A stretch of DNA of 64,000 nt, from contig CP130741.1 in assembly GCA_030586155.1 (NCBI GenBank), forward strand, positions 1,978,680-2,042,679. The letters run 5' to 3'. Every line of letters starts with the position of its first letter. Position 1 is the stretch's first letter. The notes under the pieces are model-generated. The model had not been told where the DNA came from. It did no database searches and saw nothing but the letters and a program-made list of their open reading frames with translations. Made by a program: the position numbers and the translations under genes. The DNA is from Eubacteriaceae bacterium ES3. Its GTDB lineage: Bacteria; Bacillota; Clostridia; Eubacteriales; Eubacteriaceae. Positions 1 through 64,000 of this stretch are shown here, piece after piece.

Positions 1-788
1 AAAAAAATCGTTCCAATTTCCTGACCTTCAAGAATCTCATATAGCACATCACAGTGCGCTCCAGAAGCGATAATAACATCTATGCCACAATCTGTAGCAT
101 ACTGGGCTGCTCCCAGTTTAGTTATCATTCCACCAGTACCAAGACCGGAAGAACTTGCACCCGCCAATTTCATCAGATCCTGATCAACCTGATAAACCGT
201 GCGAATCAGTTTTGCATCCTGATTTTTGACAGGATTATCATCGTATAGTCCATCGACATCTGAAAGAATAATCAGTAAATCAGCACCAACAATATCAGCC
301 GTCATCGCTGAAAGTATATCATTATCACCAAAACATTCTTCCTGAATTTCATCAGTTGCCACACAGTCATTCTCATTAACAATAGGGATAATACCATTTT
401 CAATCAGGGCATTAAATGTATTTGTTACGTTGCTTCTTTTAATCGAATGTTTGAAAACATCCTTAGTCAAAAGGATTTGACCTACTGTCTGATTAAACTC
501 ATCAAACAGCTTCTGATACACCCGCATCAGAAGCCCCTGACCAACCGAAGCCGCCGCCTGTTTGTCTCTCAGGATTTTTGGTCGCTCCTTTAGTCCCATC
601 CGGTTCATCCCGGCACCAATCGCGCCCGATGAAACAAGTACCATTCTTTTACCGCTGTTTTCGAGATCGGTTAAAACTCTGGCCAGACGTTCCATCTTTC
701 TCAAATCAAGGGTGCCATTTTCATGGGTGACTGAGGTTGTTCCCATTTTAACAACAATTCGTTTTGCTTCTTTAACTTTACTTCGCAT
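1..788 (-). CDS. proB: Glutamate 5-kinase, C-terminus cut by window edge
   Basis: Catalyses ATP-dependent phosphorylation of glutamate, the first step of proline synthesis in the cytoplasm. The visible 262 codons cover the amino-acid-kinase fold: an N-terminal IVVKMGTTSV strand-loop, a VLVSSGAIGAG glycine loop, NENDCVAT and FGDNDILSA in the middle, and GTGGMITKLGAAQYA near the end. The start is ATG at 788, preceded by AGGAG. The frame is still open at base 1, so whether a C-terminal PUA domain follows cannot be seen. It sits downstream of nrdJ on the same strand but has its own promoter-like sequence, so it is probably a separate transcript. Its usual partner proA is expected just outside the window. 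Confidence 0.93.
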   Translation of the reverse strand, partial: MRSKVKEAKRIVVKMGTTSVTHENGTLDLRKMERLARVLTDLENSGKRMVLVSSGAIGAGMNRMGLKERPKILRDKQAAASVGQGLLMRVYQKLFDEFNQTVGQILLTKDVFKHSIKRSNVTNTFNALIENGIIPIVNENDCVATDEIQEECFGDNDILSAMTADIVGADLLIILSDVDGLYDDNPVKNQDAKLIRTVYQVDQDLMKLAGASSSGLGTGGMITKLGAAQYATDCGIDVIIASGAHCDVLYEILEGQEIGTIF

Positions 789-820
789 TTATTTCTCCTG
801 ATTGATTATCCTAGTCTTTT

Positions 821-849
821 ATTATATCAAAGAAACATCAAATCCTCAA
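821..849 (-). promoter_or_regulatory. Sigma-A type promoter for proB
   Basis: On the minus strand a TTGAGG box (844-849) and TATAAT (821-826) are separated by 17 bases, about 30 bases upstream of the proB start. It lies in the short gap after the nrdJ stop, so proB need not depend on nrdJ transcription. Confidence 0.6.
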
Positions 850-861
850 AATCTTTTTTGA

Positions 862-3819
862 TCAGCTGCAACCCGTTGTCGTACCGCAATCCAGACATAC
901 CTTGCAAGTACCGTTGCGCATTAAACGATCACTTCCACAATGGCTGCAAACCTCGCCATACAGCATCTCACCCTGAATATCCTGCTGATAATGGGTAGTA
1001 TTTTGTTCTTTTTCTTTTATATCACTGCTTACACTGTCAATCCCGTTAATTTCATTCATAACAGTAAAGCTTTTTGGTTTTACCTGACAATTAGAAAAGT
1101 CACCGTGTTCAATATCAATAACCTTACTGATCAGATCAGAAATTGATGAAGCAAATTTAATGTATGGATGACGGGAAACAAATCCTGACGGCTCATATTT
1201 CTGTCCGCGCAGCATTTTTGAAATCTGATCAGGCGGAATATGGTATTGCAGCATATTAGAAATTGATTTCGACAAGGAAGCCAGTAAACCCTTGACTACA
1301 GTCCCCTCTTTGTCAGTCGATACGAAAATCTCGGCAATTCCACCATCTTCATAAAAACCAATTGTTATATACAGTTCAATATCGCCAATCTTAGCCGCAT
1401 GAGTTCGACTTAAACGCATTCCATCAGGTCTGATTCGGGTCGGCTGTTTACTACAGTCTTCTTTTGCAATTTCCAGCAGTTCCTGATACGTATATTCTTC
1501 CAACTGTCGTTCGTGATCTTCTGCCATTCCTGAACTCAAAGGCTGTGAAGCCTTACAACCATCACGATAAACCGCTATCGCTTTGGTTCCCGTTGCATAG
1601 GCTAATAAGTGAATGTTGGCTACCTCTTCCACTGTAGCTTCATGTGGCAGGTTAACTGTTTTCGAAACTGACCCGCTGATCATCGGCGTAATGGCCGAAA
1701 CCATTAAAACATGGCCCATCGGAGAAATTGTATTGGCTGTATCAAATACATTTCTGTGTTCTTTTTTAAGATGCGGTGCTCCAGCTATTCCATCATGAAC
1801 AAAGTAGCCTTCTTCATCCTTTTGAAGCATATAAGAAAGAATATCGCTTATTTCATTTTCCTGATATCCCAGATTTGCCAGGGCTGTTTCAATGACAGGA
1901 TTAACAATTTCCATCGAACCGCCGCCAATGAGCTTTTTGAACACAACATGATTATAAAATGGTTCTACTGAAGTTGCCCCGCAGTCCATGGCAAAAGAAA
2001 TCGTTCCAGTAGGTGCAATAACTGAAACCTGGGCATTTCGATAACCGTATTTATCTCCCATTTCTTCAGCTGATTTCCATGATTTAATCAGTTCTTTACT
2101 AATTTTTTCAAATCCCATTTCTGTCAGCTGATTGTGATTGATAACCATGGGATCGTAATTTAACTCCTCATAAACATCAGTCCTTGCACCTGCTACACGA
2201 CTATGGTTTCTGATTACCCGCATCATATATGGTTCGTTAATGGAAAACATCGGGAAAGCACCCACTTTTTCTGCCATCAATGCCGACACAGTATAGGAAA
2301 CTCCAGTCATCAAACCTGTCAAGGAAGCAATTAAATTACGGCTTTCAGTTGAATCATAGGGATATCCCAAAGCCAATACAAGAGATGCCGCATTGGCAAT
2401 ACCCAAACCCGTTGTTCTAAACAGGTAGCTCTTTCGTGCCACAGATGGTGTCGGAAACTGTCCCCAGAAAATTGAAGCTTCTAGTGCGCACTGAATCAGG
2501 GCGGTTAAATGAATAAATGAACCTTCATCAAAGCTTTTGGTAGTTTCATCGTAAAATCTGAAGATATTTATTGATGCCAGATTACATGCGGTATCATCTA
2601 GAAAAGCATATTCAGAACAAGGGTTGGTCGCATTGATCCGATTTATTTTTTCGTTTATGTTGCCATTTTCACCACCTGGACATGTATGCCAGGCGTTAAA
2701 ACGGTCATCAAACTGAAGACCAGGATCAGCACATTCCCATGATGCGCTGTTGATGCTGTCCCATAGAGTTTTAACCGACAATTCCCGATCAACACTTTCA
2801 TCAACCCGACCTTTAAGCGTAAACATCTGATCCGGATCCTGTGATAAGTTAAGAACAGATTGCATAAAGTCTTCATTTAAACGAACTGAGTTATTACTGT
2901 TTTGACCGCTGACAGTTTGATAGGCTTCACCATCCATCGATAAGTCATAACCCATTTTTCCCAGATCTCGAACTTTACGTTCTTCTTTGACCTTCCAATT
3001 AATAAATGTATCAATTTCTGGATGATCAATATCAACAATTACCATTTTAGCGGCTCTTCTGGTCGTTCCACCGGATTTTATCGCTCCAGCATTACGGTCA
3101 AGACCGAGAAGAAAACTCATCATCCCTGATGACTGTCCGCCACTGGTCAGCCCTTCGTTGACACCACGAAGACTTGAAAAATTCGTCCCAACACCAGATC
3201 CACCCTTGAAAAGTTTTGTTTCGCTAACATAGTGCTCAGAGATAGAGTGTTCTCCTAAAAGTCTGTCTTGAATAGACAAAATAAAACAGGCACTTGCCTG
3301 GGTTCTGGTGTAGCGATCATCACTTTCTTCTACTGTCTGTGTTTCTTCGTTATAATAATATAAATCATCTTTTGAACCTTTAATCCCGTAGCTTCTTTGA
3401 AGTCCGGTATTAAACCACTGTGGAGAATTTGGCGCCCACATCTGCATCAGAAAAGCATAAACCAGCTCATCATAATAGATTTGCCACTGCTCATCTGTCT
3501 CGATTAACCCCTCTTCTTTTAAAGCATCTGCCCAAAAACCAACCAGGCGATCAGCTACTTCGCGCATACTATGCTCATAGCCATAAGCATTCGGAACGCC
3601 CTTACGTCTAAAATATTTTGTCGCAATAATATTGCAGGCATTCTGCGAATAATGAACAGGAAATTCCAGATCCTTCATGTCATAGATCAATTCCCCTGTC
3701 TGATAATTTTTTAAGACAACATCTACTGTCTGCCACTGAAACAGGTCATAGACTGTTTTATTCGAATCTGCCAGCTCGCTGGTAAATACCCGTTTTAAAA
3801 TTTGATTTAGTTCTTTCAA
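862..3819 (-). CDS. nrdJ: Adenosylcobalamin-dependent (class II) ribonucleoside-diphosphate reductase
   Basis: Reduces ribonucleotides to deoxyribonucleotides using a B12-derived radical, so it works without oxygen. The 985-residue protein has NSPQWFNTGL near 131, GGSGVGTNFSS near 207, and NPCSE at 399-403 followed 11 residues later by a second cysteine in DDTACNLASIN. That spacing matches the thiyl-radical and redox cysteines of the family. PTGTIS is near 640. The last about 28 residues form a Cys-rich tail (CSHCG, CKVCLDCG) typical of NrdJ for re-reduction. The start codon is TTG at 3817-3819, preceded by GGAGAGG about 10 bases upstream. No NrdR-box was identified. Confidence 0.95.
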   Translation of the reverse strand: MKELNQILKRVFTSELADSNKTVYDLFQWQTVDVVLKNYQTGELIYDMKDLEFPVHYSQNACNIIATKYFRRKGVPNAYGYEHSMREVADRLVGFWADALKEEGLIETDEQWQIYYDELVYAFLMQMWAPNSPQWFNTGLQRSYGIKGSKDDLYYYNEETQTVEESDDRYTRTQASACFILSIQDRLLGEHSISEHYVSETKLFKGGSGVGTNFSSLRGVNEGLTSGGQSSGMMSFLLGLDRNAGAIKSGGTTRRAAKMVIVDIDHPEIDTFINWKVKEERKVRDLGKMGYDLSMDGEAYQTVSGQNSNNSVRLNEDFMQSVLNLSQDPDQMFTLKGRVDESVDRELSVKTLWDSINSASWECADPGLQFDDRFNAWHTCPGGENGNINEKINRINATNPCSEYAFLDDTACNLASINIFRFYDETTKSFDEGSFIHLTALIQCALEASIFWGQFPTPSVARKSYLFRTTGLGIANAASLVLALGYPYDSTESRNLIASLTGLMTGVSYTVSALMAEKVGAFPMFSINEPYMMRVIRNHSRVAGARTDVYEELNYDPMVINHNQLTEMGFEKISKELIKSWKSAEEMGDKYGYRNAQVSVIAPTGTISFAMDCGATSVEPFYNHVVFKKLIGGGSMEIVNPVIETALANLGYQENEISDILSYMLQKDEEGYFVHDGIAGAPHLKKEHRNVFDTANTISPMGHVLMVSAITPMISGSVSKTVNLPHEATVEEVANIHLLAYATGTKAIAVYRDGCKASQPLSSGMAEDHERQLEEYTYQELLEIAKEDCSKQPTRIRPDGMRLSRTHAAKIGDIELYITIGFYEDGGIAEIFVSTDKEGTVVKGLLASLSKSISNMLQYHIPPDQISKMLRGQKYEPSGFVSRHPYIKFASSISDLISKVIDIEHGDFSNCQVKPKSFTVMNEINGIDSVSSDIKEKEQNTTHYQQDIQGEMLYGEVCSHCGSDRLMRNGTCKVCLDCGTTTGCS

Positions 3820-3868
3820 TGATTATTATCCTCTCCGATCAAATACATGATCTTGTTGTTGCTTGTCT

Positions 3869-3897
3869 ATTATACACATATATATAGTGCATTTCAA
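3869..3897 (-). promoter_or_regulatory. Sigma-A promoter for nrdJ
   Basis: On the minus strand TTGAAA (3892-3897) and a perfect TATAAT (3869-3874) are spaced by 17 bases, about 50 bases upstream of the TTG start of nrdJ. The spacer is alternating AT. Confidence 0.7.
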
Positions 3898-3935
3898 GAT
3901 TTAAATTTGCTATTTTAAGGCTATAATTTCATCTC

Positions 3936-3971
3936 GTAAAGAAAGACTCAAATTAATGAGTCTTTCTTTAC
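3936..3971. terminator. Terminator-like hairpin after plsY
   Basis: A perfect 15-bp inverted repeat with a 6-base loop starts 3 bases beyond the plsY stop. The descending arm is T-rich in either direction, but there is no long free U-tract. It probably ends the ptb-iorAB-plsY transcript. Confidence 0.65.
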
Positions 3972-3974
3972 AAT

Positions 3975-4613
3975 CTATTTTTTTCTTTGTCTTGAGCTTC
4001 TTTTTTTCTTTATTGGTGCCTTTTGACCCAATTTACTTTCTTTTCCCTGAATTATGCGCCCAATATTTTTTCGATGCTGAAAAACACTGAAAAAACACAG
4101 AACAAAAGCAAATAAAATCTCATGAATCGGCCGTCCCATCAGGATGGTTATGATCGGTAAAACCGATAACCCAACAATTGAGGTCAGCGAAACCATTCGC
4201 CATAATACCAAAACAATCAGACCGATTGCAATTGCAATCAGGGCAACCTGCCAGTCGTAAATCAGAAAAACGCCGATTGAGGTTGCAGTTCCTTTTCCCC
4301 CTCGAAACTGCAGGAAGAGAGGCCAATTATGACCAGCAACGACGGCAATCCCCCCTAATACGATAAACCAGTCATAGAGACCAATTGCATTTCCGATTAT
4401 GATGATCAGACTTCCTTTTAAGGCGTCCAGCAAAAATACTGGCAGAGCATAATTCTTCCCCATCACCCGCAGTACGTTCGTAGTTCCGGCATTACCGCTT
4501 CCATAATCCCTGACGTCTTCGTTTTTAAATACTTTTACCAATATATAGGCAAAATTGAGATTACCGATCAGGTAAGCACCAATCACATATAATATACCAA
4601 ATATAAACAACAT
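3975..4613 (-). CDS. plsY: Glycerol-3-phosphate acyltransferase PlsY
   Basis: Membrane enzyme that transfers the acyl group from acyl-phosphate to glycerol-3-phosphate, the first step of phospholipid synthesis. The 212-residue length, about five hydrophobic segments, and the motifs SGNAGTTNVLRV (about 39-50), AGHNWPLFLQFRGGKG (about 93-108) and a third conserved loop all fit PlsY. The C-terminus is a lysine/arginine-rich cytoplasmic tail. ATG at 4613 is preceded by GGGGTAAAGG. It is the last gene of an operon with the Cys-rich protein, iorB, iorA and ptb, an unusual partnership for a lipid gene and probably read-through organisation rather than shared function. Confidence 0.95.
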   Translation of the reverse strand: MLFIFGILYVIGAYLIGNLNFAYILVKVFKNEDVRDYGSGNAGTTNVLRVMGKNYALPVFLLDALKGSLIIIIGNAIGLYDWFIVLGGIAVVAGHNWPLFLQFRGGKGTATSIGVFLIYDWQVALIAIAIGLIVLVLWRMVSLTSIVGLSVLPIITILMGRPIHEILFAFVLCFFSVFQHRKNIGRIIQGKESKLGQKAPIKKKRSSRQRKK

Positions 4614-4628
4614 GACCTTTACCCCTTA

Positions 4629-4901
4629 TCACACTTTAATTCTTAAATTTTCCATCAACTCACGAAGTTTTTCCAGCACAGCATCATAATTTTCTTTATG
4701 ATGTGGAAATGAGCAATTGATACAATTCTTAATCCCACTTTTCGTATAAGAAAAATTTCCACCACACTGATCTTCAAGAGCATATAAAGGACAATAACAA
4801 AAGAGACAGTTAAAAGTCTCTTTTGACTGTATTTCATGGCAGGGAAAAAATTCGCAATCCTTATGTTGAAAAAACTTGAAATTTTCGCTTTGTTCAACCA
4901 T
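4629..4901 (-). CDS. Small cysteine-rich, probably metal-binding protein
   Basis: This 90-residue protein has cysteines in closely spaced sets: CEFFPCH, CLFCYCP, a central CGGNFSY and CINCSFPHH near the C-terminus. The pattern resembles the 'cysteine-rich small domain' family, whose members are thought to bind zinc or an iron-sulfur cluster; the function is unknown. The frame is open further upstream, but the ATG at 4899-4901 overlaps the iorB TAA by one base, as iorB itself does with iorA. That start is therefore preferred and implies translational coupling. Its position directly after iorB suggests a role near the oxidoreductase, for example in cluster handling, but that is inference. Confidence 0.75.
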   Translation of the reverse strand: MVEQSENFKFFQHKDCEFFPCHEIQSKETFNCLFCYCPLYALEDQCGGNFSYTKSGIKNCINCSFPHHKENYDAVLEKLRELMENLRIKV

Positions 4902-5476
4902 TAAACTGCTTCCATCCCAGCCTTTAAAGCTTTTATGTTGAGTTCCACAAATTGCGGTTTTACACTGTCTTTTATAATATCTTCCCAATTGATTTCTGAA
5001 AGACCCATTGCTTTAACCAGAGACCCCAGCAAAATGACATTCATCACCTTAATATTGCCAAGCTTCTCAGCCATTTCACCGGCCTTCATCACTCTTAACG
5101 ATTCGACATTTTTTTCAAGTTCAGCAAGGATACCAGTCGGATAAGCGGCTGTTCCAATAATAACTGACAACGGAAAAATTTCTGTATCATTTAATATCAG
5201 CTTTCCATCTGGTTTTAAATAATCGATTGCTCGAAGCGCTTCCATTTTTTCAAAGGCAACAACAATATCCGCACTTCCCAACTCAATAACCGGAGAAGCG
5301 ACATCACTGCCATATCGAACCAGCGACGAAACAGACCCACCCCTTTGGCTCATACCATGGATTTCACTCATCTTAACATCATATCCAGCTTCCATCAAGC
5401 CGGTAGTTAAAAGTTTTGCAGCCAGAATCGTTCCCTGTCCACCTACACCAACGAGCACTATATTTTTTGTCTCCAT
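4901..5476 (-). CDS. iorB: Indolepyruvate:ferredoxin oxidoreductase, beta subunit
   Basis: Gamma/beta-type 2-oxoacid oxidoreductase subunit (191 residues). With IorA it oxidatively decarboxylates aryl pyruvates to acyl-CoA and reduces ferredoxin. The N-terminal IVLVGVGGQGTILAAKLL motif is the family signature, followed by SEIHGMSQRGGSV at about 37-49. The ATG at 5476 is preceded by GGAGG and overlaps the iorA stop by one base (TAATG); an upstream in-frame ATG would extend it into iorA and is not supported. Coupled translation with iorA fits a stoichiometric complex. Confidence 0.94.
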   Translation of the reverse strand: METKNIVLVGVGGQGTILAAKLLTTGLMEAGYDVKMSEIHGMSQRGGSVSSLVRYGSDVASPVIELGSADIVVAFEKMEALRAIDYLKPDGKLILNDTEIFPLSVIIGTAAYPTGILAELEKNVESLRVMKAGEMAEKLGNIKVMNVILLGSLVKAMGLSEINWEDIIKDSVKPQFVELNIKALKAGMEAV

Positions 5477-7257
5477 TATCTCGCCTCCACTTTGATCGCC
5501 TGTTTTGGGCAGATTTGCGCACAAACTCCGCAACCTACACACATTTCAGCAAGAATTCCTGATTTTTTATTTTCCCTGTCAAAAGCAAGTGCCGGGCAAC
5601 CGGATTTAAGACATTTTTTACAACCAATGCAGGCTTCAATATCTACTTTTGCAACCTTTTTAAAGGCTTCCGGAAACTCTTCCTTGTCTTCCTGAGACAT
5701 TTTTTTCAAAACACATGGCCAACGGGTAATTAATACAGCTGGCTCGGAAAGATTTATTCCCCATTCGATTGCACCTTTAACCGCATCAAGGTCATTTGGA
5801 TCAACCGTTTTTACATTTTTAATCCCACAGGCATTCACCATCGTCGCAATATCAATCATAGTTGCTGGTTCACCTTTTAAATCATAACCTGAGCCAGGAT
5901 TTTCCTGATGGCCGGTCATTCCAGTAATTCGGTTATCCAAAATAATCGTCAGAGTATTACTGTTATTATAGGCAACATTTAAAAGACTGGTGATTCCTGA
6001 ATGAAAAAATGTGGAATCGCCAAGAATTGAAACGACTTTTTTATCCTGCTCACCTTTAATAGCAAAAGCTTTGGCCACCCCATGTCCACCACTGATTGAG
6101 GCGCCCATACAGATCATTGCGTCTGTCGCATTGTATGGTGCCATTAAGCCTAATGAATAGCAGCCAATATCGGAAAAAATCATCAGATCTTTTCTTTTCC
6201 CCAACTCATAAAATACCCCACGATGAGGACAACCAGCGCACAGTGCAGGTGGTCTTGGTAAAATCATTTCAGGGTTTGGAGTCAAAGATTTTTTGGTTTC
6301 CCCAGACAAGGCTTGTCTGACACGATCAGGTGTCAGTTCTCCCATAGAAGGCAACTTGTCTTTCCCGATTACCTGGATGCCTGCTGCCTTAATTTCAGTT
6401 TCCATTATCGGATCATTTTCTTCGAAAATATAGAGTGTCTCTTTGCCTTCAGCAAACTGTTTAATCTTCTCCATTGGTAACGGATATGAGAAACCGATTT
6501 TTAAATATGAAACGGTATCACCAAAAACTTCCTTGGCATATTGGAAAGCAACACCTGAGCCAATCACACCAATTTTCGACTGATTATCTTCAATATAGTT
6601 ATAAGCCGTTGTGTTTGAATACTCGTTTAGTTTTTCAAAGTTTTCGTTTAGTTTTACCAGCATTTGTCTTGAAAAAGCTGGCAGTGGACAATACTTGGGA
6701 ACATTTTTTTCATAAACTTTATCAGGGATTTCAAGACGGTCGTCGCATGAAACAATGGATTTGGAATGACATACACGCGTCGTTAATCTGAACAAGACCG
6801 GAAGATCATAGGTTTCACTGACAACATAAGCTTCCTTTATCATGTCTTTAACTTCCTGACTGTCTGAAGGTTCAAACATCGCCACTTTTGCATGACGGGC
6901 GTAATGTCGGTTATCCTGTTCATTTTGTGAAGAATGCATTCCCGGCTCGTCTGCAGATATTAAAACTGCTCCCCCATTTACTCCCAAATACGCTAAGGTG
7001 AATAATGGATCAGCAGCCACATTAACACCAACGTGTTTCATTGCACACAGGCTTCTTACTCCAGCAATCACTGCTCCTGCTACTGACTCCAGGGCTACTT
7101 TTTCATTAGGTGCCCACTCTGATACAATCTCCTCGTAAGTTGCAACATTCTCAAGGATTTCGGTACTTGGTGTTCCCGGGTAAGCTGATGCAAATTTAAC
7201 ACCGGCCTCCCATGCACCTCTTGCAACTGCTTCATTTCCTGTTAACAGTTTCTTCAT
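5476..7257 (-). CDS. iorA: Indolepyruvate:ferredoxin oxidoreductase, alpha subunit
   Basis: Large TPP- and FeS-containing subunit (593 residues) that oxidises indolepyruvate and related aryl pyruvates from aromatic amino acids. Visible parts are the N-terminal pyrimidine-binding domain (GNEAVARGAWEAG, YPGTPSTEI), a CAGCPHRG motif in the middle, the TPP-binding region (GDSTFFHSGI and later DNRITGMTGHQ), and a C-terminal two-cluster ferredoxin domain (CIGCKKCLKSGCP and CVGCGVCAQICP). The start at MKKLLTGNEA is chosen because GAGAGGAG lies about 13 bases upstream; an in-frame ATG at 7287 exists but gives an atypical N-terminus. The start overlaps the 3' end of ptb by 26 bases. Confidence 0.94.
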   Translation of the reverse strand: MKKLLTGNEAVARGAWEAGVKFASAYPGTPSTEILENVATYEEIVSEWAPNEKVALESVAGAVIAGVRSLCAMKHVGVNVAADPLFTLAYLGVNGGAVLISADEPGMHSSQNEQDNRHYARHAKVAMFEPSDSQEVKDMIKEAYVVSETYDLPVLFRLTTRVCHSKSIVSCDDRLEIPDKVYEKNVPKYCPLPAFSRQMLVKLNENFEKLNEYSNTTAYNYIEDNQSKIGVIGSGVAFQYAKEVFGDTVSYLKIGFSYPLPMEKIKQFAEGKETLYIFEENDPIMETEIKAAGIQVIGKDKLPSMGELTPDRVRQALSGETKKSLTPNPEMILPRPPALCAGCPHRGVFYELGKRKDLMIFSDIGCYSLGLMAPYNATDAMICMGASISGGHGVAKAFAIKGEQDKKVVSILGDSTFFHSGITSLLNVAYNNSNTLTIILDNRITGMTGHQENPGSGYDLKGEPATMIDIATMVNACGIKNVKTVDPNDLDAVKGAIEWGINLSEPAVLITRWPCVLKKMSQEDKEEFPEAFKKVAKVDIEACIGCKKCLKSGCPALAFDRENKKSGILAEMCVGCGVCAQICPKQAIKVEAR

Positions 7258-8197
7258 ACTTTCTTTTTTGCTCCTCTCGTTTATCATGACAATTTCCTGT
7301 ACGCTGAACCAGATAGGCTCCCAGGTTGATTGAATTTAGCTTATTATCTTGTGATTCTGAACGGGATGTTAAAATAACCGGCACACAAGCCCCCATTACA
7401 ACACCCGCCAGTCTGGCCTGAGCCAGACAGGTCATCGTTTTAACGACCGCATTACCGGTTTCTATCTCCGGGAATAAAAGGATATCTGCATCCCCAGCAA
7501 CTTGCGACTGATAACCTTTGATCTCAGCTGCTTCTTTTGAAACAACCAAATCCATAGCTATCGGCCCATCAGCTAGTACATCGGTCCCAAAAACACCATC
7601 GTTTGACATTTTTTTTAGTTCCGCGGCATCAAGAGTTGCCGGCATTTTAGGATTCACTTTTTCTTTAGCCGCGAGTACGGCAACTTTAATAGGATTGATA
7701 TCAAGTGCTCTTGCCAGGTCAATTGCATTATCTAAAATTTCTTTTTTCTTTGAAAGATCCGGGGCAATAACCATTCCGCCATCTGTTGTAATCAAAGGCT
7801 TATGATATGAAGGCAGTTCCACAACCATGACACTACTAAGCAGACGACCTGTCATTAGACCCTTTTCTTTGTGAATAATCGCTTTTAAAAAAATCGATGT
7901 ATCAACAAGACCCTTCATAACCAGATCTGCCTTTCCCTGATTAACCAGCAAGACTGCTGTCTCACAGGCCTCTTCCAGAGTACTGGCAAAAATCTGATTC
8001 GTTTTTGATAAGTCTAGCGAATTCTCTTCTTTTAATTGTTTAATTTTATTAAGATCACCGACTAAAAACACCCCTGATAAGGATGTTTCCAGTGCCATTA
8101 GTACGGCTTTTAAAAGGCCAGCTTCTTCCGGCGCGGCAATTGCCAACACTGGTCTATCGCTATTTTCCATTAACTTACTTAGGTCGGAAAAGTTCAT
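7232..8197 (-). CDS. ptb: Phosphate butyryl/acetyltransferase family protein
   Basis: A 321-residue PTA_PTB-fold enzyme that exchanges CoA and phosphate on an acyl group. The sequence has VLAIAAPEEAGLLKAV at the N-terminus, DLVMKGLVDTSIFLKA near 95, ITTDGGMVIAPDL near 138 and the family C-terminal segment beginning VILTSRSES. Placement directly upstream of iorAB suggests it converts the aryl-acetyl-CoA or other acyl-CoA made by the oxidoreductase to an acyl phosphate for ATP formation; the exact substrate cannot be read from sequence. No kinase gene is adjacent. The last about 25 residues are basic and overlap the iorA start. Confidence 0.85.
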   Translation of the reverse strand: MNFSDLSKLMENSDRPVLAIAAPEEAGLLKAVLMALETSLSGVFLVGDLNKIKQLKEENSLDLSKTNQIFASTLEEACETAVLLVNQGKADLVMKGLVDTSIFLKAIIHKEKGLMTGRLLSSVMVVELPSYHKPLITTDGGMVIAPDLSKKKEILDNAIDLARALDINPIKVAVLAAKEKVNPKMPATLDAAELKKMSNDGVFGTDVLADGPIAMDLVVSKEAAEIKGYQSQVAGDADILLFPEIETGNAVVKTMTCLAQARLAGVVMGACVPVILTSRSESQDNKLNSINLGAYLVQRTGNCHDKREEQKRKYEETVNRK

Positions 8198-8261
8198 ATT
8201 TTACCTCTTTTCTCGAATCAATCCTGAGTAACTAAGTACAACTTAATAAATTACATTTAAA

Positions 8262-8325
8262 AACACAAAAAACCACAGCATTTACCGTCTAATTTTAACA
8301 CAAATAAACGGTGAATGCTATGGTT
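8262..8325 (-). terminator. Rho-independent terminator of citrate synthase
   Basis: On the minus strand an imperfect 18-bp stem (8308-8325 with 8271-8288) with a 19-base AT-rich loop is followed by TTTTTTGTGTTTTT. It lies just after the citrate synthase stop and separates that gene from ptb. Confidence 0.85.
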
Positions 8326-8342
8326 ATACGAATCAATTCTAT

Positions 8343-9704
8343 CTAACGTTCGTCAATAGGAACATAGGGATTGCGTTCACAAACATTCTTATATGCAGGA
8401 CGGATAATTTTCCCAGCGTTAATCAGTTCTTCCAGTCGATGGGCACTCCATCCGGAGATACGCGCTATAGCAAAAATTGGGGTAAATAATTGCGGTGGCA
8501 GCCCCAGCATATTATATACGAATCCACTATAGAAGTCGACATTAGCACTCACACCTTTATATATTTTTCGAGTTTCAGCGATGGCTTCCGGAGCCAGGCG
8601 TTCAACCATGGAATATAGTTCAAACTCTTCCGTTTTCCCCTTTTCTTCCGATAGCTTTTTAACAAATCCTTTGAAAACGTTGGCCCGCGGATCAGAAACC
8701 GAGTAAATCGCGTGTCCAATCCCATAAATAAGCCCCGCTTTGTCAAAGGCCTGTTTACTTAAAAGTTTAACTAGATAATCTTTGACCTGAGCCTCATCAC
8801 TCCAGTCGCTGATATTTTTCTTGATATCTTCAAACATTTCGACAACTTTAATATTTGCACCACCATGCTTGGGTCCCTTAAGAGAACCAAGTGATGCAGC
8901 GATCACCGAGTAGGTGTCCGTTCCTGATGATGATACAACATGGGTTGTAAAGGTGGAATTATTCCCGCCACCATGTTCTGCATGAAGAACCAGTGCAATG
9001 TCAAGAATTCTTGCTTCAAGATCTGTATACTGGCTGTCAGGTCTTAAAATGTGGAGAATATTTTCAGCTGTTGATAAATGTGGCTGCGGTTGATGAATAA
9101 ACAAACTCTGGCCATCGTGATAGTGTTTATACGATTGATAGCCATATACAGCCAATAGCGGAAAGAGGGCGATCAGCTCCAGACATTGTCTTAAAACATT
9201 GGGAATACTGATATCACTGGCTCGGTCATCATAGGCGAACAATGTCAGAACGCTTCTGGCTAAAGTATTCATCATATCAGAGCTTGGAGCTTTCATGATG
9301 ATATCTCTAACAAAACTCGTTGGCAATGTTCTATAGTTTCCCAATACCCTTGAGAAATCATTCAGCTTTTTATTATCAGGTAGTTCACCAAATAATAGAA
9401 GATAGGTCACTTCTTCAAAACCGAAGCGATTCTCATTAACAAACCCATCCACTAAATCCTGGACATTGATACCACGGTAAAAAAGCTCTCCATCAATTCC
9501 AATTTTCTCACCATCTATAAAATTAAAAGCTTTAATCTCAGAAATTTCAGTTAAACCGGTAAGAACACCGTTTCCCTGAAGATCACGAAGCCCACGGTTC
9601 ACTTTATATTTTTTGTAGAGTTCCGGTTCAATAAAATTATTCGAACGACATAACTCACTATATGCAAGAATTTCAGGCGTCAGCTCAGAAAAGATTCGAT
9701 TCAT
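8343..9704 (-). CDS. gltA: Citrate synthase
   Basis: Condenses oxaloacetate and acetyl-CoA to citrate; in an acetogen this feeds 2-oxoglutarate and glutamate synthesis. The 453-residue protein has the si-type citrate synthase fold. It shows a catalytic-region HAEHGGGNNSTFTTH (about 235-249), SLKGPKHGGAN (about 269-279) and GIGHAIYSVSDPRA (about 320-333). The N-terminal about 40 residues are an extension seen in clostridial and lactic-acid forms. ATG at 9704 is preceded by GGAGATGG. It is transcribed alone, bounded by its own terminator and a long upstream gap. Confidence 0.93.
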   Translation of the reverse strand: MNRIFSELTPEILAYSELCRSNNFIEPELYKKYKVNRGLRDLQGNGVLTGLTEISEIKAFNFIDGEKIGIDGELFYRGINVQDLVDGFVNENRFGFEEVTYLLLFGELPDNKKLNDFSRVLGNYRTLPTSFVRDIIMKAPSSDMMNTLARSVLTLFAYDDRASDISIPNVLRQCLELIALFPLLAVYGYQSYKHYHDGQSLFIHQPQPHLSTAENILHILRPDSQYTDLEARILDIALVLHAEHGGGNNSTFTTHVVSSSGTDTYSVIAASLGSLKGPKHGGANIKVVEMFEDIKKNISDWSDEAQVKDYLVKLLSKQAFDKAGLIYGIGHAIYSVSDPRANVFKGFVKKLSEEKGKTEEFELYSMVERLAPEAIAETRKIYKGVSANVDFYSGFVYNMLGLPPQLFTPIFAIARISGWSAHRLEELINAGKIIRPAYKNVCERNPYVPIDER

Positions 9705-10502
9705 GTTCCATCTCCTTTATTTTTTTCGTTATTTTTTATCCTTATTAAATATTATAACGTATTTCCAGTCATAATAAAAGTTAAATCTAATAAAACAAGG
9801 CCTATTTTGAAAGTATTTCTTTATTACTATCATTTAATAATTTGCAGGGTATTAAATAAATTTCAAGTGAGGATAAAATTTGTTTAATTTTAATGCTCCA
9901 AAAGCAAACTTTTTTGAGGTTCAAATTTTAAAGTCCAACAATTTTGCTTAGCTAAATTTCAGTAAATAGAGCCTACTCGCAACATCATCTCCTTTTGTAG
10001 TATTTCAAAATGATGATTTTATAAACCATCATTCTGCAGTTTTTCGAATCAGGATAAAATGAAAGAAATCAGCCTTTTCTTTCATTTTAATAAATATAAT
10101 CTAAAATTTTGAAAGAATCTGCCATGATTCCTTTATTGTATTTTTGGAGGTGAAGTTTTCGTATCATTTTTTACTCATATTCTCTTTTATTCTTTATCAA
10201 ATAACAAAAGCTGAAGAGGCTAAGAATGCTGTAATTTTTATTTAATACGTTTTCAATCTACGCCTCTTTTTTGCTAAATGAACTATTGTAAAAAACTACT
10301 CACTGTGATAAACTAATCCTCGTTTTGAAAACGAAAGACTAACTATTAAAAGTCAAGTCTAAATTGACATTATTTGAATGAATTGCAGAAATGCAGTTCA
10401 GATAAGTTAAGAACTGAAAATGAGTTAACTGAACATTGAAAACTGCATGACAAAAAGAGCATCTTTGCAGGTGCTCAAAAAAGAGATATTTATTAAAAAA
10501 AT
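9705..10502. other. AT-rich intergenic stretch, no gene seen
   Basis: About 800 bases between citrate synthase and the IS110 transposase hold no credible reading frame. A perfect 13-bp AT-rich inverted repeat with a 7-base loop lies at 10056-10088. A TATAAT-like element upstream of citrate synthase near 9763 has only a poor -35. A terminator for the transposase sits at the right end. No tRNA, riboswitch or protein remnant was recognised. It may include the non-coding end of the insertion sequence. Confidence 0.5.
10446..10476 (-). terminator. Terminator after the IS110 transposase
   Basis: On the minus strand GAGCA and TGCTC (10457-10476) form a short hairpin with a 10-base loop, followed by TTTTTGTC. 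It is about 27 bases beyond the transposase stop. A-runs on the other side make it possible in both directions. Confidence 0.55.
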
Positions 10503-11678
10503 CTAAGCTGATTTAATGTATGTTTGCCCAGATCTTTCCAACTGGTAAATGACTCTTACAAGCTTTTTGGCCGCGTGAGATATTGCGACATTGTAGTGTT
10601 TTCCTTCAGAACGTTTCTTTGCAAGATAAGCTGCAAATATTGGATCCCAGTTACAAACAAATTTAGTTGCATTAAATAATGCATAGCGAAGATATCTGGA
10701 GCCTCGTTTCTCCATATGGGAATAGGCACCATCAAGTTGTCCTGATTGGTAAGTTGATGGCGACAGACCAGCATAAGCAAGTATTTTGTCAGGAGTATCA
10801 AAGCGTTTAAAATCACCGATTTCAGCAATAATCATAGCCCCCATACGATAACTGATTCCAGGAATGCTAAGAATGGGAGAATTTATTTCATCAATTATGA
10901 TTTTGATTTCAGATTCTATTTCATCAATTTCACAATCAAGTTCCTGAATAAGCTTAATGGTGTGTTTTAGTTCCAGTGATTTAGCCGGCATATTTGAGCC
11001 AATAGAAGTTCTAGCGGCTTCTCTGAAACGAACAGCGGTATCTTTGGAATATCGACCTTTAGAGGCTGTTTCAATGAGTTTGGAAAGCCGCGTAAGGTGA
11101 GCAGACGCAACAGCACTAGCACCCGGGAATTCAGAAAGCAATGCATAAACAGAAGTTAAATGAAGAGTAGGAACAAGTTTTTCCAATTCAGGGAAAAGAA
11201 TTGTAACAAGTCTGGAAATAGATTGTTTAAGTTTCGAACGTTGCTTTACTTTATCAAAACGATAGCGGGTTAATGACTTCAATTCTTCATTGTGGTAAGA
11301 TGTGTCTGAGTAGGACTTTAAGTTCACATCAGACATAATCATAGAAGCAATTGTTCGGGCATCTACCTTATCCGTTTTCGTCTGTCTAAGGCTTAGACTT
11401 TTTCTGTACAGATTGGTATGTAACGGATTGATAACATAGGTGGCGAGACCTTTATCAACGAGATAACCGAGAAGATTGTAACTGTAATGTCCTGTGGCTT
11501 CCAGCCCTACTTTTACTTTAGTTAAATCTTCTGCAACAGAGGAAATCTTCTGAAAAAAATCATCAAAACCATCACGGTTGTTCATAATGGTAAAGGCTTT
11601 AAAGAGTATCTCTCCATCTGAGTTAGTAATAAAGCAATCATGCTTATCTTTAGCAACATCAATTCCTGCATAAATCAT
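10503..11678 (-). CDS. IS110-family transposase (DEDD recombinase)
   Basis: Full-length 391-residue recombinase of an IS110-type element, which moves without the usual terminal inverted repeats. The N-terminal RuvC-like DEDD domain starts with YAGIDVAKDKHDC (first Asp near 6), then VGLEATGHYSY near 57 and TDKVDA near 100. The C-terminal Transposase_20 domain has LSIPGISYRMGAMIIAEIG and FDTPDKILAYAGLSPSTYQSG, which includes the serine-bearing segment. ATG at 11678 has AAGGAGA upstream. No frameshift is visible, so it looks functional. The exact ends of the element cannot be set from one copy. Confidence 0.93.
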   Translation of the reverse strand: MIYAGIDVAKDKHDCFITNSDGEILFKAFTIMNNRDGFDDFFQKISSVAEDLTKVKVGLEATGHYSYNLLGYLVDKGLATYVINPLHTNLYRKSLSLRQTKTDKVDARTIASMIMSDVNLKSYSDTSYHNEELKSLTRYRFDKVKQRSKLKQSISRLVTILFPELEKLVPTLHLTSVYALLSEFPGASAVASAHLTRLSKLIETASKGRYSKDTAVRFREAARTSIGSNMPAKSLELKHTIKLIQELDCEIDEIESEIKIIIDEINSPILSIPGISYRMGAMIIAEIGDFKRFDTPDKILAYAGLSPSTYQSGQLDGAYSHMEKRGSRYLRYALFNATKFVCNWDPIFAAYLAKKRSEGKHYNVAISHAAKKLVRVIYQLERSGQTYIKSA

Positions 11679-11870
11679 AACAGTTCTCCTTGAATAAATT
11701 TAATACTGTTTGGAACCCACGGGTACTCCCTGCGATTGTAACCTCGTTCTAAATAAACCGTCATGCGGTATCTAACTGATTAACAAATATACAAAGAGCC
11801 TGTGGTTGGAGCCTTTCGAAAACCATCTAGTGGTAGGAGATGAGAACCAATCCACAGTATCTCCAAAAAG
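11679..11870 (-). ncRNA. Candidate IS110 bridge-RNA region
   Basis: IS110-group elements carry a structured bridge RNA in the non-coding end upstream of the recombinase that base-pairs with target and donor DNA. Here about 190-250 bases upstream of the transposase start on the same strand contain no ORF and several short complementary segments, for example GGTTCTCATCTCC/GGTAGGAGATGAGAACC-type pairings and a CTGTGG/CCACAG pair. The limits are inferred from position only; the guide loops were not assigned. Confidence 0.35.
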
Positions 11871-11934
11871 TATAGCATACAGTCCTTGGAGAGGGACTAT
11901 AAACACTACTACTATATAATACGAGGAGATTTTT

Positions 11935-13503
11935 ATGGAAACTATTGAAGTAGGGTTGCTTTCAATTGTACCCCCACTCGTTGCAATTATTTTAGCACTG
12001 CTTACCAAGGAGGTTATCTCTTCCCTGTTAATCGGTATTTTATCTGGATCTTTAATTTACTCAATCTCAACAGGTGGTGGGCTCATTGAAATGAGTACGA
12101 CTGCTTTCGGCATAATGGCAGAAACAGTGGGTGCTCCGGGGAAATTTAATATTCTGCTTTTTCTGGCTTTACTTGGTGCGCTAGTCTATCTGGTCACCCT
12201 GGCTGGCGGCTCAAAAGCCTATGGAAACTGGGCCTGTACGAAATTGAAATCAAAACGAAGTGCACTGCTGGCGACCAGCTTACTGGGCGCTATTATCTTT
12301 GTAGATGATTATTTCAACTGTTTAACGGTAGGGACAGTAATGAAACCGGTAACCGATAAGCACCGGATATCAAGGGCAAAACTTGCATATATTATTGATT
12401 CAACGGCTGCGCCAATATGTATCATTGCTCCAATTTCCAGCTGGGCAGCTGCTGTCGGCGCTACTCTTTATGAAACAGGCAGTTTTACAAATGAATTCAG
12501 CGCTTTTATTGCCACAATCCCATACAATTTATATGCACTTTTATGTATTTTAATGGTTATTTTTCTGTCCGTCTTTAATCTTGATTTCGGATTAATGGCC
12601 AAACTGGAAGCTAGAGCAAACAAGACTGGTGAACTGGGATCTCTTGATGCCCTTTCTGATGATGCAGTCAAAATGCAGGACAACGCCACCATCTGGGATC
12701 TGATTATCCCTATCGGTTCACTGATTCTGTTTTCGATTCTGGCCATGCTCTACAATGGCGGTTTCTGGGCCGGAGAAGGACTCAGTTTTTCAGAAGCCTT
12801 TGGTAATTGCGACGCCTCCGCAGCTCTGGTCCTCGGCAGTTTCTGGGCCTTAATTGTAACCTTCCTGCTCTTTGTTCCCCGAAAATTGATTGGTTTTAAA
12901 GAATTTATGGGCGGTTTAAGCGAAGGCATTAAAACTATGGTTCCCGCCTATATCATTTTAACGCTGGCCTGGACAATCGGTTCCTTATGTCAGAATTATC
13001 TGGGAACCGGCCTCTTTATTGGCGAGCTGGTAAAAACCAGCCATATACCAGTTGGACTGATTCCAGCTATCATTTTTCTGGTTTCTGCTCTTTTGTCTTT
13101 TTCGATCGGAACTGCATGGGGAACGTTTGGTATTTTTATCCCCATTGTTGTTTTCATTTCCCAGTATTCGGCACCCGAACTAATGGTTGTGACCCTATCA
13201 GCTACACTTGCCGGATCTGTTTTCGGTGACCACTGCTCGCCGATCTCTGACACCACTATTTTGTCCTCAACTGGGGCTGGTTGTGACCACCTAGAACATG
13301 TATCCACGCAAATGGTTTATGCCATGATCGTGGCAGCCTGCAGCTTTGTTGGCTACCTTATCGCCGGATTCAGTTACGGAAATCTGCCTCTCACCCTGGG
13401 AAGCTCAGTTATTTTATTAATCGTTACCCTGATGATTCTTCGCCGAATTCACCGTAAAAACATAGAAGTTGAAAACACTTCAGATAATTCCGAGCTGCTT
13501 TAA
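11935..13503 (+). CDS. NhaC-family Na+/H+ antiporter
   Basis: A 522-residue polytopic membrane protein with about 11-12 hydrophobic segments. The conserved DDYFNCLTVGTVMKP (about 123-137) and GDHCSPISDTTILSSTGAGC (about 431-450) are diagnostic of the NhaC ion-transporter family. It probably exchanges sodium for protons or a metabolite; close relatives include amino-acid/malate antiporters, so the substrate is uncertain. ATG at 11935 has GAGGAG upstream. It stands alone, next to an insertion sequence on one side and a strong terminator on the other. A Na+-handling transporter fits a sodium-dependent acetogen, but that link is inference. Confidence 0.88.
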   Translation: METIEVGLLSIVPPLVAIILALLTKEVISSLLIGILSGSLIYSISTGGGLIEMSTTAFGIMAETVGAPGKFNILLFLALLGALVYLVTLAGGSKAYGNWACTKLKSKRSALLATSLLGAIIFVDDYFNCLTVGTVMKPVTDKHRISRAKLAYIIDSTAAPICIIAPISSWAAAVGATLYETGSFTNEFSAFIATIPYNLYALLCILMVIFLSVFNLDFGLMAKLEARANKTGELGSLDALSDDAVKMQDNATIWDLIIPIGSLILFSILAMLYNGGFWAGEGLSFSEAFGNCDASAALVLGSFWALIVTFLLFVPRKLIGFKEFMGGLSEGIKTMVPAYIILTLAWTIGSLCQNYLGTGLFIGELVKTSHIPVGLIPAIIFLVSALLSFSIGTAWGTFGIFIPIVVFISQYSAPELMVVTLSATLAGSVFGDHCSPISDTTILSSTGAGCDHLEHVSTQMVYAMIVAACSFVGYLIAGFSYGNLPLTLGSSVILLIVTLMILRRIHRKNIEVENTSDNSELL

Positions 13504-13519
13504 CAACAGCAACTCAAAA

Positions 13520-13560
13520 CTAAAATACCCCACAACATTAAATGTTGTGGGGTATTTTAG
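13520..13560. terminator. Strong bidirectional terminator
   Basis: A perfect 20-bp inverted repeat around a single central base, with a GC-rich core (ACCCCACAAC / GTTGTGGGGT) flanked by A- and T-runs. It starts about 16 bases after the antiporter stop and can stop transcription in both directions. Confidence 0.9.
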
Positions 13561-13625
13561 TGGCTGAATTCCAAACTTTTCACTGTTAAGACTTATCTTC
13601 TTAATTAATGTAAATAAAAACATTG

Positions 13626-14324
13626 TTATTCATTTTCTGTTTTTGTCGCGTCTATGAAACTTACGTCAGCGGGTATGTCAAACAAACTACTCCCTACCCT
13701 TTTTTTATCTATAGTATTTGTAATCAAAGTAACGACTAAATCATTTTCACGATAATTCTCAAGCTTTAAAAGTTCACCATATTTAAGAGAATACCACATA
13801 TGATCTGACCGTACTCCTCTATCAGCCTCTATATATAGAACTTTCTCATCATCAATATATTCAACAATAGATGCTGTGATGATATCAGATTTATATTTTG
13901 ATAAATAATCCGCCAAAGATAACCCAATTGCATCATATCCTAATTTAGCACGATCACCAGCTTGTATCATTCCATCTCTGCTATTAATATCAAACGAGTA
14001 TGTTAAATCATCTAGGGCATTATAAATGTACTCGATAGTTTGACTACTATTAATAAGATATAGGTACTTAAAACCATCTTGTCGGACAACATCCACTGTT
14101 GAAGTAAAACCGCTCACATCTTCAATTAAAAAAGCATCAATATTTACTGTCTCTAAACCAATTACATCTAAGGAATCCAACAGATCTGTATTACTCAAAG
14201 TCCAGTCAGTGACAATAATAGCATCACGTTCAATAACGGTTGTATCAGATTCCTTTGCACTAATTGCAATATAACCGGTTAAAAACACTGCTGTAAATAG
14301 AAATACTAAAAATAATTTTTTCAT
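13626..14324 (-). CDS. Predicted secreted protein under a c-di-GMP-type leader
   Basis: A 232-residue protein of unknown function. Residues 1-24 form a signal peptide (a lysine pair, then LFLVFLFTAVFLTGYIA) with no lipobox cysteine, so it is either secreted or anchored. The rest is acidic. The C-terminal pattern (WYSLKYGELLKLENYRENDLVV, then SSLFDIPADVSFID) is reminiscent of the LolA/RseB-like lipoprotein fold, but this is a weak resemblance. ATG at 14324 has GAAAGGA upstream. The leader carries a cyclic-di-GMP-I riboswitch motif, which suggests a surface or motility-related role. No partner gene is adjacent. Confidence 0.7.
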   Translation of the reverse strand: MKKLFLVFLFTAVFLTGYIAISAKESDTTVIERDAIIVTDWTLSNTDLLDSLDVIGLETVNIDAFLIEDVSGFTSTVDVVRQDGFKYLYLINSSQTIEYIYNALDDLTYSFDINSRDGMIQAGDRAKLGYDAIGLSLADYLSKYKSDIITASIVEYIDDEKVLYIEADRGVRSDHMWYSLKYGELLKLENYRENDLVVTLITNTIDKKRVGSSLFDIPADVSFIDATKTENE

Positions 14325-14382
14325 TTAATCCTTTCTTCATTCACTTGAAAAACTGCACCTATACGAGAAACAGATAATCAGT

Positions 14383-14410
14383 AAAAAAGCAGATATGTCA
14401 CCATACCTGC
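14383..14410 (-). terminator. Riboswitch-associated terminator hairpin
   Basis: On the minus strand a 9-bp stem (14402-14410 with 14389-14397) closes a 4-base loop and is followed by six Ts. It overlaps the 3' edge of the aptamer, as expected for a transcription-terminating expression platform of the leader of the secreted-protein gene. Confidence 0.7.
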
Positions 14411-14489
14411 CGAAATGCAGCTGGCTGGCTTCCCTCTTGGTTAAACCCCTATAGTTTTGCGTCCTTACCTTTCGATAAGTTTGCCTAAA
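14405..14489 (-). promoter_or_regulatory. Cyclic-di-GMP-I (GEMM-I) riboswitch aptamer
   Basis: Read on the minus strand this has the GEMM-I core in order: AGGCAAAC, a hairpin closed by a GAAA tetraloop (TTATC-GAAA-GGTAA), GGACGCAAA, and a second arm with a tetraloop-receptor-like segment and AGCCAGC. The tetraloop arm and the GACGCAAA junction are the most conserved parts of the class. The closing helix P1 pairs imperfectly here. The gene start lies about 80 bases downstream. Ligand preference and on/off polarity cannot be decided by eye. Confidence 0.8.
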
Positions 14490-15034
14490 TATCATTAAAT
14501 TAATCGTAGATAGCTAATATCCGTATATTATCATTTTTTTTAAATAAATACAAGGAAATAAAAGTAAAAAATAGCAATCGACTTATAGTTCACCGCTTTA
14601 AATTCAATTTTAACTACCTAAATATATATTTTCAATCATTGATGTGATGGTAAAAATTATATGACAGCTTTATGTATAATTATCATTGAAATATATATAC
14701 AATACTTTGGTAATGGCAAACATTGCTTAACTTACGTCACCACATTAGCATCTTGTGCATCAGTTATTATAAAAGCATATTCATTTTACTTCTTTACACA
14801 TAAAAAAATCCACTACAAACGCATATTTAATGCGGTTCTAATGGATCCTTAGTTCATTTTTATTTGGCAGGGGCAGAAGGATTTGAATTATTATCTTTCC
14901 TGAAATCCGCAATAATCAATCATGCTGACACTAGTCATAAATCCTATTATAAAGCCTTTTCTCATTATCCTTAATAATCCTAGATAACCCACTTTCATTT
15001 CTCTAAGGGGTACGCTAAGGGGTCAATTAAGGGG
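14490..15034. other. AT-rich gap at the island's left junction
   Basis: Contains the presumed promoter region of the riboswitch transcript, the left attachment copy at 14865-14887, and unassigned AT-rich sequence on both sides of it. A 63-codon frame at 14661-14852 lacks a ribosome binding site and is not called. Confidence 0.5.
14865..14887. repeat. attL core, 23-bp copy of the tRNA-Trp 3' end
   Basis: Identical over 23 bases to 24043-24065, covering CCA, the discriminator, the 3' acceptor strand and part of the T-arm of tRNA-Trp. The flanking bases differ on both sides, so this is the integration crossover region. It lies 148 bases from the integrase stop. Confidence 0.93.
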
Positions 15035-15037
15035 TCA
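15005..15037. repeat. Left arm-type repeats, three 12-bp phased copies
   Basis: AAGGGGT occurs at 15005, 15017 and 15029, exactly 12 bases apart, and the last copy supplies the TGA stop of the integrase. A 23-base segment (15015-15037) is repeated perfectly at 23953-23975. Position and phasing fit arm sites for the integrase N-terminal domain. Confidence 0.75.
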
Positions 15038-16183
15038 GAGTGTTTCAATGAAAGCGTTCATTCTGTCAGAGCTGGCCTTTCTCATGGAGTCAGTAACATG
15101 GGCGTAGGTGTCCATGGTAAAGGCTGCTGAATGGTGGCCTAAGTTCTCCTGTACTGTCTTGATATCGTCCCCAGCCTGAAGGGATAGGACAGCGAACGCA
15201 TGACGCAGATCATGAAAACGCAGGTCAGGGTGATCCATTGCAGCTACAATATTCTTATAGTGCTTAACCAGCGTCCGATGAACGATATTAGCCCCCAGCG
15301 GATTGGTAAAGATGAATTTTTCCGGGTTTTGCCATGCTGAACCTGCCCTTAACCGATTTTCAGACTGCTTTACCCGCTCTGCTTTAAGTGTGGTCATAAC
15401 TAAATCAGCTGGCTTAATTAGCCTTGTCTTGTTATTTTTAAGGGTAGACCATTTATAGGCACCGTCTAACCGCTGGTACTGCCTGTAAACATAGATGGTT
15501 CCGGCTTCAAAGTCTACACAGTCCCATGTCAGACCGATTATTTCAGATTGCCGTAAACCGGTGAATAGATCCACAAGGAATATATTCTCGTATGAATCCC
15601 CTTTGATCGCTTCCAGAAAAGCCGGTACAATGGTTTTATCAATCGGTTTGGTTTGAGTCTTGATAACCTTAGGTAGTTTACAGGTGTCAGCTGGATTAGA
15701 CCGAATATAGCCCAGATCAGCAGCCTGTTTAAGTCCTTTGTGCAGCACACCATGAATGTTCTTAACGGTTTTGGCTGCATAATCGTCATTCAGCTTGTTA
15801 TAGAATTTCTGCAGGTGGTGCGGTGCCAGTGCTGACAGCTTAACATTGCCCAGAGATGGGATGATGTGGGTATTAATTTGAACCTTGTAGGTCTTTATGG
15901 TCAGGGGCTTTAAATTTAGAACATAATCAGTGATCCAGATATTAAACCAGTCAGAAACCGTTAATTTTGATGGCTCCTTATATTCCCCGGTATCAATCGA
16001 AGCCAAGACAGCGGTCAGCTTCTTTCTAACTTCCTGTTGTGTAGCCCCATAGACGGATTTACGGATCTGCTTTCCTGTACCGGGATCACGTCCCAGAGTA
16101 TACCGAGCCTCCCACCTTCCATCAGGCCGTACACGGATTTGACCAGATCCCTGGGCGTTTCGGGTTTCCTTTTTTCTTGCCAT
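15035..16183 (-). CDS. int: Tyrosine-recombinase integrase of the satellite
   Basis: A 382-residue site-specific recombinase that integrates and excises the island at tRNA-Trp. Residues 14-68 form an AP2-like arm-binding domain (GRWEARYTLGRDPGTGKQ), about 74-160 the SAM-like core-binding domain, and about 175-375 the catalytic domain. The catalytic set is R211 (GLRQSEI), H324 and R327 (HDLRH), H350 (LGHHS) and Y360. ATG at 16183 has GAGGTG upstream. It lies next to attL, transcribed towards it, as usual for such elements. All active-site residues are present, so it should be functional. Confidence 0.95.
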   Translation of the reverse strand: MARKKETRNAQGSGQIRVRPDGRWEARYTLGRDPGTGKQIRKSVYGATQQEVRKKLTAVLASIDTGEYKEPSKLTVSDWFNIWITDYVLNLKPLTIKTYKVQINTHIIPSLGNVKLSALAPHHLQKFYNKLNDDYAAKTVKNIHGVLHKGLKQAADLGYIRSNPADTCKLPKVIKTQTKPIDKTIVPAFLEAIKGDSYENIFLVDLFTGLRQSEIIGLTWDCVDFEAGTIYVYRQYQRLDGAYKWSTLKNNKTRLIKPADLVMTTLKAERVKQSENRLRAGSAWQNPEKFIFTNPLGANIVHRTLVKHYKNIVAAMDHPDLRFHDLRHAFAVLSLQAGDDIKTVQENLGHHSAAFTMDTYAHVTDSMRKASSDRMNAFIETL

Positions 16184-16200
16184 TTTAACACCTCATTTCA

Positions 16201-16229
16201 TTGTAAAACTATATGAATTGTGGTATAAT
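16201..16229 (+). promoter_or_regulatory. Promoter of a small RNA, divergent from int
   Basis: TTGTAA (16201-16206), a 17-base spacer and a perfect TATAAT (16224-16229) face rightwards, away from int. The only thing downstream before the terminator at 16281-16315 is an 80-base untranslated-looking stretch. Confidence 0.65.
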
Positions 16230-16235
16230 AAACTC

Positions 16236-16315
16236 ATGTATAGGATAGAAATTTCCACAATTCTTATTCTCCTTTTTGAAGTCCTTGATCCCTGTCCGGA
16301 TCAGGGGCTTTTTTT
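16236..16315 (+). ncRNA. Predicted about 80-nt small RNA with anti-Shine-Dalgarno segment
   Basis: It starts at the expected +1 of the promoter above and ends at a strong rho-independent terminator. It lies between the convergent-strand genes int and the repressor and is antisense to neither. The unpaired segment 16264-16275 (TTATTCTCCTTT) is a perfect complement of 19996-20007, the ribosome binding site of the first gene of the middle operon. A 27-codon frame begins with an ATG at the predicted +1, so a leaderless micro-peptide is an alternative reading. Confidence 0.5.
16281..16315 (+). terminator. Rho-independent terminator of the small RNA
   Basis: An 11-bp stem (16281-16291 with 16298-16308, two G-T pairs) with a 6-base loop is followed by seven Ts. 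The T-tract is only on the plus strand, so it does not serve the minus-strand repressor gene. Confidence 0.85.
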
Positions 16316-16369
16316 ATGAGTCGGTAAATTATCCGAGTCAAACCTTCGACCCAGTAGGTTGTGGGTTCG

Positions 16370-17110
16370 TTATTCATCTTTCTGATACTCTGGGACTTTT
16401 GAAAGGTTGCGCCTATGATCTTCGATTAAAGTTAATAGCCCTTCATAGATTTTATAAAATTCGTCATTACTTGCTTCCCCCTCATCAGACAGTCTAATTA
16501 ACACCCCATAATTTTTTATTATCTGTGTTAATCGCTTTTCACATTCCGTTCTTTTGATTTCAGAATCTATCACCTTAAAACTGTTTGTTGTAAAATTTAA
16601 ACTCTTTAACAACTCAATGATTTCAACCTGTGTCAATGACTTTAAATATTCTTCAAACATCTCGATTTGTTCATTTGCCACGTTATTTTGCGAAAAAGTA
16701 TCTTTCAAATCTTTATTAAAATCAATTTCGGCTCTAATAAAATCTTTAAAAGTATAACCCGATAACAATTTTAATTTGTCATCTTCAGCTTGCGTAGGTT
16801 TCATATTCCCATTAAGTAAAAATAGGCAACGCTCATAATCGATATTAAGCATATGAGCAAGACCATCGATTGTAGTAGTTCCGGCTCTTTGTAGAATGCT
16901 GAAATAATATTTATCTAATTCATCTTGGGTTAAATCTGTCACTGACACGTCTAATGCTTTTGCTATTTTTTCAAGTGTTTCACCTTTAGGATTTCTTTCT
17001 CCTCTCTCCCACTGACTAACCATTGCAGCAGAGACGCTCAAAATATCACCTAATTCTTCTTGTGTTAAGGGTTTTTTCTTCCGAAAATTTTTAATATTTT
17101 CTCCTATCAA
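16370..17110 (-). CDS. XRE-family repressor of the satellite
   Basis: A 246-residue regulator, probably the master repressor (Stl/CI-like) that keeps the island silent. Residues about 3-58 are a helix-turn-helix (LTQEELGDILSVSAAMVSQWERGERNPKG) and the C-terminal about 180 residues are a helical region without a recognisable peptidase, so induction is probably by protein binding rather than self-cleavage. The best start is TTG at 17108-17110, placed 8 bases after AGGAGG; the GTG three codons upstream overlaps that ribosome site. It is transcribed divergently from the Cro-like gene across an operator region. Confidence 0.85.
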   Translation of the reverse strand: MIGENIKNFRKKKPLTQEELGDILSVSAAMVSQWERGERNPKGETLEKIAKALDVSVTDLTQDELDKYYFSILQRAGTTTIDGLAHMLNIDYERCLFLLNGNMKPTQAEDDKLKLLSGYTFKDFIRAEIDFNKDLKDTFSQNNVANEQIEMFEEYLKSLTQVEIIELLKSLNFTTNSFKVIDSEIKRTECEKRLTQIIKNYGVLIRLSDEGEASNDEFYKIYEGLLTLIEDHRRNLSKVPEYQKDE

Positions 17111-17161
17111 ATAGTCCACCTCCTAATTACAGTTTATCATAGCACAACGTTCATTCAAAAT

Positions 17162-17237
17162 AAAGCAAAATGATTGAAATATTTTATTGACAAAAGCATT
17201 GTGATTGATTTATAATCGAACTAAAGCAAATTGCTTT
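17162..17237. promoter_or_regulatory. Lysogeny-switch operators and rightward promoter
   Basis: Three related 15-base sites, at 17162-17176, 17193-17207 and 17223-17237, share AAAGCA...TGnTT and start 31 and 30 bases apart, about three helical turns. The last is nearly palindromic. They bracket a rightward promoter with TTGACA (17187-17192) and TATAAT (17211-17216), spacer 18. This is the layout of a repressor-controlled switch between the two regulator genes. Confidence 0.7.
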
Positions 17238-17257
17238 CGTTTTAGGAGGTGAAACAA

Positions 17258-17458
17258 ATGAGAATTGATAACCGCAAATTAGAAATTGCAATGGCCACAA
17301 AATGTATTGATCCACTGGCACTGGCAAAAAAAGCAGGGATTGCTTATTCAACAATTCAAAGAACCGCCAAAAGGGACGGTGCTAGACCGTCAACCATTGG
17401 CAAGATCGCCAAGGCTCTGGATATGCCAGTCGAGGATTTAATTGAAAAGGAGGCTTGA
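17258..17458 (+). CDS. Small Cro-like XRE regulator
   Basis: A 66-residue, single-domain helix-turn-helix protein (ALAKKAGIAYSTIQRTAKRDGARPSTIGKIAKALDMP). It is the first rightward gene after the switch and probably opposes the repressor or tunes early expression. ATG at 17258 has AGGAGGTG seven bases upstream; an in-frame ATG at 17249 sits inside the ribosome site region and is less likely. Confidence 0.85.
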   Translation: MRIDNRKLEIAMATKCIDPLALAKKAGIAYSTIQRTAKRDGARPSTIGKIAKALDMPVEDLIEKEA

Positions 17459-17460
17459 GC

Positions 17461-17616
17461 ATGGAAGACCTAACCGGATATGAATTGCTGGACGTTCTGG
17501 AGGGGCTAGTTATTGGAGCCTACCACGGGGACGACCGGCACGAGCTTCTTAATTTCTTAGAAAGCTTAAGAGAAGGATTACCGTTGATTTTTGGCAGTAT
17601 TCAGGACGCAGAGTAA
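17461..17616 (+). CDS. Small acidic satellite protein, unknown function
   Basis: A 51-residue frame starting with ATG at 17461, two bases after the Cro-like stop, with AAGGAGG upstream in the end of the previous gene. The product is acidic and leucine-rich (ELLDVLEGLVIGAYHG...LLNFLESLREG), probably all helical. It resembles no family I can name. Its tight spacing in the early operon supports it as a real gene. Confidence 0.65.
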   Translation: MEDLTGYELLDVLEGLVIGAYHGDDRHELLNFLESLREGLPLIFGSIQDAE

Positions 17617-17662
17617 TGCGGATGTTCAAACAGTTATCATAATTTAGAAGGGATGTGAGGAT

Positions 17663-17854
17663 GTGGAAAAACTAACCTACACAGCAAAAGAGATAGCGGA
17701 ATTAATGGGGCTTGCACTACCAAAGACCTATGATCTTTGTAATCGGGCAGACTTCCCCGCTATTAGAGTTGGCAGAGCTATCAGAGTGCCGATAAAGGAA
17801 TTTGAGGAATGGCTCAGCAGAGAGGCACGAGGTGAAAATGACAGAGCAATTTGA
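17663..17854 (+). CDS. xis: Excisionase-like helix-turn-helix protein
   Basis: A 63-residue protein with a winged-helix DNA-binding pattern: YTAKEIAELMGLALPKTYDLCNR, then FPAIRVGRAIRVPIKEFEEWL. This matches the helix_turn_helix_17/excisionase group. It probably directs the integrase towards excision or acts as an early regulator. The start is GTG at 17663; AAGGG and GAGG lie nearby but the spacing is not ideal. The stop overlaps the beginning of the primase-helicase gene by 17 bases. Confidence 0.75.
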   Translation: MEKLTYTAKEIAELMGLALPKTYDLCNRADFPAIRVGRAIRVPIKEFEEWLSREARGENDRAI

Positions 17855-19793
17855 AAACATACCAAAGGACCTGACTGCTTTACCGCAATGGGTTTTAAGA
17901 AAAGGCAAGATGCCGATTAATCCCCACAATGGTTATGGTGCCAAGGCTGGTGATCCATCGACCTGGGGAACATTAAATCAGTGCGGATCTGCTTTAATGC
18001 AACAAGACTGTAAGTACGACGGTCTAGGATTTGAATTCAATGATAATGGCATTGTGGGCGTGGATCTGGATCACGTTCTTAATGATCTGGGAATACCAAC
18101 AACTGAAGCACTCGACATTATCAAAAGATTAGACAGCTATACGGAAATCAGCCCTTCAGGGACCGGGCTTCATATCTTTGTATATGGAGATATCCCCCAA
18201 AACAGAAAAAGCCCTGAAAAAGGCATAGAGCTTTATAAAAACAAAAGATATTTTACCATGACTGGTAATGTGTTTGGTGAGCTGAAGCCAATCCAGCACC
18301 GGGAAGAGGGAATAATGGCCTTGTATGATGAATTATTCCAGCAGAGTCCTGCAGCGGTTGAGAGCGTCCAAACTTCAATACCGTTAACAAACAGAACCCC
18401 GCAAGAAATCCATTCCATTATACAACGTTCTAACCAATCTGAAAAGTTTTATAACTACTATCATGGCCAAAATATCAGCAACGATGAAAGTTCCAATGAT
18501 ATGGGTTTTTGTAATCTGCTGGCTTTCTGGACTGGAAAAGATGCAGCCTTAATGGATGCCATTTTCAGAGAGTCAGCACTTATGAGGGATAAATGGGACA
18601 GGAAAGAAAGCACCTGGGGGACTTATGGCAATAGAACTATTCAAAAGGCTATTGCTGAATGCTCAAATGTTTACGATCCAGCCGGTTATAATGTGGCCGT
18701 CACTGAATTTGGAACAGAGGTAGTCACGGTAAAAGGTCAGCAGACTTTACCAAAGCCAAAAGTTATTAATATGGTGAGTATGGCCGATGCTGAAGAAAAA
18801 GAACCGGATTGGCTGATTAAGGGCTATATGCCAAAGTATCAGATTACCACAATGGCGGGTGATGGTGGCAGCGGTAAAACAACTGTCTGGTGTGCGCTGG
18901 CTGCTGCTGTCAGTTCTGGAAAGAAACCTTTTCTTTTAGCCGGTGATCCATTGCTACCGCTATTCACTGGAGAACCTCAGACTGTGGCTTTCTTTTCTGC
19001 TGAAGATTCCTTTGAACATACCTTAAAACGTAGACTTAGGAAGAACGGCGCAAATCTTGACAACATTTTTTCAATCGACATTGCAGACGATAATTTTAAA
19101 GATATCAAGTTCAACAGCCCATTTTTACAGGCCGTAATAGAAAAGTATAGACCGGCTCTGGTTATCTTTGATCCGATCCAGGCATTTATACCACCTGAGC
19201 TTAGAATGGCCGAGAGAAACGCTATGCGTTCATGCTTAGCCCCTCTGGTGGGGTATGGTGAAAAGTACGGCACGACATTCTTAATTATCGTCCATTCTAA
19301 TAAGCAGGGCAGCGTGTGGGGACGAAAAAGAATTGCTGACAGTGCCGATATCTGGGACATTAGTCGATCAGTAATTATGGCCGGTGAAACCCAGGAAAAA
19401 CCAGTCAGATATTTGAGCCATGAAAAATCAAACTATTCCATGACCTCAAACACAGTGCTTTATACCATTGATGATGAAGTCGTGACGTTTCAATCCTATA
19501 CAGAGAAAAAAGACCGTGATTTCATTACGGCTGAAACCCAAACAAGGGCAGCACCAGACAGGGACAGCGCAAAGGATTTTATTCTGGATTATCTGGAAGA
19601 TGGCGAAAAAGAAGTCAAGGAGCTGGACAGCATGGCGGGCGCTATGAGTATCAGTAAAAAAACAATGGAAAGAGCAAAAGCCGATTTAAAGAAATTGGGA
19701 TTAATAAAATACCGGACGGAAAGTCTTGGAGATAAGAAAGGTACAAAGCATTTCTTATCACTGGCCGGACTTGCTCTTATGCCCACAAAATAA
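17838..19793 (+). CDS. PrimPol-helicase replication protein of the satellite
   Basis: A 651-residue fusion likely to prime and unwind the island's own origin. The N-terminal part has primase-polymerase motifs: VDLDH (75-79, an Asp-x-Asp pair) and SGTGLHIFVYG (about 107-117, the s-x-H motif). A middle segment has FCNLLAFWTGKDAALMDAIFRES and DKWDRK. From about 320 a RepA/KaiC-like ATPase follows with Walker A GDGGSGKT (341-348) and Walker B ALVIFDPIQAF, then a C-terminal winged-helix-like end. ATG at 17838 has GAGGTG upstream, overlapping the excisionase gene. It is similar in layout to SaPI pri-rep proteins. Confidence 0.88.
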   Translation: MTEQFENIPKDLTALPQWVLRKGKMPINPHNGYGAKAGDPSTWGTLNQCGSALMQQDCKYDGLGFEFNDNGIVGVDLDHVLNDLGIPTTEALDIIKRLDSYTEISPSGTGLHIFVYGDIPQNRKSPEKGIELYKNKRYFTMTGNVFGELKPIQHREEGIMALYDELFQQSPAAVESVQTSIPLTNRTPQEIHSIIQRSNQSEKFYNYYHGQNISNDESSNDMGFCNLLAFWTGKDAALMDAIFRESALMRDKWDRKESTWGTYGNRTIQKAIAECSNVYDPAGYNVAVTEFGTEVVTVKGQQTLPKPKVINMVSMADAEEKEPDWLIKGYMPKYQITTMAGDGGSGKTTVWCALAAAVSSGKKPFLLAGDPLLPLFTGEPQTVAFFSAEDSFEHTLKRRLRKNGANLDNIFSIDIADDNFKDIKFNSPFLQAVIEKYRPALVIFDPIQAFIPPELRMAERNAMRSCLAPLVGYGEKYGTTFLIIVHSNKQGSVWGRKRIADSADIWDISRSVIMAGETQEKPVRYLSHEKSNYSMTSNTVLYTIDDEVVTFQSYTEKKDRDFITAETQTRAAPDRDSAKDFILDYLEDGEKEVKELDSMAGAMSISKKTMERAKADLKKLGLIKYRTESLGDKKGTKHFLSLAGLALMPTK

Positions 19794-19955
19794 GTGGTGA
19801 AGTTGAGCTTAAACCATTGATATTACTATATTTACTCAACTTCACCAATGTGACGGAGTTGAGATTTTAAGAAGATAAAACAGGGGTCAACTTCACCATG
19901 TGGGGAACATGAGTGAACCGCATAGGCAAGCCATATTTTCTCAACTCCCCCACTT
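19794..19955. other. Candidate replication origin with inverted iterons
   Basis: Five copies of a GGTGAAGTTGAG-like 12-mer occur in 156 bases: forward at 19796-19807 and (partial) 19855-19863, reverse at 19835-19846, 19886-19897 and 19940-19951. Between the first two lies an AT-rich run. The array starts in the stop region of the PrimPol-helicase gene, where SaPI-type origins are found. Confidence 0.6.
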
Positions 19956-20012
19956 AGCCAGTGTATATAGGAAGCCCACCAGTTGAAAACAAATTAAAGG
20001 AGAATAACAAAT

Positions 20013-20246
20013 ATGAATAATTATTTTGAACAGGCGAAAAAAGATGCAAAAGTGCAATTCAACCGTGATCTGATTGCTGAAACAATCGGTAATCTTGAAG
20101 AATTAAGAACCTACTTATTGGACTCAGGTTTTTTCGGATCTAGAATTACAGGGATTGGAGAGGCTGACCACATGGCTGCAGAGCTGATGAAGGTTGCGGA
20201 ATTAAAAAGAATATCAGCAATGCTGGAAGGGATGAACCAATGCTAA
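20013..20246 (+). CDS. Satellite protein of unknown function, 77 aa
   Basis: A 77-residue soluble, mostly helical protein (NNYFEQAKKDAKVQFNRDLIAETIGNLEEL...). No family recognised. AAAGGAGAATAA is the ribosome binding region and is the predicted target of the small RNA at 16236-16315. It starts a three-gene set with overlapping or abutting frames, so its repression could affect all three through coupling. Confidence 0.75.
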   Translation: MNNYFEQAKKDAKVQFNRDLIAETIGNLEELRTYLLDSGFFGSRITGIGEADHMAAELMKVAELKRISAMLEGMNQC

Positions 20247-20866
20247 AACTACTTGAAACCAACCAAAGACCGAAACTGGATTATGAAATGATTTACTTGA
20301 ATGGGATCGACCGCACCACCAGAAACGAGGATCATTCACTGGATAATATCAGAAAAATGATTTTCAATACCGTGAAATTCTTTACGGTGGTCAATATCGA
20401 GAACCATAACCGGGAACAGCTGGAAAACCTGTTTGAGATCACCAGAGGGTTAAATGAGGTAATGACCGTGATTACCCCCGCCGACCTGATGACCATTTTT
20501 CCGATTGACAAAAATTATAAGGGCAATCGGGATCAGGTGAAGGACTATTATTCTTCCATGGAAGCGGTAAACGCTCATGGACTGCATGAACGGTTCAAAA
20601 CAGCCGATGAAGTCAGAAAATTCTTATGGGATTACTGCAACACAGATATCATGGAATATCAAATAACGGTTATGTGCATTATCAGCGCTTTTAATAAGTT
20701 TGAATTTGGTGAATCACTGATAGAGCGATGGATCAGGGAAACTGATGTTGATTTACCCGTTTACCAGCAATTCACTGACCAAAACGGTAAACCGTATATG
20801 ATCAGAACCACACCGTTTGTAAAAGAATTTCCGAAGCATATCAGATTATTGAAAGGGGTGCACTGA
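20240..20866 (+). CDS. Satellite protein of unknown function, 208 aa
   Basis: A 208-residue cytoplasmic protein with no recognised domain. It contains HSLDNIRKMIFNTVKFFTVV near 33, a PADLMTIFPID segment near 92, and a conserved-looking C-terminus (GKPYMIRTTPFVKEFPKHIR). The ATG at 20240 overlaps the preceding gene by 7 bases and the stop TGA overlaps the next ATG, so the three genes are translationally coupled. It lies where satellites carry helper-interference or packaging-redirection genes, but nothing in the sequence proves that. Confidence 0.8.
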   Translation: MLKLLETNQRPKLDYEMIYLNGIDRTTRNEDHSLDNIRKMIFNTVKFFTVVNIENHNREQLENLFEITRGLNEVMTVITPADLMTIFPIDKNYKGNRDQVKDYYSSMEAVNAHGLHERFKTADEVRKFLWDYCNTDIMEYQITVMCIISAFNKFEFGESLIERWIRETDVDLPVYQQFTDQNGKPYMIRTTPFVKEFPKHIRLLKGVH

Positions 20867-21225
20867 TGAAAACCTATCAAATCAGATTTAAGCCGCTTGA
20901 TCCGCGGGGTATTGTGTTTTGCGTGACCACAGAAGCAGAGACTAAAGACGCTGCCATGATAAAAGCTTGTGAGGCACTGAAAAAAGGTGAAATGGAAGAT
21001 ACCCACAGATTTCTTAGTATTGTGGAAGTCAAGCCAGATCAACCAGGAAAGAAATTAATCCCAGTCTTAAACATAACCGTGATGTCAGATGAAAAGTGGC
21101 GGGAAATCACTGAAAAAGACCATCGGGAACGACCAGAACTTTACGCTGAATTGTACAAAAATATGAGAGAGCACCCAGAACAATTTCCGGGAATGGTCGC
21201 ACCGCTGGAAGAATTCTGTAAATAA
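20866..21225 (+). CDS. Satellite protein of unknown function, 119 aa
   Basis: A 119-residue protein whose ATG overlaps the preceding TGA. The N-terminal half is beta-rich (YQIRFKPLDPRGIVFCVTTEAET); the C-terminal half is charged and helical (HRERPELYAELYKNMREHPEQFPG). No family recognised. It is the last gene before a structured stretch at 21232-21310. Confidence 0.78.
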   Translation: MKTYQIRFKPLDPRGIVFCVTTEAETKDAAMIKACEALKKGEMEDTHRFLSIVEVKPDQPGKKLIPVLNITVMSDEKWREITEKDHRERPELYAELYKNMREHPEQFPGMVAPLEEFCK

Positions 21226-21231
21226 AAAAGA

Positions 21232-21310
21232 CTCCTGAAAATACAGGAGCCAACCATAGGCGGTGACGATCTACCAAACCTGTTGGCGCAGGTTCTGAGC
21301 CGCCTTTTCT
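21232..21310 (+). ncRNA. Structured stretch: hairpin plus nested hairpin with T-run
   Basis: A first stem CTCCTG/CAGGAG (21232-21237 with 21244-21249) is followed by an outer stem AGGCGG/CCGCCT (21258-21263 with 21300-21305) enclosing an inner stem AACCTG/CAGGTT (21277-21282 with 21289-21294), then TTTTCT. It could be just an elaborate terminator for the middle operon or a small structured RNA. No known class was recognised. Confidence 0.5.
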
Positions 21311-21332
21311 AAAAAATAACATATATACCGGG

Positions 21333-21566
21333 ATGCGCTTAGATAAATATGACTTGGACAAATCTAAATTGAAAGGAAGAACAGTATTGAGAATTGATAA
21401 AATTGTTTTAACGAATGGTGTTGAGTTTTCAGGCGAGGACTTGAAAATGATGACCCAATATGATGGTGAACCGCTTTACTGGCAGGAATATTTCTTTTAC
21501 TTAAAGCAGGGTGAAAAAGCTATTTTCATCCCAAAAGACAAGGTTCTTTACCTTGAAATTCTATGA
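21333..21566 (+). CDS. Small satellite protein, start uncertain
   Basis: Up to 77 residues; the first ATG (21333) has no ribosome site, while an in-frame TTG at 21387 follows AAAGGAAG at good spacing and would give 59 residues. The protein is beta-rich with aromatic residues (DGEPLYWQEYFFYLKQGEKAIFIPKDKV). No family recognised. The stop overlaps the ATG of the following 53-residue frame (ATGA). Confidence 0.6.
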   Translation: MRLDKYDLDKSKLKGRTVLRIDKIVLTNGVEFSGEDLKMMTQYDGEPLYWQEYFFYLKQGEKAIFIPKDKVLYLEIL

Positions 21567-21724
21567 AAATAAGGATTTCTTACCAGAATGACAACGAAAA
21601 AGATCAGGTTTTGAGACTTCTTAAACCGATCTTACCAGAATACAGGGTTAAAGAAAGTGACAGTTCACCCCCATTTAAGCACCTGTATTTGACCCCTAAA
21701 AAACGCCCAAACCCGCATGTTTAG
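21563..21724 (+). CDS. Small satellite protein, 53 aa
   Basis: A 53-residue frame from ATG at 21563, coupled to the previous gene by an ATGA overlap. The product (MKIRISYQNDNEKDQVLRLL..., ending TPKKRPNPHV) is charged, with a basic, proline-containing tail. It looks like the short proteins common in Firmicute mobile elements, but I cannot name a family. Confidence 0.6.
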   Translation: MKIRISYQNDNEKDQVLRLLKPILPEYRVKESDSSPPFKHLYLTPKKRPNPHV

Positions 21725-21734
21725 TGCGTTTGCG

Positions 21735-21764
21735 TTGACATACCCCCCTATTAAGTGGTATAAT
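21735..21764 (+). promoter_or_regulatory. Promoter of the capsid operon
   Basis: A perfect TTGACA (21735-21740), an 18-base spacer containing a C-run, and a perfect TATAAT (21759-21764). It lies about 180 bases upstream of the scaffold gene. Both hexamers are consensus for the host sigma factor, so regulation must act elsewhere, for example at the leader hairpins. Confidence 0.75.
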
Positions 21765-21794
21765 GAATATGACAAAATAATTTACTCAGAGTAC

Positions 21795-21895
21795 CCCAGA
21801 GGCTTGTTAATCCTTTCCCTCTGGAAGCTTTAAACGTAGCACGGGAAACGATATTACCATTGGTTTGGTTTAATATTGTTCCCGTGTTTTTATTT
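21795..21895 (+). terminator. Leader hairpins and terminator before the capsid genes
   Basis: Between promoter and scaffold start are a CCAGAGG/CCTCTGG hairpin and then a 15-bp stem (21841-21885) with a 14-base loop, one bulge and one G-T pair, followed by GTTTTTATTTT. As drawn it would stop most transcripts about 120 bases after initiation, suggesting attenuation or antitermination control of capsid expression. Confidence 0.6.
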
Positions 21896-21942
21896 TGTCT
21901 AAAAAATAGTCCACCCCGGACGTTAAAAGGAGGATCAGCAAA

Positions 21943-22362
21943 ATGGCAAAAGAATTAGATAATGCAATTAAACAGACTTTAACCGGGAATGATCCGGGAG
22001 CCATCGAAACCAACGAGGGCAAAACCTTTTCTCAGGAACAGGTGAATGAGATTATTAAAGAACGATTAGGCAAGGAAAAAGAGAAAACCCAAAGGCAGTA
22101 TGAAGCCATGGAGCAGGAATTTAAGCAGAAAGAGCTTAACCTCAAGGCTAAAGAAATCCTGTCAGAAAAAGGGCTATCTCATGACCTATTAAGTGTTATA
22201 AAGTTTGAAGATGAAAAAGGCCTTACAGATGCCTTAGCAGTAATTGAAAAGGCTTCAGGGCATATTAACCCACCCATGTTCACAATGAGTACAGCAGGCA
22301 GTCATGACGGTGAATTCAGCGGTGTGCCTGATAAAGTCAGAGAGGCCATGGGACTAAAATAA
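21943..22362 (+). CDS. Capsid scaffold-like protein (DUF4355 type)
   Basis: A 139-residue protein placed directly before the major capsid gene, as phage scaffolds are. The central part (about 27-75) is a lysine/glutamate-rich coiled coil (EQVNEIIKERLGKEKEKTQR, then EQEFKQKELNLKAKEIL) and the C-terminus is compact (SHDGEFSGVPDKVREAMGLK), where scaffolds usually contact capsid. It would guide assembly and then leave the shell. ATG at 21943 has AAAGGAGG upstream. Known scaffold lengths in phages are often longer, so this is a short form. Confidence 0.82.
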   Translation: MAKELDNAIKQTLTGNDPGAIETNEGKTFSQEQVNEIIKERLGKEKEKTQRQYEAMEQEFKQKELNLKAKEILSEKGLSHDLLSVIKFEDEKGLTDALAVIEKASGHINPPMFTMSTAGSHDGEFSGVPDKVREAMGLK

Positions 22363-22386
22363 AAATATGAGAGGAACTACAAATAA

Positions 22387-23217
22387 ATGGCAATTGAATT
22401 AGCAACTAAATATCTTCCTTATACGGATGAGATTTTCACAACTGAAAGCAAGAAATCACTTTTAACCAATCAGGACTTTTCCTGGGAGGGCGCAAAGACC
22501 GTTAAAATCTACAAGATCTCAACGGCTGCAATGAACGATTATAGCCGGTTAGATTTCCCCGGTGTATCAAAATACGGTACGGCAGCAGACCTTAACGCAA
22601 CGACCGAAACCTTTATGCTGGAAAAAGACCGATCCTTTACCTTTGTGGTTGATGCACTGGATAATGACGAAACAGCCCTGCAGCTTCAGGCCTCAACAGC
22701 GCTGGCCAGACAGCAGCGAGAGGTTGTTATCCCAGAGATTGACACATATGTTTATGACGTTATGTGTACCAATGCCGGAACAATTCCAACGGCTCTGGCT
22801 CTGACAGCGGAAAACATTTATGATCAGATCCTGACAGCTTCCAAAGTGCTGGATGATGCAGAAGTGCCAGAAACTGAAAGATGCCTGGTTGTTACCCCTG
22901 ATACCTATGTGCTTATGAAACAGTCAACGGATATCATCATGGAAACAGACATCGGTAATGATCTACGACTTAAGGGCGTGATCGGGATGCTGGACGGGGC
23001 AGACGTTATTAAAATCCCAGCGGTTAGACTTCCTGCTGCTTTCGGGTTTATGCTTGCCCACAAGTCCGCAACGGTAGCACCTACCAAGCTTCAGAGCTTT
23101 AAAATCCATGATAACCCACCGGGTATTAACGGATCACTGGTTGAGGGGCGTATCGTCTATGATGCTTTTGTTTTAGAGAATAAAGCAATGGCCATCTACT
23201 ATCAGGCGACCGCTTAA
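22387..23217 (+). CDS. Major capsid protein, HK97-fold type
   Basis: A 276-residue shell protein. Visible features are the N-terminal arm (ATKYLPYTDEIFTTESKKS), a strand-rich region (FMLEKDRSFTFVVDALDNDET), ARQQREVVIPEIDTYVYD near 112, LVVTPDTYVLMKQS near 167 and a C-terminal beta region (INGSLVEGRIVYDAFVLENKAMAIYY). This matches phage coat proteins accompanied by DUF4355 scaffolds. Having both capsid and scaffold on an element without terminase or portal means it can form a shell but not fill it alone. The preceding scaffold gene ends 24 bases upstream. Confidence 0.88.
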   Translation: MAIELATKYLPYTDEIFTTESKKSLLTNQDFSWEGAKTVKIYKISTAAMNDYSRLDFPGVSKYGTAADLNATTETFMLEKDRSFTFVVDALDNDETALQLQASTALARQQREVVIPEIDTYVYDVMCTNAGTIPTALALTAENIYDQILTASKVLDDAEVPETERCLVVTPDTYVLMKQSTDIIMETDIGNDLRLKGVIGMLDGADVIKIPAVRLPAAFGFMLAHKSATVAPTKLQSFKIHDNPPGINGSLVEGRIVYDAFVLENKAMAIYYQATA

Positions 23218-23222
23218 GCTAA

Positions 23223-23495
23223 ATGGCTAAACGGTTAAACCTAAAAACAACTCAGGAAGTCAGAAGGTCTTTAACCAGAATTGCAAATATGCTGCTGAAT
23301 GATGAGATTGAACCCAAGAAAGCCAATGCGCTGACATTTGTCTGCAATGCTGTCCTGGGATCACTCAAAGCAGATGAACAAATAGCGATCAGCTCAGAGC
23401 GTCTAAGGTACCAGACCGGCGAAGGAATGGAAACCGAGGACTTAAACGAAGTCGATGATTTGATTTATGGTGATGAATCCTCACAGCCTTATTAG
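23223..23495 (+). CDS. Small satellite protein, paralogue A
   Basis: A 90-residue protein whose first about 55 residues (MAKRLNLKTTQEVRRSLTRI..., LVFCNAVLGSLKADEQ-like) match the gene at 23740-23949. The N-terminus is basic and helical; the C-terminus is acidic. No family recognised, and its role after the capsid gene is unknown. It starts five bases after the capsid stop. Confidence 0.72.
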   Translation: MAKRLNLKTTQEVRRSLTRIANMLLNDEIEPKKANALTFVCNAVLGSLKADEQIAISSERLRYQTGEGMETEDLNEVDDLIYGDESSQPY

Positions 23496-23528
23496 GCTTG
23501 TGGGGATTTTTTAGAAAGGAACGCAAAA

Positions 23529-23738
23529 ATGAATAGAATGGATAAACTGCTACAGTCAGCTTTAAGAATGAAACTATCAGACCAGTTTGATTATATTGAA
23601 AATGGAGAAAAGAAATATATCCCGATCAGCTCTTTCGGTCAGACGATTGATTCAATGAGTGATGATGAGTTTGTAATTTTTTTAAATGCTGCTTATTCTC
23701 CTGAATCAATAGATTATAGAAATCGAGGTTTAATGTAA
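23529..23738 (+). CDS. Small satellite protein between the paralogues
   Basis: A 69-residue protein (DKLLQSALRMKLSDQFDYIE..., then SFGQTIDSMSDDEFVIFLN) with an AAAGGA ribosome site upstream of ATG at 23529. No family recognised. Its stop is one base before the ATG of the next gene, indicating one transcript. Confidence 0.65.
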   Translation: MNRMDKLLQSALRMKLSDQFDYIENGEKKYIPISSFGQTIDSMSDDEFVIFLNAAYSPESIDYRNRGLM

Positions 23739-23739
23739 T

Positions 23740-23949
23740 ATGGCAAAGCGACTTAATTTAAAGAATCCACAAGAGATTAGGCGAACGCTGAACCGGGTGG
23801 CCAATATGGTAATCAATCACCAGATAGACCCAAAATCAGCAAATACTATTATCCTGGCTTGTAATTCTGTATTAAGCTCAATCCGGATTGACGACCAGCA
23901 AAAGAAGATTGATGAGCTGGAAAAGATTGTAGATCAGTTGAGTAGATAA
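23740..23949 (+). CDS. Small satellite protein, paralogue B
   Basis: A 69-residue protein related to the product of 23223-23495: MAKRLNLKNPQEIRRTLNRV then ANMVINHQIDPKSANTI corresponds residue by residue to paralogue A. The C-terminus ends in a short coiled coil (QQKKIDELEKIVDQLSR). It is the last gene before the right end of the island, overlapping no att sequence; the arm repeats begin three bases later. Confidence 0.72.
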   Translation: MAKRLNLKNPQEIRRTLNRVANMVINHQIDPKSANTIILACNSVLSSIRIDDQQKKIDELEKIVDQLSR

Positions 23950-23952
23950 CCC

Positions 23953-23975
23953 CTAAGGGGTCAATTAAGGGGTCA
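23953..23975. repeat. Right arm-type repeats, two phased copies
   Basis: AAGGGGT occurs at 23955 and 23967, 12 bases apart. The 23-base block is identical to 15015-15037 at the left end and in the same orientation. Probable integrase arm sites at the right end of the island. Confidence 0.75.
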
Positions 23976-24002
23976 AAATATTAATATCAGTTTCAGAACA
24001 TT

Positions 24003-24030
24003 AAAAAAACGGCTATAACAAGCCGTTTAA
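24003..24030 (-). terminator. Terminator of tRNA-Trp, supplied by the island
   Basis: On the minus strand an 8-bp stem AAACGGCT/AGCCGTTT with a 6-base loop is followed by TTTTTTT. It lies 13 bases beyond the tRNA 3' end but inside the island, so the integrated element provides the tRNA's transcription end. It can also stop island transcription from the left. Confidence 0.8.
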
Positions 24031-24042
24031 ATTTTTAATATC

Positions 24043-24065
24043 TGGCAGGGGCAGAAGGATTTGAA
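24043..24065. repeat. attR core within tRNA-Trp
   Basis: Right-hand copy of the 23-bp direct repeat shared with 14865-14887; it forms the 3' acceptor strand, CCA and part of the T-arm of the functional tRNA. Confidence 0.93.
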
Positions 24066-24118
24066 CCCTCGGCACGTGGTTTTGGAGACCACTGCTCTAC
24101 CAACTGAGCTATACCCCT
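24043..24118 (-). tRNA. trnW: tRNA-Trp (CCA anticodon)
   Basis: A 76-base minus-strand tRNA that folds into the cloverleaf: acceptor AGGGGTA/TGCCCCT, D-arm GCTC...GAGC, anticodon stem GTGGT/ACCAC with loop CTCCAAA, variable GTGCC, T-arm GAGGG-TTCAAAT-CCTTC, discriminator G and an encoded CCA. The island has inserted at its 3' end and restores the complete gene (attR copy 24043-24065). Confidence 0.97.
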
Positions 24119-24135
24119 GCGTTAACAACTTCTAT

Positions 24136-24164
24136 ATTATATTTGAATTTAGCATAATTGTCAA
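24136..24164 (-). promoter_or_regulatory. Consensus promoter of tRNA-Trp
   Basis: On the minus strand TTGACA (24159-24164) and TATAAT (24136-24141), both perfect, with exactly 17 bases between, placed 18 bases before the tRNA 5' end. One of the best promoter matches in the window. Confidence 0.9.
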
Positions 24165-24170
24165 GTAATT

Positions 24171-24200
24171 TTTTATCGGCGGGAATTCCCGCCGATAAAA
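24171..24200. repeat. 30-base perfect palindrome after purB
   Basis: A gapless palindrome with a GGCGGG core arm and GAATTC at its centre begins three bases past the purB stop. It folds into a 13-bp hairpin, but the T-run lies in the stem and no free U-tract follows on either strand, so it is an atypical terminator or a protein site. Confidence 0.75.
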
Positions 24201-24203
24201 CTG

Positions 24204-25637
24204 TTATACCTTCAAATCCACTTGATTGACATTTAATAATTCCTGATTCTCATCCAAAACAGGCTTTGCTTCTTCCTCAATAAAATCAACCACTTGCTCC
24301 GGTGCACGGCCAATATAAAGGGCTGGATCTAAAAGGCTTTGAATATCATCAACTTTTAAATTAAAGGCTGGATCATTAACTATTCTATCCATCAGGTCAT
24401 TGGGTTTCCCTTCAACTTTTACAGTATGACCAGCCTCCATAGATAGAACTCGGATTTTTTCATGGAGTTCCTGACGATCGCCGCCTCTTTTAACGCCTTC
24501 CATTATAATATTCTCGGTAGCCATAAAAGGAAGTTCAGAATCAATTCGCTGACGTATTACTTTATCATAAACGACCAGATTTTCAGATACGTTCATGGCA
24601 ATCATTAAAATCGCATCAGCAGCTAAAAATCCTTCTGGAATACTGATCCGTTTATTTGCCGAATCATCCAGTGTCCTTTCAAACCACTGAGTTGATGCTG
24701 TGATTGCCGGGTTCAAAGCATCTACGATAATATAGCGTGCCAGTGAACAAATTCTTTCGGTTCGCATGGGGTTTCTTTTGTAAGCCATCGCCGATGAACC
24801 AATTTGGGTCTTTTCAAATGGTTCTTCGACTTCTTTCAGATTCTGTAAAAGTCTTATATCAGTAGCAAATTTCGATAAACTCTGAGCAATCCCACTAAGT
24901 ACAGCCAGCACTTGAGCATCAAATTTTCGCGGATAAGTCTGTCCGGTCACTCCAAAAGTCTTTTTAAAGCCCATCTTTTCAGCGACAAGTTTATCCACCT
25001 GCTTAACTTTTTCATGATCACCTTCAAAAAGTTCCATAAAACTGGCCTGTGTCCCAGTCGTACCTTTTACACCACGTAATTTAACATTTTCGATAAGATG
25101 ATCAAGGTCTGACAAATCCATCAATAAATCCTGAATCCATAAACAAGTTCTTTTTCCAACTGTTGTCAGCTGAGCTGGCTGAAAGTGCGTGAATCCCAAA
25201 GTCGGTAAATCCTTATAGTTAAGGGCAAACTTAGATAAATGGCTAATCAGATTAATTAAAAGCTTTCGAATATGCTTAAGCCCTTGAGTATAGACAATAA
25301 CATCTGTATTATCCCCAACATAAGCACTGGTTGCGCCTAAATGAATGATTCCTTTAGCACTAGGACATTGACTGCCATAGGTATGTACATGAGCCATTAC
25401 ATCATGCCTGAGTTCCTTTTCTTTCTTAGCTGCCAACTCATAATCAATATCTTCAATTTTTGATTTCAGTTCGTTAATCTGTTCTTGTGTAATGTTTAAA
25501 CCCAATTCTTTTTCAGCCTCAGCTAAGGCAACCCAGAGTTTTCTCCAGGTCTGGAATTTATTATCAGCCGAAAAAATGTTTAATACTTCTTTTGAAGAAT
25601 ACCGTTCAATCAGCGGACTTTCGTAATATGTTTTCAT
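24204..25637 (-). CDS. purB: Adenylosuccinate lyase
   Basis: Cleaves adenylosuccinate to AMP and SAICAR to AICAR in purine synthesis. The 477-residue protein has the fumarase/lyase superfamily layout: [11 protein letters not shown] near 85, [12 protein letters not shown] near 104 and the signature [15 protein letters not shown] near 281-295. ATG at 25637 has AGGGAG upstream; a start five codons earlier is open but lacks a ribosome site. It ends the long minus-strand housekeeping block and is separated from the aminotransferase-like gene by about 100 bases. Confidence 0.95.
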
Positions 25638-25757
25638 TAAAACTCCCTTCAATTGTAAAATACTATAATCACCAGACTGAAGTCAAAAAAACCTCAGTAT
25701 ATATAACAATGGTTTAACTTGCAAGTAGAATTCTGGCTAAGGTCTATCCACATAATT

Positions 25758-26921
25758 TTAATATTTGCTGATAAAACTTATGAGTCGCTCACATCCTGTC
25801 AAAATATCTTCTTCTGAAGCAAGATAGGACAGCCTGATAATCATTTTCAAACCATTTATTTCACCAGGCATAACCAATGTATTTTCGCGGTTTAATAGAG
25901 CATCACAAAAACCGATACTATAATCTGAATGATTACCGTTTTTTTTATGCTTAAGTACTTCAGAAATGTCAATATAAATATAATATCCGCCTGCCGGAAC
26001 AACCAAATCTATATTTGAACATGGACTGAGTTGATCAATAATAAAGTTTCTTCTTGCTTTTAATAACTCTTTGATATCGTTGGTTGTAGATTTTTTGTTG
26101 ATATGTATTTCATAGTTATCAATGAACACAGAAGGATTGAAATAGGAACCTATTTTTCTAATTTCATTGATAATCGTTTTATTGGCAGCAAGATAACTAT
26201 GTGAATCAGAATGCATCTGAATTGTATGTCCAAGCATTAAAACAGATAGATTTTTAATTTTCTGATTGATTGAAGCAATATTTAAAATCTGTCGGGAATT
26301 ATAGTTGAACTCGTTATCCATTTCGTCCCATACAACAATGAGCTTGCTTCTAACAAAAAAATCAGCCAATTCAAGTAGTTCACTAATGGAATAATTCCCA
26401 CCACAGATCCCCATTGATGCATTGATTACGACAGCTTTCGTTTTAGTCGATACTGCGTTCTCTAAATCACGGATTGAAAGTTTATTTTCGTTGTCTACAC
26501 CAGTTTCAATTAAACGCGGTAGACCACCTGCAAGTTTAACGAGATCAGGATAATGCTCGCGATGCGGCTTTGAAATCAACACTTCCTCTCCAGGATTAAG
26601 GATTACCTGCATCAGCATCAAAAAATTCATATCACCATTTTGACCAATCAGTATCTGTTCAGAACCATAGTCTAATCCTTGATCAACTCGAAGCTTTTCA
26701 GTAAGCAGTAGACGCAGATCATCCGTCTGAAAGACGCCTTCACTGTTATCTGATAATTCATTAGCTAAAATGTCATTCAGGCCACCGGATTTTTGCGGCA
26801 GTTCAAATCCGTCCGACTCGAAACTGAATACTTTATTTCCATTATTTCTAATTGTCTGTGCCTTATCAAGCAAATTTTTTTTAATTGACTCTCCGCAGTT
26901 TCTAACACGTCTGGAAATCAT
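25758..26921 (-). CDS. Aminotransferase-fold protein lacking the PLP lysine
   Basis: A 387-residue protein with the overall class I aminotransferase plan: an N-terminal segment with GSEQILIGQNGDMNF, a conserved Asp in VVWDEMDN (D199), and a C-terminal MIIRLSYLASEEDI. However, the usual NPNNPTG is NASMGICGG (167-175), and the Schiff-base lysine segment (SKxxxxxGxR) is replaced by LMLGHTIQMHSDSHSY, with Ile near 234. So the cofactor-binding lysine and the downstream arginine appear absent. It may be a non-catalytic relative, or use another residue. It follows ymdB and precedes purB. ATG at 26921 has AAGGAGAG upstream. Confidence 0.8.
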   Translation of the reverse strand: MISRRVRNCGESIKKNLLDKAQTIRNNGNKVFSFESDGFELPQKSGGLNDILANELSDNSEGVFQTDDLRLLLTEKLRVDQGLDYGSEQILIGQNGDMNFLMLMQVILNPGEEVLISKPHREHYPDLVKLAGGLPRLIETGVDNENKLSIRDLENAVSTKTKAVVINASMGICGGNYSISELLELADFFVRSKLIVVWDEMDNEFNYNSRQILNIASINQKIKNLSVLMLGHTIQMHSDSHSYLAANKTIINEIRKIGSYFNPSVFIDNYEIHINKKSTTNDIKELLKARRNFIIDQLSPCSNIDLVVPAGGYYIYIDISEVLKHKKNGNHSDYSIGFCDALLNRENTLVMPGEINGLKMIIRLSYLASEEDILTGCERLISFISKY

Positions 26922-26936
26922 CCATCTCTCCTTACT

Positions 26937-27722
26937 TTATACCGTTTCAAAAACCTTATAAACACGCTGAATCGATTTTGCAAGATTTGTTTCATGATCA
27001 ATTGATACCACTATTCCGTTGACCTGAACTGCTCCATTAGCTGTTTCAAATCGCTTAGGTCGTTTATTCAGCATCGTTTCAAGAATAATCTCTTTTTCAA
27101 CTCCAATTACGCCATCAATTGGTCCCGTCATCCCTACATCAGTAATATAGGCAGTCTGATTTTCCAACAATCGCCCGTCAGCCGTTTGAACATGGGTATG
27201 CGTGCCATAGACAACGGTGGCCCAGCCATCGAGAAAATATCCCATGGCAATTTTTTCTGAGGTCGCTTCGGCATGAAAATCTACAATTATTATATCAGCC
27301 TGATCTTTTATTGACTCCATCAGTGGTTTTATTGTATTGAAGGGACAATTTAAGCTAGGCATATATATTTGTCCCGACAAATTAATGACAGCAATTTTTT
27401 TACCATTACACTGATAAAAACCTATCCCTTTTCCAGGACAGGGTTCAGGATAATTCAAAGGCCTGACGATCGGCTCAAACTGATCAATCGACAAAAGCAG
27501 ATCTTTATGCTGCCAGACATGATTTCCCATCGTCATTGCATCAATCGAAAGGGCAAGTAATTCTCTTGCATTCTTGGTAGTTAAACCATTTCCTCCAGAA
27601 GCATTTTCGCCATTTACGACAGTGAAATCAATATTGTATTCATTAATTAAATCATTCAACCGGTTTTTTAAGAGACTCCGTCCCGGTCGACCATAAACGT
27701 CTCCCAATATTAATATATTCAT
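26937..27722 (-). CDS. ymdB: YmdB-type metallophosphoesterase (TIGR00282)
   Basis: A 261-residue calcineurin-like phosphoesterase related to Bacillus YmdB, a phosphodiesterase that hydrolyses cyclic nucleotides and affects RNase Y-dependent behaviour. Metal-ligand motifs are GDVYGRPGR (N-term), VVNGENASGG near 36, MGNHVW near 65, VDFHAEATSEK near 147 and YGTHTHVQTAD near 171-181. It lies next to rny, the gene order found in many Firmicutes. The upstream ribosome site is weak (AAGG), and a terminator follows rny, so expression may be low. Confidence 0.93.
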   Translation of the reverse strand: MNILILGDVYGRPGRSLLKNRLNDLINEYNIDFTVVNGENASGGNGLTTKNARELLALSIDAMTMGNHVWQHKDLLLSIDQFEPIVRPLNYPEPCPGKGIGFYQCNGKKIAVINLSGQIYMPSLNCPFNTIKPLMESIKDQADIIIVDFHAEATSEKIAMGYFLDGWATVVYGTHTHVQTADGRLLENQTAYITDVGMTGPIDGVIGVEKEIILETMLNKRPKRFETANGAVQVNGIVVSIDHETNLAKSIQRVYKVFETV

Positions 27723-27744
27723 TTTTTACCTTATTTCAAACCGT

Positions 27745-27792
27745 AAAAAAAGGGGGCCCCTCTTTCGTTTTTTCGAAAGAAGGAACCTCTCC
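27745..27792 (-). terminator. Terminator after RNase Y gene
   Basis: On the minus strand a stem of about 10 bp (CTTCTTTCG / CGAAAGAGG core with outer GG/CC pairs) and an A-loop is followed by CCCCCTTTTTTT. It partly separates rny from ymdB. Confidence 0.7.
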
Positions 27793-27794
27793 TT

Positions 27795-29357
27795 TTATTT
27801 TGCAAAATCACTGGCTCGGGTTTCCCGAATCAGATTCACTTTAATGTTACCTGGGTATTCCATCTCAGCTTCAATTTTCTTGGCAATATCCCGTGATAAG
27901 AGGATCATTTCATCATCGTTAACCTGATCTGGTTTGACCATGATTCTAACTTCTCTACCTGCCTGGATAGCATACGATTTTTCTACTCCTTCAAAGGATG
28001 TAGCAATCGTTTCAAGCTCTTGAAGTCGCTGAATATAAGATACCAGAGTCTCTCTTCGAGCTCCCGGTCGAGCTGCTGAAATGGCATCTGCTGACTGCAC
28101 CAGTACCGCTTCAATGGTACGGGCTTCAACATCACCATGATGAGCTTCAACAGCGTGGATAACATTTTTATTTTCTTTATATTTCTTCAGTAAATTAACA
28201 CCAATCTCAACATGAGGACCTTCCACTTCGTGATCTATCGCTTTTCCGATATCATGAAGCAAACCTGCCCTTTTTGCCACTTTAATATTCGCATCCAATT
28301 CTGCTGCCATGATACCAGCCAAATGAGATACTTCAATCGAATGTTTTAAAACATTCTGACCATAAGAGGTACGGTATTTTAAACGTCCCAGAAGTTTTAT
28401 GATTTCGGGATGAAGTCCATGAATTCCTGTATCAAAACAAGCCTGCTCACCTACTTCTTTAATGTGAGCGTCAACCTCTTTTTGAGATTTTTTGACCATT
28501 TCTTCAATTCTTGCTGGATGAATTCGTCCGTCAATAATCAATTTTTCCAGAGACAACCTGGCGATTTCACGACGAATAGGATCAAATCCAGATAAAATAA
28601 CTGCTTCCGGCGTATCATCAATGATTAGATCGATACCTGTTAAAGTTTCAAGTGTTCGAATGTTTCGGCCTTCACGGCCAATAATTCGCCCCTTCATTTC
28701 ATCATTTGGTAAATTAACCACTGTGATAGTCTGCTCAGCCACATGATCTGCTGCACAACGTTGAATGGACTGGGCAATCAGTTCTTTAGCCTTTTTATCA
28801 GCAACCGCTTTGGTTTCAGCTTCAATTTGTCTAACCATCAGAGCCGCTTCATGGCGTGTCTCTTTTTTAATATCTTCCAATAGAATAACCCGTGCTTCAT
28901 CAAAGGTCAGTCCTGAAATACGTTCAAGTTCTTTGACTTGATCTTCGTATAAAATATCCAGTTTTTCCTGCTTTTTATCCAGGTCTTTGTTTCTCCTGGA
29001 CAAAGTCTCTTCATTTTTTTCAAGACTTTGTGATTTCTTTTCCAGATTTTCTTCTTTTTGGATCAACCGGTTTTCAAACTTCTGTAATTCAGATCGGCGT
29101 TCCCGATTATCATTTTCCTGAGACTCTTTTAAACGCAATGTTTCTTCTTTTGCATCAAAAAGAATTTCCTTCTTTAATGTTTCACCTTCTTTGACGGCAT
29201 CATTAACAATTTTTGTTGCAGTTTCCTCTGCATTCCTCACCTTACCTTCGGCAATATTTTTTCTAACCAGGTAACCAATGAAGAAAGCTGCAATAATCCC
29301 GACAATTAAGCCTATTACTACAATGTCGATAGTATTCACCTCCTTATATCGATTCAT
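27795..29357 (-). CDS. rny: Ribonuclease Y
   Basis: Membrane-anchored endoribonuclease that starts mRNA decay. The roughly 510-520-residue protein has an N-terminal transmembrane helix ([20 protein letters not shown]), a long coiled coil (about 30-200), a KH domain ([15 protein letters not shown] near 227) and an HD domain ([24 protein letters not shown] near 330-410). The annotated ATG at 29357 has no ribosome site, while AAGGAGGTG lies inside the frame six codons later and points at a non-AUG codon (see findings). The 5' end is therefore uncertain by up to 11 codons. Confidence 0.94.
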
Positions 29358-29606
29358 TTTTAATAATTCATTATACTCATCATGACTTATATTTTATCCT
29401 TTTTTGAAAATAGTGTCAAGAAACAAATAACAGCTAATCGCAATCTCCATTGCCACTGATGTTTATTTATTTTCAACAATCATGATTGATAAAAATATGT
29501 TTAGAATCATTTTAATCTACACCTGATATTAGCATAAAAGGCTTAAGAAAAACAAAACCCTGCAAAATGCAGGGTTAAATATAAATTTTCAGTTTTACTT
29601 CTTTTA
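29358..29606. other. Intergenic gap between recA and rny
   Basis: About 250 AT-rich bases hold the recA terminator (29551-29575) and, presumably, the rny promoter; no clear consensus promoter was identified and no gene is seen. Confidence 0.5.
29545..29575 (-). terminator. Rho-independent terminator of recA
   Basis: On the minus strand AACCCTGCA and TGCAGGGTT pair around a 2-3 base loop (29556-29575), followed by TTGTTTTTC. Confidence 0.88.
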
Positions 29607-30719
29607 TTAAAACTCTTCGGTTTCAAAATAGTCATCTTCATTTGGTTCATTTTCATCATCTTCTAAAACAGTTTCCTGCAGTTCTGGTTGATTCAATGCC
29701 GCGTAATGTTGACGTATTTCTTTTTCAATTTCATCGGCAATATCTGGGTTAGCTGCCAAAAATTCTTTTGAATTGTCTCGTCCTTGACCTAATCGATGTT
29801 CTTTATATGAGAACCACGATCCTGACTTGTTGACAATGTCTAGTTCGACACCAACATCTAACAAATCCCCTTCTTTTGAAATCCCCTTACCATACATAAT
29901 ATCAAATTCAGCTGTTTTAAAAGGTGGCGCAATTTTATTTTTGACAATCTTTGCTCTGGTACGATTCCCGATCAGATCCTGACCTTTTTTAAGCGATTCA
30001 ATTCGTCGCACATCAATTCGTACAGATGAATAAAATTTAAGGGCACGACCACCTGTAGTTGTTTCAGGATTTCCAAAAGTAACACCAATTTTTTCTCGTA
30101 ACTGATTGATAAAGATTACTGTTGTATTTGATTTTTTAATAATCCCCGTCAATTTACGCAAGGCCTGTGACATCAGTCTGGCCTGGAGCCCCATATGGGA
30201 ATCACCCATTTCACCGTCAATTTCCGCCTTCGGAACCAGAGCAGCTACGGAATCAATAACGACAACATCTAGCGCGTTACTACGAACTAATGCTTCAACA
30301 ATCTCCAGAGCCTGTTCACCCGTATCTGGCTGAGCCACCAGCAGATTATCAATATCCACACCTAGAGCCTTGGCGTAAACTGGATCAAGGGCATGTTCAG
30401 CATCCACAAATGCCGCATTGCCACCAGTTTTTTGAGCTTCTGCGACAATATGCAAGGTTAATGTTGTCTTCCCCGATGATTCCGGCCCATAAATTTCAAC
30501 TACTCGGCCTCTTGGAACACCACCAATTCCCAGTGCCATATCAAGCCCAATAGATGATGTAGAAATTACATCAATTTCAAGTTTTGCACCTTCATCACCC
30601 AGACGCATCACCGCACCTTTTCCAAAACTCTTTTCGATATTTTTCAGCGCTGCCTCCAGCGCTTTGTTTTTATCGGTCATTCCCGTTTCTTCGGAATATT
30701 TTTTTGCTTTATCAGCCAT
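29607..30719 (-). CDS. recA: Recombinase A
   Basis: Strand-exchange ATPase for homologous recombination and SOS induction. The 370-residue protein has Walker [10 protein letters not shown] (about 73-81), [14 protein letters not shown] (Walker B region, about 153-166), QALRKLTG and [20 protein letters not shown] (loop 2), and an acidic tail. An N-terminal extension of about 13 residues precedes the usual MTDKNKAL; the ATG at 30719 with AGAGGAGAAAAGG fits best. It is in the order cinA-recA-rny seen in many Firmicutes. If the satellite is SOS-responsive, recA would be part of its trigger, but no LexA gene is present here. Confidence 0.97.
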
Positions 30720-30745
30720 CCTTTTCTCCTCTCTAGTAATGATTT

Positions 30746-31975
30746 CTAATCTATAGCTTTTCTAATCAGATTGAATGCTTTAATAGCAGTCTTGTCCTGA
30801 ACAACTTGTCGCTCGCCTTTAAAATGCCAACGTGTAACCTCTAAATTATTTTTATAGAATACACCAATATAAACCAATCCAGCAGGTTTTTCTTCAGTCC
30901 CTCCGCCAGGACCAGCCACGCCAGTAACCGCAATACAACAGTCTGCCCCAGAAGTATACCTTAATCCCATACACATTTCACGGGCAGTTTCTTCGCTTAC
31001 AGCTCCATATTTCTCAAGTGTATCCGGTGAAACATCAAGTAGTTTTATCTTTGCTTCATTTGAATATGTTACCAGACCCATTCCAAAGACTTCAGAAATT
31101 CCCGGATAGCGCGTTAACTGTGAAGCGATCAGACCACCGGAACAAGATTCTGCAGTTGCTACTGTAATCTTTTTTTCCAAAAGCATTCGGCACACTGCTT
31201 CGTTTAAAGATTCCTTGGTCAGAGAATAAATATGATTGCCAAAACGTTCGAACATTAAAGCTTCATATTGATCCAATAGGGCATTAATTTCTGTTTCATT
31301 ACTACCATTGGCAGTAATCCTGACCTGTACTTCCCCCATCTTTGCGTATGTCGCAATTGTAGGATTCTTTTGCTTATCAATCAAATCTAAAAGTCGGTCT
31401 TCAGCCGCCGACTCTCCAATATCAGATAAGTTATAATAACGGGAAATCACCAGTTGTTTCTCATTCTTATCCAAAATCGGCAATACTGCTGACTGAAATA
31501 AATGAACCATTTCTCTTGGTGGTCCAGGAAGCATAAAAACTTGCCGGTCGTCCTGATTAATGTAAATTCCCGGTGCAGTACCCCAATCATTATGCAGTGC
31601 TGTTGCCCCCTCAGGTATCAGTGCCTGTTTAAAATTGTTTGATGTCATCGGATATTCGCGGTTTGCAAAATAAGACAGAATATCCTGTTTCACCTGTTTG
31701 TCTTCAATCAGTTGTCGCCCAAACAATTCAGCAATAATTTCCTTGGTCAAATCGTCCTGAGTTGGGCCAAGTCCGCCAGTTGTAATAATCAGGTCACTGC
31801 GATCAAAGGCTATCTTGACAGCTTCTTTTAACCTCTCGGGGTTGTCTCCCACAGTGGTATGATAATACACCCTAATCCCCAGTAACGAGAGTTCCCGGGA
31901 AAGAAACTGAACATTGGTATTTAGCGTGTCTCCAACAAGTAGTTCAGTTCCTACTGAAATTAATTCACATCTCAT
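30746..31975 (-). CDS. cinA: CinA-family protein (competence/damage-inducible)
   Basis: A 409-residue protein with two domains. The N-terminal MoCF-like ADP-ribose/FAD pyrophosphatase part has [16 protein letters not shown] and [13 protein letters not shown]; the C-terminal nicotinamide-nucleotide amidase part has [18 protein letters not shown] and [10 protein letters not shown]. It acts in NAD salvage in the cytoplasm. ATG at 31975 (residue 6 of the longest frame) is supported by GGAAGGG upstream. It is adjacent to recA and pgsA, conserved in Firmicutes. Confidence 0.94.
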
Positions 31976-32013
31976 ACTTTTCCCTTCCACATCAAATATT
32001 TTAGACAGAATTA

Positions 32014-32553
32014 TTACATGGTTTTAAATACTTTTCTATTAATAACCAGATAATCAATTCCAGAAATCAAAGTTAGAATCGTCGCGATCACCATCATAAT
32101 AGATCCCATCGGAATATTCCACATTGAAAATGGCCAATTATTGATTAAAATAATTACAATCGCAATCATCTGAGAAATTGTTTTAGCTTTTCCCCATTTA
32201 CTGGCAGCAATAACTATTCCATCTGATGCCGCAAGGGTTCTTAGGCCTGTTATCGCAAATTCTCTGGCAATTATAATAATAACCATCCATGCTGGAACCG
32301 AACCCAACTGAACAAAACAGATCAAGGCCGAGCAAACCAAAAGTTTATCGGCTAGCGGATCCATAAACTTACCAAAATCTGTAACCAGATTTCGACTTCT
32401 AGCCAGATAACCGTCTAGACTGTCGGTTAAAGCTGCAATCACAAATAATGCAGCGGCTATGGGCTGATGGTAAGGAAATTGAATCAGTAAGGCTGCGATA
32501 AAAAATGGAATCATCACAATTCTCACAACTGTAATCTTATTAGGTAAATTCAT
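32014..32553 (-). CDS. pgsA: CDP-diacylglycerol-glycerol-3-phosphate 3-phosphatidyltransferase
   Basis: Makes phosphatidylglycerol phosphate in the membrane. The 179-residue protein has four hydrophobic segments and the CDP-alcohol phosphotransferase signature: DSLDGYLARSRNLVTDFGKFMDPLADK in the region 43-69 with the conserved D, G, R, G, D and D. ATG at 32553 follows GGGGAGG. Its end lies 38 bases before the cinA start. Confidence 0.95.
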   Translation of the reverse strand: MNLPNKITVVRIVMIPFFIAALLIQFPYHQPIAAALFVIAALTDSLDGYLARSRNLVTDFGKFMDPLADKLLVCSALICFVQLGSVPAWMVIIIIAREFAITGLRTLAASDGIVIAASKWGKAKTISQMIAIVIILINNWPFSMWNIPMGSIMMVIATILTLISGIDYLVINRKVFKTM

Positions 32554-32554
32554 T

Positions 32555-33883
32555 TTAAACCTCCCCTATTAAATCATACTCCAGACTGTTAATTATCTTA
32601 ACGGGTATTATATGCCCCCGAACAAGTTTTGCTTTAGGTTTTTCAATAATCACCTGCCCGTCAATTTCCGGTGCAAATCCGTAGAAACGTCCATAAAAAA
32701 TTTCTTCTTCCTGCTCTTCAATCAATACATCAAGGATTTTACCAACGAAACGTTCTTTTGTCTTTTTTGAAATAAGCTGCTGGGTCCTCATTATTTCGTG
32801 ATATCGTTCTTCCTTGACTGCATCATCTATCTGATCCGAGAATAAGGCGGCTGGTGTCCCTTCCTCACAGGAATATTTAAAAACCCCTAGATGGTCAAAT
32901 TCAAAATTTTTAATATTCTTTAGCAATTCCTCATGCTGTACGTTTGTCTCACCGGGAAAACCGGTGATTAGGGTGGTCCTCAGAACTGCATCAGGGAGTA
33001 TCGATTTAATTTTTTTAACAACCATCGCTATCATATCTGTAGTCATTTTACGTCCCATTCTTTTTAGCACCTCAGTCTGAGTATGCTGAAGGGGAATATC
33101 AAAATACTGACATATACTAGGGTTATTTTTAATCACCTGAAGCAATTCATCAGTCACACCTTCCGGGTACAGGTAAAGCATTCGAATCCACTTAAAATGA
33201 AAGGAATCCGAAATTGCATTAAGTAGTAGTGGTAACGACATTTCATCAGCTAGATCCTTGCCGTATGGCGCTATATCCTGGCCAATAAGGATGATCTCCT
33301 TTATTCCGTTTTTTTCAAGATAGCTTAACTCCTCAAAAATTTCTTTTAATGCCCGACTCCGATATTTACCGCGGATCGCCGGAATAGCACAATAAGTACA
33401 ACCATGATCACAGCCCTCACTGATTCTTATATAGGCTGTAGTTGCTCCTTCAGGCAAGACGCGTTCTATATTCACTGCATAATTATGTTCTATATCCTCA
33501 AAATAAGATTTTTTTGTTGCTTTTTCTTCAATAATTTCGAGAATTTTATCAAAATGTCCAACCCCTAAAAAACCGTCGATTTCTGGAATTTCATCTGCCA
33601 GTTCCTGATGATAACGCTGAGCCATACAACCAGCTACAATCAGCGTTTCACAGTTTCCTTCTTCTTTAAGTTTAACATATTCCAGTATATAATCAATGGA
33701 TTCTTCTTTAGCTTCCTGAATAAAACAACAGGTATTGACAATAATAACCTGTGCCGCTTGCGGACTCTCCACAAGTTCTCGTTGTCCTTGTTTTAGAAGC
33801 CCGGCCATCAATTCTGAATCAATGGTATTTTTATCACACCCTAAAGTCGTGATATGTATTTTAATTGCTGGTACGTCTTTCAA
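32555..33883 (-). CDS. rimO: Ribosomal protein S12 methylthiotransferase
   Basis: Radical-SAM methylthiotransferase that modifies an aspartate of ribosomal protein S12. The 442-residue protein has an N-terminal UPF0004 domain (LGCDKNTIDSE, VNTCCFIQEAKEES), the radical-SAM cluster motif CDHGCTYCAIPAIRGKYRSR near 160-180, and a TRAM domain at the C-terminus. Three cysteines of the N-terminal set are visible. The start codon is TTG at 33883 with AAGGGGG upstream. It starts two bases after the ftsK stop. Confidence 0.95.
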   Translation of the reverse strand: MKDVPAIKIHITTLGCDKNTIDSELMAGLLKQGQRELVESPQAAQVIIVNTCCFIQEAKEESIDYILEYVKLKEEGNCETLIVAGCMAQRYHQELADEIPEIDGFLGVGHFDKILEIIEEKATKKSYFEDIEHNYAVNIERVLPEGATTAYIRISEGCDHGCTYCAIPAIRGKYRSRALKEIFEELSYLEKNGIKEIILIGQDIAPYGKDLADEMSLPLLLNAISDSFHFKWIRMLYLYPEGVTDELLQVIKNNPSICQYFDIPLQHTQTEVLKRMGRKMTTDMIAMVVKKIKSILPDAVLRTTLITGFPGETNVQHEELLKNIKNFEFDHLGVFKYSCEEGTPAALFSDQIDDAVKEERYHEIMRTQQLISKKTKERFVGKILDVLIEEQEEEIFYGRFYGFAPEIDGQVIIEKPKAKLVRGHIIPVKIINSLEYDLIGEV

Positions 33884-33885
33884 AA

Positions 33886-36306
33886 CTACCCCCTTCGATA
33901 ATCTGCCTCGTCAACCAAAATCTGACGGGGTTTACTACCGTTCGGACCGGATATCAGTCCACGTTCTTCCAATTCATCGATGATTCGACCAGCTCGGGCA
34001 TAGCCGACCTGGAGTTTTCTTTGTATCATCGAAGTCGATATCTGATTATATTCAAAAGCAATGTTCATTGCGTCTTCAGTTAACACATCCCCAGATTTTT
34101 GAGCCTTTTTCTCTTCTACTTGCTCCACCTCCAGCGCTTCTTCGATCGATTCATCATATTGGGTATCCAACTGCTTGACGGCTTCTATAATCCGATTTAT
34201 TTCACCATCCGATACATAAGTACACTGCACACGAGTCGGCTTCGATTGACCCACGGGAAAGTAGAGCATATCTCCTTTTCCTAAAAGTTTTTCTGCCCCG
34301 CCAGTATCCAGAATCGTTCTGGAATCAGTATTGGAAGCCACCGCAAAAGCGATTCTTGAAGGAATATTAGCTTTAATAAGCCCCGTGATTACATCCACTG
34401 ATGGACGTTGAGTGGCAATAATCAGATGAATACCACAGGCTCTTGCCAGCTGAGCTATTCGACAGATGGCATTTTCACACTCTTTGGGTGAGGTAATCAT
34501 CAAATCTGCCAACTCATCAATGACAATGACAATTCGCGGCAGTTTTTCTCCGCCTTCAATCCGGGCATTATAACCTTCAATATCCCGTACACCTGCTTCT
34601 TTAAATAAAGAATAACGGTCTGTCATTTCTTTAAGTCCCCAATTCAGAGCATGAGCTGCCTTCTTGGGATCTGTCACCACAGGAATCAAAAGATGTGGAA
34701 TTGCGTTATACTGATTGAGTTCAACCATTTTGGGATCAACCATTATAAACCGCAATTCTTCCGGGGATGATTTATACAAAAGACTTATAATAATACTGTT
34801 AATGCAGACGCTTTTACCCGACCCTGTTGCTCCAGCGATTAAAACATGGGGCATTTTTCCAATATCACCTATCACACCTTCACCTGAAAGTGTTTTACCG
34901 AGTGCAAAAGTCAATGGACTTTTGGCATTCTGAAAGGCTGGAGATTCGATAATTTCGCGAATACCAACCACTTCTGAAACATCATTGGGCACTTCAATTC
35001 CCACCGCGGCTTTACCAGGTATTGGTGCCTCTATTCGAATATCTGAGGTTGCCAGAGCCAGTGCAAGGTCATTTGATAAATTAACAAATTTATTAACTTT
35101 TACTCCTGCATCCAAAGCCAGTTCAAACCGAGTGATACTCGGGCCTACATTCACTTCGATAATTTTAGCTTTCACTCCAAAGTTATCAAGTGTATTTTCA
35201 ATCGTCTTCGCTTTTTTTAAAACATCATTTTTTTTTGTCTTTTTTTTTGATGTTGGTGGATTCAGTAAATCCAATTCGGGAAAATGATATGAATCTTTGC
35301 CTTCTACCGCTTTGAATAATTCTGTCGGATTTGAAGCTTCCCGCCCCTTTAACTCAATCGGTTCAAAGGCCGTTGATATTTGGCTGCCGCTTTTGCTTTT
35401 TTCTTCATCTTCAAAACCAAAAGGGTCTTTTGACTTCGCCTTTTTTGAATCTTTTTTCACTGGTTCGAACAACTTTTTATGTGACTTTTCCTCTGCTTGT
35501 TCATACTCAAGTGACTTCGATTCAAATTGCGACGCGGATTCAATCATTTCTTCATTAATTGGATCAAACAGATGGGTTACATCTCCATAATCATTGACGG
35601 GTGGAATGAAAGTCGTTTCAGAAGTTCTGTTTTTTGTAGCTTTTGCTTCATTTTTAATTCTTTGTTGTTCTCTTTTCTCTGCGATTTTACCTTCAGCCAT
35701 TTCACCAAAGGTTGGGCCATTTTTACGCCACTCTTGAAATTTCTGCAGATACTTTTTCAGCACTTCCTTGAAGATCACCAATAACACCAGAATTGATACG
35801 ACGCTTACTAAAAGAATCGTCCCCTGTTTTGCCAATAGCAAAATCAAAAGCCTGGCTATAAGAATCCCGATTATTCCCCCATATTGCCCGTATTGGGCAA
35901 GACTAAAAAGCTGAACAACCGTATAATCAGTCAAATTGGGTGTATTGATGGTAAAAAGAATCATAAAATTGACAAGCAAAATAATTGATAAAAGAAAAGT
36001 TGACTTCCAAAATTCAAGCTTATGAAGTGTCAGGACTATACCTAACAAAACTAAATAGGCACAGACAATTAAGGTTGCCACTCCAAACAGGTATGATAAT
36101 ACAAAACTTATTCCATCTCCCAGCACACCAGCGTTAAAACTAATAAAGGAGTAGGCGCCCAGTAGACCAGCTACTATAAGACAAATCCCTAATAGCAGTT
36201 CCTTGCCCTTTAAATTTTTCTCTGACACTTTACTTTTAGTATTTTTTTTAGAAGCCTGCTTTTTTCTTCCAGTATTTTTTGCTGTTGATTTTTTTTCAGT
36301 TGCCAT
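33886..36306 (-). CDS. ftsK: DNA translocase FtsK/SpoIIIE
   Basis: Septal DNA pump that clears chromosome from the division or sporulation septum. The 806-residue protein has a lysine-rich N-terminus, about four transmembrane helices (roughly 35-175), an acidic/lysine-rich linker (180-340), and the motor with Walker A IAGATGSGKSVCIN (about 488-501) and Walker B IVIVIDELADLM. A C-terminal winged-helix gamma domain ends the protein. ATG at 36306 has AAGAGGAG upstream. It follows dut in the rpsO-pnp-dut cluster. Confidence 0.96.
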   Translation of the reverse strand: MATEKKSTAKNTGRKKQASKKNTKSKVSEKNLKGKELLLGICLIVAGLLGAYSFISFNAGVLGDGISFVLSYLFGVATLIVCAYLVLLGIVLTLHKLEFWKSTFLLSIILLVNFMILFTINTPNLTDYTVVQLFSLAQYGQYGGIIGILIARLLILLLAKQGTILLVSVVSILVLLVIFKEVLKKYLQKFQEWRKNGPTFGEMAEGKIAEKREQQRIKNEAKATKNRTSETTFIPPVNDYGDVTHLFDPINEEMIESASQFESKSLEYEQAEEKSHKKLFEPVKKDSKKAKSKDPFGFEDEEKSKSGSQISTAFEPIELKGREASNPTELFKAVEGKDSYHFPELDLLNPPTSKKKTKKNDVLKKAKTIENTLDNFGVKAKIIEVNVGPSITRFELALDAGVKVNKFVNLSNDLALALATSDIRIEAPIPGKAAVGIEVPNDVSEVVGIREIIESPAFQNAKSPLTFALGKTLSGEGVIGDIGKMPHVLIAGATGSGKSVCINSIIISLLYKSSPEELRFIMVDPKMVELNQYNAIPHLLIPVVTDPKKAAHALNWGLKEMTDRYSLFKEAGVRDIEGYNARIEGGEKLPRIVIVIDELADLMITSPKECENAICRIAQLARACGIHLIIATQRPSVDVITGLIKANIPSRIAFAVASNTDSRTILDTGGAEKLLGKGDMLYFPVGQSKPTRVQCTYVSDGEINRIIEAVKQLDTQYDESIEEALEVEQVEEKKAQKSGDVLTEDAMNIAFEYNQISTSMIQRKLQVGYARAGRIIDELEERGLISGPNGSKPRQILVDEADYRRG

Positions 36307-36416
36307 TAGTTTCTCCTCTTACTGCTTAAGTATTTACCCATCAGCAGAGTCATTAATTATAAAAAGTGCAGTTACCTGCACCCTTTTTTGAGGTGTGGAT
36401 TGATTTGCACCTCTAC

Positions 36417-36869
36417 TTATGATTGACCTGTATGCCCAAATCCACCTGAACCACGAAGTGTCTCTGTCATTTCTTCTTTATTATCAACGACGAAAAATTC
36501 GCCTTTTAGATATGTCGCATAAACAATCTGTGCAACCCGTTCACCAGCCTGCAGATGATATGGTTTATCTAAAAGGTTGATCATCGGTATCTTAATCTCT
36601 CCCCGGTAATCAGAATCAATCGTTCCAATGCCGTTAACCAGAGAAATACCATGATTAACTGCCAGTCCACTTCTTGCCCGTATCTGTGCTTCAATTCCGT
36701 AAGGCAGTTCAATATAAAGGCCTGTGGGAATCGTATAGACTTTCTTAGGAAGCATAAACAGGGGTTCTGTTATATTCGCTCTAACGTCCATCCCTGCCGA
36801 ACCACTAGTTTTGTATTCCGGCAAGGGATACTTAGACTCATTGTAAACTTTTATAACACAGGTTTTCAT
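36417..36869 (-). CDS. dut: dUTP diphosphatase
   Basis: Hydrolyses dUTP to dUMP and prevents uracil incorporation. The 150-residue protein has the five trimeric-dUTPase motifs: SGSAGMDVRA (about 23-32), RARSGLAVNHG (about 63-73), GTIDSDYRGEI (about 82-92), ERVAQIVY and the C-terminal GSGGFGHTGQ. ATG at 36869 lies 9 bases after the pnp stop. Phage satellites such as SaPIs can be de-repressed by phage dUTPase, but this is the host enzyme and no link is shown. Confidence 0.96.
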   Translation of the reverse strand: MKTCVIKVYNESKYPLPEYKTSGSAGMDVRANITEPLFMLPKKVYTIPTGLYIELPYGIEAQIRARSGLAVNHGISLVNGIGTIDSDYRGEIKIPMINLLDKPYHLQAGERVAQIVYATYLKGEFFVVDNKEEMTETLRGSGGFGHTGQS

Positions 36870-36877
36870 GATTGCAC

Positions 36878-38959
36878 CTACTTATTTTTGGGTAATACCG
36901 CTTTTCTTGACAAATTAATTCGTCCCTGATTGTCAATTTCGACAATTTTAACTGTAACTTCATCACCAATATTTACAACATCTTCAACTTTTTCAACCCG
37001 TTCATGAGCCAGCTTAGAGATATGAATTAATCCATCCTTGTCACCCGGTAAAGAGACAAAGGCACCAAAATTCATAATTCTAACAACTTTTCCGGTTAGG
37101 ACTTCGCCAATTTCCAGTTCTCTGACGATGTTTTCAATAATTTCTTTAGCCCGATTTGCTGATTCTGTATCAGTTGAAGCAATGAATACCTGTCCATCGT
37201 CTTCGATATCAATTTTTACACCGGTTTCATCAATAATTTTATTGATTACTTTTCCGCCTGATCCAATTACATCTCTAATTTTTTCTGGTTTTATCTGCAT
37301 TTTGATAATTCTTGGAGCATAAGGTGATATTTCCTGACGCGGCTCAGAAATCTCTTCATTCATAATCCCAAGAATGTGCAATCGTCCAACCCTTGCCTGT
37401 TCTAAGGCTTCAGTTAAAATAGCTTTGTTTATCCCATGAATTTTAATATCCATTTGAATAGCAGTAATTCCTTTTTCTGTTCCAGCCACTTTAAAGTCCA
37501 TGTCGCCAAGGAAGTCTTCCATCCCCTGAATATCAGAAAGAATTGCAACATGCTCATCTTCTTTTATCAATCCCATTGCAATCCCAGCTACCGGTGCTTT
37601 TAAAGGAACACCTGCTGCAAGCAATGATAAAGAACTTCCACAAACAGATGCCTGCGAAGTAGAACCATTAGAGCTTAATACCTCCGAAACAACACGAATT
37701 GCATATGGGAAATCTTCCTCTGAAGGAAGCATTGGTAAAAGTGCACGTTCTGCTAAGGCACCATGACCAATTTCGCGGCGTCCAGGACCTCTTGACGGTC
37801 TGGCTTCTCCCACACTGTAAGCAGGGAAATTATAGTGGTGCATATAACGTTTAGACTCTTCATTAGATAAGCCATCAAGAATCTGAACATCACCCAGCAC
37901 ACCTAAAGTTACCACTGATAAAACCTGAGTTTCACCTCGTGTAAAAAGACCTGAACCATGGGGGCGCGATAAATAATCAACCTTCGCAGTAATCGGACGA
38001 ATTTCATGCATTTGCCGATTATCCGGACGAATTCGGTCAATTAATATCAGTCGTCTGATTTCTTTTTTAACTAAAGAATTTAATACTTCATCAATATCGC
38101 CACCCTGTTCAGGATAGATCTCAATAAAATGTTCTTTTATTTCAGCTTTTTGAATGTCAATGTTTTCCAGACGTTCCAGCTTATCAGCGGTATTTACTGC
38201 AACTTTAATCCGCTCTCCAGCAAAAGTTTCAATCTCGGCTTTAAGTTCTTCTGTTGGCAGGTAGAGGGTATATTCTTTTTTTTCTACTCCAACAGCCTCA
38301 ATGATTTCTTCCTGAAAAGCGACAATTTTTTTGATTTCTTCATGGGCCGTCAGGATCGCTTCAAGCATTACATCTTCAGGTATCTCCTCAGCGCCTGCTT
38401 CCACCATCATAATTGCATCTTTTGTCCCGGATACAACAAGGCTCAGTTCACTTATATTCCGTTGTTCTTCATCCGGGTTAATGATAAACTGACCATCAAT
38501 GTACCCCACTGCCACTGCTCCTGTAGGACCATTAAATGGAATGTCGGATATACTTAGCGCAATTGATGAACCAATCATTGCCGCAATTTCAGGCGCATTA
38601 TTCTGATCAACCGACATAACAGTTGCCACTACCTGAACATCATTTCTAAATCCTTTTGGAAATAAAGGTCTTATTGGTCGGTCAATTAATCGGGAATTTA
38701 AAATTGCTCTTTCTGTTGGACGCCCCTCTCTTTTTATAAAACCTCCAGGGATTTTACCAACAGAATATTGTTTTTCTTCATAATCCACGCTTAGCGGAAA
38801 AAAATCCATCCCTTCTCGGGGTTTTTTTGAGGCGGACGCAACCGCCAAAATTTCTGTTTCACCATATCGGATCATTGCCGAACCTTTTGCAAGTTGTGCA
38901 ACTTCACCAATTTCCACTTTAAACGATCGACCTGCAATTTCTGTTTCAAATACGTTCAT
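36878..38959 (-). CDS. pnp: Polyribonucleotide nucleotidyltransferase
   Basis: Phosphorolytic 3'-5' exoribonuclease (693 residues). Two RNase PH domains are visible ([13 protein letters not shown]..., [12 protein letters not shown] and later [19 protein letters not shown]), followed by KH ([19 protein letters not shown]) and S1 ([20 protein letters not shown]) domains at the C-terminus. The ATG at 38959 (MNVFETEI) is preferred over one two codons upstream because GTGAG is then at a workable distance. It follows rpsO behind a terminator, the standard order. Confidence 0.96.
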
Positions 38960-39002
38960 GGGCATCTCACTTTCTATAAGACTTTTTTATCTACACCAAA
39001 TA

Positions 39003-39036
39003 TTCTAAAAAAAAGAGGCGGAATACTCCGCCTTCT
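39003..39036 (-). terminator. Terminator between rpsO and pnp
   Basis: On the minus strand a stem GGCGGA.../TCCGCC (39014-39033) with a short loop is followed by TCTTTTTTTT. It should reduce read-through from rpsO into pnp. Confidence 0.85.
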
Positions 39037-39037
39037 T

Positions 39038-39304
39038 TTATTTTCTTAAGTTTAGTTCTTTAATTAGTTCACGATATTTGAAAATATCTTTATCTTTCAA
39101 GTATGCCAATAATCTTCTACGCTGTCCAACTAATTTAAGCAAACCTCGATTTGAATGATGATCCTTTTTATGGGTTTTTAAATGACCATTCAAATCATTA
39201 ATACGTGCGGTAAGTAGAGCAATCTGCACTTCTGTGGAACCGCAATCTCCTTCTTTAATCTGAAACTTCTTGATGATTTCTGCTTTTTGTTCTTTTGTAA
39301 TCAT
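39038..39304 (-). CDS. rpsO: Small ribosomal subunit protein S15
   Basis: An 88-residue 30S protein that binds 16S rRNA. It shows the S15 pattern throughout: [53 protein letters not shown] at 39304 has AGGAGA upstream. The about 100-base leader before it (39305-39420) is AT-rich with a complementary pair (CCGTTTAC / GTTTACGG) that could be an S15 autoregulatory fold, but that is not proven. Confidence 0.97.
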
Positions 39305-39450
39305 TTTTTATCTCCTGTTCTTTATTTTAATGACCGTAAACCGCGTAATTTGTTGGAGTTTCAAAAAACCCAGTAAACGGCTACTAACTTAATTATTTTA
39401 GCATACTTAAAAACTTTAGTAAATGAAAATCTCTCAGTTACCTGATTTTT

Positions 39451-40380
39451 TTAAGATAAAGTTATGACATGTGTCTTTTTTCGGAATCGTTTATTAATTA
39501 AGTCAATATCTGACTTGATCTGTAAAATGAGATCTTCAATATTTTCAAATTTAATCTCATTACGAATTTTTTCAATAAATTCTATTTGAATCTCCTGACC
39601 ATAAATTTCTTCTTCAAAATCAAAAATATATGTTTCTATACTAAAAGGGTGTTTTTCAAAGGTTGGATTAAAGCCTAAATTGGTTAAACCATCATAAGTC
39701 CGTCCCTTAACCATCACATGTGTATAATAAACACCCGTGCTTGGTAAAATTCTCTTTTTATCAAGCTTGAGGTTAGCTGTAGGTATTCCATACTGATGAC
39801 CAAGACCTTTGCCTCTGATCACCTCGCCGGAAAGCTGATAACATCTGCCCAGATAAGGTTTCACTTCCTCAACCTGACCGCAGCTGATAAGCTCTCTGAT
39901 AAAGGTAGAACTAACCGGGTGTTTTTCAACAATACAGGGTGCTACAATATCCACCGAAAAATCATAAATCCGGCCCAGCTCTTTTAAAGTATTAGTTGTT
40001 CCAGCTGCCTTATATCCAAAATTATAATTATAGCCAACTACCAGGCCTTTAATATTATAACGCTTTAAGAGATAATCTGTAATAAATTTTTCTGGTGTCA
40101 ATTGCATTAATCGTTCATTAAAGGAGTTTAAAAAAACATAATCAATCCCTGCTTCAGTTATGATTTTGCGTTTTTCTTCATTATCAGTAATTAACCACGG
40201 TGTATAATTCGGAAATATCAACTCCAGTGGATGTTCTGAGAATGTCATCACGCCTGTCTTGTATTGGTTTTTCTGTCCGATTCTGATTGCCTCCTGAAGC
40301 AAGGCAAGATGTCCCAGATGAACCCCATCAAAAAAACCTAAAGCCAAAATGATTGGTTCCCCCTGATATTCAATGTTCAT
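39451..40380 (-). CDS. ribF: Bifunctional riboflavin kinase/FAD synthetase
   Basis: Converts riboflavin to FMN and FAD. The 309-residue protein has the nucleotidyltransferase N-domain (LGFFDGVHLGHLALL near 13-27; PVSSTFIRELI near 150) and the flavokinase C-domain (GKGLGHQYGIPTANL, then GVYYTHVMVKGRTYDGLTNLG near 215). ATG at 40380 has GAGGGTG upstream. It is the last gene of the rimP-to-ribF operon. Confidence 0.95.
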   Translation of the reverse strand: MNIEYQGEPIILALGFFDGVHLGHLALLQEAIRIGQKNQYKTGVMTFSEHPLELIFPNYTPWLITDNEEKRKIITEAGIDYVFLNSFNERLMQLTPEKFITDYLLKRYNIKGLVVGYNYNFGYKAAGTTNTLKELGRIYDFSVDIVAPCIVEKHPVSSTFIRELISCGQVEEVKPYLGRCYQLSGEVIRGKGLGHQYGIPTANLKLDKKRILPSTGVYYTHVMVKGRTYDGLTNLGFNPTFEKHPFSIETYIFDFEEEIYGQEIQIEFIEKIRNEIKFENIEDLILQIKSDIDLINKRFRKKTHVITLS

Positions 40381-40389
40381 AATTCACCC

Positions 40390-41292
40390 TCACAATAATT
40401 TTAGTGGTTTTATATAGGATTCTTCCGCCGTCATAATAACTTGTCCAATTCCAGTAAAATCATTTTTTATATATAATCGAATCAGTTCATTTTCATCAAA
40501 AGCATCAAATGACTCTTGAATATTTCTGGCTATTAATTTGTTGCCGTTTGCCAGAAACCTTTCACCCTGTTCGGTAGCTGTAACCTTTTTAAAGTGTTCC
40601 ATCCCAAACTCCATTGACTGTAAAGACAGTTGTTCATGTTCCATTTTTTCCTGAACTTCAGAAAGCGTTAAAGCGTCATTAAGGCTGAATTCCCCAACTT
40701 TTTTACGTAACAGACTTCCCATAACTGCCACAGTTGACAGTGAACGTCCAATATCTCGGCATAATGACCTGATATACGTCCCCTTTGAGCAATGAACTTC
40801 AATCACAGCACACTGTTTTTTTTCGTCAAAATTTTTAGTCTTAATCTCTTTAATCAAAACTGTTCGTTCAGGAATTTCTACTGGAATCCCTGCCCTGGCA
40901 TACTCATACAACTTACGGCCATTGACTTTAATAGCCGAATATATTGGAGGTTTTTGACGAATATTTCCGATAAATTGCTGTACGACCGATTGTAACTGAG
41001 CTTCTGTTACCCGAGATTGACTGGTTTTTATAATTTGACCCGACAGATCGCAGGAATCAGTTTCAGTGCCAAAGATAATCTCAGCCTCATAAATTTTATC
41101 AAGACCAGTAATATATTCAACTAGTTTTGTAGCTTTGCCGACACATAAAACAAGAACTCCTTCAGCTTCCGGATCCAGAGTTCCTGTATGTCCAATTTTT
41201 TTTGTACCCAGAATTTTTCTTGCTTTATACACCACGTCATGTGATGTCATTCCTTTTTCTTTGTATACATTCAAATAGCCATTATTATACAT
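40390..41292 (-). CDS. truB: tRNA pseudouridine-55 synthase
   Basis: Makes pseudouridine in the T-loop of tRNAs. The 300-residue protein has GYLNVYKEKGMTSHDVV at the N-terminus, KIGHTGTLDPEAEGVL (with the catalytic Asp) near 35-50, and KPPIYSAIKVNGRKLYEYAR near 115. The ATG at 41290-41292 overlaps the nrnA stop by 8 bases; a GTG three codons earlier is possible. Coupling rather than a ribosome site seems to drive initiation. Confidence 0.94.
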   Translation of the reverse strand: MYNNGYLNVYKEKGMTSHDVVYKARKILGTKKIGHTGTLDPEAEGVLVLCVGKATKLVEYITGLDKIYEAEIIFGTETDSCDLSGQIIKTSQSRVTEAQLQSVVQQFIGNIRQKPPIYSAIKVNGRKLYEYARAGIPVEIPERTVLIKEIKTKNFDEKKQCAVIEVHCSKGTYIRSLCRDIGRSLSTVAVMGSLLRKKVGEFSLNDALTLSEVQEKMEHEQLSLQSMEFGMEHFKKVTATEQGERFLANGNKLIARNIQESFDAFDENELIRLYIKNDFTGIGQVIMTAEESYIKPLKLL

Positions 41293-42250
41293 CTTTATCA
41301 CACTGTGACTGATACATGACCATCAATTCCTGTTTAATGTTCTGAATATCGCCATTATAGTTAAAACCTGCTGCCCGTTCGTGTCCGCCGCCTCCATATT
41401 TCACTGCTATTTCATGAATATCATAAGGATATCTGGCCCGCAGCGAAACTCGGTACTCCCCAGGCTTCACCTCTTTTAAAAGGGCGGTCATCGCAACGCC
41501 AATGGTATTTTGACCAATATTGGCAATATCATCACTGATGTTAATAAGACCACCGTAACGACTAATGGTATTATAATCTAACAACATAAAGGCGATGGGC
41601 AGACCATCAAGAATTTCCAGCGACTTGATCGCCGCACCTGTCATCTTCATCTGATCAATATTCTTCTCATGGTGAAGTATTTTTGAAAGTGCTGAATAAT
41701 TATCTTTGAGCTCATAAAGATAGCTTAAAATCAAATGTGTTTCTGAGGTAACATTCGAAAACTGAAAACTACCTGTATCCGTAGAAATCCCGGTAAATGT
41801 AGCATCTGCCATCTCTTCGTCAAAATTCGCGTCAAGCGCTTTAACAACCCGGAAAACAAGTTCCGCTGTCGCACCAGTTATTTCCAGAAAATTCAGATCT
41901 CCGTAACCAAGATTACTTTTATGATGATCAATGACCAATAGCGTCTTGTAAGTTGGCATTAACTCAGGAAGATAGCAATATGCCATCGTCGAACAATCAA
42001 GGATGAGCACCACGTCGTAATGATCATCCAGTTTTTCGTTAAAAAACTTCACCTCATCGAAAAATTGAAGTTTTTCCTCGACTGGTGTTTCTATATAATA
42101 ATCAACCTCTTTGCCTAAGCTTTTAAGTCCTTTTCCCATGGTAATCGCTGAACCAATTGCATCACCATCGGGTTTCTGATGGAGAAGTATCAGAAAACGA
42201 TGATTTTCATTGAGGCAAAGAAGAACATCTTCAGGAATTCTCTTCATCAT
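41285..42250 (-). CDS. nrnA: DHH-family phosphoesterase (NrnA-like oligoribonuclease)
   Basis: Degrades short RNA oligomers and dephosphorylates pAp. The about 321-residue protein has HQKPDGDAIGSAITMGKGLK near 22-41, VLILDCSTMAYC, VIDHHKSNLGYGDLN (the DHH motif) and the DHHA1 GGGGHERAAGF near 295. The longest frame starts at 42283, inside rbfA; ATG at 42250 follows AGGAGATCCAGGG and is preferred, with the adjacent ATG also possible. It overlaps rbfA by 20 bases. Confidence 0.92.
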   Translation of the reverse strand: MMKRIPEDVLLCLNENHRFLILLHQKPDGDAIGSAITMGKGLKSLGKEVDYYIETPVEEKLQFFDEVKFFNEKLDDHYDVVLILDCSTMAYCYLPELMPTYKTLLVIDHHKSNLGYGDLNFLEITGATAELVFRVVKALDANFDEEMADATFTGISTDTGSFQFSNVTSETHLILSYLYELKDNYSALSKILHHEKNIDQMKMTGAAIKSLEILDGLPIAFMLLDYNTISRYGGLINISDDIANIGQNTIGVAMTALLKEVKPGEYRVSLRARYPYDIHEIAVKYGGGGHERAAGFNYNGDIQNIKQELMVMYQSQCDKDV

Positions 42251-42614
42251 TTCCCTGGATCTCCTTCTTTTTTTTGATGTCATTCAAAATGGATTCGATA
42301 TGCATACCATATTCCACAGAATTATCCATCACAAAGGTTAGCGCCGGTACTGAATGCAATTTAATTGTATGGCCCAGATTAGAACGTAAAAAGCTACTGG
42401 CATGATTAAGCACTTCCAGTACATTTTCCTTTTCTTCCTCATCTCCCAAAATACTCACATATACGGTCGCTGTTTTTAAATCAGGGGTCGCCTTCACCTG
42501 GGTAATGCTCACATTTTTATCGCGAATTCGAGAATCCTTGATTTTCTGGAGAACAAGCAGGCTTAACTCCCGCTGAATTTGTCCGTTGATTCTTTCTATA
42601 CGATGTGATCCCAT
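42231..42614 (-). CDS. rbfA: 30S ribosome-binding factor A
   Basis: Ribosome-maturation factor of 127 residues with a single KH-like domain: RIERINGQIQRELSLLVLQKI, VSITQVKATPDLKTATVYVSIL, FLRSNLGHTIKLHSVPALTFV. The C-terminal tail is lysine-rich. ATG at 42614 has AGGAGA. It lies between infB and nrnA, the conserved order. Confidence 0.95.
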   Translation of the reverse strand: MGSHRIERINGQIQRELSLLVLQKIKDSRIRDKNVSITQVKATPDLKTATVYVSILGDEEEKENVLEVLNHASSFLRSNLGHTIKLHSVPALTFVMDNSVEYGMHIESILNDIKKKKEIQGNDEENS

Positions 42615-42653
42615 TTTTTTCTCCTAAATCGGTCGCATTTATTAATAATATGA

Positions 42654-44960
42654 TTACGACCGCTCAATTTTTTCCATTCTGAATGCTTCTATTACATCTC
42701 CGACTTTCAGATCATTGTATTTTTCAATTCCGATTCCACATTCATAACCAGTGTTAACTTCTTTAACATCGTCTTTGAATCGTCTTAGAGAAGCCAGATG
42801 TCCTTCAAAAATAACTATACCATCACGGATGATTCGTACTTCATCATGACGGGTCATTTTCCCATCTGTTACATATGATCCAGCTATAACCGCACCAGTT
42901 GGGATTTTGAAAGTCTCGCGAACTTCAGCATTTCCAACAACTTTTTCAACGAATTCAGGTTCGAGCATTCCTTCCATAGCTTTTTTAATGTCTTCGACAG
43001 CATCGTAAATAACTCTGTAAAGTCTGACATCTACTTCTTCAGTTTCCGCCAATTTCGTTGCATTTTTATCCGGTCTGACATTGAATCCGATGACAATTGC
43101 GTTTGAAGTTGCCGCCAGCATAACATCTGTCTCATTAACAGCACCAACAGCGCCATGAATAACATTGATACGAACTGATTCATTGTCAAGTTTTTCCAAT
43201 GACTGTTTAATCGCTTCAATTGATCCTTGTACATCAGCTTTAATGATAATATTTACATCCTGAATGTTACCATCCTGAATTTGTGTAAACAGATCGTCCA
43301 GAGAAACATTAGAACGGCGTTGTCGTTCACCTTTTTGCTGTTCTTTTCTCTGTTCTGCAAGCTGTCGAGCTTCTTTTTCATTTTCCAGAACAATAAAATC
43401 ATCCCCAGCTTCGGGAATTTCTGATAAACCGGAAATTTCTACCGGAGTAGATGGCCCCGCCTTTTTTACGCGTTTTCCTTTATCATCGATCATCGTTCTT
43501 ACCTTACCACAGGTTGTTCCAGAAATTATGGAATCCCCCACATGAAGAGTTCCTTCCTGAACCAAAAGTGTTGCAACTGGACCTTTTCCGCGTTTAACCT
43601 GAGCTTCTATAACCGTTCCGCGAGCTTCTCTTGAAGGATCAGCTTTCAGTTCTTCCATTTCAGCAACCAGCAGAATCATTTCCAGTAATGTATCAATGTT
43701 CTCACCTGTTTTAGCTGAAACCGGTACTGCGATGGTTGAACCACCCCACTCTTCGACCACCAGCTGATGTTCTGTCAGCTCCTGTTTAACACGATCCGGA
43801 TTGGCACCTGGTTTATCAATTTTGTTGATGGCAACAATAATTGGTACACCAGCTGCTTTCGCATGATTTATTGCTTCGATTGTCTGAGGCATAACCCCAT
43901 CATCTGCTGCAACTACAAGAATTGCAATATCAGTAATTTGTGCTCCTCGTGAACGCATTGCAGTAAAGGCTTCATGCCCCGGTGTATCGATAAAAGCAAT
44001 GTTTTCATGATTAATGCTTACTGTATATGCACCAATATGTTGAGTAATTCCACCGGCCTCATTGGAGATCACGTTTGTTTTTCGAATTCGATCCAATAAA
44101 GAAGTTTTACCATGATCAACATGACCCATGACTGTTACAACTGGAGGTCTTTTAACAGCATTTTCACTTTCTTCTTCATCATATTCTTCAAGAATTTTTG
44201 AAACCACATCCTCAACTTTAATGGCTTCAACTTCTTTCCCTAGCTCTGCGGCAACTAGTGATGCTGTTTCAAAATCTATTTCCTGATTTATTGTAGCCAT
44301 GGTTCCGGCCATCATCAGAATTTTTATAATCTCAGTTGCACCTACATCCAGCGTATCTGCCAATTCTCCGACTGTCAAAACTTCCTGAATTTCATAAACC
44401 AGATTTTCTTGAGCAGACTTCTTTTTCTCATCCTTCATTCGCTTGTAAACGCTACGAGAAGTTTTTTCCTTTTTACTGTGGTCTCTCATTTTTGGAGGAT
44501 TTTGAGGAGCAGTGGGTTTTTTATTTCCATTCTTTTTCCGAGCTTGTTCGGCAGGGACTGCCTTTTTAGGACTCTGCTTCTCTTCCGTATGATTGGATTT
44601 GTCTGTCTTAGGCGGTCTTTTAGAATCAGTTTTTGATTCCTGATTATCAGGTTTTCCTTTGGGTCGGCTTTCTCGATTTTGCTGTTTGGAAACCTCCCCC
44701 TTTCGATTTTTCTTGCTTTTATAATCGTCCGTCTCTTCCGGTTCCAATTCTCTTTTCAGTTCGCCGCTTTTCTCTTTCTGAGCTTTTTGTTCCTCATATT
44801 TTTTCATATCGAACTTGCTCTCAAATTCTTCGACCTGACGGTCTGTTAAAGCGCTCATGTGATTTTTTACAGGAATATTATACTCATTTAAAATAACTAC
44901 GAATTCTTTGCTGGCAATATTATGTTTTTTAGCTAAATCGTATACTCTTAATTTTGACAT
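42654..44960 (-). CDS. infB: Translation initiation factor IF-2
   Basis: GTPase that delivers initiator tRNA to the ribosome. The 768-residue protein has an N-terminal IF2_N fold, a charged linker (about 60-180), and a second IF2_N domain. The G domain from about 270 has [25 protein letters not shown] and [10 protein letters not shown], and domains II-IV end in [16 protein letters not shown] at 44960 has GGGAGGA upstream. Confidence 0.97.
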
Positions 44961-44985
44961 ATTATTCCTCCCTTCATTTAATTTA

Positions 44986-45255
44986 TCATTTCATCGTTTT
45001 TTCTGAAATCTGCTGTCGAACTTCATCGACAACATCTTTCTCAACCTTCCGTTTAAATGTGCGTTCCAAGTAATTCTTATTTAAAAATTGTTCCTGGCAT
45101 GCCGGCGACTGACAAATATAAGCACCCCGGCCATTTGCTTTTCCGGTAGGATCGTAGAAGATTCTTCCAGACTTATCCGCAACAATTCTCATTAAATCCC
45201 GCTTATCAAACTTTTGTTGGCAAATAACACAGGTTCGTTGAGGAATTTTTTTCAT
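44986..45255 (-). CDS. rnpM: RnpM (YlxR family), RNase P-binding protein
   Basis: A small RNA-binding protein of 89 residues with the YlxR pattern: [47 protein letters not shown]. The cysteines are at typical positions. It lies between nusA and infB; the usual ylxQ (L7Ae-like) gene is absent because only 25 bases separate rnpM and infB. Confidence 0.93.
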
Positions 45256-45311
45256 TTTCCGCCTCTTTAGTCAATTATTTATTATACCATAGCAAACCAC
45301 TAAGATCCATC

Positions 45312-46475
45312 TTAGAGATTCTCCAGGTCATCCTTTAGTTCCATCAGAATATCTTCAGTAAAAAGTTCGTCCAGCGGATCTTCTTCCTCAGTGAAGTCGC
45401 TTAAGACATCCTCTAAAACGCTATCTTCTGCTATTGCCGATTCATCAAAGTTAGACTGACTTTTAATGTCAATTTTCCAGCTTGTCAGTTTTGCTGCCAG
45501 TCGCACATTTTGACCTTCTTTTCCGATTGCCAATGAAAGCTGGTAATCATCAACAATCGCAATTGCCGTTTTATCATCCTTATTGGGAATAATCCTCATG
45601 ACTTTTGCAGGACTCAATGAATTAGTAAGGTACTCCTCAATATCATCACTATACTTAATGACATCAATTTTTTCACCGTTAAGTTCATTAATAATATTCT
45701 GAACTCGCATTCCTTTTTGGCCTACACAAGCTCCGACCGGATCGATCTCCTCACTATTGGCTTTTACAGCAATTTTTGTTCGTGAACCGGCTTCTCGTGA
45801 GATAGAAACAATATCTACGAGTCCTTCGAAAATCTCTGGCACCTCGGATTCAAATAGGCGTTTAACTAGGCCAGGATGAGTTCTGGAGACATTCACCTGA
45901 GTTCCTTTTGTCGTTTTCTTAACTGCAAGGACATAAACTTTAAGCCGTTGATTCATGAAATATTCTTCACCTGAAGCCTGTTCTGATGGAAGCATAGCGG
46001 CTTCAAGTTTACCAATATCAACATAAACGATACCTTTATCGATTCGCTTGACAATACCCGTTAAAACTTCATCCTGCTTTTCCAGGAAAGTATTAAAGAT
46101 AATATTTCGTTCTGCTTCTTTGATTCGCTGAATTATTAGCTGCTTGGCATTCTGTGCTGCAATTCTTCCAAAATCTTTTGGTCGCACTTCTTTTCTGTAG
46201 AAATCTCCCAACTCATATGATGGATCCTGCTCTCTAGCTTTATCAAGCGAAATTTCATACTGATCACTTTCCGGAATCTCAACAATTTCAAGCATTGCAA
46301 AAACCTGTATATCTCCATCTATTCGATTGATCTTAATGTCTACATTCTGGGCATTACCATAATGCTTTTTATATGCAGTCGAAATTGCCGCTTCGATAGC
46401 TTGAATCAGCTCTTCCTTATCAATAGATTTTTCTTCCTGGATAACATCGAGAGCTGTTAAAAACTCCGCATTCAT
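45312..46475 (-). CDS. nusA: Transcription termination/antitermination protein NusA
   Basis: RNA-polymerase-associated elongation factor. The 387-residue protein has an N-terminal domain (to about 125), an S1 domain (VLTGIVKRIDKGIVYVDIGKLEA near 134) and two KH domains (VGACVGQKGMRVQNIINELNGEK and LAIGKEGQNVRLAAKLTSWKIDI). The acidic C-terminus has no further repeat. ATG at 46475 has AGGAAGG upstream. It would be the natural partner for any antitermination acting on satellite leaders. Confidence 0.96.
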   Translation of the reverse strand: MNAEFLTALDVIQEEKSIDKEELIQAIEAAISTAYKKHYGNAQNVDIKINRIDGDIQVFAMLEIVEIPESDQYEISLDKAREQDPSYELGDFYRKEVRPKDFGRIAAQNAKQLIIQRIKEAERNIIFNTFLEKQDEVLTGIVKRIDKGIVYVDIGKLEAAMLPSEQASGEEYFMNQRLKVYVLAVKKTTKGTQVNVSRTHPGLVKRLFESEVPEIFEGLVDIVSISREAGSRTKIAVKANSEEIDPVGACVGQKGMRVQNIINELNGEKIDVIKYSDDIEEYLTNSLSPAKVMRIIPNKDDKTAIAIVDDYQLSLAIGKEGQNVRLAAKLTSWKIDIKSQSNFDESAIAEDSVLEDVLSDFTEEEDPLDELFTEDILMELKDDLENL

Positions 46476-46477
46476 TC

Positions 46478-46981
46478 TTATACACCTTCCTTATTCTGTT
46501 TCTGTTGCGGACTGAAATCAATTTCATCCACTCTATTGGCTTTTGATATTTTTTCGATTTCCAGATTTATCAATTCACCATCATCCAACAAGATCGTGAT
46601 TGTATCTGGCTGATATTTCTTTAAAAGTCCACTCATTTCTTTTTTTCCATTGATCGGTGCAAAGAGATTCACAGAAATTCTTTTATCTATATTACTGAGA
46701 TAATGTTTTTCCTTCTTGATCGTACGATCAAGCCCAGGAGATGAAACTTCCAGAAAATATGACTGTTCAATAGGATCTTTTTCATCCAGAAAATCACTGA
46801 CAATTCTGCTGACTGTTTCGCAATCATTTAAAGAGATCAACTGTTCTGCATCAATATATAATACGAGTACCCAATCCTTCCCTTTTTTCTCAAAAGTCAG
46901 ATCATAAAGCTGATATCCTGCTTCTGTCACAATCGGTTCTAAAAGCTCTTCCAAATATTCTTCTTTGGATTGTTTTTTCAT
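46478..46981 (-). CDS. rimP: Ribosome maturation factor RimP
   Basis: A 167-residue 30S assembly factor: YLEELLEPIVTEAGYQLYDLTFEKKGKDWVL at the N-terminus, the LEVSSPGLDRTIKKEKHY motif near 82, and an Sm-like C-domain. The ATG at 46981 (seven codons inside the longest frame) follows TTGGAG at 5 bases. It starts the rimP-ribF operon after the frr terminator. Confidence 0.94.
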   Translation of the reverse strand: MKKQSKEEYLEELLEPIVTEAGYQLYDLTFEKKGKDWVLVLYIDAEQLISLNDCETVSRIVSDFLDEKDPIEQSYFLEVSSPGLDRTIKKEKHYLSNIDKRISVNLFAPINGKKEMSGLLKKYQPDTITILLDDGELINLEIEKISKANRVDEIDFSPQQKQNKEGV

Positions 46982-47020
46982 TTTTACTCCAATTTCAATC
47001 ACACTTCTTTATTTATAAAA

Positions 47021-47051
47021 CACTTAAGAGTGGGTCACCCCACTCTTAGTG
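47021..47051 (-). terminator. Terminator at the end of the rpsB-frr operon
   Basis: A stem of about 10 bp (TAAGAGTGGG / CCCACTCTTA) with a 3-4 base loop, followed on the minus strand by AGTGTTTTATAAA. It lies between frr and rimP. Confidence 0.7.
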
Positions 47052-47084
47052 AAATTCTATTTACATCAATACAAAACAAACAGA

Positions 47085-47642
47085 CTAAACTTCTAAAATT
47101 TCCGCTTCCTTATCCTTAAGAATCTGATCGACATTTTTAATTTCGTCATCAGTAATCTTCTGGATCTCTTTTTCACCCTGTTTCAGATCATCTTCCGTTA
47201 CCAGACCTTCTTTTTGTCCATCCTTCATTTCCTGAATGGCATGTCGTCTGATATTTCGAATGGCTACCTTGCATTCCTCGCCATATTTTTTAACCAGTTT
47301 AACCAGTTCTTTACGACGTTCTTCAGTTAACTGAGGAATCAACAATCGGATCAATTTACCATCGTTAGATGGGTTGAAGCCAAGATCTGCTTTCAAGATG
47401 CCTTTTTCAATAGCAGGAATTGCTGTTGCATCATAAGGCTGCACTGCAATCATTCGCGGTTCTGGGGTACTGATATTGGCTAATTGATTAAGTGGTGTCT
47501 CGGCTCCGTAATAATCAACAGTCACTTTATCAAGCATTCGAGGATTTGCCCGTCCAGCCCGAAGACCTGCTAATCCCTCATGCAGATTATTGAGGGCTTT
47601 CTCCATCTTCTCATTTGCTTTCATTTCGATTTCTTTAACCAT
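47085..47642 (-). CDS. frr: Ribosome recycling factor
   Basis: Splits post-termination ribosomes with EF-G. The 185-residue protein has [31 protein letters not shown] near 27, and [29 protein letters not shown] near 117-145. ATG at 47642 has AAGGAGG upstream. It is the last gene of rpsB-tsf-pyrH-frr. Confidence 0.97.
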
Positions 47643-47644
47643 CT

Positions 47645-48355
47645 CTATGCCTCCTTAATAATTGTTCCAATTTGTTCGCCCATAATGGCGCGTAAAATAT
47701 TTTTGGGTTCATCAAGTCCAAACACAAGAATCGGTATATGATTATCCATACAAAGTGATGTCGCTGTGGAATCCATTACCTTTAAGCCTTTATTCAGCAC
47801 GTCGATATAGGTTAATTCTGAATATCGTTTGGCATCAGGGTTAAGCAATGGGTCCGAATCATAAACAGCATCAATGCTTTTAGCCAGCAGGATAATTTCT
47901 GCATCGATTTCTGCTGCACGCAAAGCTGCAGTCGTATCCGTTGTAAAGAAGGGATTCCCGGTTCCAGAAGCAAAAATAACGATCCGTCTTTTTTCAAGAT
48001 GCCTCACGGCTTTTCGTCGGATATAGGGTTCAGCGATCTGCTTCATTTCGATAGCTGTCTGCACCCGGACAGGAACACCAATCTCCTCCAGTACATCCTG
48101 AAGGCCCAAAGCATTAATAACCGTCGCCAGCATCCCCATATAATCAGCGGTAGACTTATCCATACCTTCACCGCTGCGGCCACGCCAGAAGTTTCCACCC
48201 CCAACAACAATTGCGATTTCGACACCTAAATCAAAAACTTCTTTGATTTGCTTGCAAATTCTTTCTACCGTAGGGGTATCAATGCCATGATTCAATCCGC
48301 CTGCAAGGGCTTCACCACTAAGTTTAATGATAACACGTTTGTATTTCGGTTCCAT
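47645..48355 (-). CDS. pyrH: UMP kinase
   Basis: Phosphorylates UMP to UDP; 236-residue amino-acid-kinase fold. Motifs: [15 protein letters not shown] at the N-terminus, [34 protein letters not shown] near 51-85, and [14 protein letters not shown] near 138. ATG at 48355 has GGGGGAG upstream. It abuts frr. Confidence 0.97.
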
Positions 48356-48450
48356 AAAATCTCCCCCTTTCCTAATATAATATTATATCTTAATCAATGA
48401 TGTTTTACAACGCTTTAAAAAAAGAACACTTTAGTGTTCTTTTCAAAGAA

Positions 48451-49095
48451 TTATGCATTCATCTGTTTTGCAACTTCTTCAGCAAAGTTTTCCTCTTTTT
48501 TCTCGAGGCCTTCACCCATTTCGAATCGTGCAAATCGTCGAATTTTAATGTTTTCGCCGATTGTCATAATCTGTTCTTTAACCAGTTCTTCGATCGTTAA
48601 GTCAGGATTTTTTACAAATGGTTGTTCCATCAGACAGATTTCTTTGTAATACTTGCTGATTCGGCCTTCAACCATTTTGTCTACAATTTTTTCCGGCTTT
48701 CCTTCATTTAATGCCTGGTTACGAAGAATTTCCTTTTCTTTATCCAGTGCATCGGTAGGAACTTCTTCTTTAGTAACGTAAAGCGGATTGCTGGCTGCAA
48801 TGTGCATAGCAACGTCTTTTACAAAATTCATAAAACCTTCGTTTTTAGCAACAAAGTCAGTTTCACAGTTTACTTCAACCAGAACACCGATTTTTCCGCC
48901 CATATGGATATAGGATTCAACAACACCTTCAGCAGCCAGTCGACCAGACTTTTTACTTGTTGCAGCTAGTCCTTTTTCTCGTAAAAAAGCGATTGCTTTT
49001 TCAATATCACCGTCAGTTTCAACTAATGCCTTTTTACAGTCCAGCATTCCTGAACCGGTTTTTTCTCGTAATTCTTTTACTAATTTAGCGTCCAC
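48451..49095 (-). CDS. tsf: Elongation factor Ts
   Basis: Nucleotide-exchange factor for EF-Tu. The 214-residue length is the short form found in many Firmicutes. Motifs: [19 protein letters not shown] (N-terminal UBA domain) and [22 protein letters not shown] near 74. The start codon is GTG at 49095 with GGAGG six bases upstream. Confidence 0.97.
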
Positions 49096-49114
49096 GATAA
49101 TCCTCCAAAGTTTA

Positions 49115-49888
49115 TTATTCTACATCCATATCATCGCCAGCTTCAACTGCATCTGCAGCTTCAGAAGACGCTTCAGCTTCAATCGCTTCAGCAATTTCAG
49201 CCTGTTCACCCTGTCGACCTTCAATGATAGCATCAGCCATTACTGACAGAATCAGTGCAACAGCACGAATAGCATCATCATTTCCAGGAATAATATAATC
49301 AAGTTCGTCTGGATCACAGTTTGTATCAACAATCCCAATAATTGGAATACCTAATTTTTTAGCTTCTGCAATAGCAATTCGCTCTTTTTTAGAATCGATA
49401 ACGAAAATCGCGCCTGGCATACCCTTCATGTCTTTGATTCCACCCAGGAATTTCTGCAGACGATCACGTTGTCTTTTTAAACGAATAACTTCTTTTTTAG
49501 GTAAAAGATCAAAGGTACCATCTTCCTCCATTGCTTCCAGTTCATGTAGTTTTTCAGTTCGTTTGCTGATTGTTTCAAAGTTAGTTAAAGTACCACCTAA
49601 CCAACGGTGATTTACACAAAAACTGCCAGATCTTTTAGCTTCTTTTTCAATACTTGTCTGCGCCTGCTTTTTTGTTCCAACAAAAAGAATATCTTCTCCG
49701 TTAGCAGCAAGATCTTTAACAAATTCAAAAGCTTTTTCAATTCTCTTTACTGTCTGCTGTAAATCAATGATATAAATACCATTTCTCTCAGTAAAGATGT
49801 ATGGTGCCATTTTAGGATTCCATCTTCTTGTCTGGTGTCCAAAATGCACCCCCGCTTCCAATAACTGTTTCATAGAAACACATGCCAT
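49115..49888 (-). CDS. rpsB: Small ribosomal subunit protein S2
   Basis: A 257-residue 30S protein. The pattern [38 protein letters not shown] is diagnostic, followed by [12 protein letters not shown] and [21 protein letters not shown]. The last about 30 residues are an acidic, alanine-rich tail beyond the usual end. ATG at 49888 has AAGGAGG upstream. Confidence 0.97.
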
Positions 49889-50025
49889 ATTACTATTCCT
49901 CCTTGGTTTTAACCTCCACCTTCGTCATTAAAAATCTGGCAAACCGTTTCCGGCACCTCCAGCTTTTCAGAAGATGTGTGTAATACATACCCATGAACTA
50001 TAACACAGGCGTAAAATTATTTCAA
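49889..50025 (-). promoter_or_regulatory. Promoter and leader of rpsB
   Basis: On the minus strand TTGAAA (50020-50025) and TATAGT (49997-50002) are 17 bases apart. The about 100-base leader then contains GCCGGAAACGGTTTGCC and GGTGGAGGTTAAAACC segments with self-complementarity. It could be an S2 autoregulatory leader, but no class was confirmed. Confidence 0.55.
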
Positions 50026-50032
50026 GTTTTTT

Positions 50033-51427
50033 TTACAATAAATAACGATCGTAGTTTTTTCTGGTATCCGAAAGTTTAAACTGATTATTCACATAGTCTA
50101 CATCAATGATAAAATCTTCCTGTTCATAGTCAGAAGCATAAAATGAAATTTCTTCAAGCAGTTTCTCTAAAACAGTATGAAGCCTTCTGGCCCCAATATT
50201 TTCTTCTTCTTCATTTTTAAGATATGCAATCCGTGCTATGGCTTCAAGAGTGCCTTCGCCAAAAATCAAATTGACATCTTCTGTTTTTAGCAGTGCCTGA
50301 TATTGCTTTATCACTGAATTATCTGTGCTCTCTAAAATCTGGACAAAATCAGATTCTGATAAACTATCCAGTGAAACACTGACTGGAAAACGCCCCTGCA
50401 ATTCTGGAATCATGTCTTCAATTTTTGCTACATGGAAAGCTCCGGCTCCAACGAATAGGATGTAATCAGTCTGAATTGGACCATACTTAGTGTTCACTGT
50501 ACACCCTTCAACTATTGGTAAAATATCACGCTGAACACCTTCTCGTGAAACATCAGGTCCGTGTGAAGAACCATTGCCAACAATTTTGTCAATTTCATCG
50601 ATAAAAATAATGCCATTCTGCTCAGCTTCTCGGATTCCCCGTTCCTTTACCACTTCCATATCAATCAGTTTTTGTGCTTCCTGATTGATTAGAATTTTAC
50701 GGGCATCTTTAATCGGCAATTTTTTCTTAGTTTTTTTAGAAGGAAAAAAGTCACCTAAAATTTCGTTCATATTGATAAACATATCGTCAGCACCCATCCC
50801 TGGCATTACACCAATTGCTTTGGCACTGTCCTCATCAACCTCGATCTCAATGATATTTTCTTCCAGCTTTCCGTCGAGAAGATCTTTCCGAAAAGCCTCG
50901 CGTTTTTCTTTACGAGTCATTTCCTTTTGTGGGTCTTCGATCACTTCCGTTTCCGGCTGATTGGGTTTTAAAAAGGCGTCAAAAGGAGACTTGACCGCGT
51001 CTTTTACTTTTTTACGAGGGACCAGCGCATCGAGGATTAACTCATCGACATTGCCGGCAGCTTCTTCGTAAACCTCTTTCATCTTTTCCTGCTGGACATT
51101 TCTAATTGATGTTGTCACTAAATCCCGAACCATGGATTCCACGTCCCGGCCCACATAGCCAACCTCAGTGAATTTCGTCGCTTCCACTTTAATAAAAGGC
51201 GCATTTACCAGTTTAGCCATTCTTCTGGCGATTTCAGTTTTTCCAACTCCTGTCGGTCCCATAAGAATAATATTCTTGGGGGTAAACTCATCTTTAAATT
51301 CTTCAGAGAGGAGACTTCTTCGATAACGGTTTCTAAGTGCAATTGCCACCGCTTTTTTCGCGTTATCCTGACCAATAATGTATCGGTTTAATTCAGTTAC
51401 AATTTTTTTAGGGGTTAATTCTTTCAT
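50033..51427 (-). CDS. hslU: ATP-dependent protease ATPase subunit HslU
   Basis: AAA+ unfoldase that feeds HslV. The 464-residue protein has Walker A GPTGVGKTEIARRMAK (about 54-69), an inserted I-domain (about 110-240), Walker B IIFIDEIDKIV, and the C-terminal sensor-2 region GARRLHTVLEKLLEEISFYASD. ATG at 51427 starts immediately after the hslV stop. Confidence 0.96.
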   Translation of the reverse strand: MKELTPKKIVTELNRYIIGQDNAKKAVAIALRNRYRRSLLSEEFKDEFTPKNIILMGPTGVGKTEIARRMAKLVNAPFIKVEATKFTEVGYVGRDVESMVRDLVTTSIRNVQQEKMKEVYEEAAGNVDELILDALVPRKKVKDAVKSPFDAFLKPNQPETEVIEDPQKEMTRKEKREAFRKDLLDGKLEENIIEIEVDEDSAKAIGVMPGMGADDMFINMNEILGDFFPSKKTKKKLPIKDARKILINQEAQKLIDMEVVKERGIREAEQNGIIFIDEIDKIVGNGSSHGPDVSREGVQRDILPIVEGCTVNTKYGPIQTDYILFVGAGAFHVAKIEDMIPELQGRFPVSVSLDSLSESDFVQILESTDNSVIKQYQALLKTEDVNLIFGEGTLEAIARIAYLKNEEEENIGARRLHTVLEKLLEEISFYASDYEQEDFIIDVDYVNNQFKLSDTRKNYDRYLL

Positions 51428-51970
51428 TTACTCTCCTTCCTGAATTTCTTCTACTGTGATATGCCCATTTGTAAAAACACAAATGCCTGCAGCTATCTGC
51501 AGAGATTTTTCTACTATTTCTTTGGCTGACAAGTCCGAATTCTCTTTTAATGCTCGTGCAGCTGCCAGAGCATAATTGCCGCCTGAACCAATCGCGGCAA
51601 TATCATCATCAGGCTCAATCACTTCGCCGTTTCCCGATAAGACTAAAGTCTGCTCTCTATCCATCACAATCAGCATCGCTTCCAGTTTTCTAAGAATTTT
51701 ATCAGATCGCCAATCCTTTGCCAGCTCGATGGAAGCCCGCTTAAGATTCCCGTTATAGGCTTCAATCTTTTGTTCGAATTTATCAATCAAAGAAAATGCA
51801 TCAGCCACTGACCCGGCAAATCCAGCTAATATCTGATCTTTATATAGTTTTCTGATCTTAACCGCATTGTTTTTCATAATGACCGAATTTCCGGCAGTTA
51901 CCTGTCCGTCACCGGCAATGGCTACCTGCCCCTTGTGTCTGACTCCAATAATCGTCGTTGCATGAAACAT
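51428..51970 (-). CDS. hslV: ATP-dependent protease subunit HslV
   Basis: Threonine-protease component of HslUV. The 180-residue protein begins [25 protein letters not shown]; processing before the first Thr of TTI would expose the catalytic nucleophile. [14 protein letters not shown] near 131 is the family motif. It lies directly upstream of hslU. Confidence 0.95.
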
Positions 51971-52009
51971 CTTTTAATCTCGCTTTCTAAAATTTATCGT
52001 CTATCTCCA

Positions 52010-54079
52010 TTATGCTTCATTGGGCTTAATAAAACCGCAATCTTTTTTGTCACAATAAATCGTTTTTCGTTTACCTAAGCCCTTCTGAAACATGGTCGAG
52101 CCACATTGCGGACATTTTTCAGGGACTGGCATATCCCAGTTCATATAGTCGCAGTCTGGATAATTACTACAGGAATAAAAAGTTCTACCGGTTTTTGAAG
52201 TCCGCTTAACCAGATCACCTCCACATTTCGAACAAACACCACCGGTTTTTTCATAATAAGGTTTTGTATTCTTGCACTCAGGAAAACCTGGACAGGCAAG
52301 AAAGCGCCCATACCGACCTTTCTTAATTACCATCCGGCGACCGCAAAGTTCACAGTCAACATCTGATTCCGGGTCCATAATAGTGACCGATTCGGCTTTT
52401 TCAGTCGCTGTACTCAAAGATTTTTCAAAACCGGTGTAAAAATCACGAAGCACTTCCACCCAATTGACTTCTCCATCAGCCACCTTATCCAGCCGGTCTT
52501 CCATTTCAGCCGTAAAGGAAATATTAACGACATCACTAAAATATTCTTTCATCATTTCAGTCACCGTAACACCCAACTCTGTTGGTTTAAAGTGTTTATC
52601 CTCTACCACTACATAATCACGATTTTTGATAGTAGAAATTGTTGGTGCATAAGTACTTGGCCGTCCAATCCCCTTTTCTTCCAGAATCTTAACCAGCGAA
52701 GCCTCTGTATAACGGGCTGGCGGCTTGGTAAATTTCTGTTCTGTCAAAGTTTTTATACGCACCAGCTCATCACCCACAGCTAGTTCCGGTAAAGTTGAAT
52801 CCTCTGTCTTCCCAGATGCTTTTAATACTCTGGTAAAACCATCAAATTTCTGTATTTCGCCTTTTGTCTTAAATAAAAGATTTTGGGCCGTAATATCAAC
52901 ACTGGTAACATAATATTCAGCAGGCGACATCTGACTGGCGATCAATCGTTCCCATATTAGTTTATATAAGCGATGCTGATCAGATTCCAGTGAACCTTTT
53001 GCCTCTTCTGGCGTTAAATCAATCAATGAAGGCCTAATCGCTTCATGAGCGTCCTGGACGTTCTTCTTTTTTCCTGCTTCATGATTCCCGCCCAGGTACT
53101 CTTTACCGTATTTCTGTTCGATGAAACTGGCGCTGTCACGAACGGCCTCCTCAGCAATACGTGTAGAATCCGTTCTTAAATAGGTAATCAACCCGGTCAG
53201 TCCGCGCCCCTTAATATCAATCCCTTCATAAAGCTGCTGCGCAACCCGCATAGTCCGCTGTGTGGAATATCCCAAAATCTTGTAGGCTTCCTGCTGCAGG
53301 GTACTCGTTGTAAATGGCAAGGGCGGCTTTTGTTTTCTGGTTCTTTTACTAACCTTTGCGACTTGGATACTGCTTTCTTCAACTATTTTAGATAGCCGAA
53401 TTGCTTCCTCTTCATTTGCAATCGTCTTCTTTTTCCCGTCCTCAGAATGAAATTTAGCTAAAAACTGAAGCGGATCATCGTTTTTCTTTAGCGTCAAATC
53501 AAGATTCCAGTACTCTTCCGGTATAAAAGCCTCAATTTCCTGTTCTCGATCTACAATAATTCGAGTCACAACAGATTGAACACGTCCGCCACTGAGCCCC
53601 TTTTTTACTTTTTTCCATAGAAAAGGACTCAAAGAATAACCAACCAGACGATCAAGAATCCGCCTGGCCTGCTGAGAGTTGACCAAATCGATATCGATAC
53701 TCCGTTTGTTTTCAATCGCTGCATTCACTGCCCGTTTAGTAATCTCATGGAACTCAATCCGACACTGTTTCTTTAAGTCAATTTCTAAAAAATTGGCCAT
53801 ATGCCATGATATTGCTTCACCTTCGCGATCAGGGTCAGTTGCAAGATATATTTCATCTGCTTTATTTGCCGCTTTTTTGAGCTTTTTTAGAAGCTCCCCT
53901 TTCCCCCGGATTTTTATGTATTCCGGTTGAAAATCATTTTCTATATCTATGGCCAGACGACTTTTAGGCAAATCAATCACATGCCCCATTGTCGCTTCCA
54001 CTTCAAAGCCTTTTGGAAGGTATTTTTTTATTGTCTTTGCTTTTGCCGGTGATTCAACGATCACCAAATTCTTACCCAT
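52010..54079 (-). CDS. topA: DNA topoisomerase I
   Basis: Type IA topoisomerase that relaxes negative supercoils. The 689-residue protein starts with the Toprim region (GKNLVIVESPAKAKTIKKYL, TDPDREGEAISWH), has the active-site tyrosine region GLITYLRTDSTRI near 300, and ends with three C4 zinc fingers (CELCGRRM, CSKCGGDLV, CPQCGSTMF). The ATG at 54079 has AAGGAGG upstream; the longer frame adds 21 residues without a ribosome site. Confidence 0.96.
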   Translation of the reverse strand: MGKNLVIVESPAKAKTIKKYLPKGFEVEATMGHVIDLPKSRLAIDIENDFQPEYIKIRGKGELLKKLKKAANKADEIYLATDPDREGEAISWHMANFLEIDLKKQCRIEFHEITKRAVNAAIENKRSIDIDLVNSQQARRILDRLVGYSLSPFLWKKVKKGLSGGRVQSVVTRIIVDREQEIEAFIPEEYWNLDLTLKKNDDPLQFLAKFHSEDGKKKTIANEEEAIRLSKIVEESSIQVAKVSKRTRKQKPPLPFTTSTLQQEAYKILGYSTQRTMRVAQQLYEGIDIKGRGLTGLITYLRTDSTRIAEEAVRDSASFIEQKYGKEYLGGNHEAGKKKNVQDAHEAIRPSLIDLTPEEAKGSLESDQHRLYKLIWERLIASQMSPAEYYVTSVDITAQNLLFKTKGEIQKFDGFTRVLKASGKTEDSTLPELAVGDELVRIKTLTEQKFTKPPARYTEASLVKILEEKGIGRPSTYAPTISTIKNRDYVVVEDKHFKPTELGVTVTEMMKEYFSDVVNISFTAEMEDRLDKVADGEVNWVEVLRDFYTGFEKSLSTATEKAESVTIMDPESDVDCELCGRRMVIKKGRYGRFLACPGFPECKNTKPYYEKTGGVCSKCGGDLVKRTSKTGRTFYSCSNYPDCDYMNWDMPVPEKCPQCGSTMFQKGLGKRKTIYCDKKDCGFIKPNEA

Positions 54080-54173
54080 AAAGTCCTCCTTGCTAAACTC
54101 CGTAAACAGGCACATTATAGCAAAACAATACATTAAATACAATCCGGGGATTACGAGTTTAAGAAAAAATCTC

Positions 54174-55256
54174 CTACATCAGGGTAATTTTCCCATGTCT
54201 AATTCCGATAATTTCTTCAAGTTCCATCATTGTCAGATGCTGATTTACCTGAAAAACTTCCAGACCGCTCGCCTTTGTCAACTCATCTACGGTATCATAT
54301 CCTCTACTTATCAATTCCGCCATTTCTCTGTATTCAGGTTCAATATTAATAATTACTTTTTTAGCAGACTCTATTTCAGGTTTTATAATAAAATCTTCCA
54401 GGACATCTTGCGGTTCCGTAACCAGCTTTGCCCCTTCTTTTAATAAGGCGTTACCGCCTGACCAACGCGGATTACTTATTTCACCTGGAATTACATAAAT
54501 ATTCTTTCCCTGATCAAGTGCATGGTTTACTGTTATCATAGAGCCACTTTTCAAACCAGCTTCTACTAGCAGAACACCATTCGTCAATCCACTTATTAAT
54601 CTATTTCGCAAGGGGAAATGATAAGCCAGAGGTTTTTCGCCTATATTAAATTCAGAGATCAAAAGACCTTTCTCGGCAATTTTTAAATATAGCTTTTCAT
54701 TGAAATCAGGATAGCAGAGATCTACTCCGGTCCCTAACACAGCTACAGTTTTACCTGGTTCTTCAAGCGCACCCCAATGGGCCGATCCATCAACGCCCTC
54801 AGCCAGTCCACTAATCACCGGGATTCCCATAGAAGCTATCGATTTTGAAAATGCTTTTGCATACCGAAGTGCTGAAGTCGAAGCATTTCTTGACCCAACT
54901 ACAGCTATTGCAGGCTCCTTATTCAGCAAATCTAAATCACCTATTAAAAAAAGACTAATTGGAGGGTTATAAATTTCTTTTAATCTTGAAGGAAATCTTT
55001 CATCTTCCAAACAGATGTATTCAATTCCTTCTTTTTGCATCCTTTCTAAATCAGTGTTAACTGCTGAGAGGGAAGTCGTCTTTTTAAAGTTTTCAAGCTG
55101 TTTTTTGTTCCTAAAACCTGCCGCTTTTATAAATTCTTTCTCATCCGCTAAAAAAGCCGATTTAGGATTCTTATAATAATTGAGGATTTTGTTTTTCTGT
55201 AGATTAGAAATTCCCTTTAGTTGTGTCAGCCATAACCAGTACTCTATCTCTTTCAT
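54174..55256 (-). CDS. dprA: DNA processing protein DprA
   Basis: Single-stranded-DNA-binding protein that loads RecA during transformation. The 360-residue protein has an N-terminal helix-hairpin-helix-like region and the Rossmann-type DprA domain: AVVGSRNASTSALRYAK (about 118-134), PVISGLAEGVDGSAHWGAL (about 145-163), TVAVLGTGVDLCYP, and SGSMITVNHALDQG. A C-terminal winged-helix follows. The frame opens with a TTG, but ATG at 55256 is best spaced from GAGG. Confidence 0.93.
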   Translation of the reverse strand: MKEIEYWLWLTQLKGISNLQKNKILNYYKNPKSAFLADEKEFIKAAGFRNKKQLENFKKTTSLSAVNTDLERMQKEGIEYICLEDERFPSRLKEIYNPPISLFLIGDLDLLNKEPAIAVVGSRNASTSALRYAKAFSKSIASMGIPVISGLAEGVDGSAHWGALEEPGKTVAVLGTGVDLCYPDFNEKLYLKIAEKGLLISEFNIGEKPLAYHFPLRNRLISGLTNGVLLVEAGLKSGSMITVNHALDQGKNIYVIPGEISNPRWSGGNALLKEGAKLVTEPQDVLEDFIIKPEIESAKKVIINIEPEYREMAELISRGYDTVDELTKASGLEVFQVNQHLTMMELEEIIGIRHGKITLM

Positions 55257-55386
55257 CATCAACCTCGAGCTTTATTTATTATAAGTCTATTTTATACGAA
55301 ATTAGCAAAATTGACCACATCCCATTTCATTCAGCTAATGCTTTTAAAAACTTTACTTTATAAAACTTAAATTTGACTCTTTGTAC

Positions 55387-55427
55387 TTGACTAAATTGTA
55401 AAGTGGTGCTAACATTTTTATGTTAGT
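55387..55427 (+). promoter_or_regulatory. Promoter of DUF2325/DUF3793 pair with overlapping inverted repeat
   Basis: TTGACT (55387-55392), 17 bases, then TAACAT (55410-55415). The -10 lies inside an inverted repeat CTAACAT-tttt-ATGTTAG, a possible operator. The rest of the gap 55263-55488 shows no gene. Confidence 0.5.
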
Positions 55428-55488
55428 TTCATTTAACTATGTGAATGCTTATTTTAAAAATTATATTTTTTCTGGAAGGAGCCAATCA

Positions 55489-55812
55489 GTGAGCATTGTT
55501 ATAATTGGAGGACATGATCGAATGGTTACACAGTACAAGGATCTTTGTAATAAATATCAGTGTCGGGCAAAAGTCTTCACTCAAATGAAAGGCCCGCTAA
55601 AGAAAAAATTAGGTTCTCCCGACCTCTTTGTTTTATTTACCGGCACAGTATCACATAAAATGGTAAACTGTGCCATCTCTGAAGCAAAACGCTGTGAAGC
55701 TTCGATTGCCCGCTCGCATACCTGTAGCCTGAACGCCTTGAGAGAAATTCTTGAAATCTATTGTGTCTCATGTCCAAATAAGGATTTTTGTTCAAATTAT
55801 CAGAACCATTAG
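55489..55812 (+). CDS. DUF2325 family protein
   Basis: A 107-residue protein of unknown biochemical function; DUF2325 proteins are often near iron-transport genes. The N-terminus VIIGGHDRMVTQYKDLCNK has a GGxxxM pattern; a later FTGTVSHKMVNCAISEAKR and a terminal CVSCPNKDFC cysteine set suggest metal binding. The start is GTG at 55489, seven bases after AAGGAG; an upstream in-frame ATG lacks a ribosome site. It is ten bases upstream of the DUF3793 gene. Confidence 0.8.
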   Translation: MSIVIIGGHDRMVTQYKDLCNKYQCRAKVFTQMKGPLKKKLGSPDLFVLFTGTVSHKMVNCAISEAKRCEASIARSHTCSLNALREILEIYCVSCPNKDFCSNYQNH

Positions 55813-55822
55813 GAGGGTAACT

Positions 55823-56380
55823 ATGAAAAATCTTGAAACAGCTTTAATTCGCCACTGCGCCCCTACATTGGCAGGTTTTAAAACAGGTAGTATGATCAAT
55901 ATTTCTTTCAGCTGCCATAAACAACTCAAATATGCTATAAATCATATTAATTCGCAACTCTATTCGAAAGGTGTCACTTTGAAGCTACTACGCCTCACAA
56001 AAAGGCGAGCCTTAATTTATGTCTATCGCAAAAGTAAACTTATTATTGATCTCAATCAGCCAAGAATACGAGATTTCCTGGAAACACTCGGTTATAATAC
56101 CAATAATCATGAATCTTGTTTATGCTTTTTGAAACAGCGTATCAGAAAAAGCCATGGATTCCCCCATGAAATCGGTCTTTTTCTAAGCTATCCTGTCGAA
56201 GATGTTGAAGGATTTATTAAAAATCGCGGTGAAAAATGTAAACTATGCGGCTATTGGAAAGTCTATAGCAACGAAGATGAAGCAAGAAACCTTTTCGAGA
56301 AATATAAAAAGTGTTCAAGAAAATATGAAGAATGTTTCAGAAATGGTATTACTCTTAAAAAACTAACAGTCGCTGCATAA
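55823..56380 (+). CDS. DUF3793 family protein
   Basis: A 185-residue cytoplasmic protein with family motifs LIRHCAPTLAGFKTGSMINI at the N-terminus, HEIGLFLSYPVEDVEGFI near 113 and CKLCGYWKVYSNEDEA near 139. In other Clostridia DUF2325 and DUF3793 genes occur together beside feo or flavodoxin genes; neither is present here. ATG at 55823 has AGGAGGG upstream. A role linked to iron is inference from that context only. Confidence 0.85.
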   Translation: MKNLETALIRHCAPTLAGFKTGSMINISFSCHKQLKYAINHINSQLYSKGVTLKLLRLTKRRALIYVYRKSKLIIDLNQPRIRDFLETLGYNTNNHESCLCFLKQRIRKSHGFPHEIGLFLSYPVEDVEGFIKNRGEKCKLCGYWKVYSNEDEARNLFEKYKKCSRKYEECFRNGITLKKLTVAA

Positions 56381-56426
56381 TCAACGATTGCATGGAAAAG
56401 ACAAAATTAAAAGATTTTAATAACGC

Positions 56427-56472
56427 AAACAGCCAGGACACATAAATCAAAATGTGTCAAACTGGCTGTTTA
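56427..56472. terminator. Bidirectional terminator between convergent genes
   Basis: A stem of about 17 bp (AAACAGCCAG plus GACACAT against ATGTGTC plus CTGGCTGTTT, with a three-base bulge) separates the DUF3793 gene and the UROD-family gene, which point at each other. Confidence 0.82.
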
Positions 56473-56501
56473 GCAGATTAGTTATTCTAAGGGAGAAGCT
56501 T

Positions 56502-57578
56502 CTATAAACCAAATCGAGTTTTATATACATCTAAAGAATAATGATACAACTCATCACGGGCAATCGCTTCAGCTTCCTGATCGTTGTTTTCGGTCATAAT
56601 CCAGCACATAACCCGTCCGGTTTCGCCATAACGATCTACATACCCCTGGACAGCGTTTCTAATTTCTCTTTCGCTCCATCCTGGTGCAAGCATGAGCGGA
56701 ATAGTAAATGTCAACTGGGTCCCATACGTTTCATAAAGAAAATCAGGTTCATTTATAAACAGCTGGGGCGTCCACATATCAATACCCATTTCAATCATCA
56801 TCGGAACATACTGAATATTTTTACCACACGAATGCAGTTCAATAAATTTTCCTTCACCTTTGATATAGTCAAACAGACGTTTTGTTGCTGGCATAATCTG
56901 TTCTCTAAACATTTCATTTGAGAAAAAGCCAGCGCGCTGCGTTCCCCAATCATCATGATATAATACACCATCGACTCGGCCATAATATTTAAAAATCTTT
57001 TCACAGGATTCAATCTTATAGTCTGTCATTTTCTGGAAAAAGGCTTCCAGTTGTTCCGGTTCTTCATAAAATGCCATTAGTGTTTCTTCAAATGGCATCA
57101 TTTCGTGAAGCCTTTCAAATAACCCTTCCACACATTCGTAAATATGCGCCCGCTCTGGATCCTGCATTTTTTGAATTTTTAGTCCATCAGTCTCAAAATC
57201 AACCAGCGATAAGTCCGGCCAGGGCACCTCATTTTGCCAATTGGCAAAATCATTAATGACTCTAGTCCCTGGTTTGGTAATCATTCCCCCGGCAGTCTCT
57301 ACCATCTGCCAGTAAACACCCCACCAGTCATAACCATCAACTTCCGGTACTGGATGTTCTTCCATCGCATCAGGCCAGACAATATCCGCTTCATAAAAAT
57401 ATGCTGGCATCCAATAAGGTTTTTCGCCTTTCACACATCGCACATAGTTATCTTTGACACTGATTGGACGGGTTTCAATTGGCGGTTTAGGCCGTTGGAA
57501 AATCCATGGGAAACTACCTGGTTCCTGCCACTCTTTGGAATAATCGCGTTCAGCTGCCACTTTCATAAAAGGATTCAT
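56502..57578 (-). CDS. UROD-family protein, possible methyltransferase
   Basis: A 358-residue protein with the uroporphyrinogen decarboxylase fold, which in acetogens is shared by methyltransferases of corrinoid O-demethylase systems. It has an HSCGK motif (in IELHSCGKNIQYVP near 254) typical of the zinc-binding UROD-like methyltransferases, and VDGVLYHDDWGTQRAGFFS near 200. No arginine cluster of true HemE was evident at the N-terminus. ATG at 57578 has AGGAGG upstream. It is divergent from a PucR-type regulator, likely its controller. No corrinoid protein gene is adjacent, so the substrate is unknown. Confidence 0.82.
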   Translation of the reverse strand: MNPFMKVAAERDYSKEWQEPGSFPWIFQRPKPPIETRPISVKDNYVRCVKGEKPYWMPAYFYEADIVWPDAMEEHPVPEVDGYDWWGVYWQMVETAGGMITKPGTRVINDFANWQNEVPWPDLSLVDFETDGLKIQKMQDPERAHIYECVEGLFERLHEMMPFEETLMAFYEEPEQLEAFFQKMTDYKIESCEKIFKYYGRVDGVLYHDDWGTQRAGFFSNEMFREQIMPATKRLFDYIKGEGKFIELHSCGKNIQYVPMMIEMGIDMWTPQLFINEPDFLYETYGTQLTFTIPLMLAPGWSEREIRNAVQGYVDRYGETGRVMCWIMTENNDQEAEAIARDELYHYSLDVYKTRFGL

Positions 57579-57711
57579 AATCTTTCCTCCTGAATTGTAT
57601 TTGTTAACGTTTTCTCTATGCTGATTATATCAGTTAATTATTTTTCGTAAAATACGCATTTCATTGAATTGTTGTTTTTCTTATGCTACAATATGTAGCG
57701 AGGTGAATATT

Positions 57712-59244
57712 ATGAATTTTCATGTGTCCATAATTTATTACTTGATTTCAAAAAACCACAAAAATTCAATAGTCAACTTAAATGACAATCCTTTAACATT
57801 CGATAAATTGCGTTTTTTTCGCTACAAAAGAACTGATCCAGCTTGTCTATATATCATTGACTCTAACACTTATTTATCCGCAAATAAAAATCATTTTAAC
57901 ACTGATTCTTTTTATATTCTGATTGATTATCATCAAAATAATGCGGAGCTATTATCGCAAGATCACCACTATTTAACAATTTTTGATAACAGTAGCAGCG
58001 ACGATATTTTTGAAGAAACACTCGATATCATGGAACATCTAACCATTTGGAACAATGATTTAAAAGAAATGCTGCACTCTGGAAAAGATTTAGAAACATT
58101 TTTTTCCCATCTCTCTGATCTAATCAATATGCCATATTTCCTGTTTGATGATAATAATCAAATCCGTTTAAGCAGTAAAAAAAATAATCTGCTCGAATAC
58201 AAGGATACACATCTTCACAAACGGGTTTCGGAACTTCTCGAAGATCCCGAATACAGAGCAATGATTAGCCATAAAGACGTCTATCTCTTTCCGCAAAAAC
58301 CATTTAAGGAACGCTTTCTTTGTTTTAATATTTTTGACAAATCAAATCTTACCTTGCGACTTCTACTGCAGATAACAGATTCACCTGATGCCCCATCACC
58401 CGGTTTAGTCCAACTTTTTAGAATCTTTTCGCAATCTTTAGAAAAAGCTTTTAATGTGCCTTCTGGCATCTCTGTCAGACGCCATCAGGATGATCAATTA
58501 CACCTGCTAATCAATAAACTGTTATATGAAACTGGTTCATATAACAGTGAAACCGTTTGTCAAATCTTAAATCCTTTTTACTGGAAACCCGATCATCTAT
58601 ATCAACTGGTATGCCTGCAATTTTTTGAAGGCTCAACATGGGATACCTCGATTTCTTACGTCTGCAATCAGCTTGAAGCATCCTTTCCCCACTCCTGTGC
58701 AGTGCGATTTGACAATGATATCCTCTTGATCAATAATCTGACCCTAACAGAACCAAATGCCAATAAAAACTTCCTATCGCATTTAAGTCCCTTGATACGG
58801 GATTATACCTGCAAGGCAGGGATAAGTGATTCATTTAATTCTTTACTACACTTAAAGAGCTATCATAAGCAAGCCCTTAAGGCACTCCATATTGGCCATA
58901 AACTTCATCCTGACTTTTGGTGTTATCAATTCTCAGATTTTAAATTATCATATTTACGCCATAAACTGACGGAAGATTTCTCGGCTGAGATGTTAATGCC
59001 TCCAGGTTTTCAAACGCTTTTAATTTCCGATTTTAAAAATCATTCAGAATATGTAAAAACTCTGTCTGCGTATCTTGAAAAAGGCAATAATATTTCTGCC
59101 GCGGCAGAATCTCTTTTTATTCACCGAACAACTTTTATCAGACGTCTGGAACGAATTGAAAAGCTATCTGGATTAAATCTGGCAGATCCCAGAACAATTT
59201 TTTGGATCGGTTTATCCTTATTTATTCTTGAAGAAAAAACTTGA
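57712..59244 (+). CDS. PucR-family transcriptional regulator
   Basis: A 510-residue regulator without transmembrane segments. The last about 60 residues carry the PucR C-terminal helix-turn-helix (LEKGNNISAAAESLFIHRTTFIRRLERIEKLSGLNLADP); the N-terminal parts are probably ligand-sensing. The ATG at 57712 follows GAGGTG; the longer frame starts upstream without one. It is divergent from the UROD-family gene across about 130 bases, so it probably controls that gene in response to its substrate. Confidence 0.82.
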   Translation: MNFHVSIIYYLISKNHKNSIVNLNDNPLTFDKLRFFRYKRTDPACLYIIDSNTYLSANKNHFNTDSFYILIDYHQNNAELLSQDHHYLTIFDNSSSDDIFEETLDIMEHLTIWNNDLKEMLHSGKDLETFFSHLSDLINMPYFLFDDNNQIRLSSKKNNLLEYKDTHLHKRVSELLEDPEYRAMISHKDVYLFPQKPFKERFLCFNIFDKSNLTLRLLLQITDSPDAPSPGLVQLFRIFSQSLEKAFNVPSGISVRRHQDDQLHLLINKLLYETGSYNSETVCQILNPFYWKPDHLYQLVCLQFFEGSTWDTSISYVCNQLEASFPHSCAVRFDNDILLINNLTLTEPNANKNFLSHLSPLIRDYTCKAGISDSFNSLLHLKSYHKQALKALHIGHKLHPDFWCYQFSDFKLSYLRHKLTEDFSAEMLMPPGFQTLLISDFKNHSEYVKTLSAYLEKGNNISAAAESLFIHRTTFIRRLERIEKLSGLNLADPRTIFWIGLSLFILEEKT

Positions 59245-59309
59245 AATAACAAAGCTTCTTGATTTTAGAGGTGGTTTCAGCCATAATGGAAAAAACTGGA
59301 GGTACTATT

Positions 59310-60017
59310 ATGAGTTTTAATTTTTCGCTGATCAGTTTTTTTCTTCTGATTATTGCCTACCTGGTCATTGTAGAGATTTTCACTGTTTTATTTCGTCTTA
59401 CCGGCCTTCGCGAAGACAAAGCCCGCTTTCAGGCCATCTCCTGTATGACTAACAGCGGTTATACAACAAAAGAAAGCGAACTCGTTATGAACTCCACAAT
59501 CCGTAAAAATCTGGCGACCATCATGATGCTCTTTGGTTATATCTTTGCCGTTTCGGGAGTGTCTCTATTGGTTAACCTTTTTATTCGGGCTGGTGAAACC
59601 CAATTTAATTGGCATTCAATTCTTTACTCGCTGTTATTTTTACTTATTATTATCGCCATCACCCGTTCCAAGTGGCTGATCCGGCATTTTGACAGATTGG
59701 TCGAATATCTGGCTCAAAGAAAAGACGACGGAATCTTTTGCAATAATATCCGAATTCTAGAAATGGTTCATGACAAACTCATAGCTGAAGTGATGATCAC
59801 CCAGCTGCCAACTGAACTGGCTGGTAAGAATCTAGAAGAATCCAATTTTCGTGATACCTATATTCTTAATGTACTTTTGATAAAACGGGGAAATCAAATC
59901 ATTGATCATGTCACTTCTTCAGACCAACTGAAAAAAGGTGATCGGGTCCTGATCTACGGATCTAAAAAACATATTTTAAAACTTTTTAAAGCGAATATAG
60001 AGGAAGATAGTATTTAA
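59310..60017 (+). CDS. Membrane protein with C-terminal TrkA-C domain
   Basis: A 235-residue protein with about three transmembrane helices (roughly 5-27, 70-95, 108-128) and, from about 150, a TrkA-C/RCK_C-like domain (ITQLPTELAGKNLEESNFRD..., LKKGDRVLIYGSKKHILKLF). It lacks a NAD-binding TrkA-N part. A loop SCMTNSGYTTKESEL between helices resembles an ion-pathway loop. Such proteins are thought to sense or move ions at the membrane. ATG at 59310 has GGAGG upstream, giving a start 17 codons inside the longest frame. Confidence 0.75.
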   Translation: MSFNFSLISFFLLIIAYLVIVEIFTVLFRLTGLREDKARFQAISCMTNSGYTTKESELVMNSTIRKNLATIMMLFGYIFAVSGVSLLVNLFIRAGETQFNWHSILYSLLFLLIIIAITRSKWLIRHFDRLVEYLAQRKDDGIFCNNIRILEMVHDKLIAEVMITQLPTELAGKNLEESNFRDTYILNVLLIKRGNQIIDHVTSSDQLKKGDRVLIYGSKKHILKLFKANIEEDSI

Positions 60018-60159
60018 GTTCGGTGTTTCTTTTTATTAAACAAATCTTAAATTTTTCAGTAGTTTTTGCTATGTTCATTCAGTTTTCACATAGAAGCATT
60101 ATCATTGATTCATTCAATATTTAACAAGTATTCAACAATACCAGGAAGGAATCAATGAA

Positions 60160-61746
60160 ATGAAAAGAAAAAAACTGATTATCCCGTTACTCATCACAAC
60201 AATGTTGGTAATGGCCGGATGCAGCTCGTCACAGGAGAGTACTGCACAAGAACCTGCTCAAACAGATAGTCAAACCCAGGTCACTACCACATCAATATTT
60301 ACCAGCTCTTCGGTCGAAATCGATACCGAGTTTACTGACCGGGATCTTGATCCCACTTATGATGAAAACACCGCTGTTTCAGTTACTTTAAACGGTAGCT
60401 CCATCAGCGTTAGTGGAAACGGCGCAACCGCAGACGGTTCTACTTTAACCATCGGCTCTGAAGGAGTTTATATCCTGTCTGGAACACTTAACGATGGACA
60501 AATTATTATTGATGCAGCTGATACCGACAAAATTCAAATTGTTCTAAATGGAGTTGATATCAGCAGTTCATCATTTGCACCAATTTATGTCAAAAGTGCT
60601 GATAAAGTCTTTATTACCTTAAGTGAAAATACCGAAAACACCCTAACTGACGGCAGCTCCTATACGCAGATTGACGATAATAATGTAGATGGTGTAATCT
60701 TTAGTAAAGCAGATCTGACTATTAACGGAACTGGCTCACTAACCATCAACTCCAATTACAAAAATGGTATTGTCTCAAAAGATGATCTGGTGATCACAGG
60801 TGGAAATTTTCAGATTACGACTGTCAATAATGCACTGAGTGGAAAAGACGCTGTAAAAATTGCTGATGGTACATTTTCTATCAGTGCCCCGAACGGAAAA
60901 GGCATTAAGTCACAAAATGAAGACGATGATACTAAAGGCTATGTCTATATAGCTGGTGGTAACGTTGATATAAGCAGCAGCTATGAAGGAATCGAAGCAG
61001 TCGCTATTGTGATTGCTGACGGTAACATTAATATAGTATCTTCCGATGATGGTTTAAACGGTGCAACTGAGAATAGTGGCAACAGCGGGAACCCTGGCGG
61101 AGAAATGGGTGCTGACAGCAACGTCTATATTTCCATTTCTGGTGGAACACTTAATATCAATGCTTCAGGTGATGGAATTGATAGTAACGGCTCACTATAT
61201 ATTTCCGGTGGTACTGTTTATGTCAGTGGCCCGACTAATAGCGGCAATGGTGCCCTTGATTATAACGGCACAGCTGATATTTCCGGCGGAACTGTTGTTA
61301 TTGCCGGCAGCACTGGTATGGCTCAAAGTTTTTCAGAATCGTCAACTCAGTATTCACTACTCTATAATTTTGCTTCAAGTACCACGGGAGAAATCAAACT
61401 GACTGATTCTAGCGGAAATGTGCTTGCTTCATTTACGCCTGATAAAACCTATCAGTCTGTAGTAATCAGCACCCCTGAACTTTCTGATGGTCAAACCTAT
61501 ACACTGTCCGCCGGCAGCCAATCTGCTGAAATCACTTTAAGCGGAATTGTAACCAGTAATGGTCAGACCGGTATGGGTGGCGGTATGGGTGGCGGTGGCA
61601 AAGGCGGAGACCGCGGTGGCGATATGCCTTCTGATGGAGGAAATATGCCTACTGACGGTGGCACTATGCCTACAGATGGCACAACTCGAGCAACCCCTAA
61701 TGACGATAACAGTACTCAAGCCGAATCCTACCAGGAACAGGTATAA
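60160..61746 (+). CDS. Beta-helical lipoprotein (Cthe_2159/DUF4353-type carbohydrate-binding)
   Basis: A 528-residue lipoprotein. The signal peptide ends in a lipobox MAGC (Cys near 20), followed by a Ser/Thr/Gln linker. The body repeats short glycine-rich turns (SGNGATADGSTLTIGSEGVY, NGTGSLTINSNYKNGIVSKDDL, SGGTLNINASGDGIDSNGSLY) typical of the parallel beta-helix, polysaccharide- and calcium-binding family. The C-terminus is a Gly/Asp/Pro-rich, low-complexity tail with MPTDGG repeats. It probably binds surface or plant polysaccharide. ATG at 60160 follows AGGAAGGA; no partner enzyme is adjacent. Confidence 0.85.
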   Translation: MKRKKLIIPLLITTMLVMAGCSSSQESTAQEPAQTDSQTQVTTTSIFTSSSVEIDTEFTDRDLDPTYDENTAVSVTLNGSSISVSGNGATADGSTLTIGSEGVYILSGTLNDGQIIIDAADTDKIQIVLNGVDISSSSFAPIYVKSADKVFITLSENTENTLTDGSSYTQIDDNNVDGVIFSKADLTINGTGSLTINSNYKNGIVSKDDLVITGGNFQITTVNNALSGKDAVKIADGTFSISAPNGKGIKSQNEDDDTKGYVYIAGGNVDISSSYEGIEAVAIVIADGNINIVSSDDGLNGATENSGNSGNPGGEMGADSNVYISISGGTLNINASGDGIDSNGSLYISGGTVYVSGPTNSGNGALDYNGTADISGGTVVIAGSTGMAQSFSESSTQYSLLYNFASSTTGEIKLTDSSGNVLASFTPDKTYQSVVISTPELSDGQTYTLSAGSQSAEITLSGIVTSNGQTGMGGGMGGGGKGGDRGGDMPSDGGNMPTDGGTMPTDGTTRATPNDDNSTQAESYQEQV

Positions 61747-61767
61747 ACCCTTTTTTAACTGAACATT

Positions 61768-61811
61768 AAGAGCCTGAAAAGAAGTAAACATCTTCTTTCC
61801 AGGCTCTTTTT
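61768..61811. terminator. Bidirectional terminator between lipoprotein and aldolase genes
   Basis: AAGAGCCTG...CAGGCTCTT (61768-61809) with an inner GAAG/CTTC pairing forms a long hairpin ending in TTTTTCG on the plus strand and an AATGTT-like tail on the minus strand. It ends the lipoprotein transcript and probably the aldolase. Confidence 0.82.
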
Positions 61812-61836
61812 CGTTTTACTGTTATTAGCACATTTT

Positions 61837-62724
61837 CTACTTTATTGATGCATTATAGATAGACTGAATTGATTTATCAAGAATAGCATTAAATTCCTCA
61901 TCACTTAGACTTTTACTTAAACCTTCAGTTAAAGCTCTTGAGAAACTGGCGATCAATTTCGGGTTTTTAGCCAGCTTTTCATTTGCCAATTCCCTCGAAT
62001 ACCCACCAGAAAGCGCTACCACCCGTAATACATTAGGACTTGCAATAATTTCTCCGTAGAAATTATCAATTTCCGGAATCGTCAATTTAAACATCAGTTT
62101 AATGTCTTTGTCCAATTTATCTAACTGTTCAAGTATTTCTTTTTTAAGACTTGCTTCAATCTCAACTTTATCAGAAGCATTGATATCTACTTCAGGCTCT
62201 AAAATTGGAATAAATCCAGCTGCGTAAATTTTAAGACCTAACTCAAATTGCTGAGCTACAATCGCTTTTATTCCTGCTTCGTTATTTTCTTTTATAACTG
62301 AACGCATTTTAGTCCCAAAAATATGACGGTCTTTGGCCCGAACCAGTAATTCATCGAGCCCTGGAATAGGCTTCATCAATTGAACACCATTTTCCAGATC
62401 CATCAATCCTTTATCAACTTTCAGGATGGGCAGGATGCCTTTTTTATCCCAAAGATAATCGGCACTTAAAATACCATCAATTTCCATATCCATCGTTTTT
62501 TCAAAAAGAATGGCGGCAAGAATCCGTTCTTTTGTAAATGCCGGACTTTCAATTATTCTTGTACGCATTTCGTGAACTAGTTGAAACATTTCTTCATCAT
62601 TATCGTAAGAATCTTTTGGAATTCCGTAACTGGCAAGTGCTTTTGGGGTTGACCCACCACTTTGATCCAATGCTGCTATAAAACCATTGTCATTCTCCAT
62701 CCGTGCCAATTTTATTAAATCCAT
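61837..62724 (-). CDS. fda: Class I fructose-bisphosphate aldolase
   Basis: Cleaves or forms fructose-1,6-bisphosphate through a Schiff base, without a metal. The 295-residue protein shows the prokaryotic class I pattern: FIAALDQSGGSTPKALASYGI at the N-terminus, ILAAILFEKTMDMEIDG, LPILKVDKGL (lysine region near 105), RDRHIFGTKMRS, IPILEPEVDI and VVALSGGYSRELAN. The ATG at 62724 has GGAGG; the longer frame adds 14 residues. It is divergent from the DUF2089 gene. Confidence 0.93.
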   Translation of the reverse strand: MDLIKLARMENDNGFIAALDQSGGSTPKALASYGIPKDSYDNDEEMFQLVHEMRTRIIESPAFTKERILAAILFEKTMDMEIDGILSADYLWDKKGILPILKVDKGLMDLENGVQLMKPIPGLDELLVRAKDRHIFGTKMRSVIKENNEAGIKAIVAQQFELGLKIYAAGFIPILEPEVDINASDKVEIEASLKKEILEQLDKLDKDIKLMFKLTIPEIDNFYGEIIASPNVLRVVALSGGYSRELANEKLAKNPKLIASFSRALTEGLSKSLSDEEFNAILDKSIQSIYNASIK

Positions 62725-63044
62725 TAAAATACCTCCAAATAATTTGTTCTTATCAGTATTATACACTTTTTACATCATTTTGAAAGCCTTTAAAATAATA
62801 TATTTATAACGGGACATATTTGTCCCATTGCTTTTTATTGTTATTTTTTTATTCGAGCTTCTTTTCGTCTCAATAAATGGTTTCTATCAAACAAATCCAT
62901 TTAGCATATTATATATTCATATCATTAATTTATTTATCAGATGTATTAATATATTTAATATTATTATTAATTATATTAATTATATTGTTGACTTTTTGAA
63001 TTGCGAGGTGTATATTGTTATCAAATAAATCAAGGAGGTCCACA
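62725..63044. other. Gap between aldolase and DUF2089 genes
   Basis: About 320 bases of AT-rich DNA. It holds a TATAAT-type -10 for the aldolase near 62757, an inverted repeat GGGACA-tatt-TGTCCC (62811-62826) and the DUF2089 promoter at 62988-63016. No gene is seen; a 66-codon frame here is low-complexity and not called. Confidence 0.55.
62988..63016 (+). promoter_or_regulatory. Promoter of DUF2089 operon
   Basis: TTGACT (62988-62993), a 17-base spacer and TATATT (63011-63016), about 29 bases before the ATG of the DUF2089 gene. Confidence 0.65.
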
Positions 63045-63434
63045 ATGAAATACAAAGCCCCAGGAAAATGTCCCGTCTGTGGTGAAAAACTCTCGATCAC
63101 GAGACTTAACTGCCCAAAATGCTCGACAACAATTGAAGGACACTTCCACCCCTGTGAATTCTGTCGTCTTCCTGATGAAGATCTAAACTTTATAAAAATA
63201 TTTATAAAATGTCGGGGAAACATAAAAGATGTGGAAAAAGAATTGGGAATTTCTTATCCCACGGTACGCGGAAAACTCGACAATGTAATAAAAGCGTTGG
63301 GCTTTGATAGTCCTTCTAAAGAAAACATCAAAGAAGACGAAGACAAAAAAACTGCCCGTAACGAAATTCTTAATCAACTTGCAGAAGGTGAAATTTCTGC
63401 AGCCGAAGCCACCAAACGTATTAATAGTTTATAA
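63045..63434 (+). CDS. DUF2089 domain protein
   Basis: A 129-residue protein with two N-terminal zinc-ribbon pairs (CPVCGEKL, CPKCSTTI, then a CEFC pair) and a helix-turn-helix region (IKDVEKELGISYPTVRGKLDNVIKALG near 62-88). DUF2089 proteins are thought to be regulators. A short C-terminal SHOCT-like helix (LAEGEISAAEATKRI) resembles the N-terminus of the next protein. ATG at 63045 has AAGGAGG. It leads a three-gene operon. Confidence 0.88.
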   Translation: MKYKAPGKCPVCGEKLSITRLNCPKCSTTIEGHFHPCEFCRLPDEDLNFIKIFIKCRGNIKDVEKELGISYPTVRGKLDNVIKALGFDSPSKENIKEDEDKKTARNEILNQLAEGEISAAEATKRINSL

Positions 63435-63451
63435 TTATGGAGGAAAAACAA

Positions 63452-63892
63452 ATGAACGAAGAACAGTTAAAAATTCTTGAAATGATCGAAAAAGGGCAAA
63501 TTACTGCTGCCGAAGGAATGGAGTTGCTTGAAGCGCTTAAAACACCAGAGCTTCCGATTCAAGTCACAGATGTCGTATCTTCTCCCAATCATACCTACCG
63601 CTTTTTTCGCGTAAGAGTCACCTCTGATAATAACACCGTCAATGTCAATGTCAATATCCCCATTAGTCTCCTGACTACCATCGGTGAAATCGCTGATAAT
63701 ATGACGGGTGTTATTCCACCCGATGCCAGAAGAGAAATGGCCGAGAAAGGCGTTGATCTGTCAAATATTGATTTTAAGAAAGTCATCGACGATTTAGTCA
63801 GTGGCATGCTTGATGACCCCAATATTATCGATGTGGAGGCCTGGGATGAAGCCAGTCAATCGATGATTAAGGTGAAAGTGTATGTGGATTAG
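63452..63892 (+). CDS. SHOCT-like domain protein
   Basis: A 146-residue protein starting with a short helical SHOCT-like motif (ILEMIEKGQITAAEGMELLEAL) followed by a beta-rich domain (YRFFRVRVTSDNNTVNVNVNIP). The real start is ATG at 63452, seven bases after GGAGG; an in-frame ATG at 63437 overlaps that ribosome site. It lies 17 bases after DUF2089 and overlaps the next frame. Function unknown; such pairs are often stress-regulated. Confidence 0.85.
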   Translation: MNEEQLKILEMIEKGQITAAEGMELLEALKTPELPIQVTDVVSSPNHTYRFFRVRVTSDNNTVNVNVNIPISLLTTIGEIADNMTGVIPPDARREMAEKGVDLSNIDFKKVIDDLVSGMLDDPNIIDVEAWDEASQSMIKVKVYVD

Positions 63893-64000
63893 GGGATTTC
63901 GCTCTCTGTGGATTCGCCTGAAAATTGAAGATCGACGCTTTATCGGGTTTCCCTTCCCGGTCTCAATAAACGTTTTAGAGGAATTGCTGTTCAGCTTTAT
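63882..64000 (+). CDS. Unknown protein, start of a gene cut by the window end
   Basis: A frame from ATG at 63882, overlapping the preceding stop by 11 bases, reads MWIRGFRSLWIRLKIEDRRF and on in-frame to the window end (39 codons). The beginning is basic with hydrophobic residues. Coupled position in the DUF2089/SHOCT operon supports it as real; too little is visible for a family. Confidence 0.6.
   Translation, partial: MWIRGFRSLWIRLKIEDRRFIGFPFPVSINVLEELLFSF

Follow-up and report, generated by a model that had tools for sequence, protein, structure and literature searches.

Ribosome-site-blocking small RNAs of Firmicutes, such as those of the LhrC and RsaA types, have their own promoter, an intrinsic terminator and a CU-rich segment that covers the Shine-Dalgarno sequence. 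Small RNAs of integrative elements that act on the element's own transfer are also described: RteR of CTnDOT acts on the tra operon and the sgm-sRNA of SGI1 is needed for mobilization by an unknown route, with action on alpA or xis reported for neither in the available portions of PMC9299015. Among phage satellites, P4 encodes a short antisense RNA, the CI RNA (Rfam C4 family; seqA/seqC), which holds its own replication genes off in the lysogenic state (PMC4825925 and PMC10111431, in the parts available). This CI RNA is cut out of a longer transcript that spans the region under its control, and it works by terminating transcription. The PICMI satellites of Vibrio contain int, a primase and alpA, PF12728 being one of the families that the PICMI model relies on for alpA, and AlpA is described as necessary and sufficient to activate such a satellite (PMC10803314, in the part available), while in the available text of PMC7699646 an HTH-17 excisionase on its own drives excision of a C. 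difficile prophage; these two activities make alpA a sensible control point. AlpA thus wakes at least PICMI satellites, and how it is silenced before the helper acts is left open in PMC10803314, the available text of which holds no mention of RNA control of alpA. Literature on small or antisense RNAs in connection with excisionase, xis, integrase, prophages or phage satellites contained, among the matches listed and in the portions of text that these offer, no RNA encoded beside int that silences alpA or xis. An RNA lock on alpA, if true, would be a directly testable answer to how alpA stays silent.

The DNA analysed here (the window, 64,000 nucleotides of Eubacteriaceae bacterium ES3, whose genome is a single contig of 3.39 Mb) carries an element of about 9 kb bounded by a 30-nt direct repeat with 90% identical copies. 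The repeat search placed the left copy, a probable att site, at 15015-15044 (+) and the right copy at 23953-23982 (+), adjoining the tRNA-Trp gene at 24043-24118 (-). From the left, the element encodes a tyrosine integrase (int, 15035-16183, minus strand, from Pfam/PHROG-type profile matches) and, on the same strand and upstream of int, a cI-like repressor (16370-17119, minus strand; HTH_3, E 8.7e-17). These are followed rightward by a cro-like gene, an alpA-like gene with an HTH_17 domain (17663-17854, plus strand; Pfam PF12728, E 1.6e-11; phrog_66, E 6.2e-6, annotated in PHROG as 'excisionase and transcriptional regulator') and an NrS-1-type primase/helicase gene. The alpA gene starts with GTG at 17663 and its stop codon ends at 17854, so that it overlaps the primase start, ATG at 17838. 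After the primase come three genes without assigned function, beginning at 20013, and then the genes for a scaffold and a major head protein, which set the element apart from PICMI satellites, described in the available text of PMC10803314 as being without capsid-remodelling genes. With int, alpA, primase and capsid genes inside direct repeats, the element is a capsid-gene-bearing, phage-satellite-like (cf-PICI-like) island. The definition of cf-PICIs includes their own portal, head protease and small terminase; the capsid-type genes recognised here, among the 10 proteins scanned, are the scaffold and the major head protein only. Two hairpins at 21226-21330, between the 20866 and 21333 genes and with a minus-strand terminator at 21251-21230, may represent another small RNA of the element, and just outside its boundary a c-di-GMP-I riboswitch at 14413-14495 (-) precedes the 13626-14324 gene.

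The unit that concerns us lies between int and the repressor gene, outside the rightward alpA operon. The first-pass annotation had claimed a promoter and a strong terminator here, defining an 80-nt transcript divergent from int, and both are found where it placed them: the promoter scan identified TTGTAA-17-TATAAT with an extended -10 TG at 16201-16229 (+), the terminator scan a 14-pair stem-loop with a T-run at 16278-16311 (+), and the predicted 80-nt RNA, its start set from the -10 spacing, occupies 16236-16315 (+). The segment 16264-16275, previously called unpaired, is only partly free, its mean unpaired probability being 0.57 in the folded 80-mer. Possession of its own promoter and intrinsic terminator is a feature shared with trans-acting small RNAs that block ribosome sites; compared with the LhrC and RsaA types, the window RNA is borne by a mobile element and predicted to act on one element gene. 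It resembles the P4 CI RNA in being a short antisense RNA predicted to act on the satellite's own genes, and the initial description of 'a new regulatory layer for such elements' was too strong: self-control of a satellite by antisense RNA is already known from P4, as far as the cited portions of that literature go. Unlike the CI RNA, the window RNA is encoded next to int, across the repressor gene from the transcript that it would control and not within it; it is served by a promoter and a terminator of its own, and its predicted mode is to cover a ribosome site.

At gathering score, Rfam models matched only the tRNA and the c-di-GMP-I riboswitch in the whole window and nothing covering the small-RNA unit; the C4 and isrK models gave no match in the window, and no known family covered the corresponding units of seven relatives. 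The possibility that the RNA is a type I antitoxin, or that the int strand carries a conserved leader peptide, was rejected, as no conserved small frame lies opposite the RNA: frames with a Shine-Dalgarno sequence there are of 21 and 8 aa in the window and of an unrelated 13 aa in one relative (G006), with none in two others (G016 and L011). The int-strand copy of the window RNA, at 16193-16258 (-), has a Shine-Dalgarno sequence, a GTG and a 21-aa frame that resembles the start of alpA; this arrangement is not conserved in the relatives. Next to the unit, the motif GAGTCGGTAAATTATCCGAGTC occurs at 16318-16339, and also at about 1501-1529 of L006 and at 2699-2720 of L011; it reappears, with changes, close to integrases and at other sites in the genus, and is possibly a dispersed repeat.

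The analysis of possible targets covered 380 gene starts, of which 321 lie in 400 kb of sampled host sequence, 43 elsewhere in the window and 16 in the satellite; binding of the RNA was computed with the ViennaRNA dimer partition function and the duplex with duplexfold. Host starts come from a simple rule that combines reading frame and Shine-Dalgarno sequence, and in the satellite list the primase start stands 3 nt late (17841 for 17838). On both measures alpA (17663) came first among the 380, at -21.6 for binding (runner-up -17.3) and -35.7 for the duplex (runner-up -26.0), and it remained first under all six choices of RNA start and end that were tried. The predicted duplex joins 16236-16281 (+) of the RNA to 17642-17684 (+), that is, to the alpA ribosome site, GTG start codon and first codons, through 36 pairs, of which 30 are Watson-Crick and six G-U. 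The score was not matched in 300 dinucleotide shuffles of the target or in 1000 shuffles of the RNA head, so that complementarity to the ribosome site of a target exceeds background, as expected of a small RNA of this kind. The longest Watson-Crick run in this pairing is 8 nt, a length reached by 54 of the 364 host starts. Promoter, terminator, the complementarity with its rank, and the layout in relatives discussed below are all present at the level of sequence.

We therefore favour, with confidence about evenly balanced, a model in which the small RNA, acting in trans, would base-pair with alpA mRNA across the ribosome site and keep alpA untranslated during dormancy. By covering the ribosome site, the start codon and the first codons, the RNA would leave the excisionase/activator gene silent in the dormant element and, since the end of alpA at 17854 overlaps the primase start at 17838, silencing may reach replication, extending perhaps to the primase through the overlapping reading frames. 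Transcription of the RNA, translational repression of alpA and the coupling to the primase are steps that we infer.

A different target, the gene at 20013, had been put forward before on the basis of a 12-nt match, and the match itself is correct: TTATTCTCCTTT at 16264-16275 is exactly complementary to AAAGGAGAATAA at 19996-20007 (+), on the ribosome site of that gene, as a pattern search also found. As evidence it is weak, because the 12-mer is present seven times in the 3.39-Mb genome, compared with no copy of the reversed control. These seven comprise the RNA's own complement, the 20013 site, four copies followed at 0-5 nt by a plausible start codon (in two cases that of a short frame, 33 and 49 aa) and one that is apparently gene-internal; among sampled host gene starts, a Watson-Crick run of at least 12 nt with the RNA head occurs at one of 364. 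When all 380 starts are compared, the position of 20013 is 43rd for binding and 47th for the duplex; across the six start and end choices it lies between 25th and 52nd. The first-pass annotation had asked whether this gene would rank first, and it does not. The first-pass annotation had also named, as findings that would speak against it, many equally good host matches and the conservation of one segment without the other, and both are largely the case: four further likely ribosome sites carry the same 12-mer, and G006 has the RNA together with a 20013 homologue and no pairing between them (-4.5 kcal/mol, rank 236 of 365). That homologue, 41% identical, is the only one among the 39 other genomes of the family that were searched, and tblastn at E 1e-3 found none in the G016 and L011 stretches. 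What stands computationally of the original claim is a satellite-encoded trans-acting RNA directed at one of the satellite's own ribosome sites; 20013 as its target was ruled out by its rank, the host matches and the non-conservation, the 12-nt complement is judged incidental, and repression of 20013 through it would now be most surprising.

Two same-genus islands, G006 and G016, and one IMG/VR contig, L011, have a promoter and a terminator at the equivalent place with a diverged middle sequence, and this retention of the layout argues that the small-RNA unit is real. The terminator sequence type of the window unit is common to G006 and G016. A promoter-terminator pattern of the window type, with a spacer limit that excludes the window's own unit, was found in G006 and G016 only among 67 genomes of the order and gave no match among the viral contigs. 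Neither G003 nor the second element in the window's genome has the unit. In G015 a terminator-like hairpin stands at the equivalent place without the RNA promoter, and the alpA ribosome site GGATGTGA is nevertheless kept, similar to that of the window, which counts against the alpA model.

With the host starts of the window's genome as background for both RNAs, alpA of G006 led all 365 starts, and its score was reached in none of 300 shuffles of the target and in 8 of 1000 shuffles of the RNA head. It also led the 16 genes of its element, through a perfect run of 11 nt, a length not attained at any of 364 host starts. In G016 alpA came fifth by binding and third by duplex among 365 starts, and first among the 17 genes of its element; target shuffling reached these scores in 5 and 4 of 300 cases, and shuffling of the head in 8 of 1000. 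One seed pair differs between G006 and G016 on both sides, from C-G to U-A. Pairing is not strictly cognate, however, as the G016 RNA binds window alpA at -17.0, G006 alpA at -13.3 and its own alpA at -12.3. Since homology between the RNAs of G006 and G016 is plain to see, alpA pairing amounts to about two independent observations, and alpA was picked as the target after the G006 match had been seen.

L011, whose integrase is 76% identical to that of the window, spans 1-10556 with identical terminal direct repeats of 127 bp, such as a circular or terminally redundant genome should have, and judged by this sequence it is a complete relative of the element recovered as a viral contig. Its RNA does not pair with alpA, which ranks 202nd by binding and 320th by duplex of 365. 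Among the viral contigs, alpA relatives sought by protein alone gave none that was confirmed.

The sequence shared by the two sites could instead be a DNA operator. A protein such as AlpA or Cro would then bind GGATGTG-like sites, one near alpA and one by the int-side promoter, and their inverted orientation would yield the RNA complementarity as a by-product. The repeat search did find an inverted repeat over the promoter, with a left arm at 16211-16223 that spans the small-RNA -10 and a right arm at 16255-16267 inside the RNA, 92% complementary to the left and 31 nt apart. By eye, L011, G006 and G016 also show repeats here, though with different sequences. The alpA site of the window contains two copies of GGATGTG, and the left arms of G006 and G016 contain GGATGTGG or AGATGTGG. 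However, the 36-pair pairing in the window, which takes in the first alpA codons and includes six G-U pairs, exceeds what a short operator would need, and the repeats at 17155-17242 between repressor and cro, which are likely to be the repressor operators, carry another motif. We regard the operator explanation as improbable.

The main rival to alpA silencing concerns int itself. In a scan of 16184-16370 no minus-strand promoter-like or terminator-like site was listed, and int lies downstream of the same-strand repressor gene; a sequence TTGACT-17-CATAAA at 16341-16313 (-) fails the scan rule only by its last base. An int mRNA arising from the repressor promoter or from this weak site would be complementary to most or all of the small RNA, which is complementary over its full length to any minus-strand transcript across 16236-16315, and even the weak site would start int mRNA inside the RNA's terminator. 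The small RNA may then be mainly a cis-antisense RNA to the int leader, hindering int expression on read-through from the repressor side, with the alpA complementarity secondary. Classes of RNA without alpA pairing (see below) also have the int-divergent layout, and of three class loci that were tested, two (L063 and L065) have an RNA that pairs better with the int start than with any other gene of the element. Such control leaves unexplained why alpA is the top element-gene partner in three islands. We consider it unlikely as the main function, though a serious contender, and it is compatible with alpA silencing rather than exclusive of it. The same complementarity allows a speculative step in the alpA model, in which an int transcript from the repressor side might soak up the small RNA. 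This sponge step is weakened by reports of int expression in the dormant state, when the small RNA would be needed, in SaPI5 (PMC6848492) and apparently in PICMI (PMC10803314), both in the portions of text available.

To see how general the layout is, we collected 91 int loci and kept the 88 with at least 250 nt upstream, dropping three with less. In 14 of these 88 upstream regions a promoter divergent from int lies no more than 110 nt away and has a terminator 45-130 nt beyond it, with 0.35 expected from dinucleotide shuffles, although the regions are not all independent (L056 is the L144 contig, L145 is near-identical, and the L063 and L065 integrases are 99% identical). L055, being the same island as G006, was left out. 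Eight of the 14 units, about 75 nt long and provided with a hairpin at the 5' end and a terminator, belong to one Oscillospiraceae sequence class and lie upstream of int in L063, L064, L065, L072, L077, L079, L100 and L117. Over an 80-nt region its members retain 65-90% identity where their integrases share 48-60%; in five further pairs the integrases are 82-99% identical. Both results bear on the proposal that the window locus holds an insulating terminator, shielding the repressor gene from int-side transcription, along with a fortuitous or weak promoter and no regulatory RNA. The terminator-like hairpin that G015 retains without a promoter would suit an insulator, but the joint occurrence of promoter and terminator far above expectation, and a class better conserved than the neighbouring integrases, would not, and we find this explanation very improbable.

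The conserved, structured Oscillospiraceae class is a candidate RNA family. In a comparison of nine sequences, six of its 27 predicted pairs show a two-sided change in one or more of them; Rfam 15 gave no match to the five members searched (L063, L064, L065, L077 and L117), and the Flavonifractor phage Castelnaud carries the class RNA at about 2884-2964 of L197, where no RNA is annotated. A class model (R1) at E 0.01 found 28 places in 22 of 391 Clostridia-class genomes, beside which integrases were sought by tblastn with four queries at E 1e-5. Seven of the 28, including six of the best 10 rows, adjoin a tyrosine integrase (22-33% identity) that is encoded on the opposite strand and points away, even though the model contains no integrase information; in L202 and L206 the integrase N-terminus is unaligned, so that its distance to the RNA is uncertain. 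The other 21 places are without an adjacent integrase, and the model is thus not specific. It also matched at 8669-8745 of L157 (E 1.6e-6) and at 2861-2942 of L162 (minus strand; E 2.6e-4), mid-element in two capsid-bearing relatives; by eye, a promoter-like sequence at the L157 match abuts an oppositely oriented start codon.

As a shared target of all int-divergent RNAs alpA is not supported, either for L011, for L157 or for the eight Oscillospiraceae loci. Among 365 starts alpA is third by binding in L117 and second by duplex in L072, but shuffling the target 300 times gives values as good in 49 and 99 cases, respectively. For the other RNAs of the class and for L157, whichever measure is the more favourable is still equalled in 49 to 291 of 300 shuffles. 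A unifying scheme can nevertheless be drawn, in which int-divergent small RNAs would form a widespread, uncatalogued module of Clostridia phages and satellites. The promoter would sit in the int leader, the RNA would hold an excision or activation switch off, and strong int transcription would soak the RNA up, so that integrase and excisionase act together, the window having the alpA-targeting version. We think this scheme doubtful, the more so in view of the int expression described for dormant SaPI5 and apparently for PICMI. The int-side layout in other Clostridia elements provides a set for comparison in any case. In L145 and L056 the region upstream of int contains a small frame reading MTVYEGLMLMLTFGGF... 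beside int, which we take to resemble the holin-like type I toxins.
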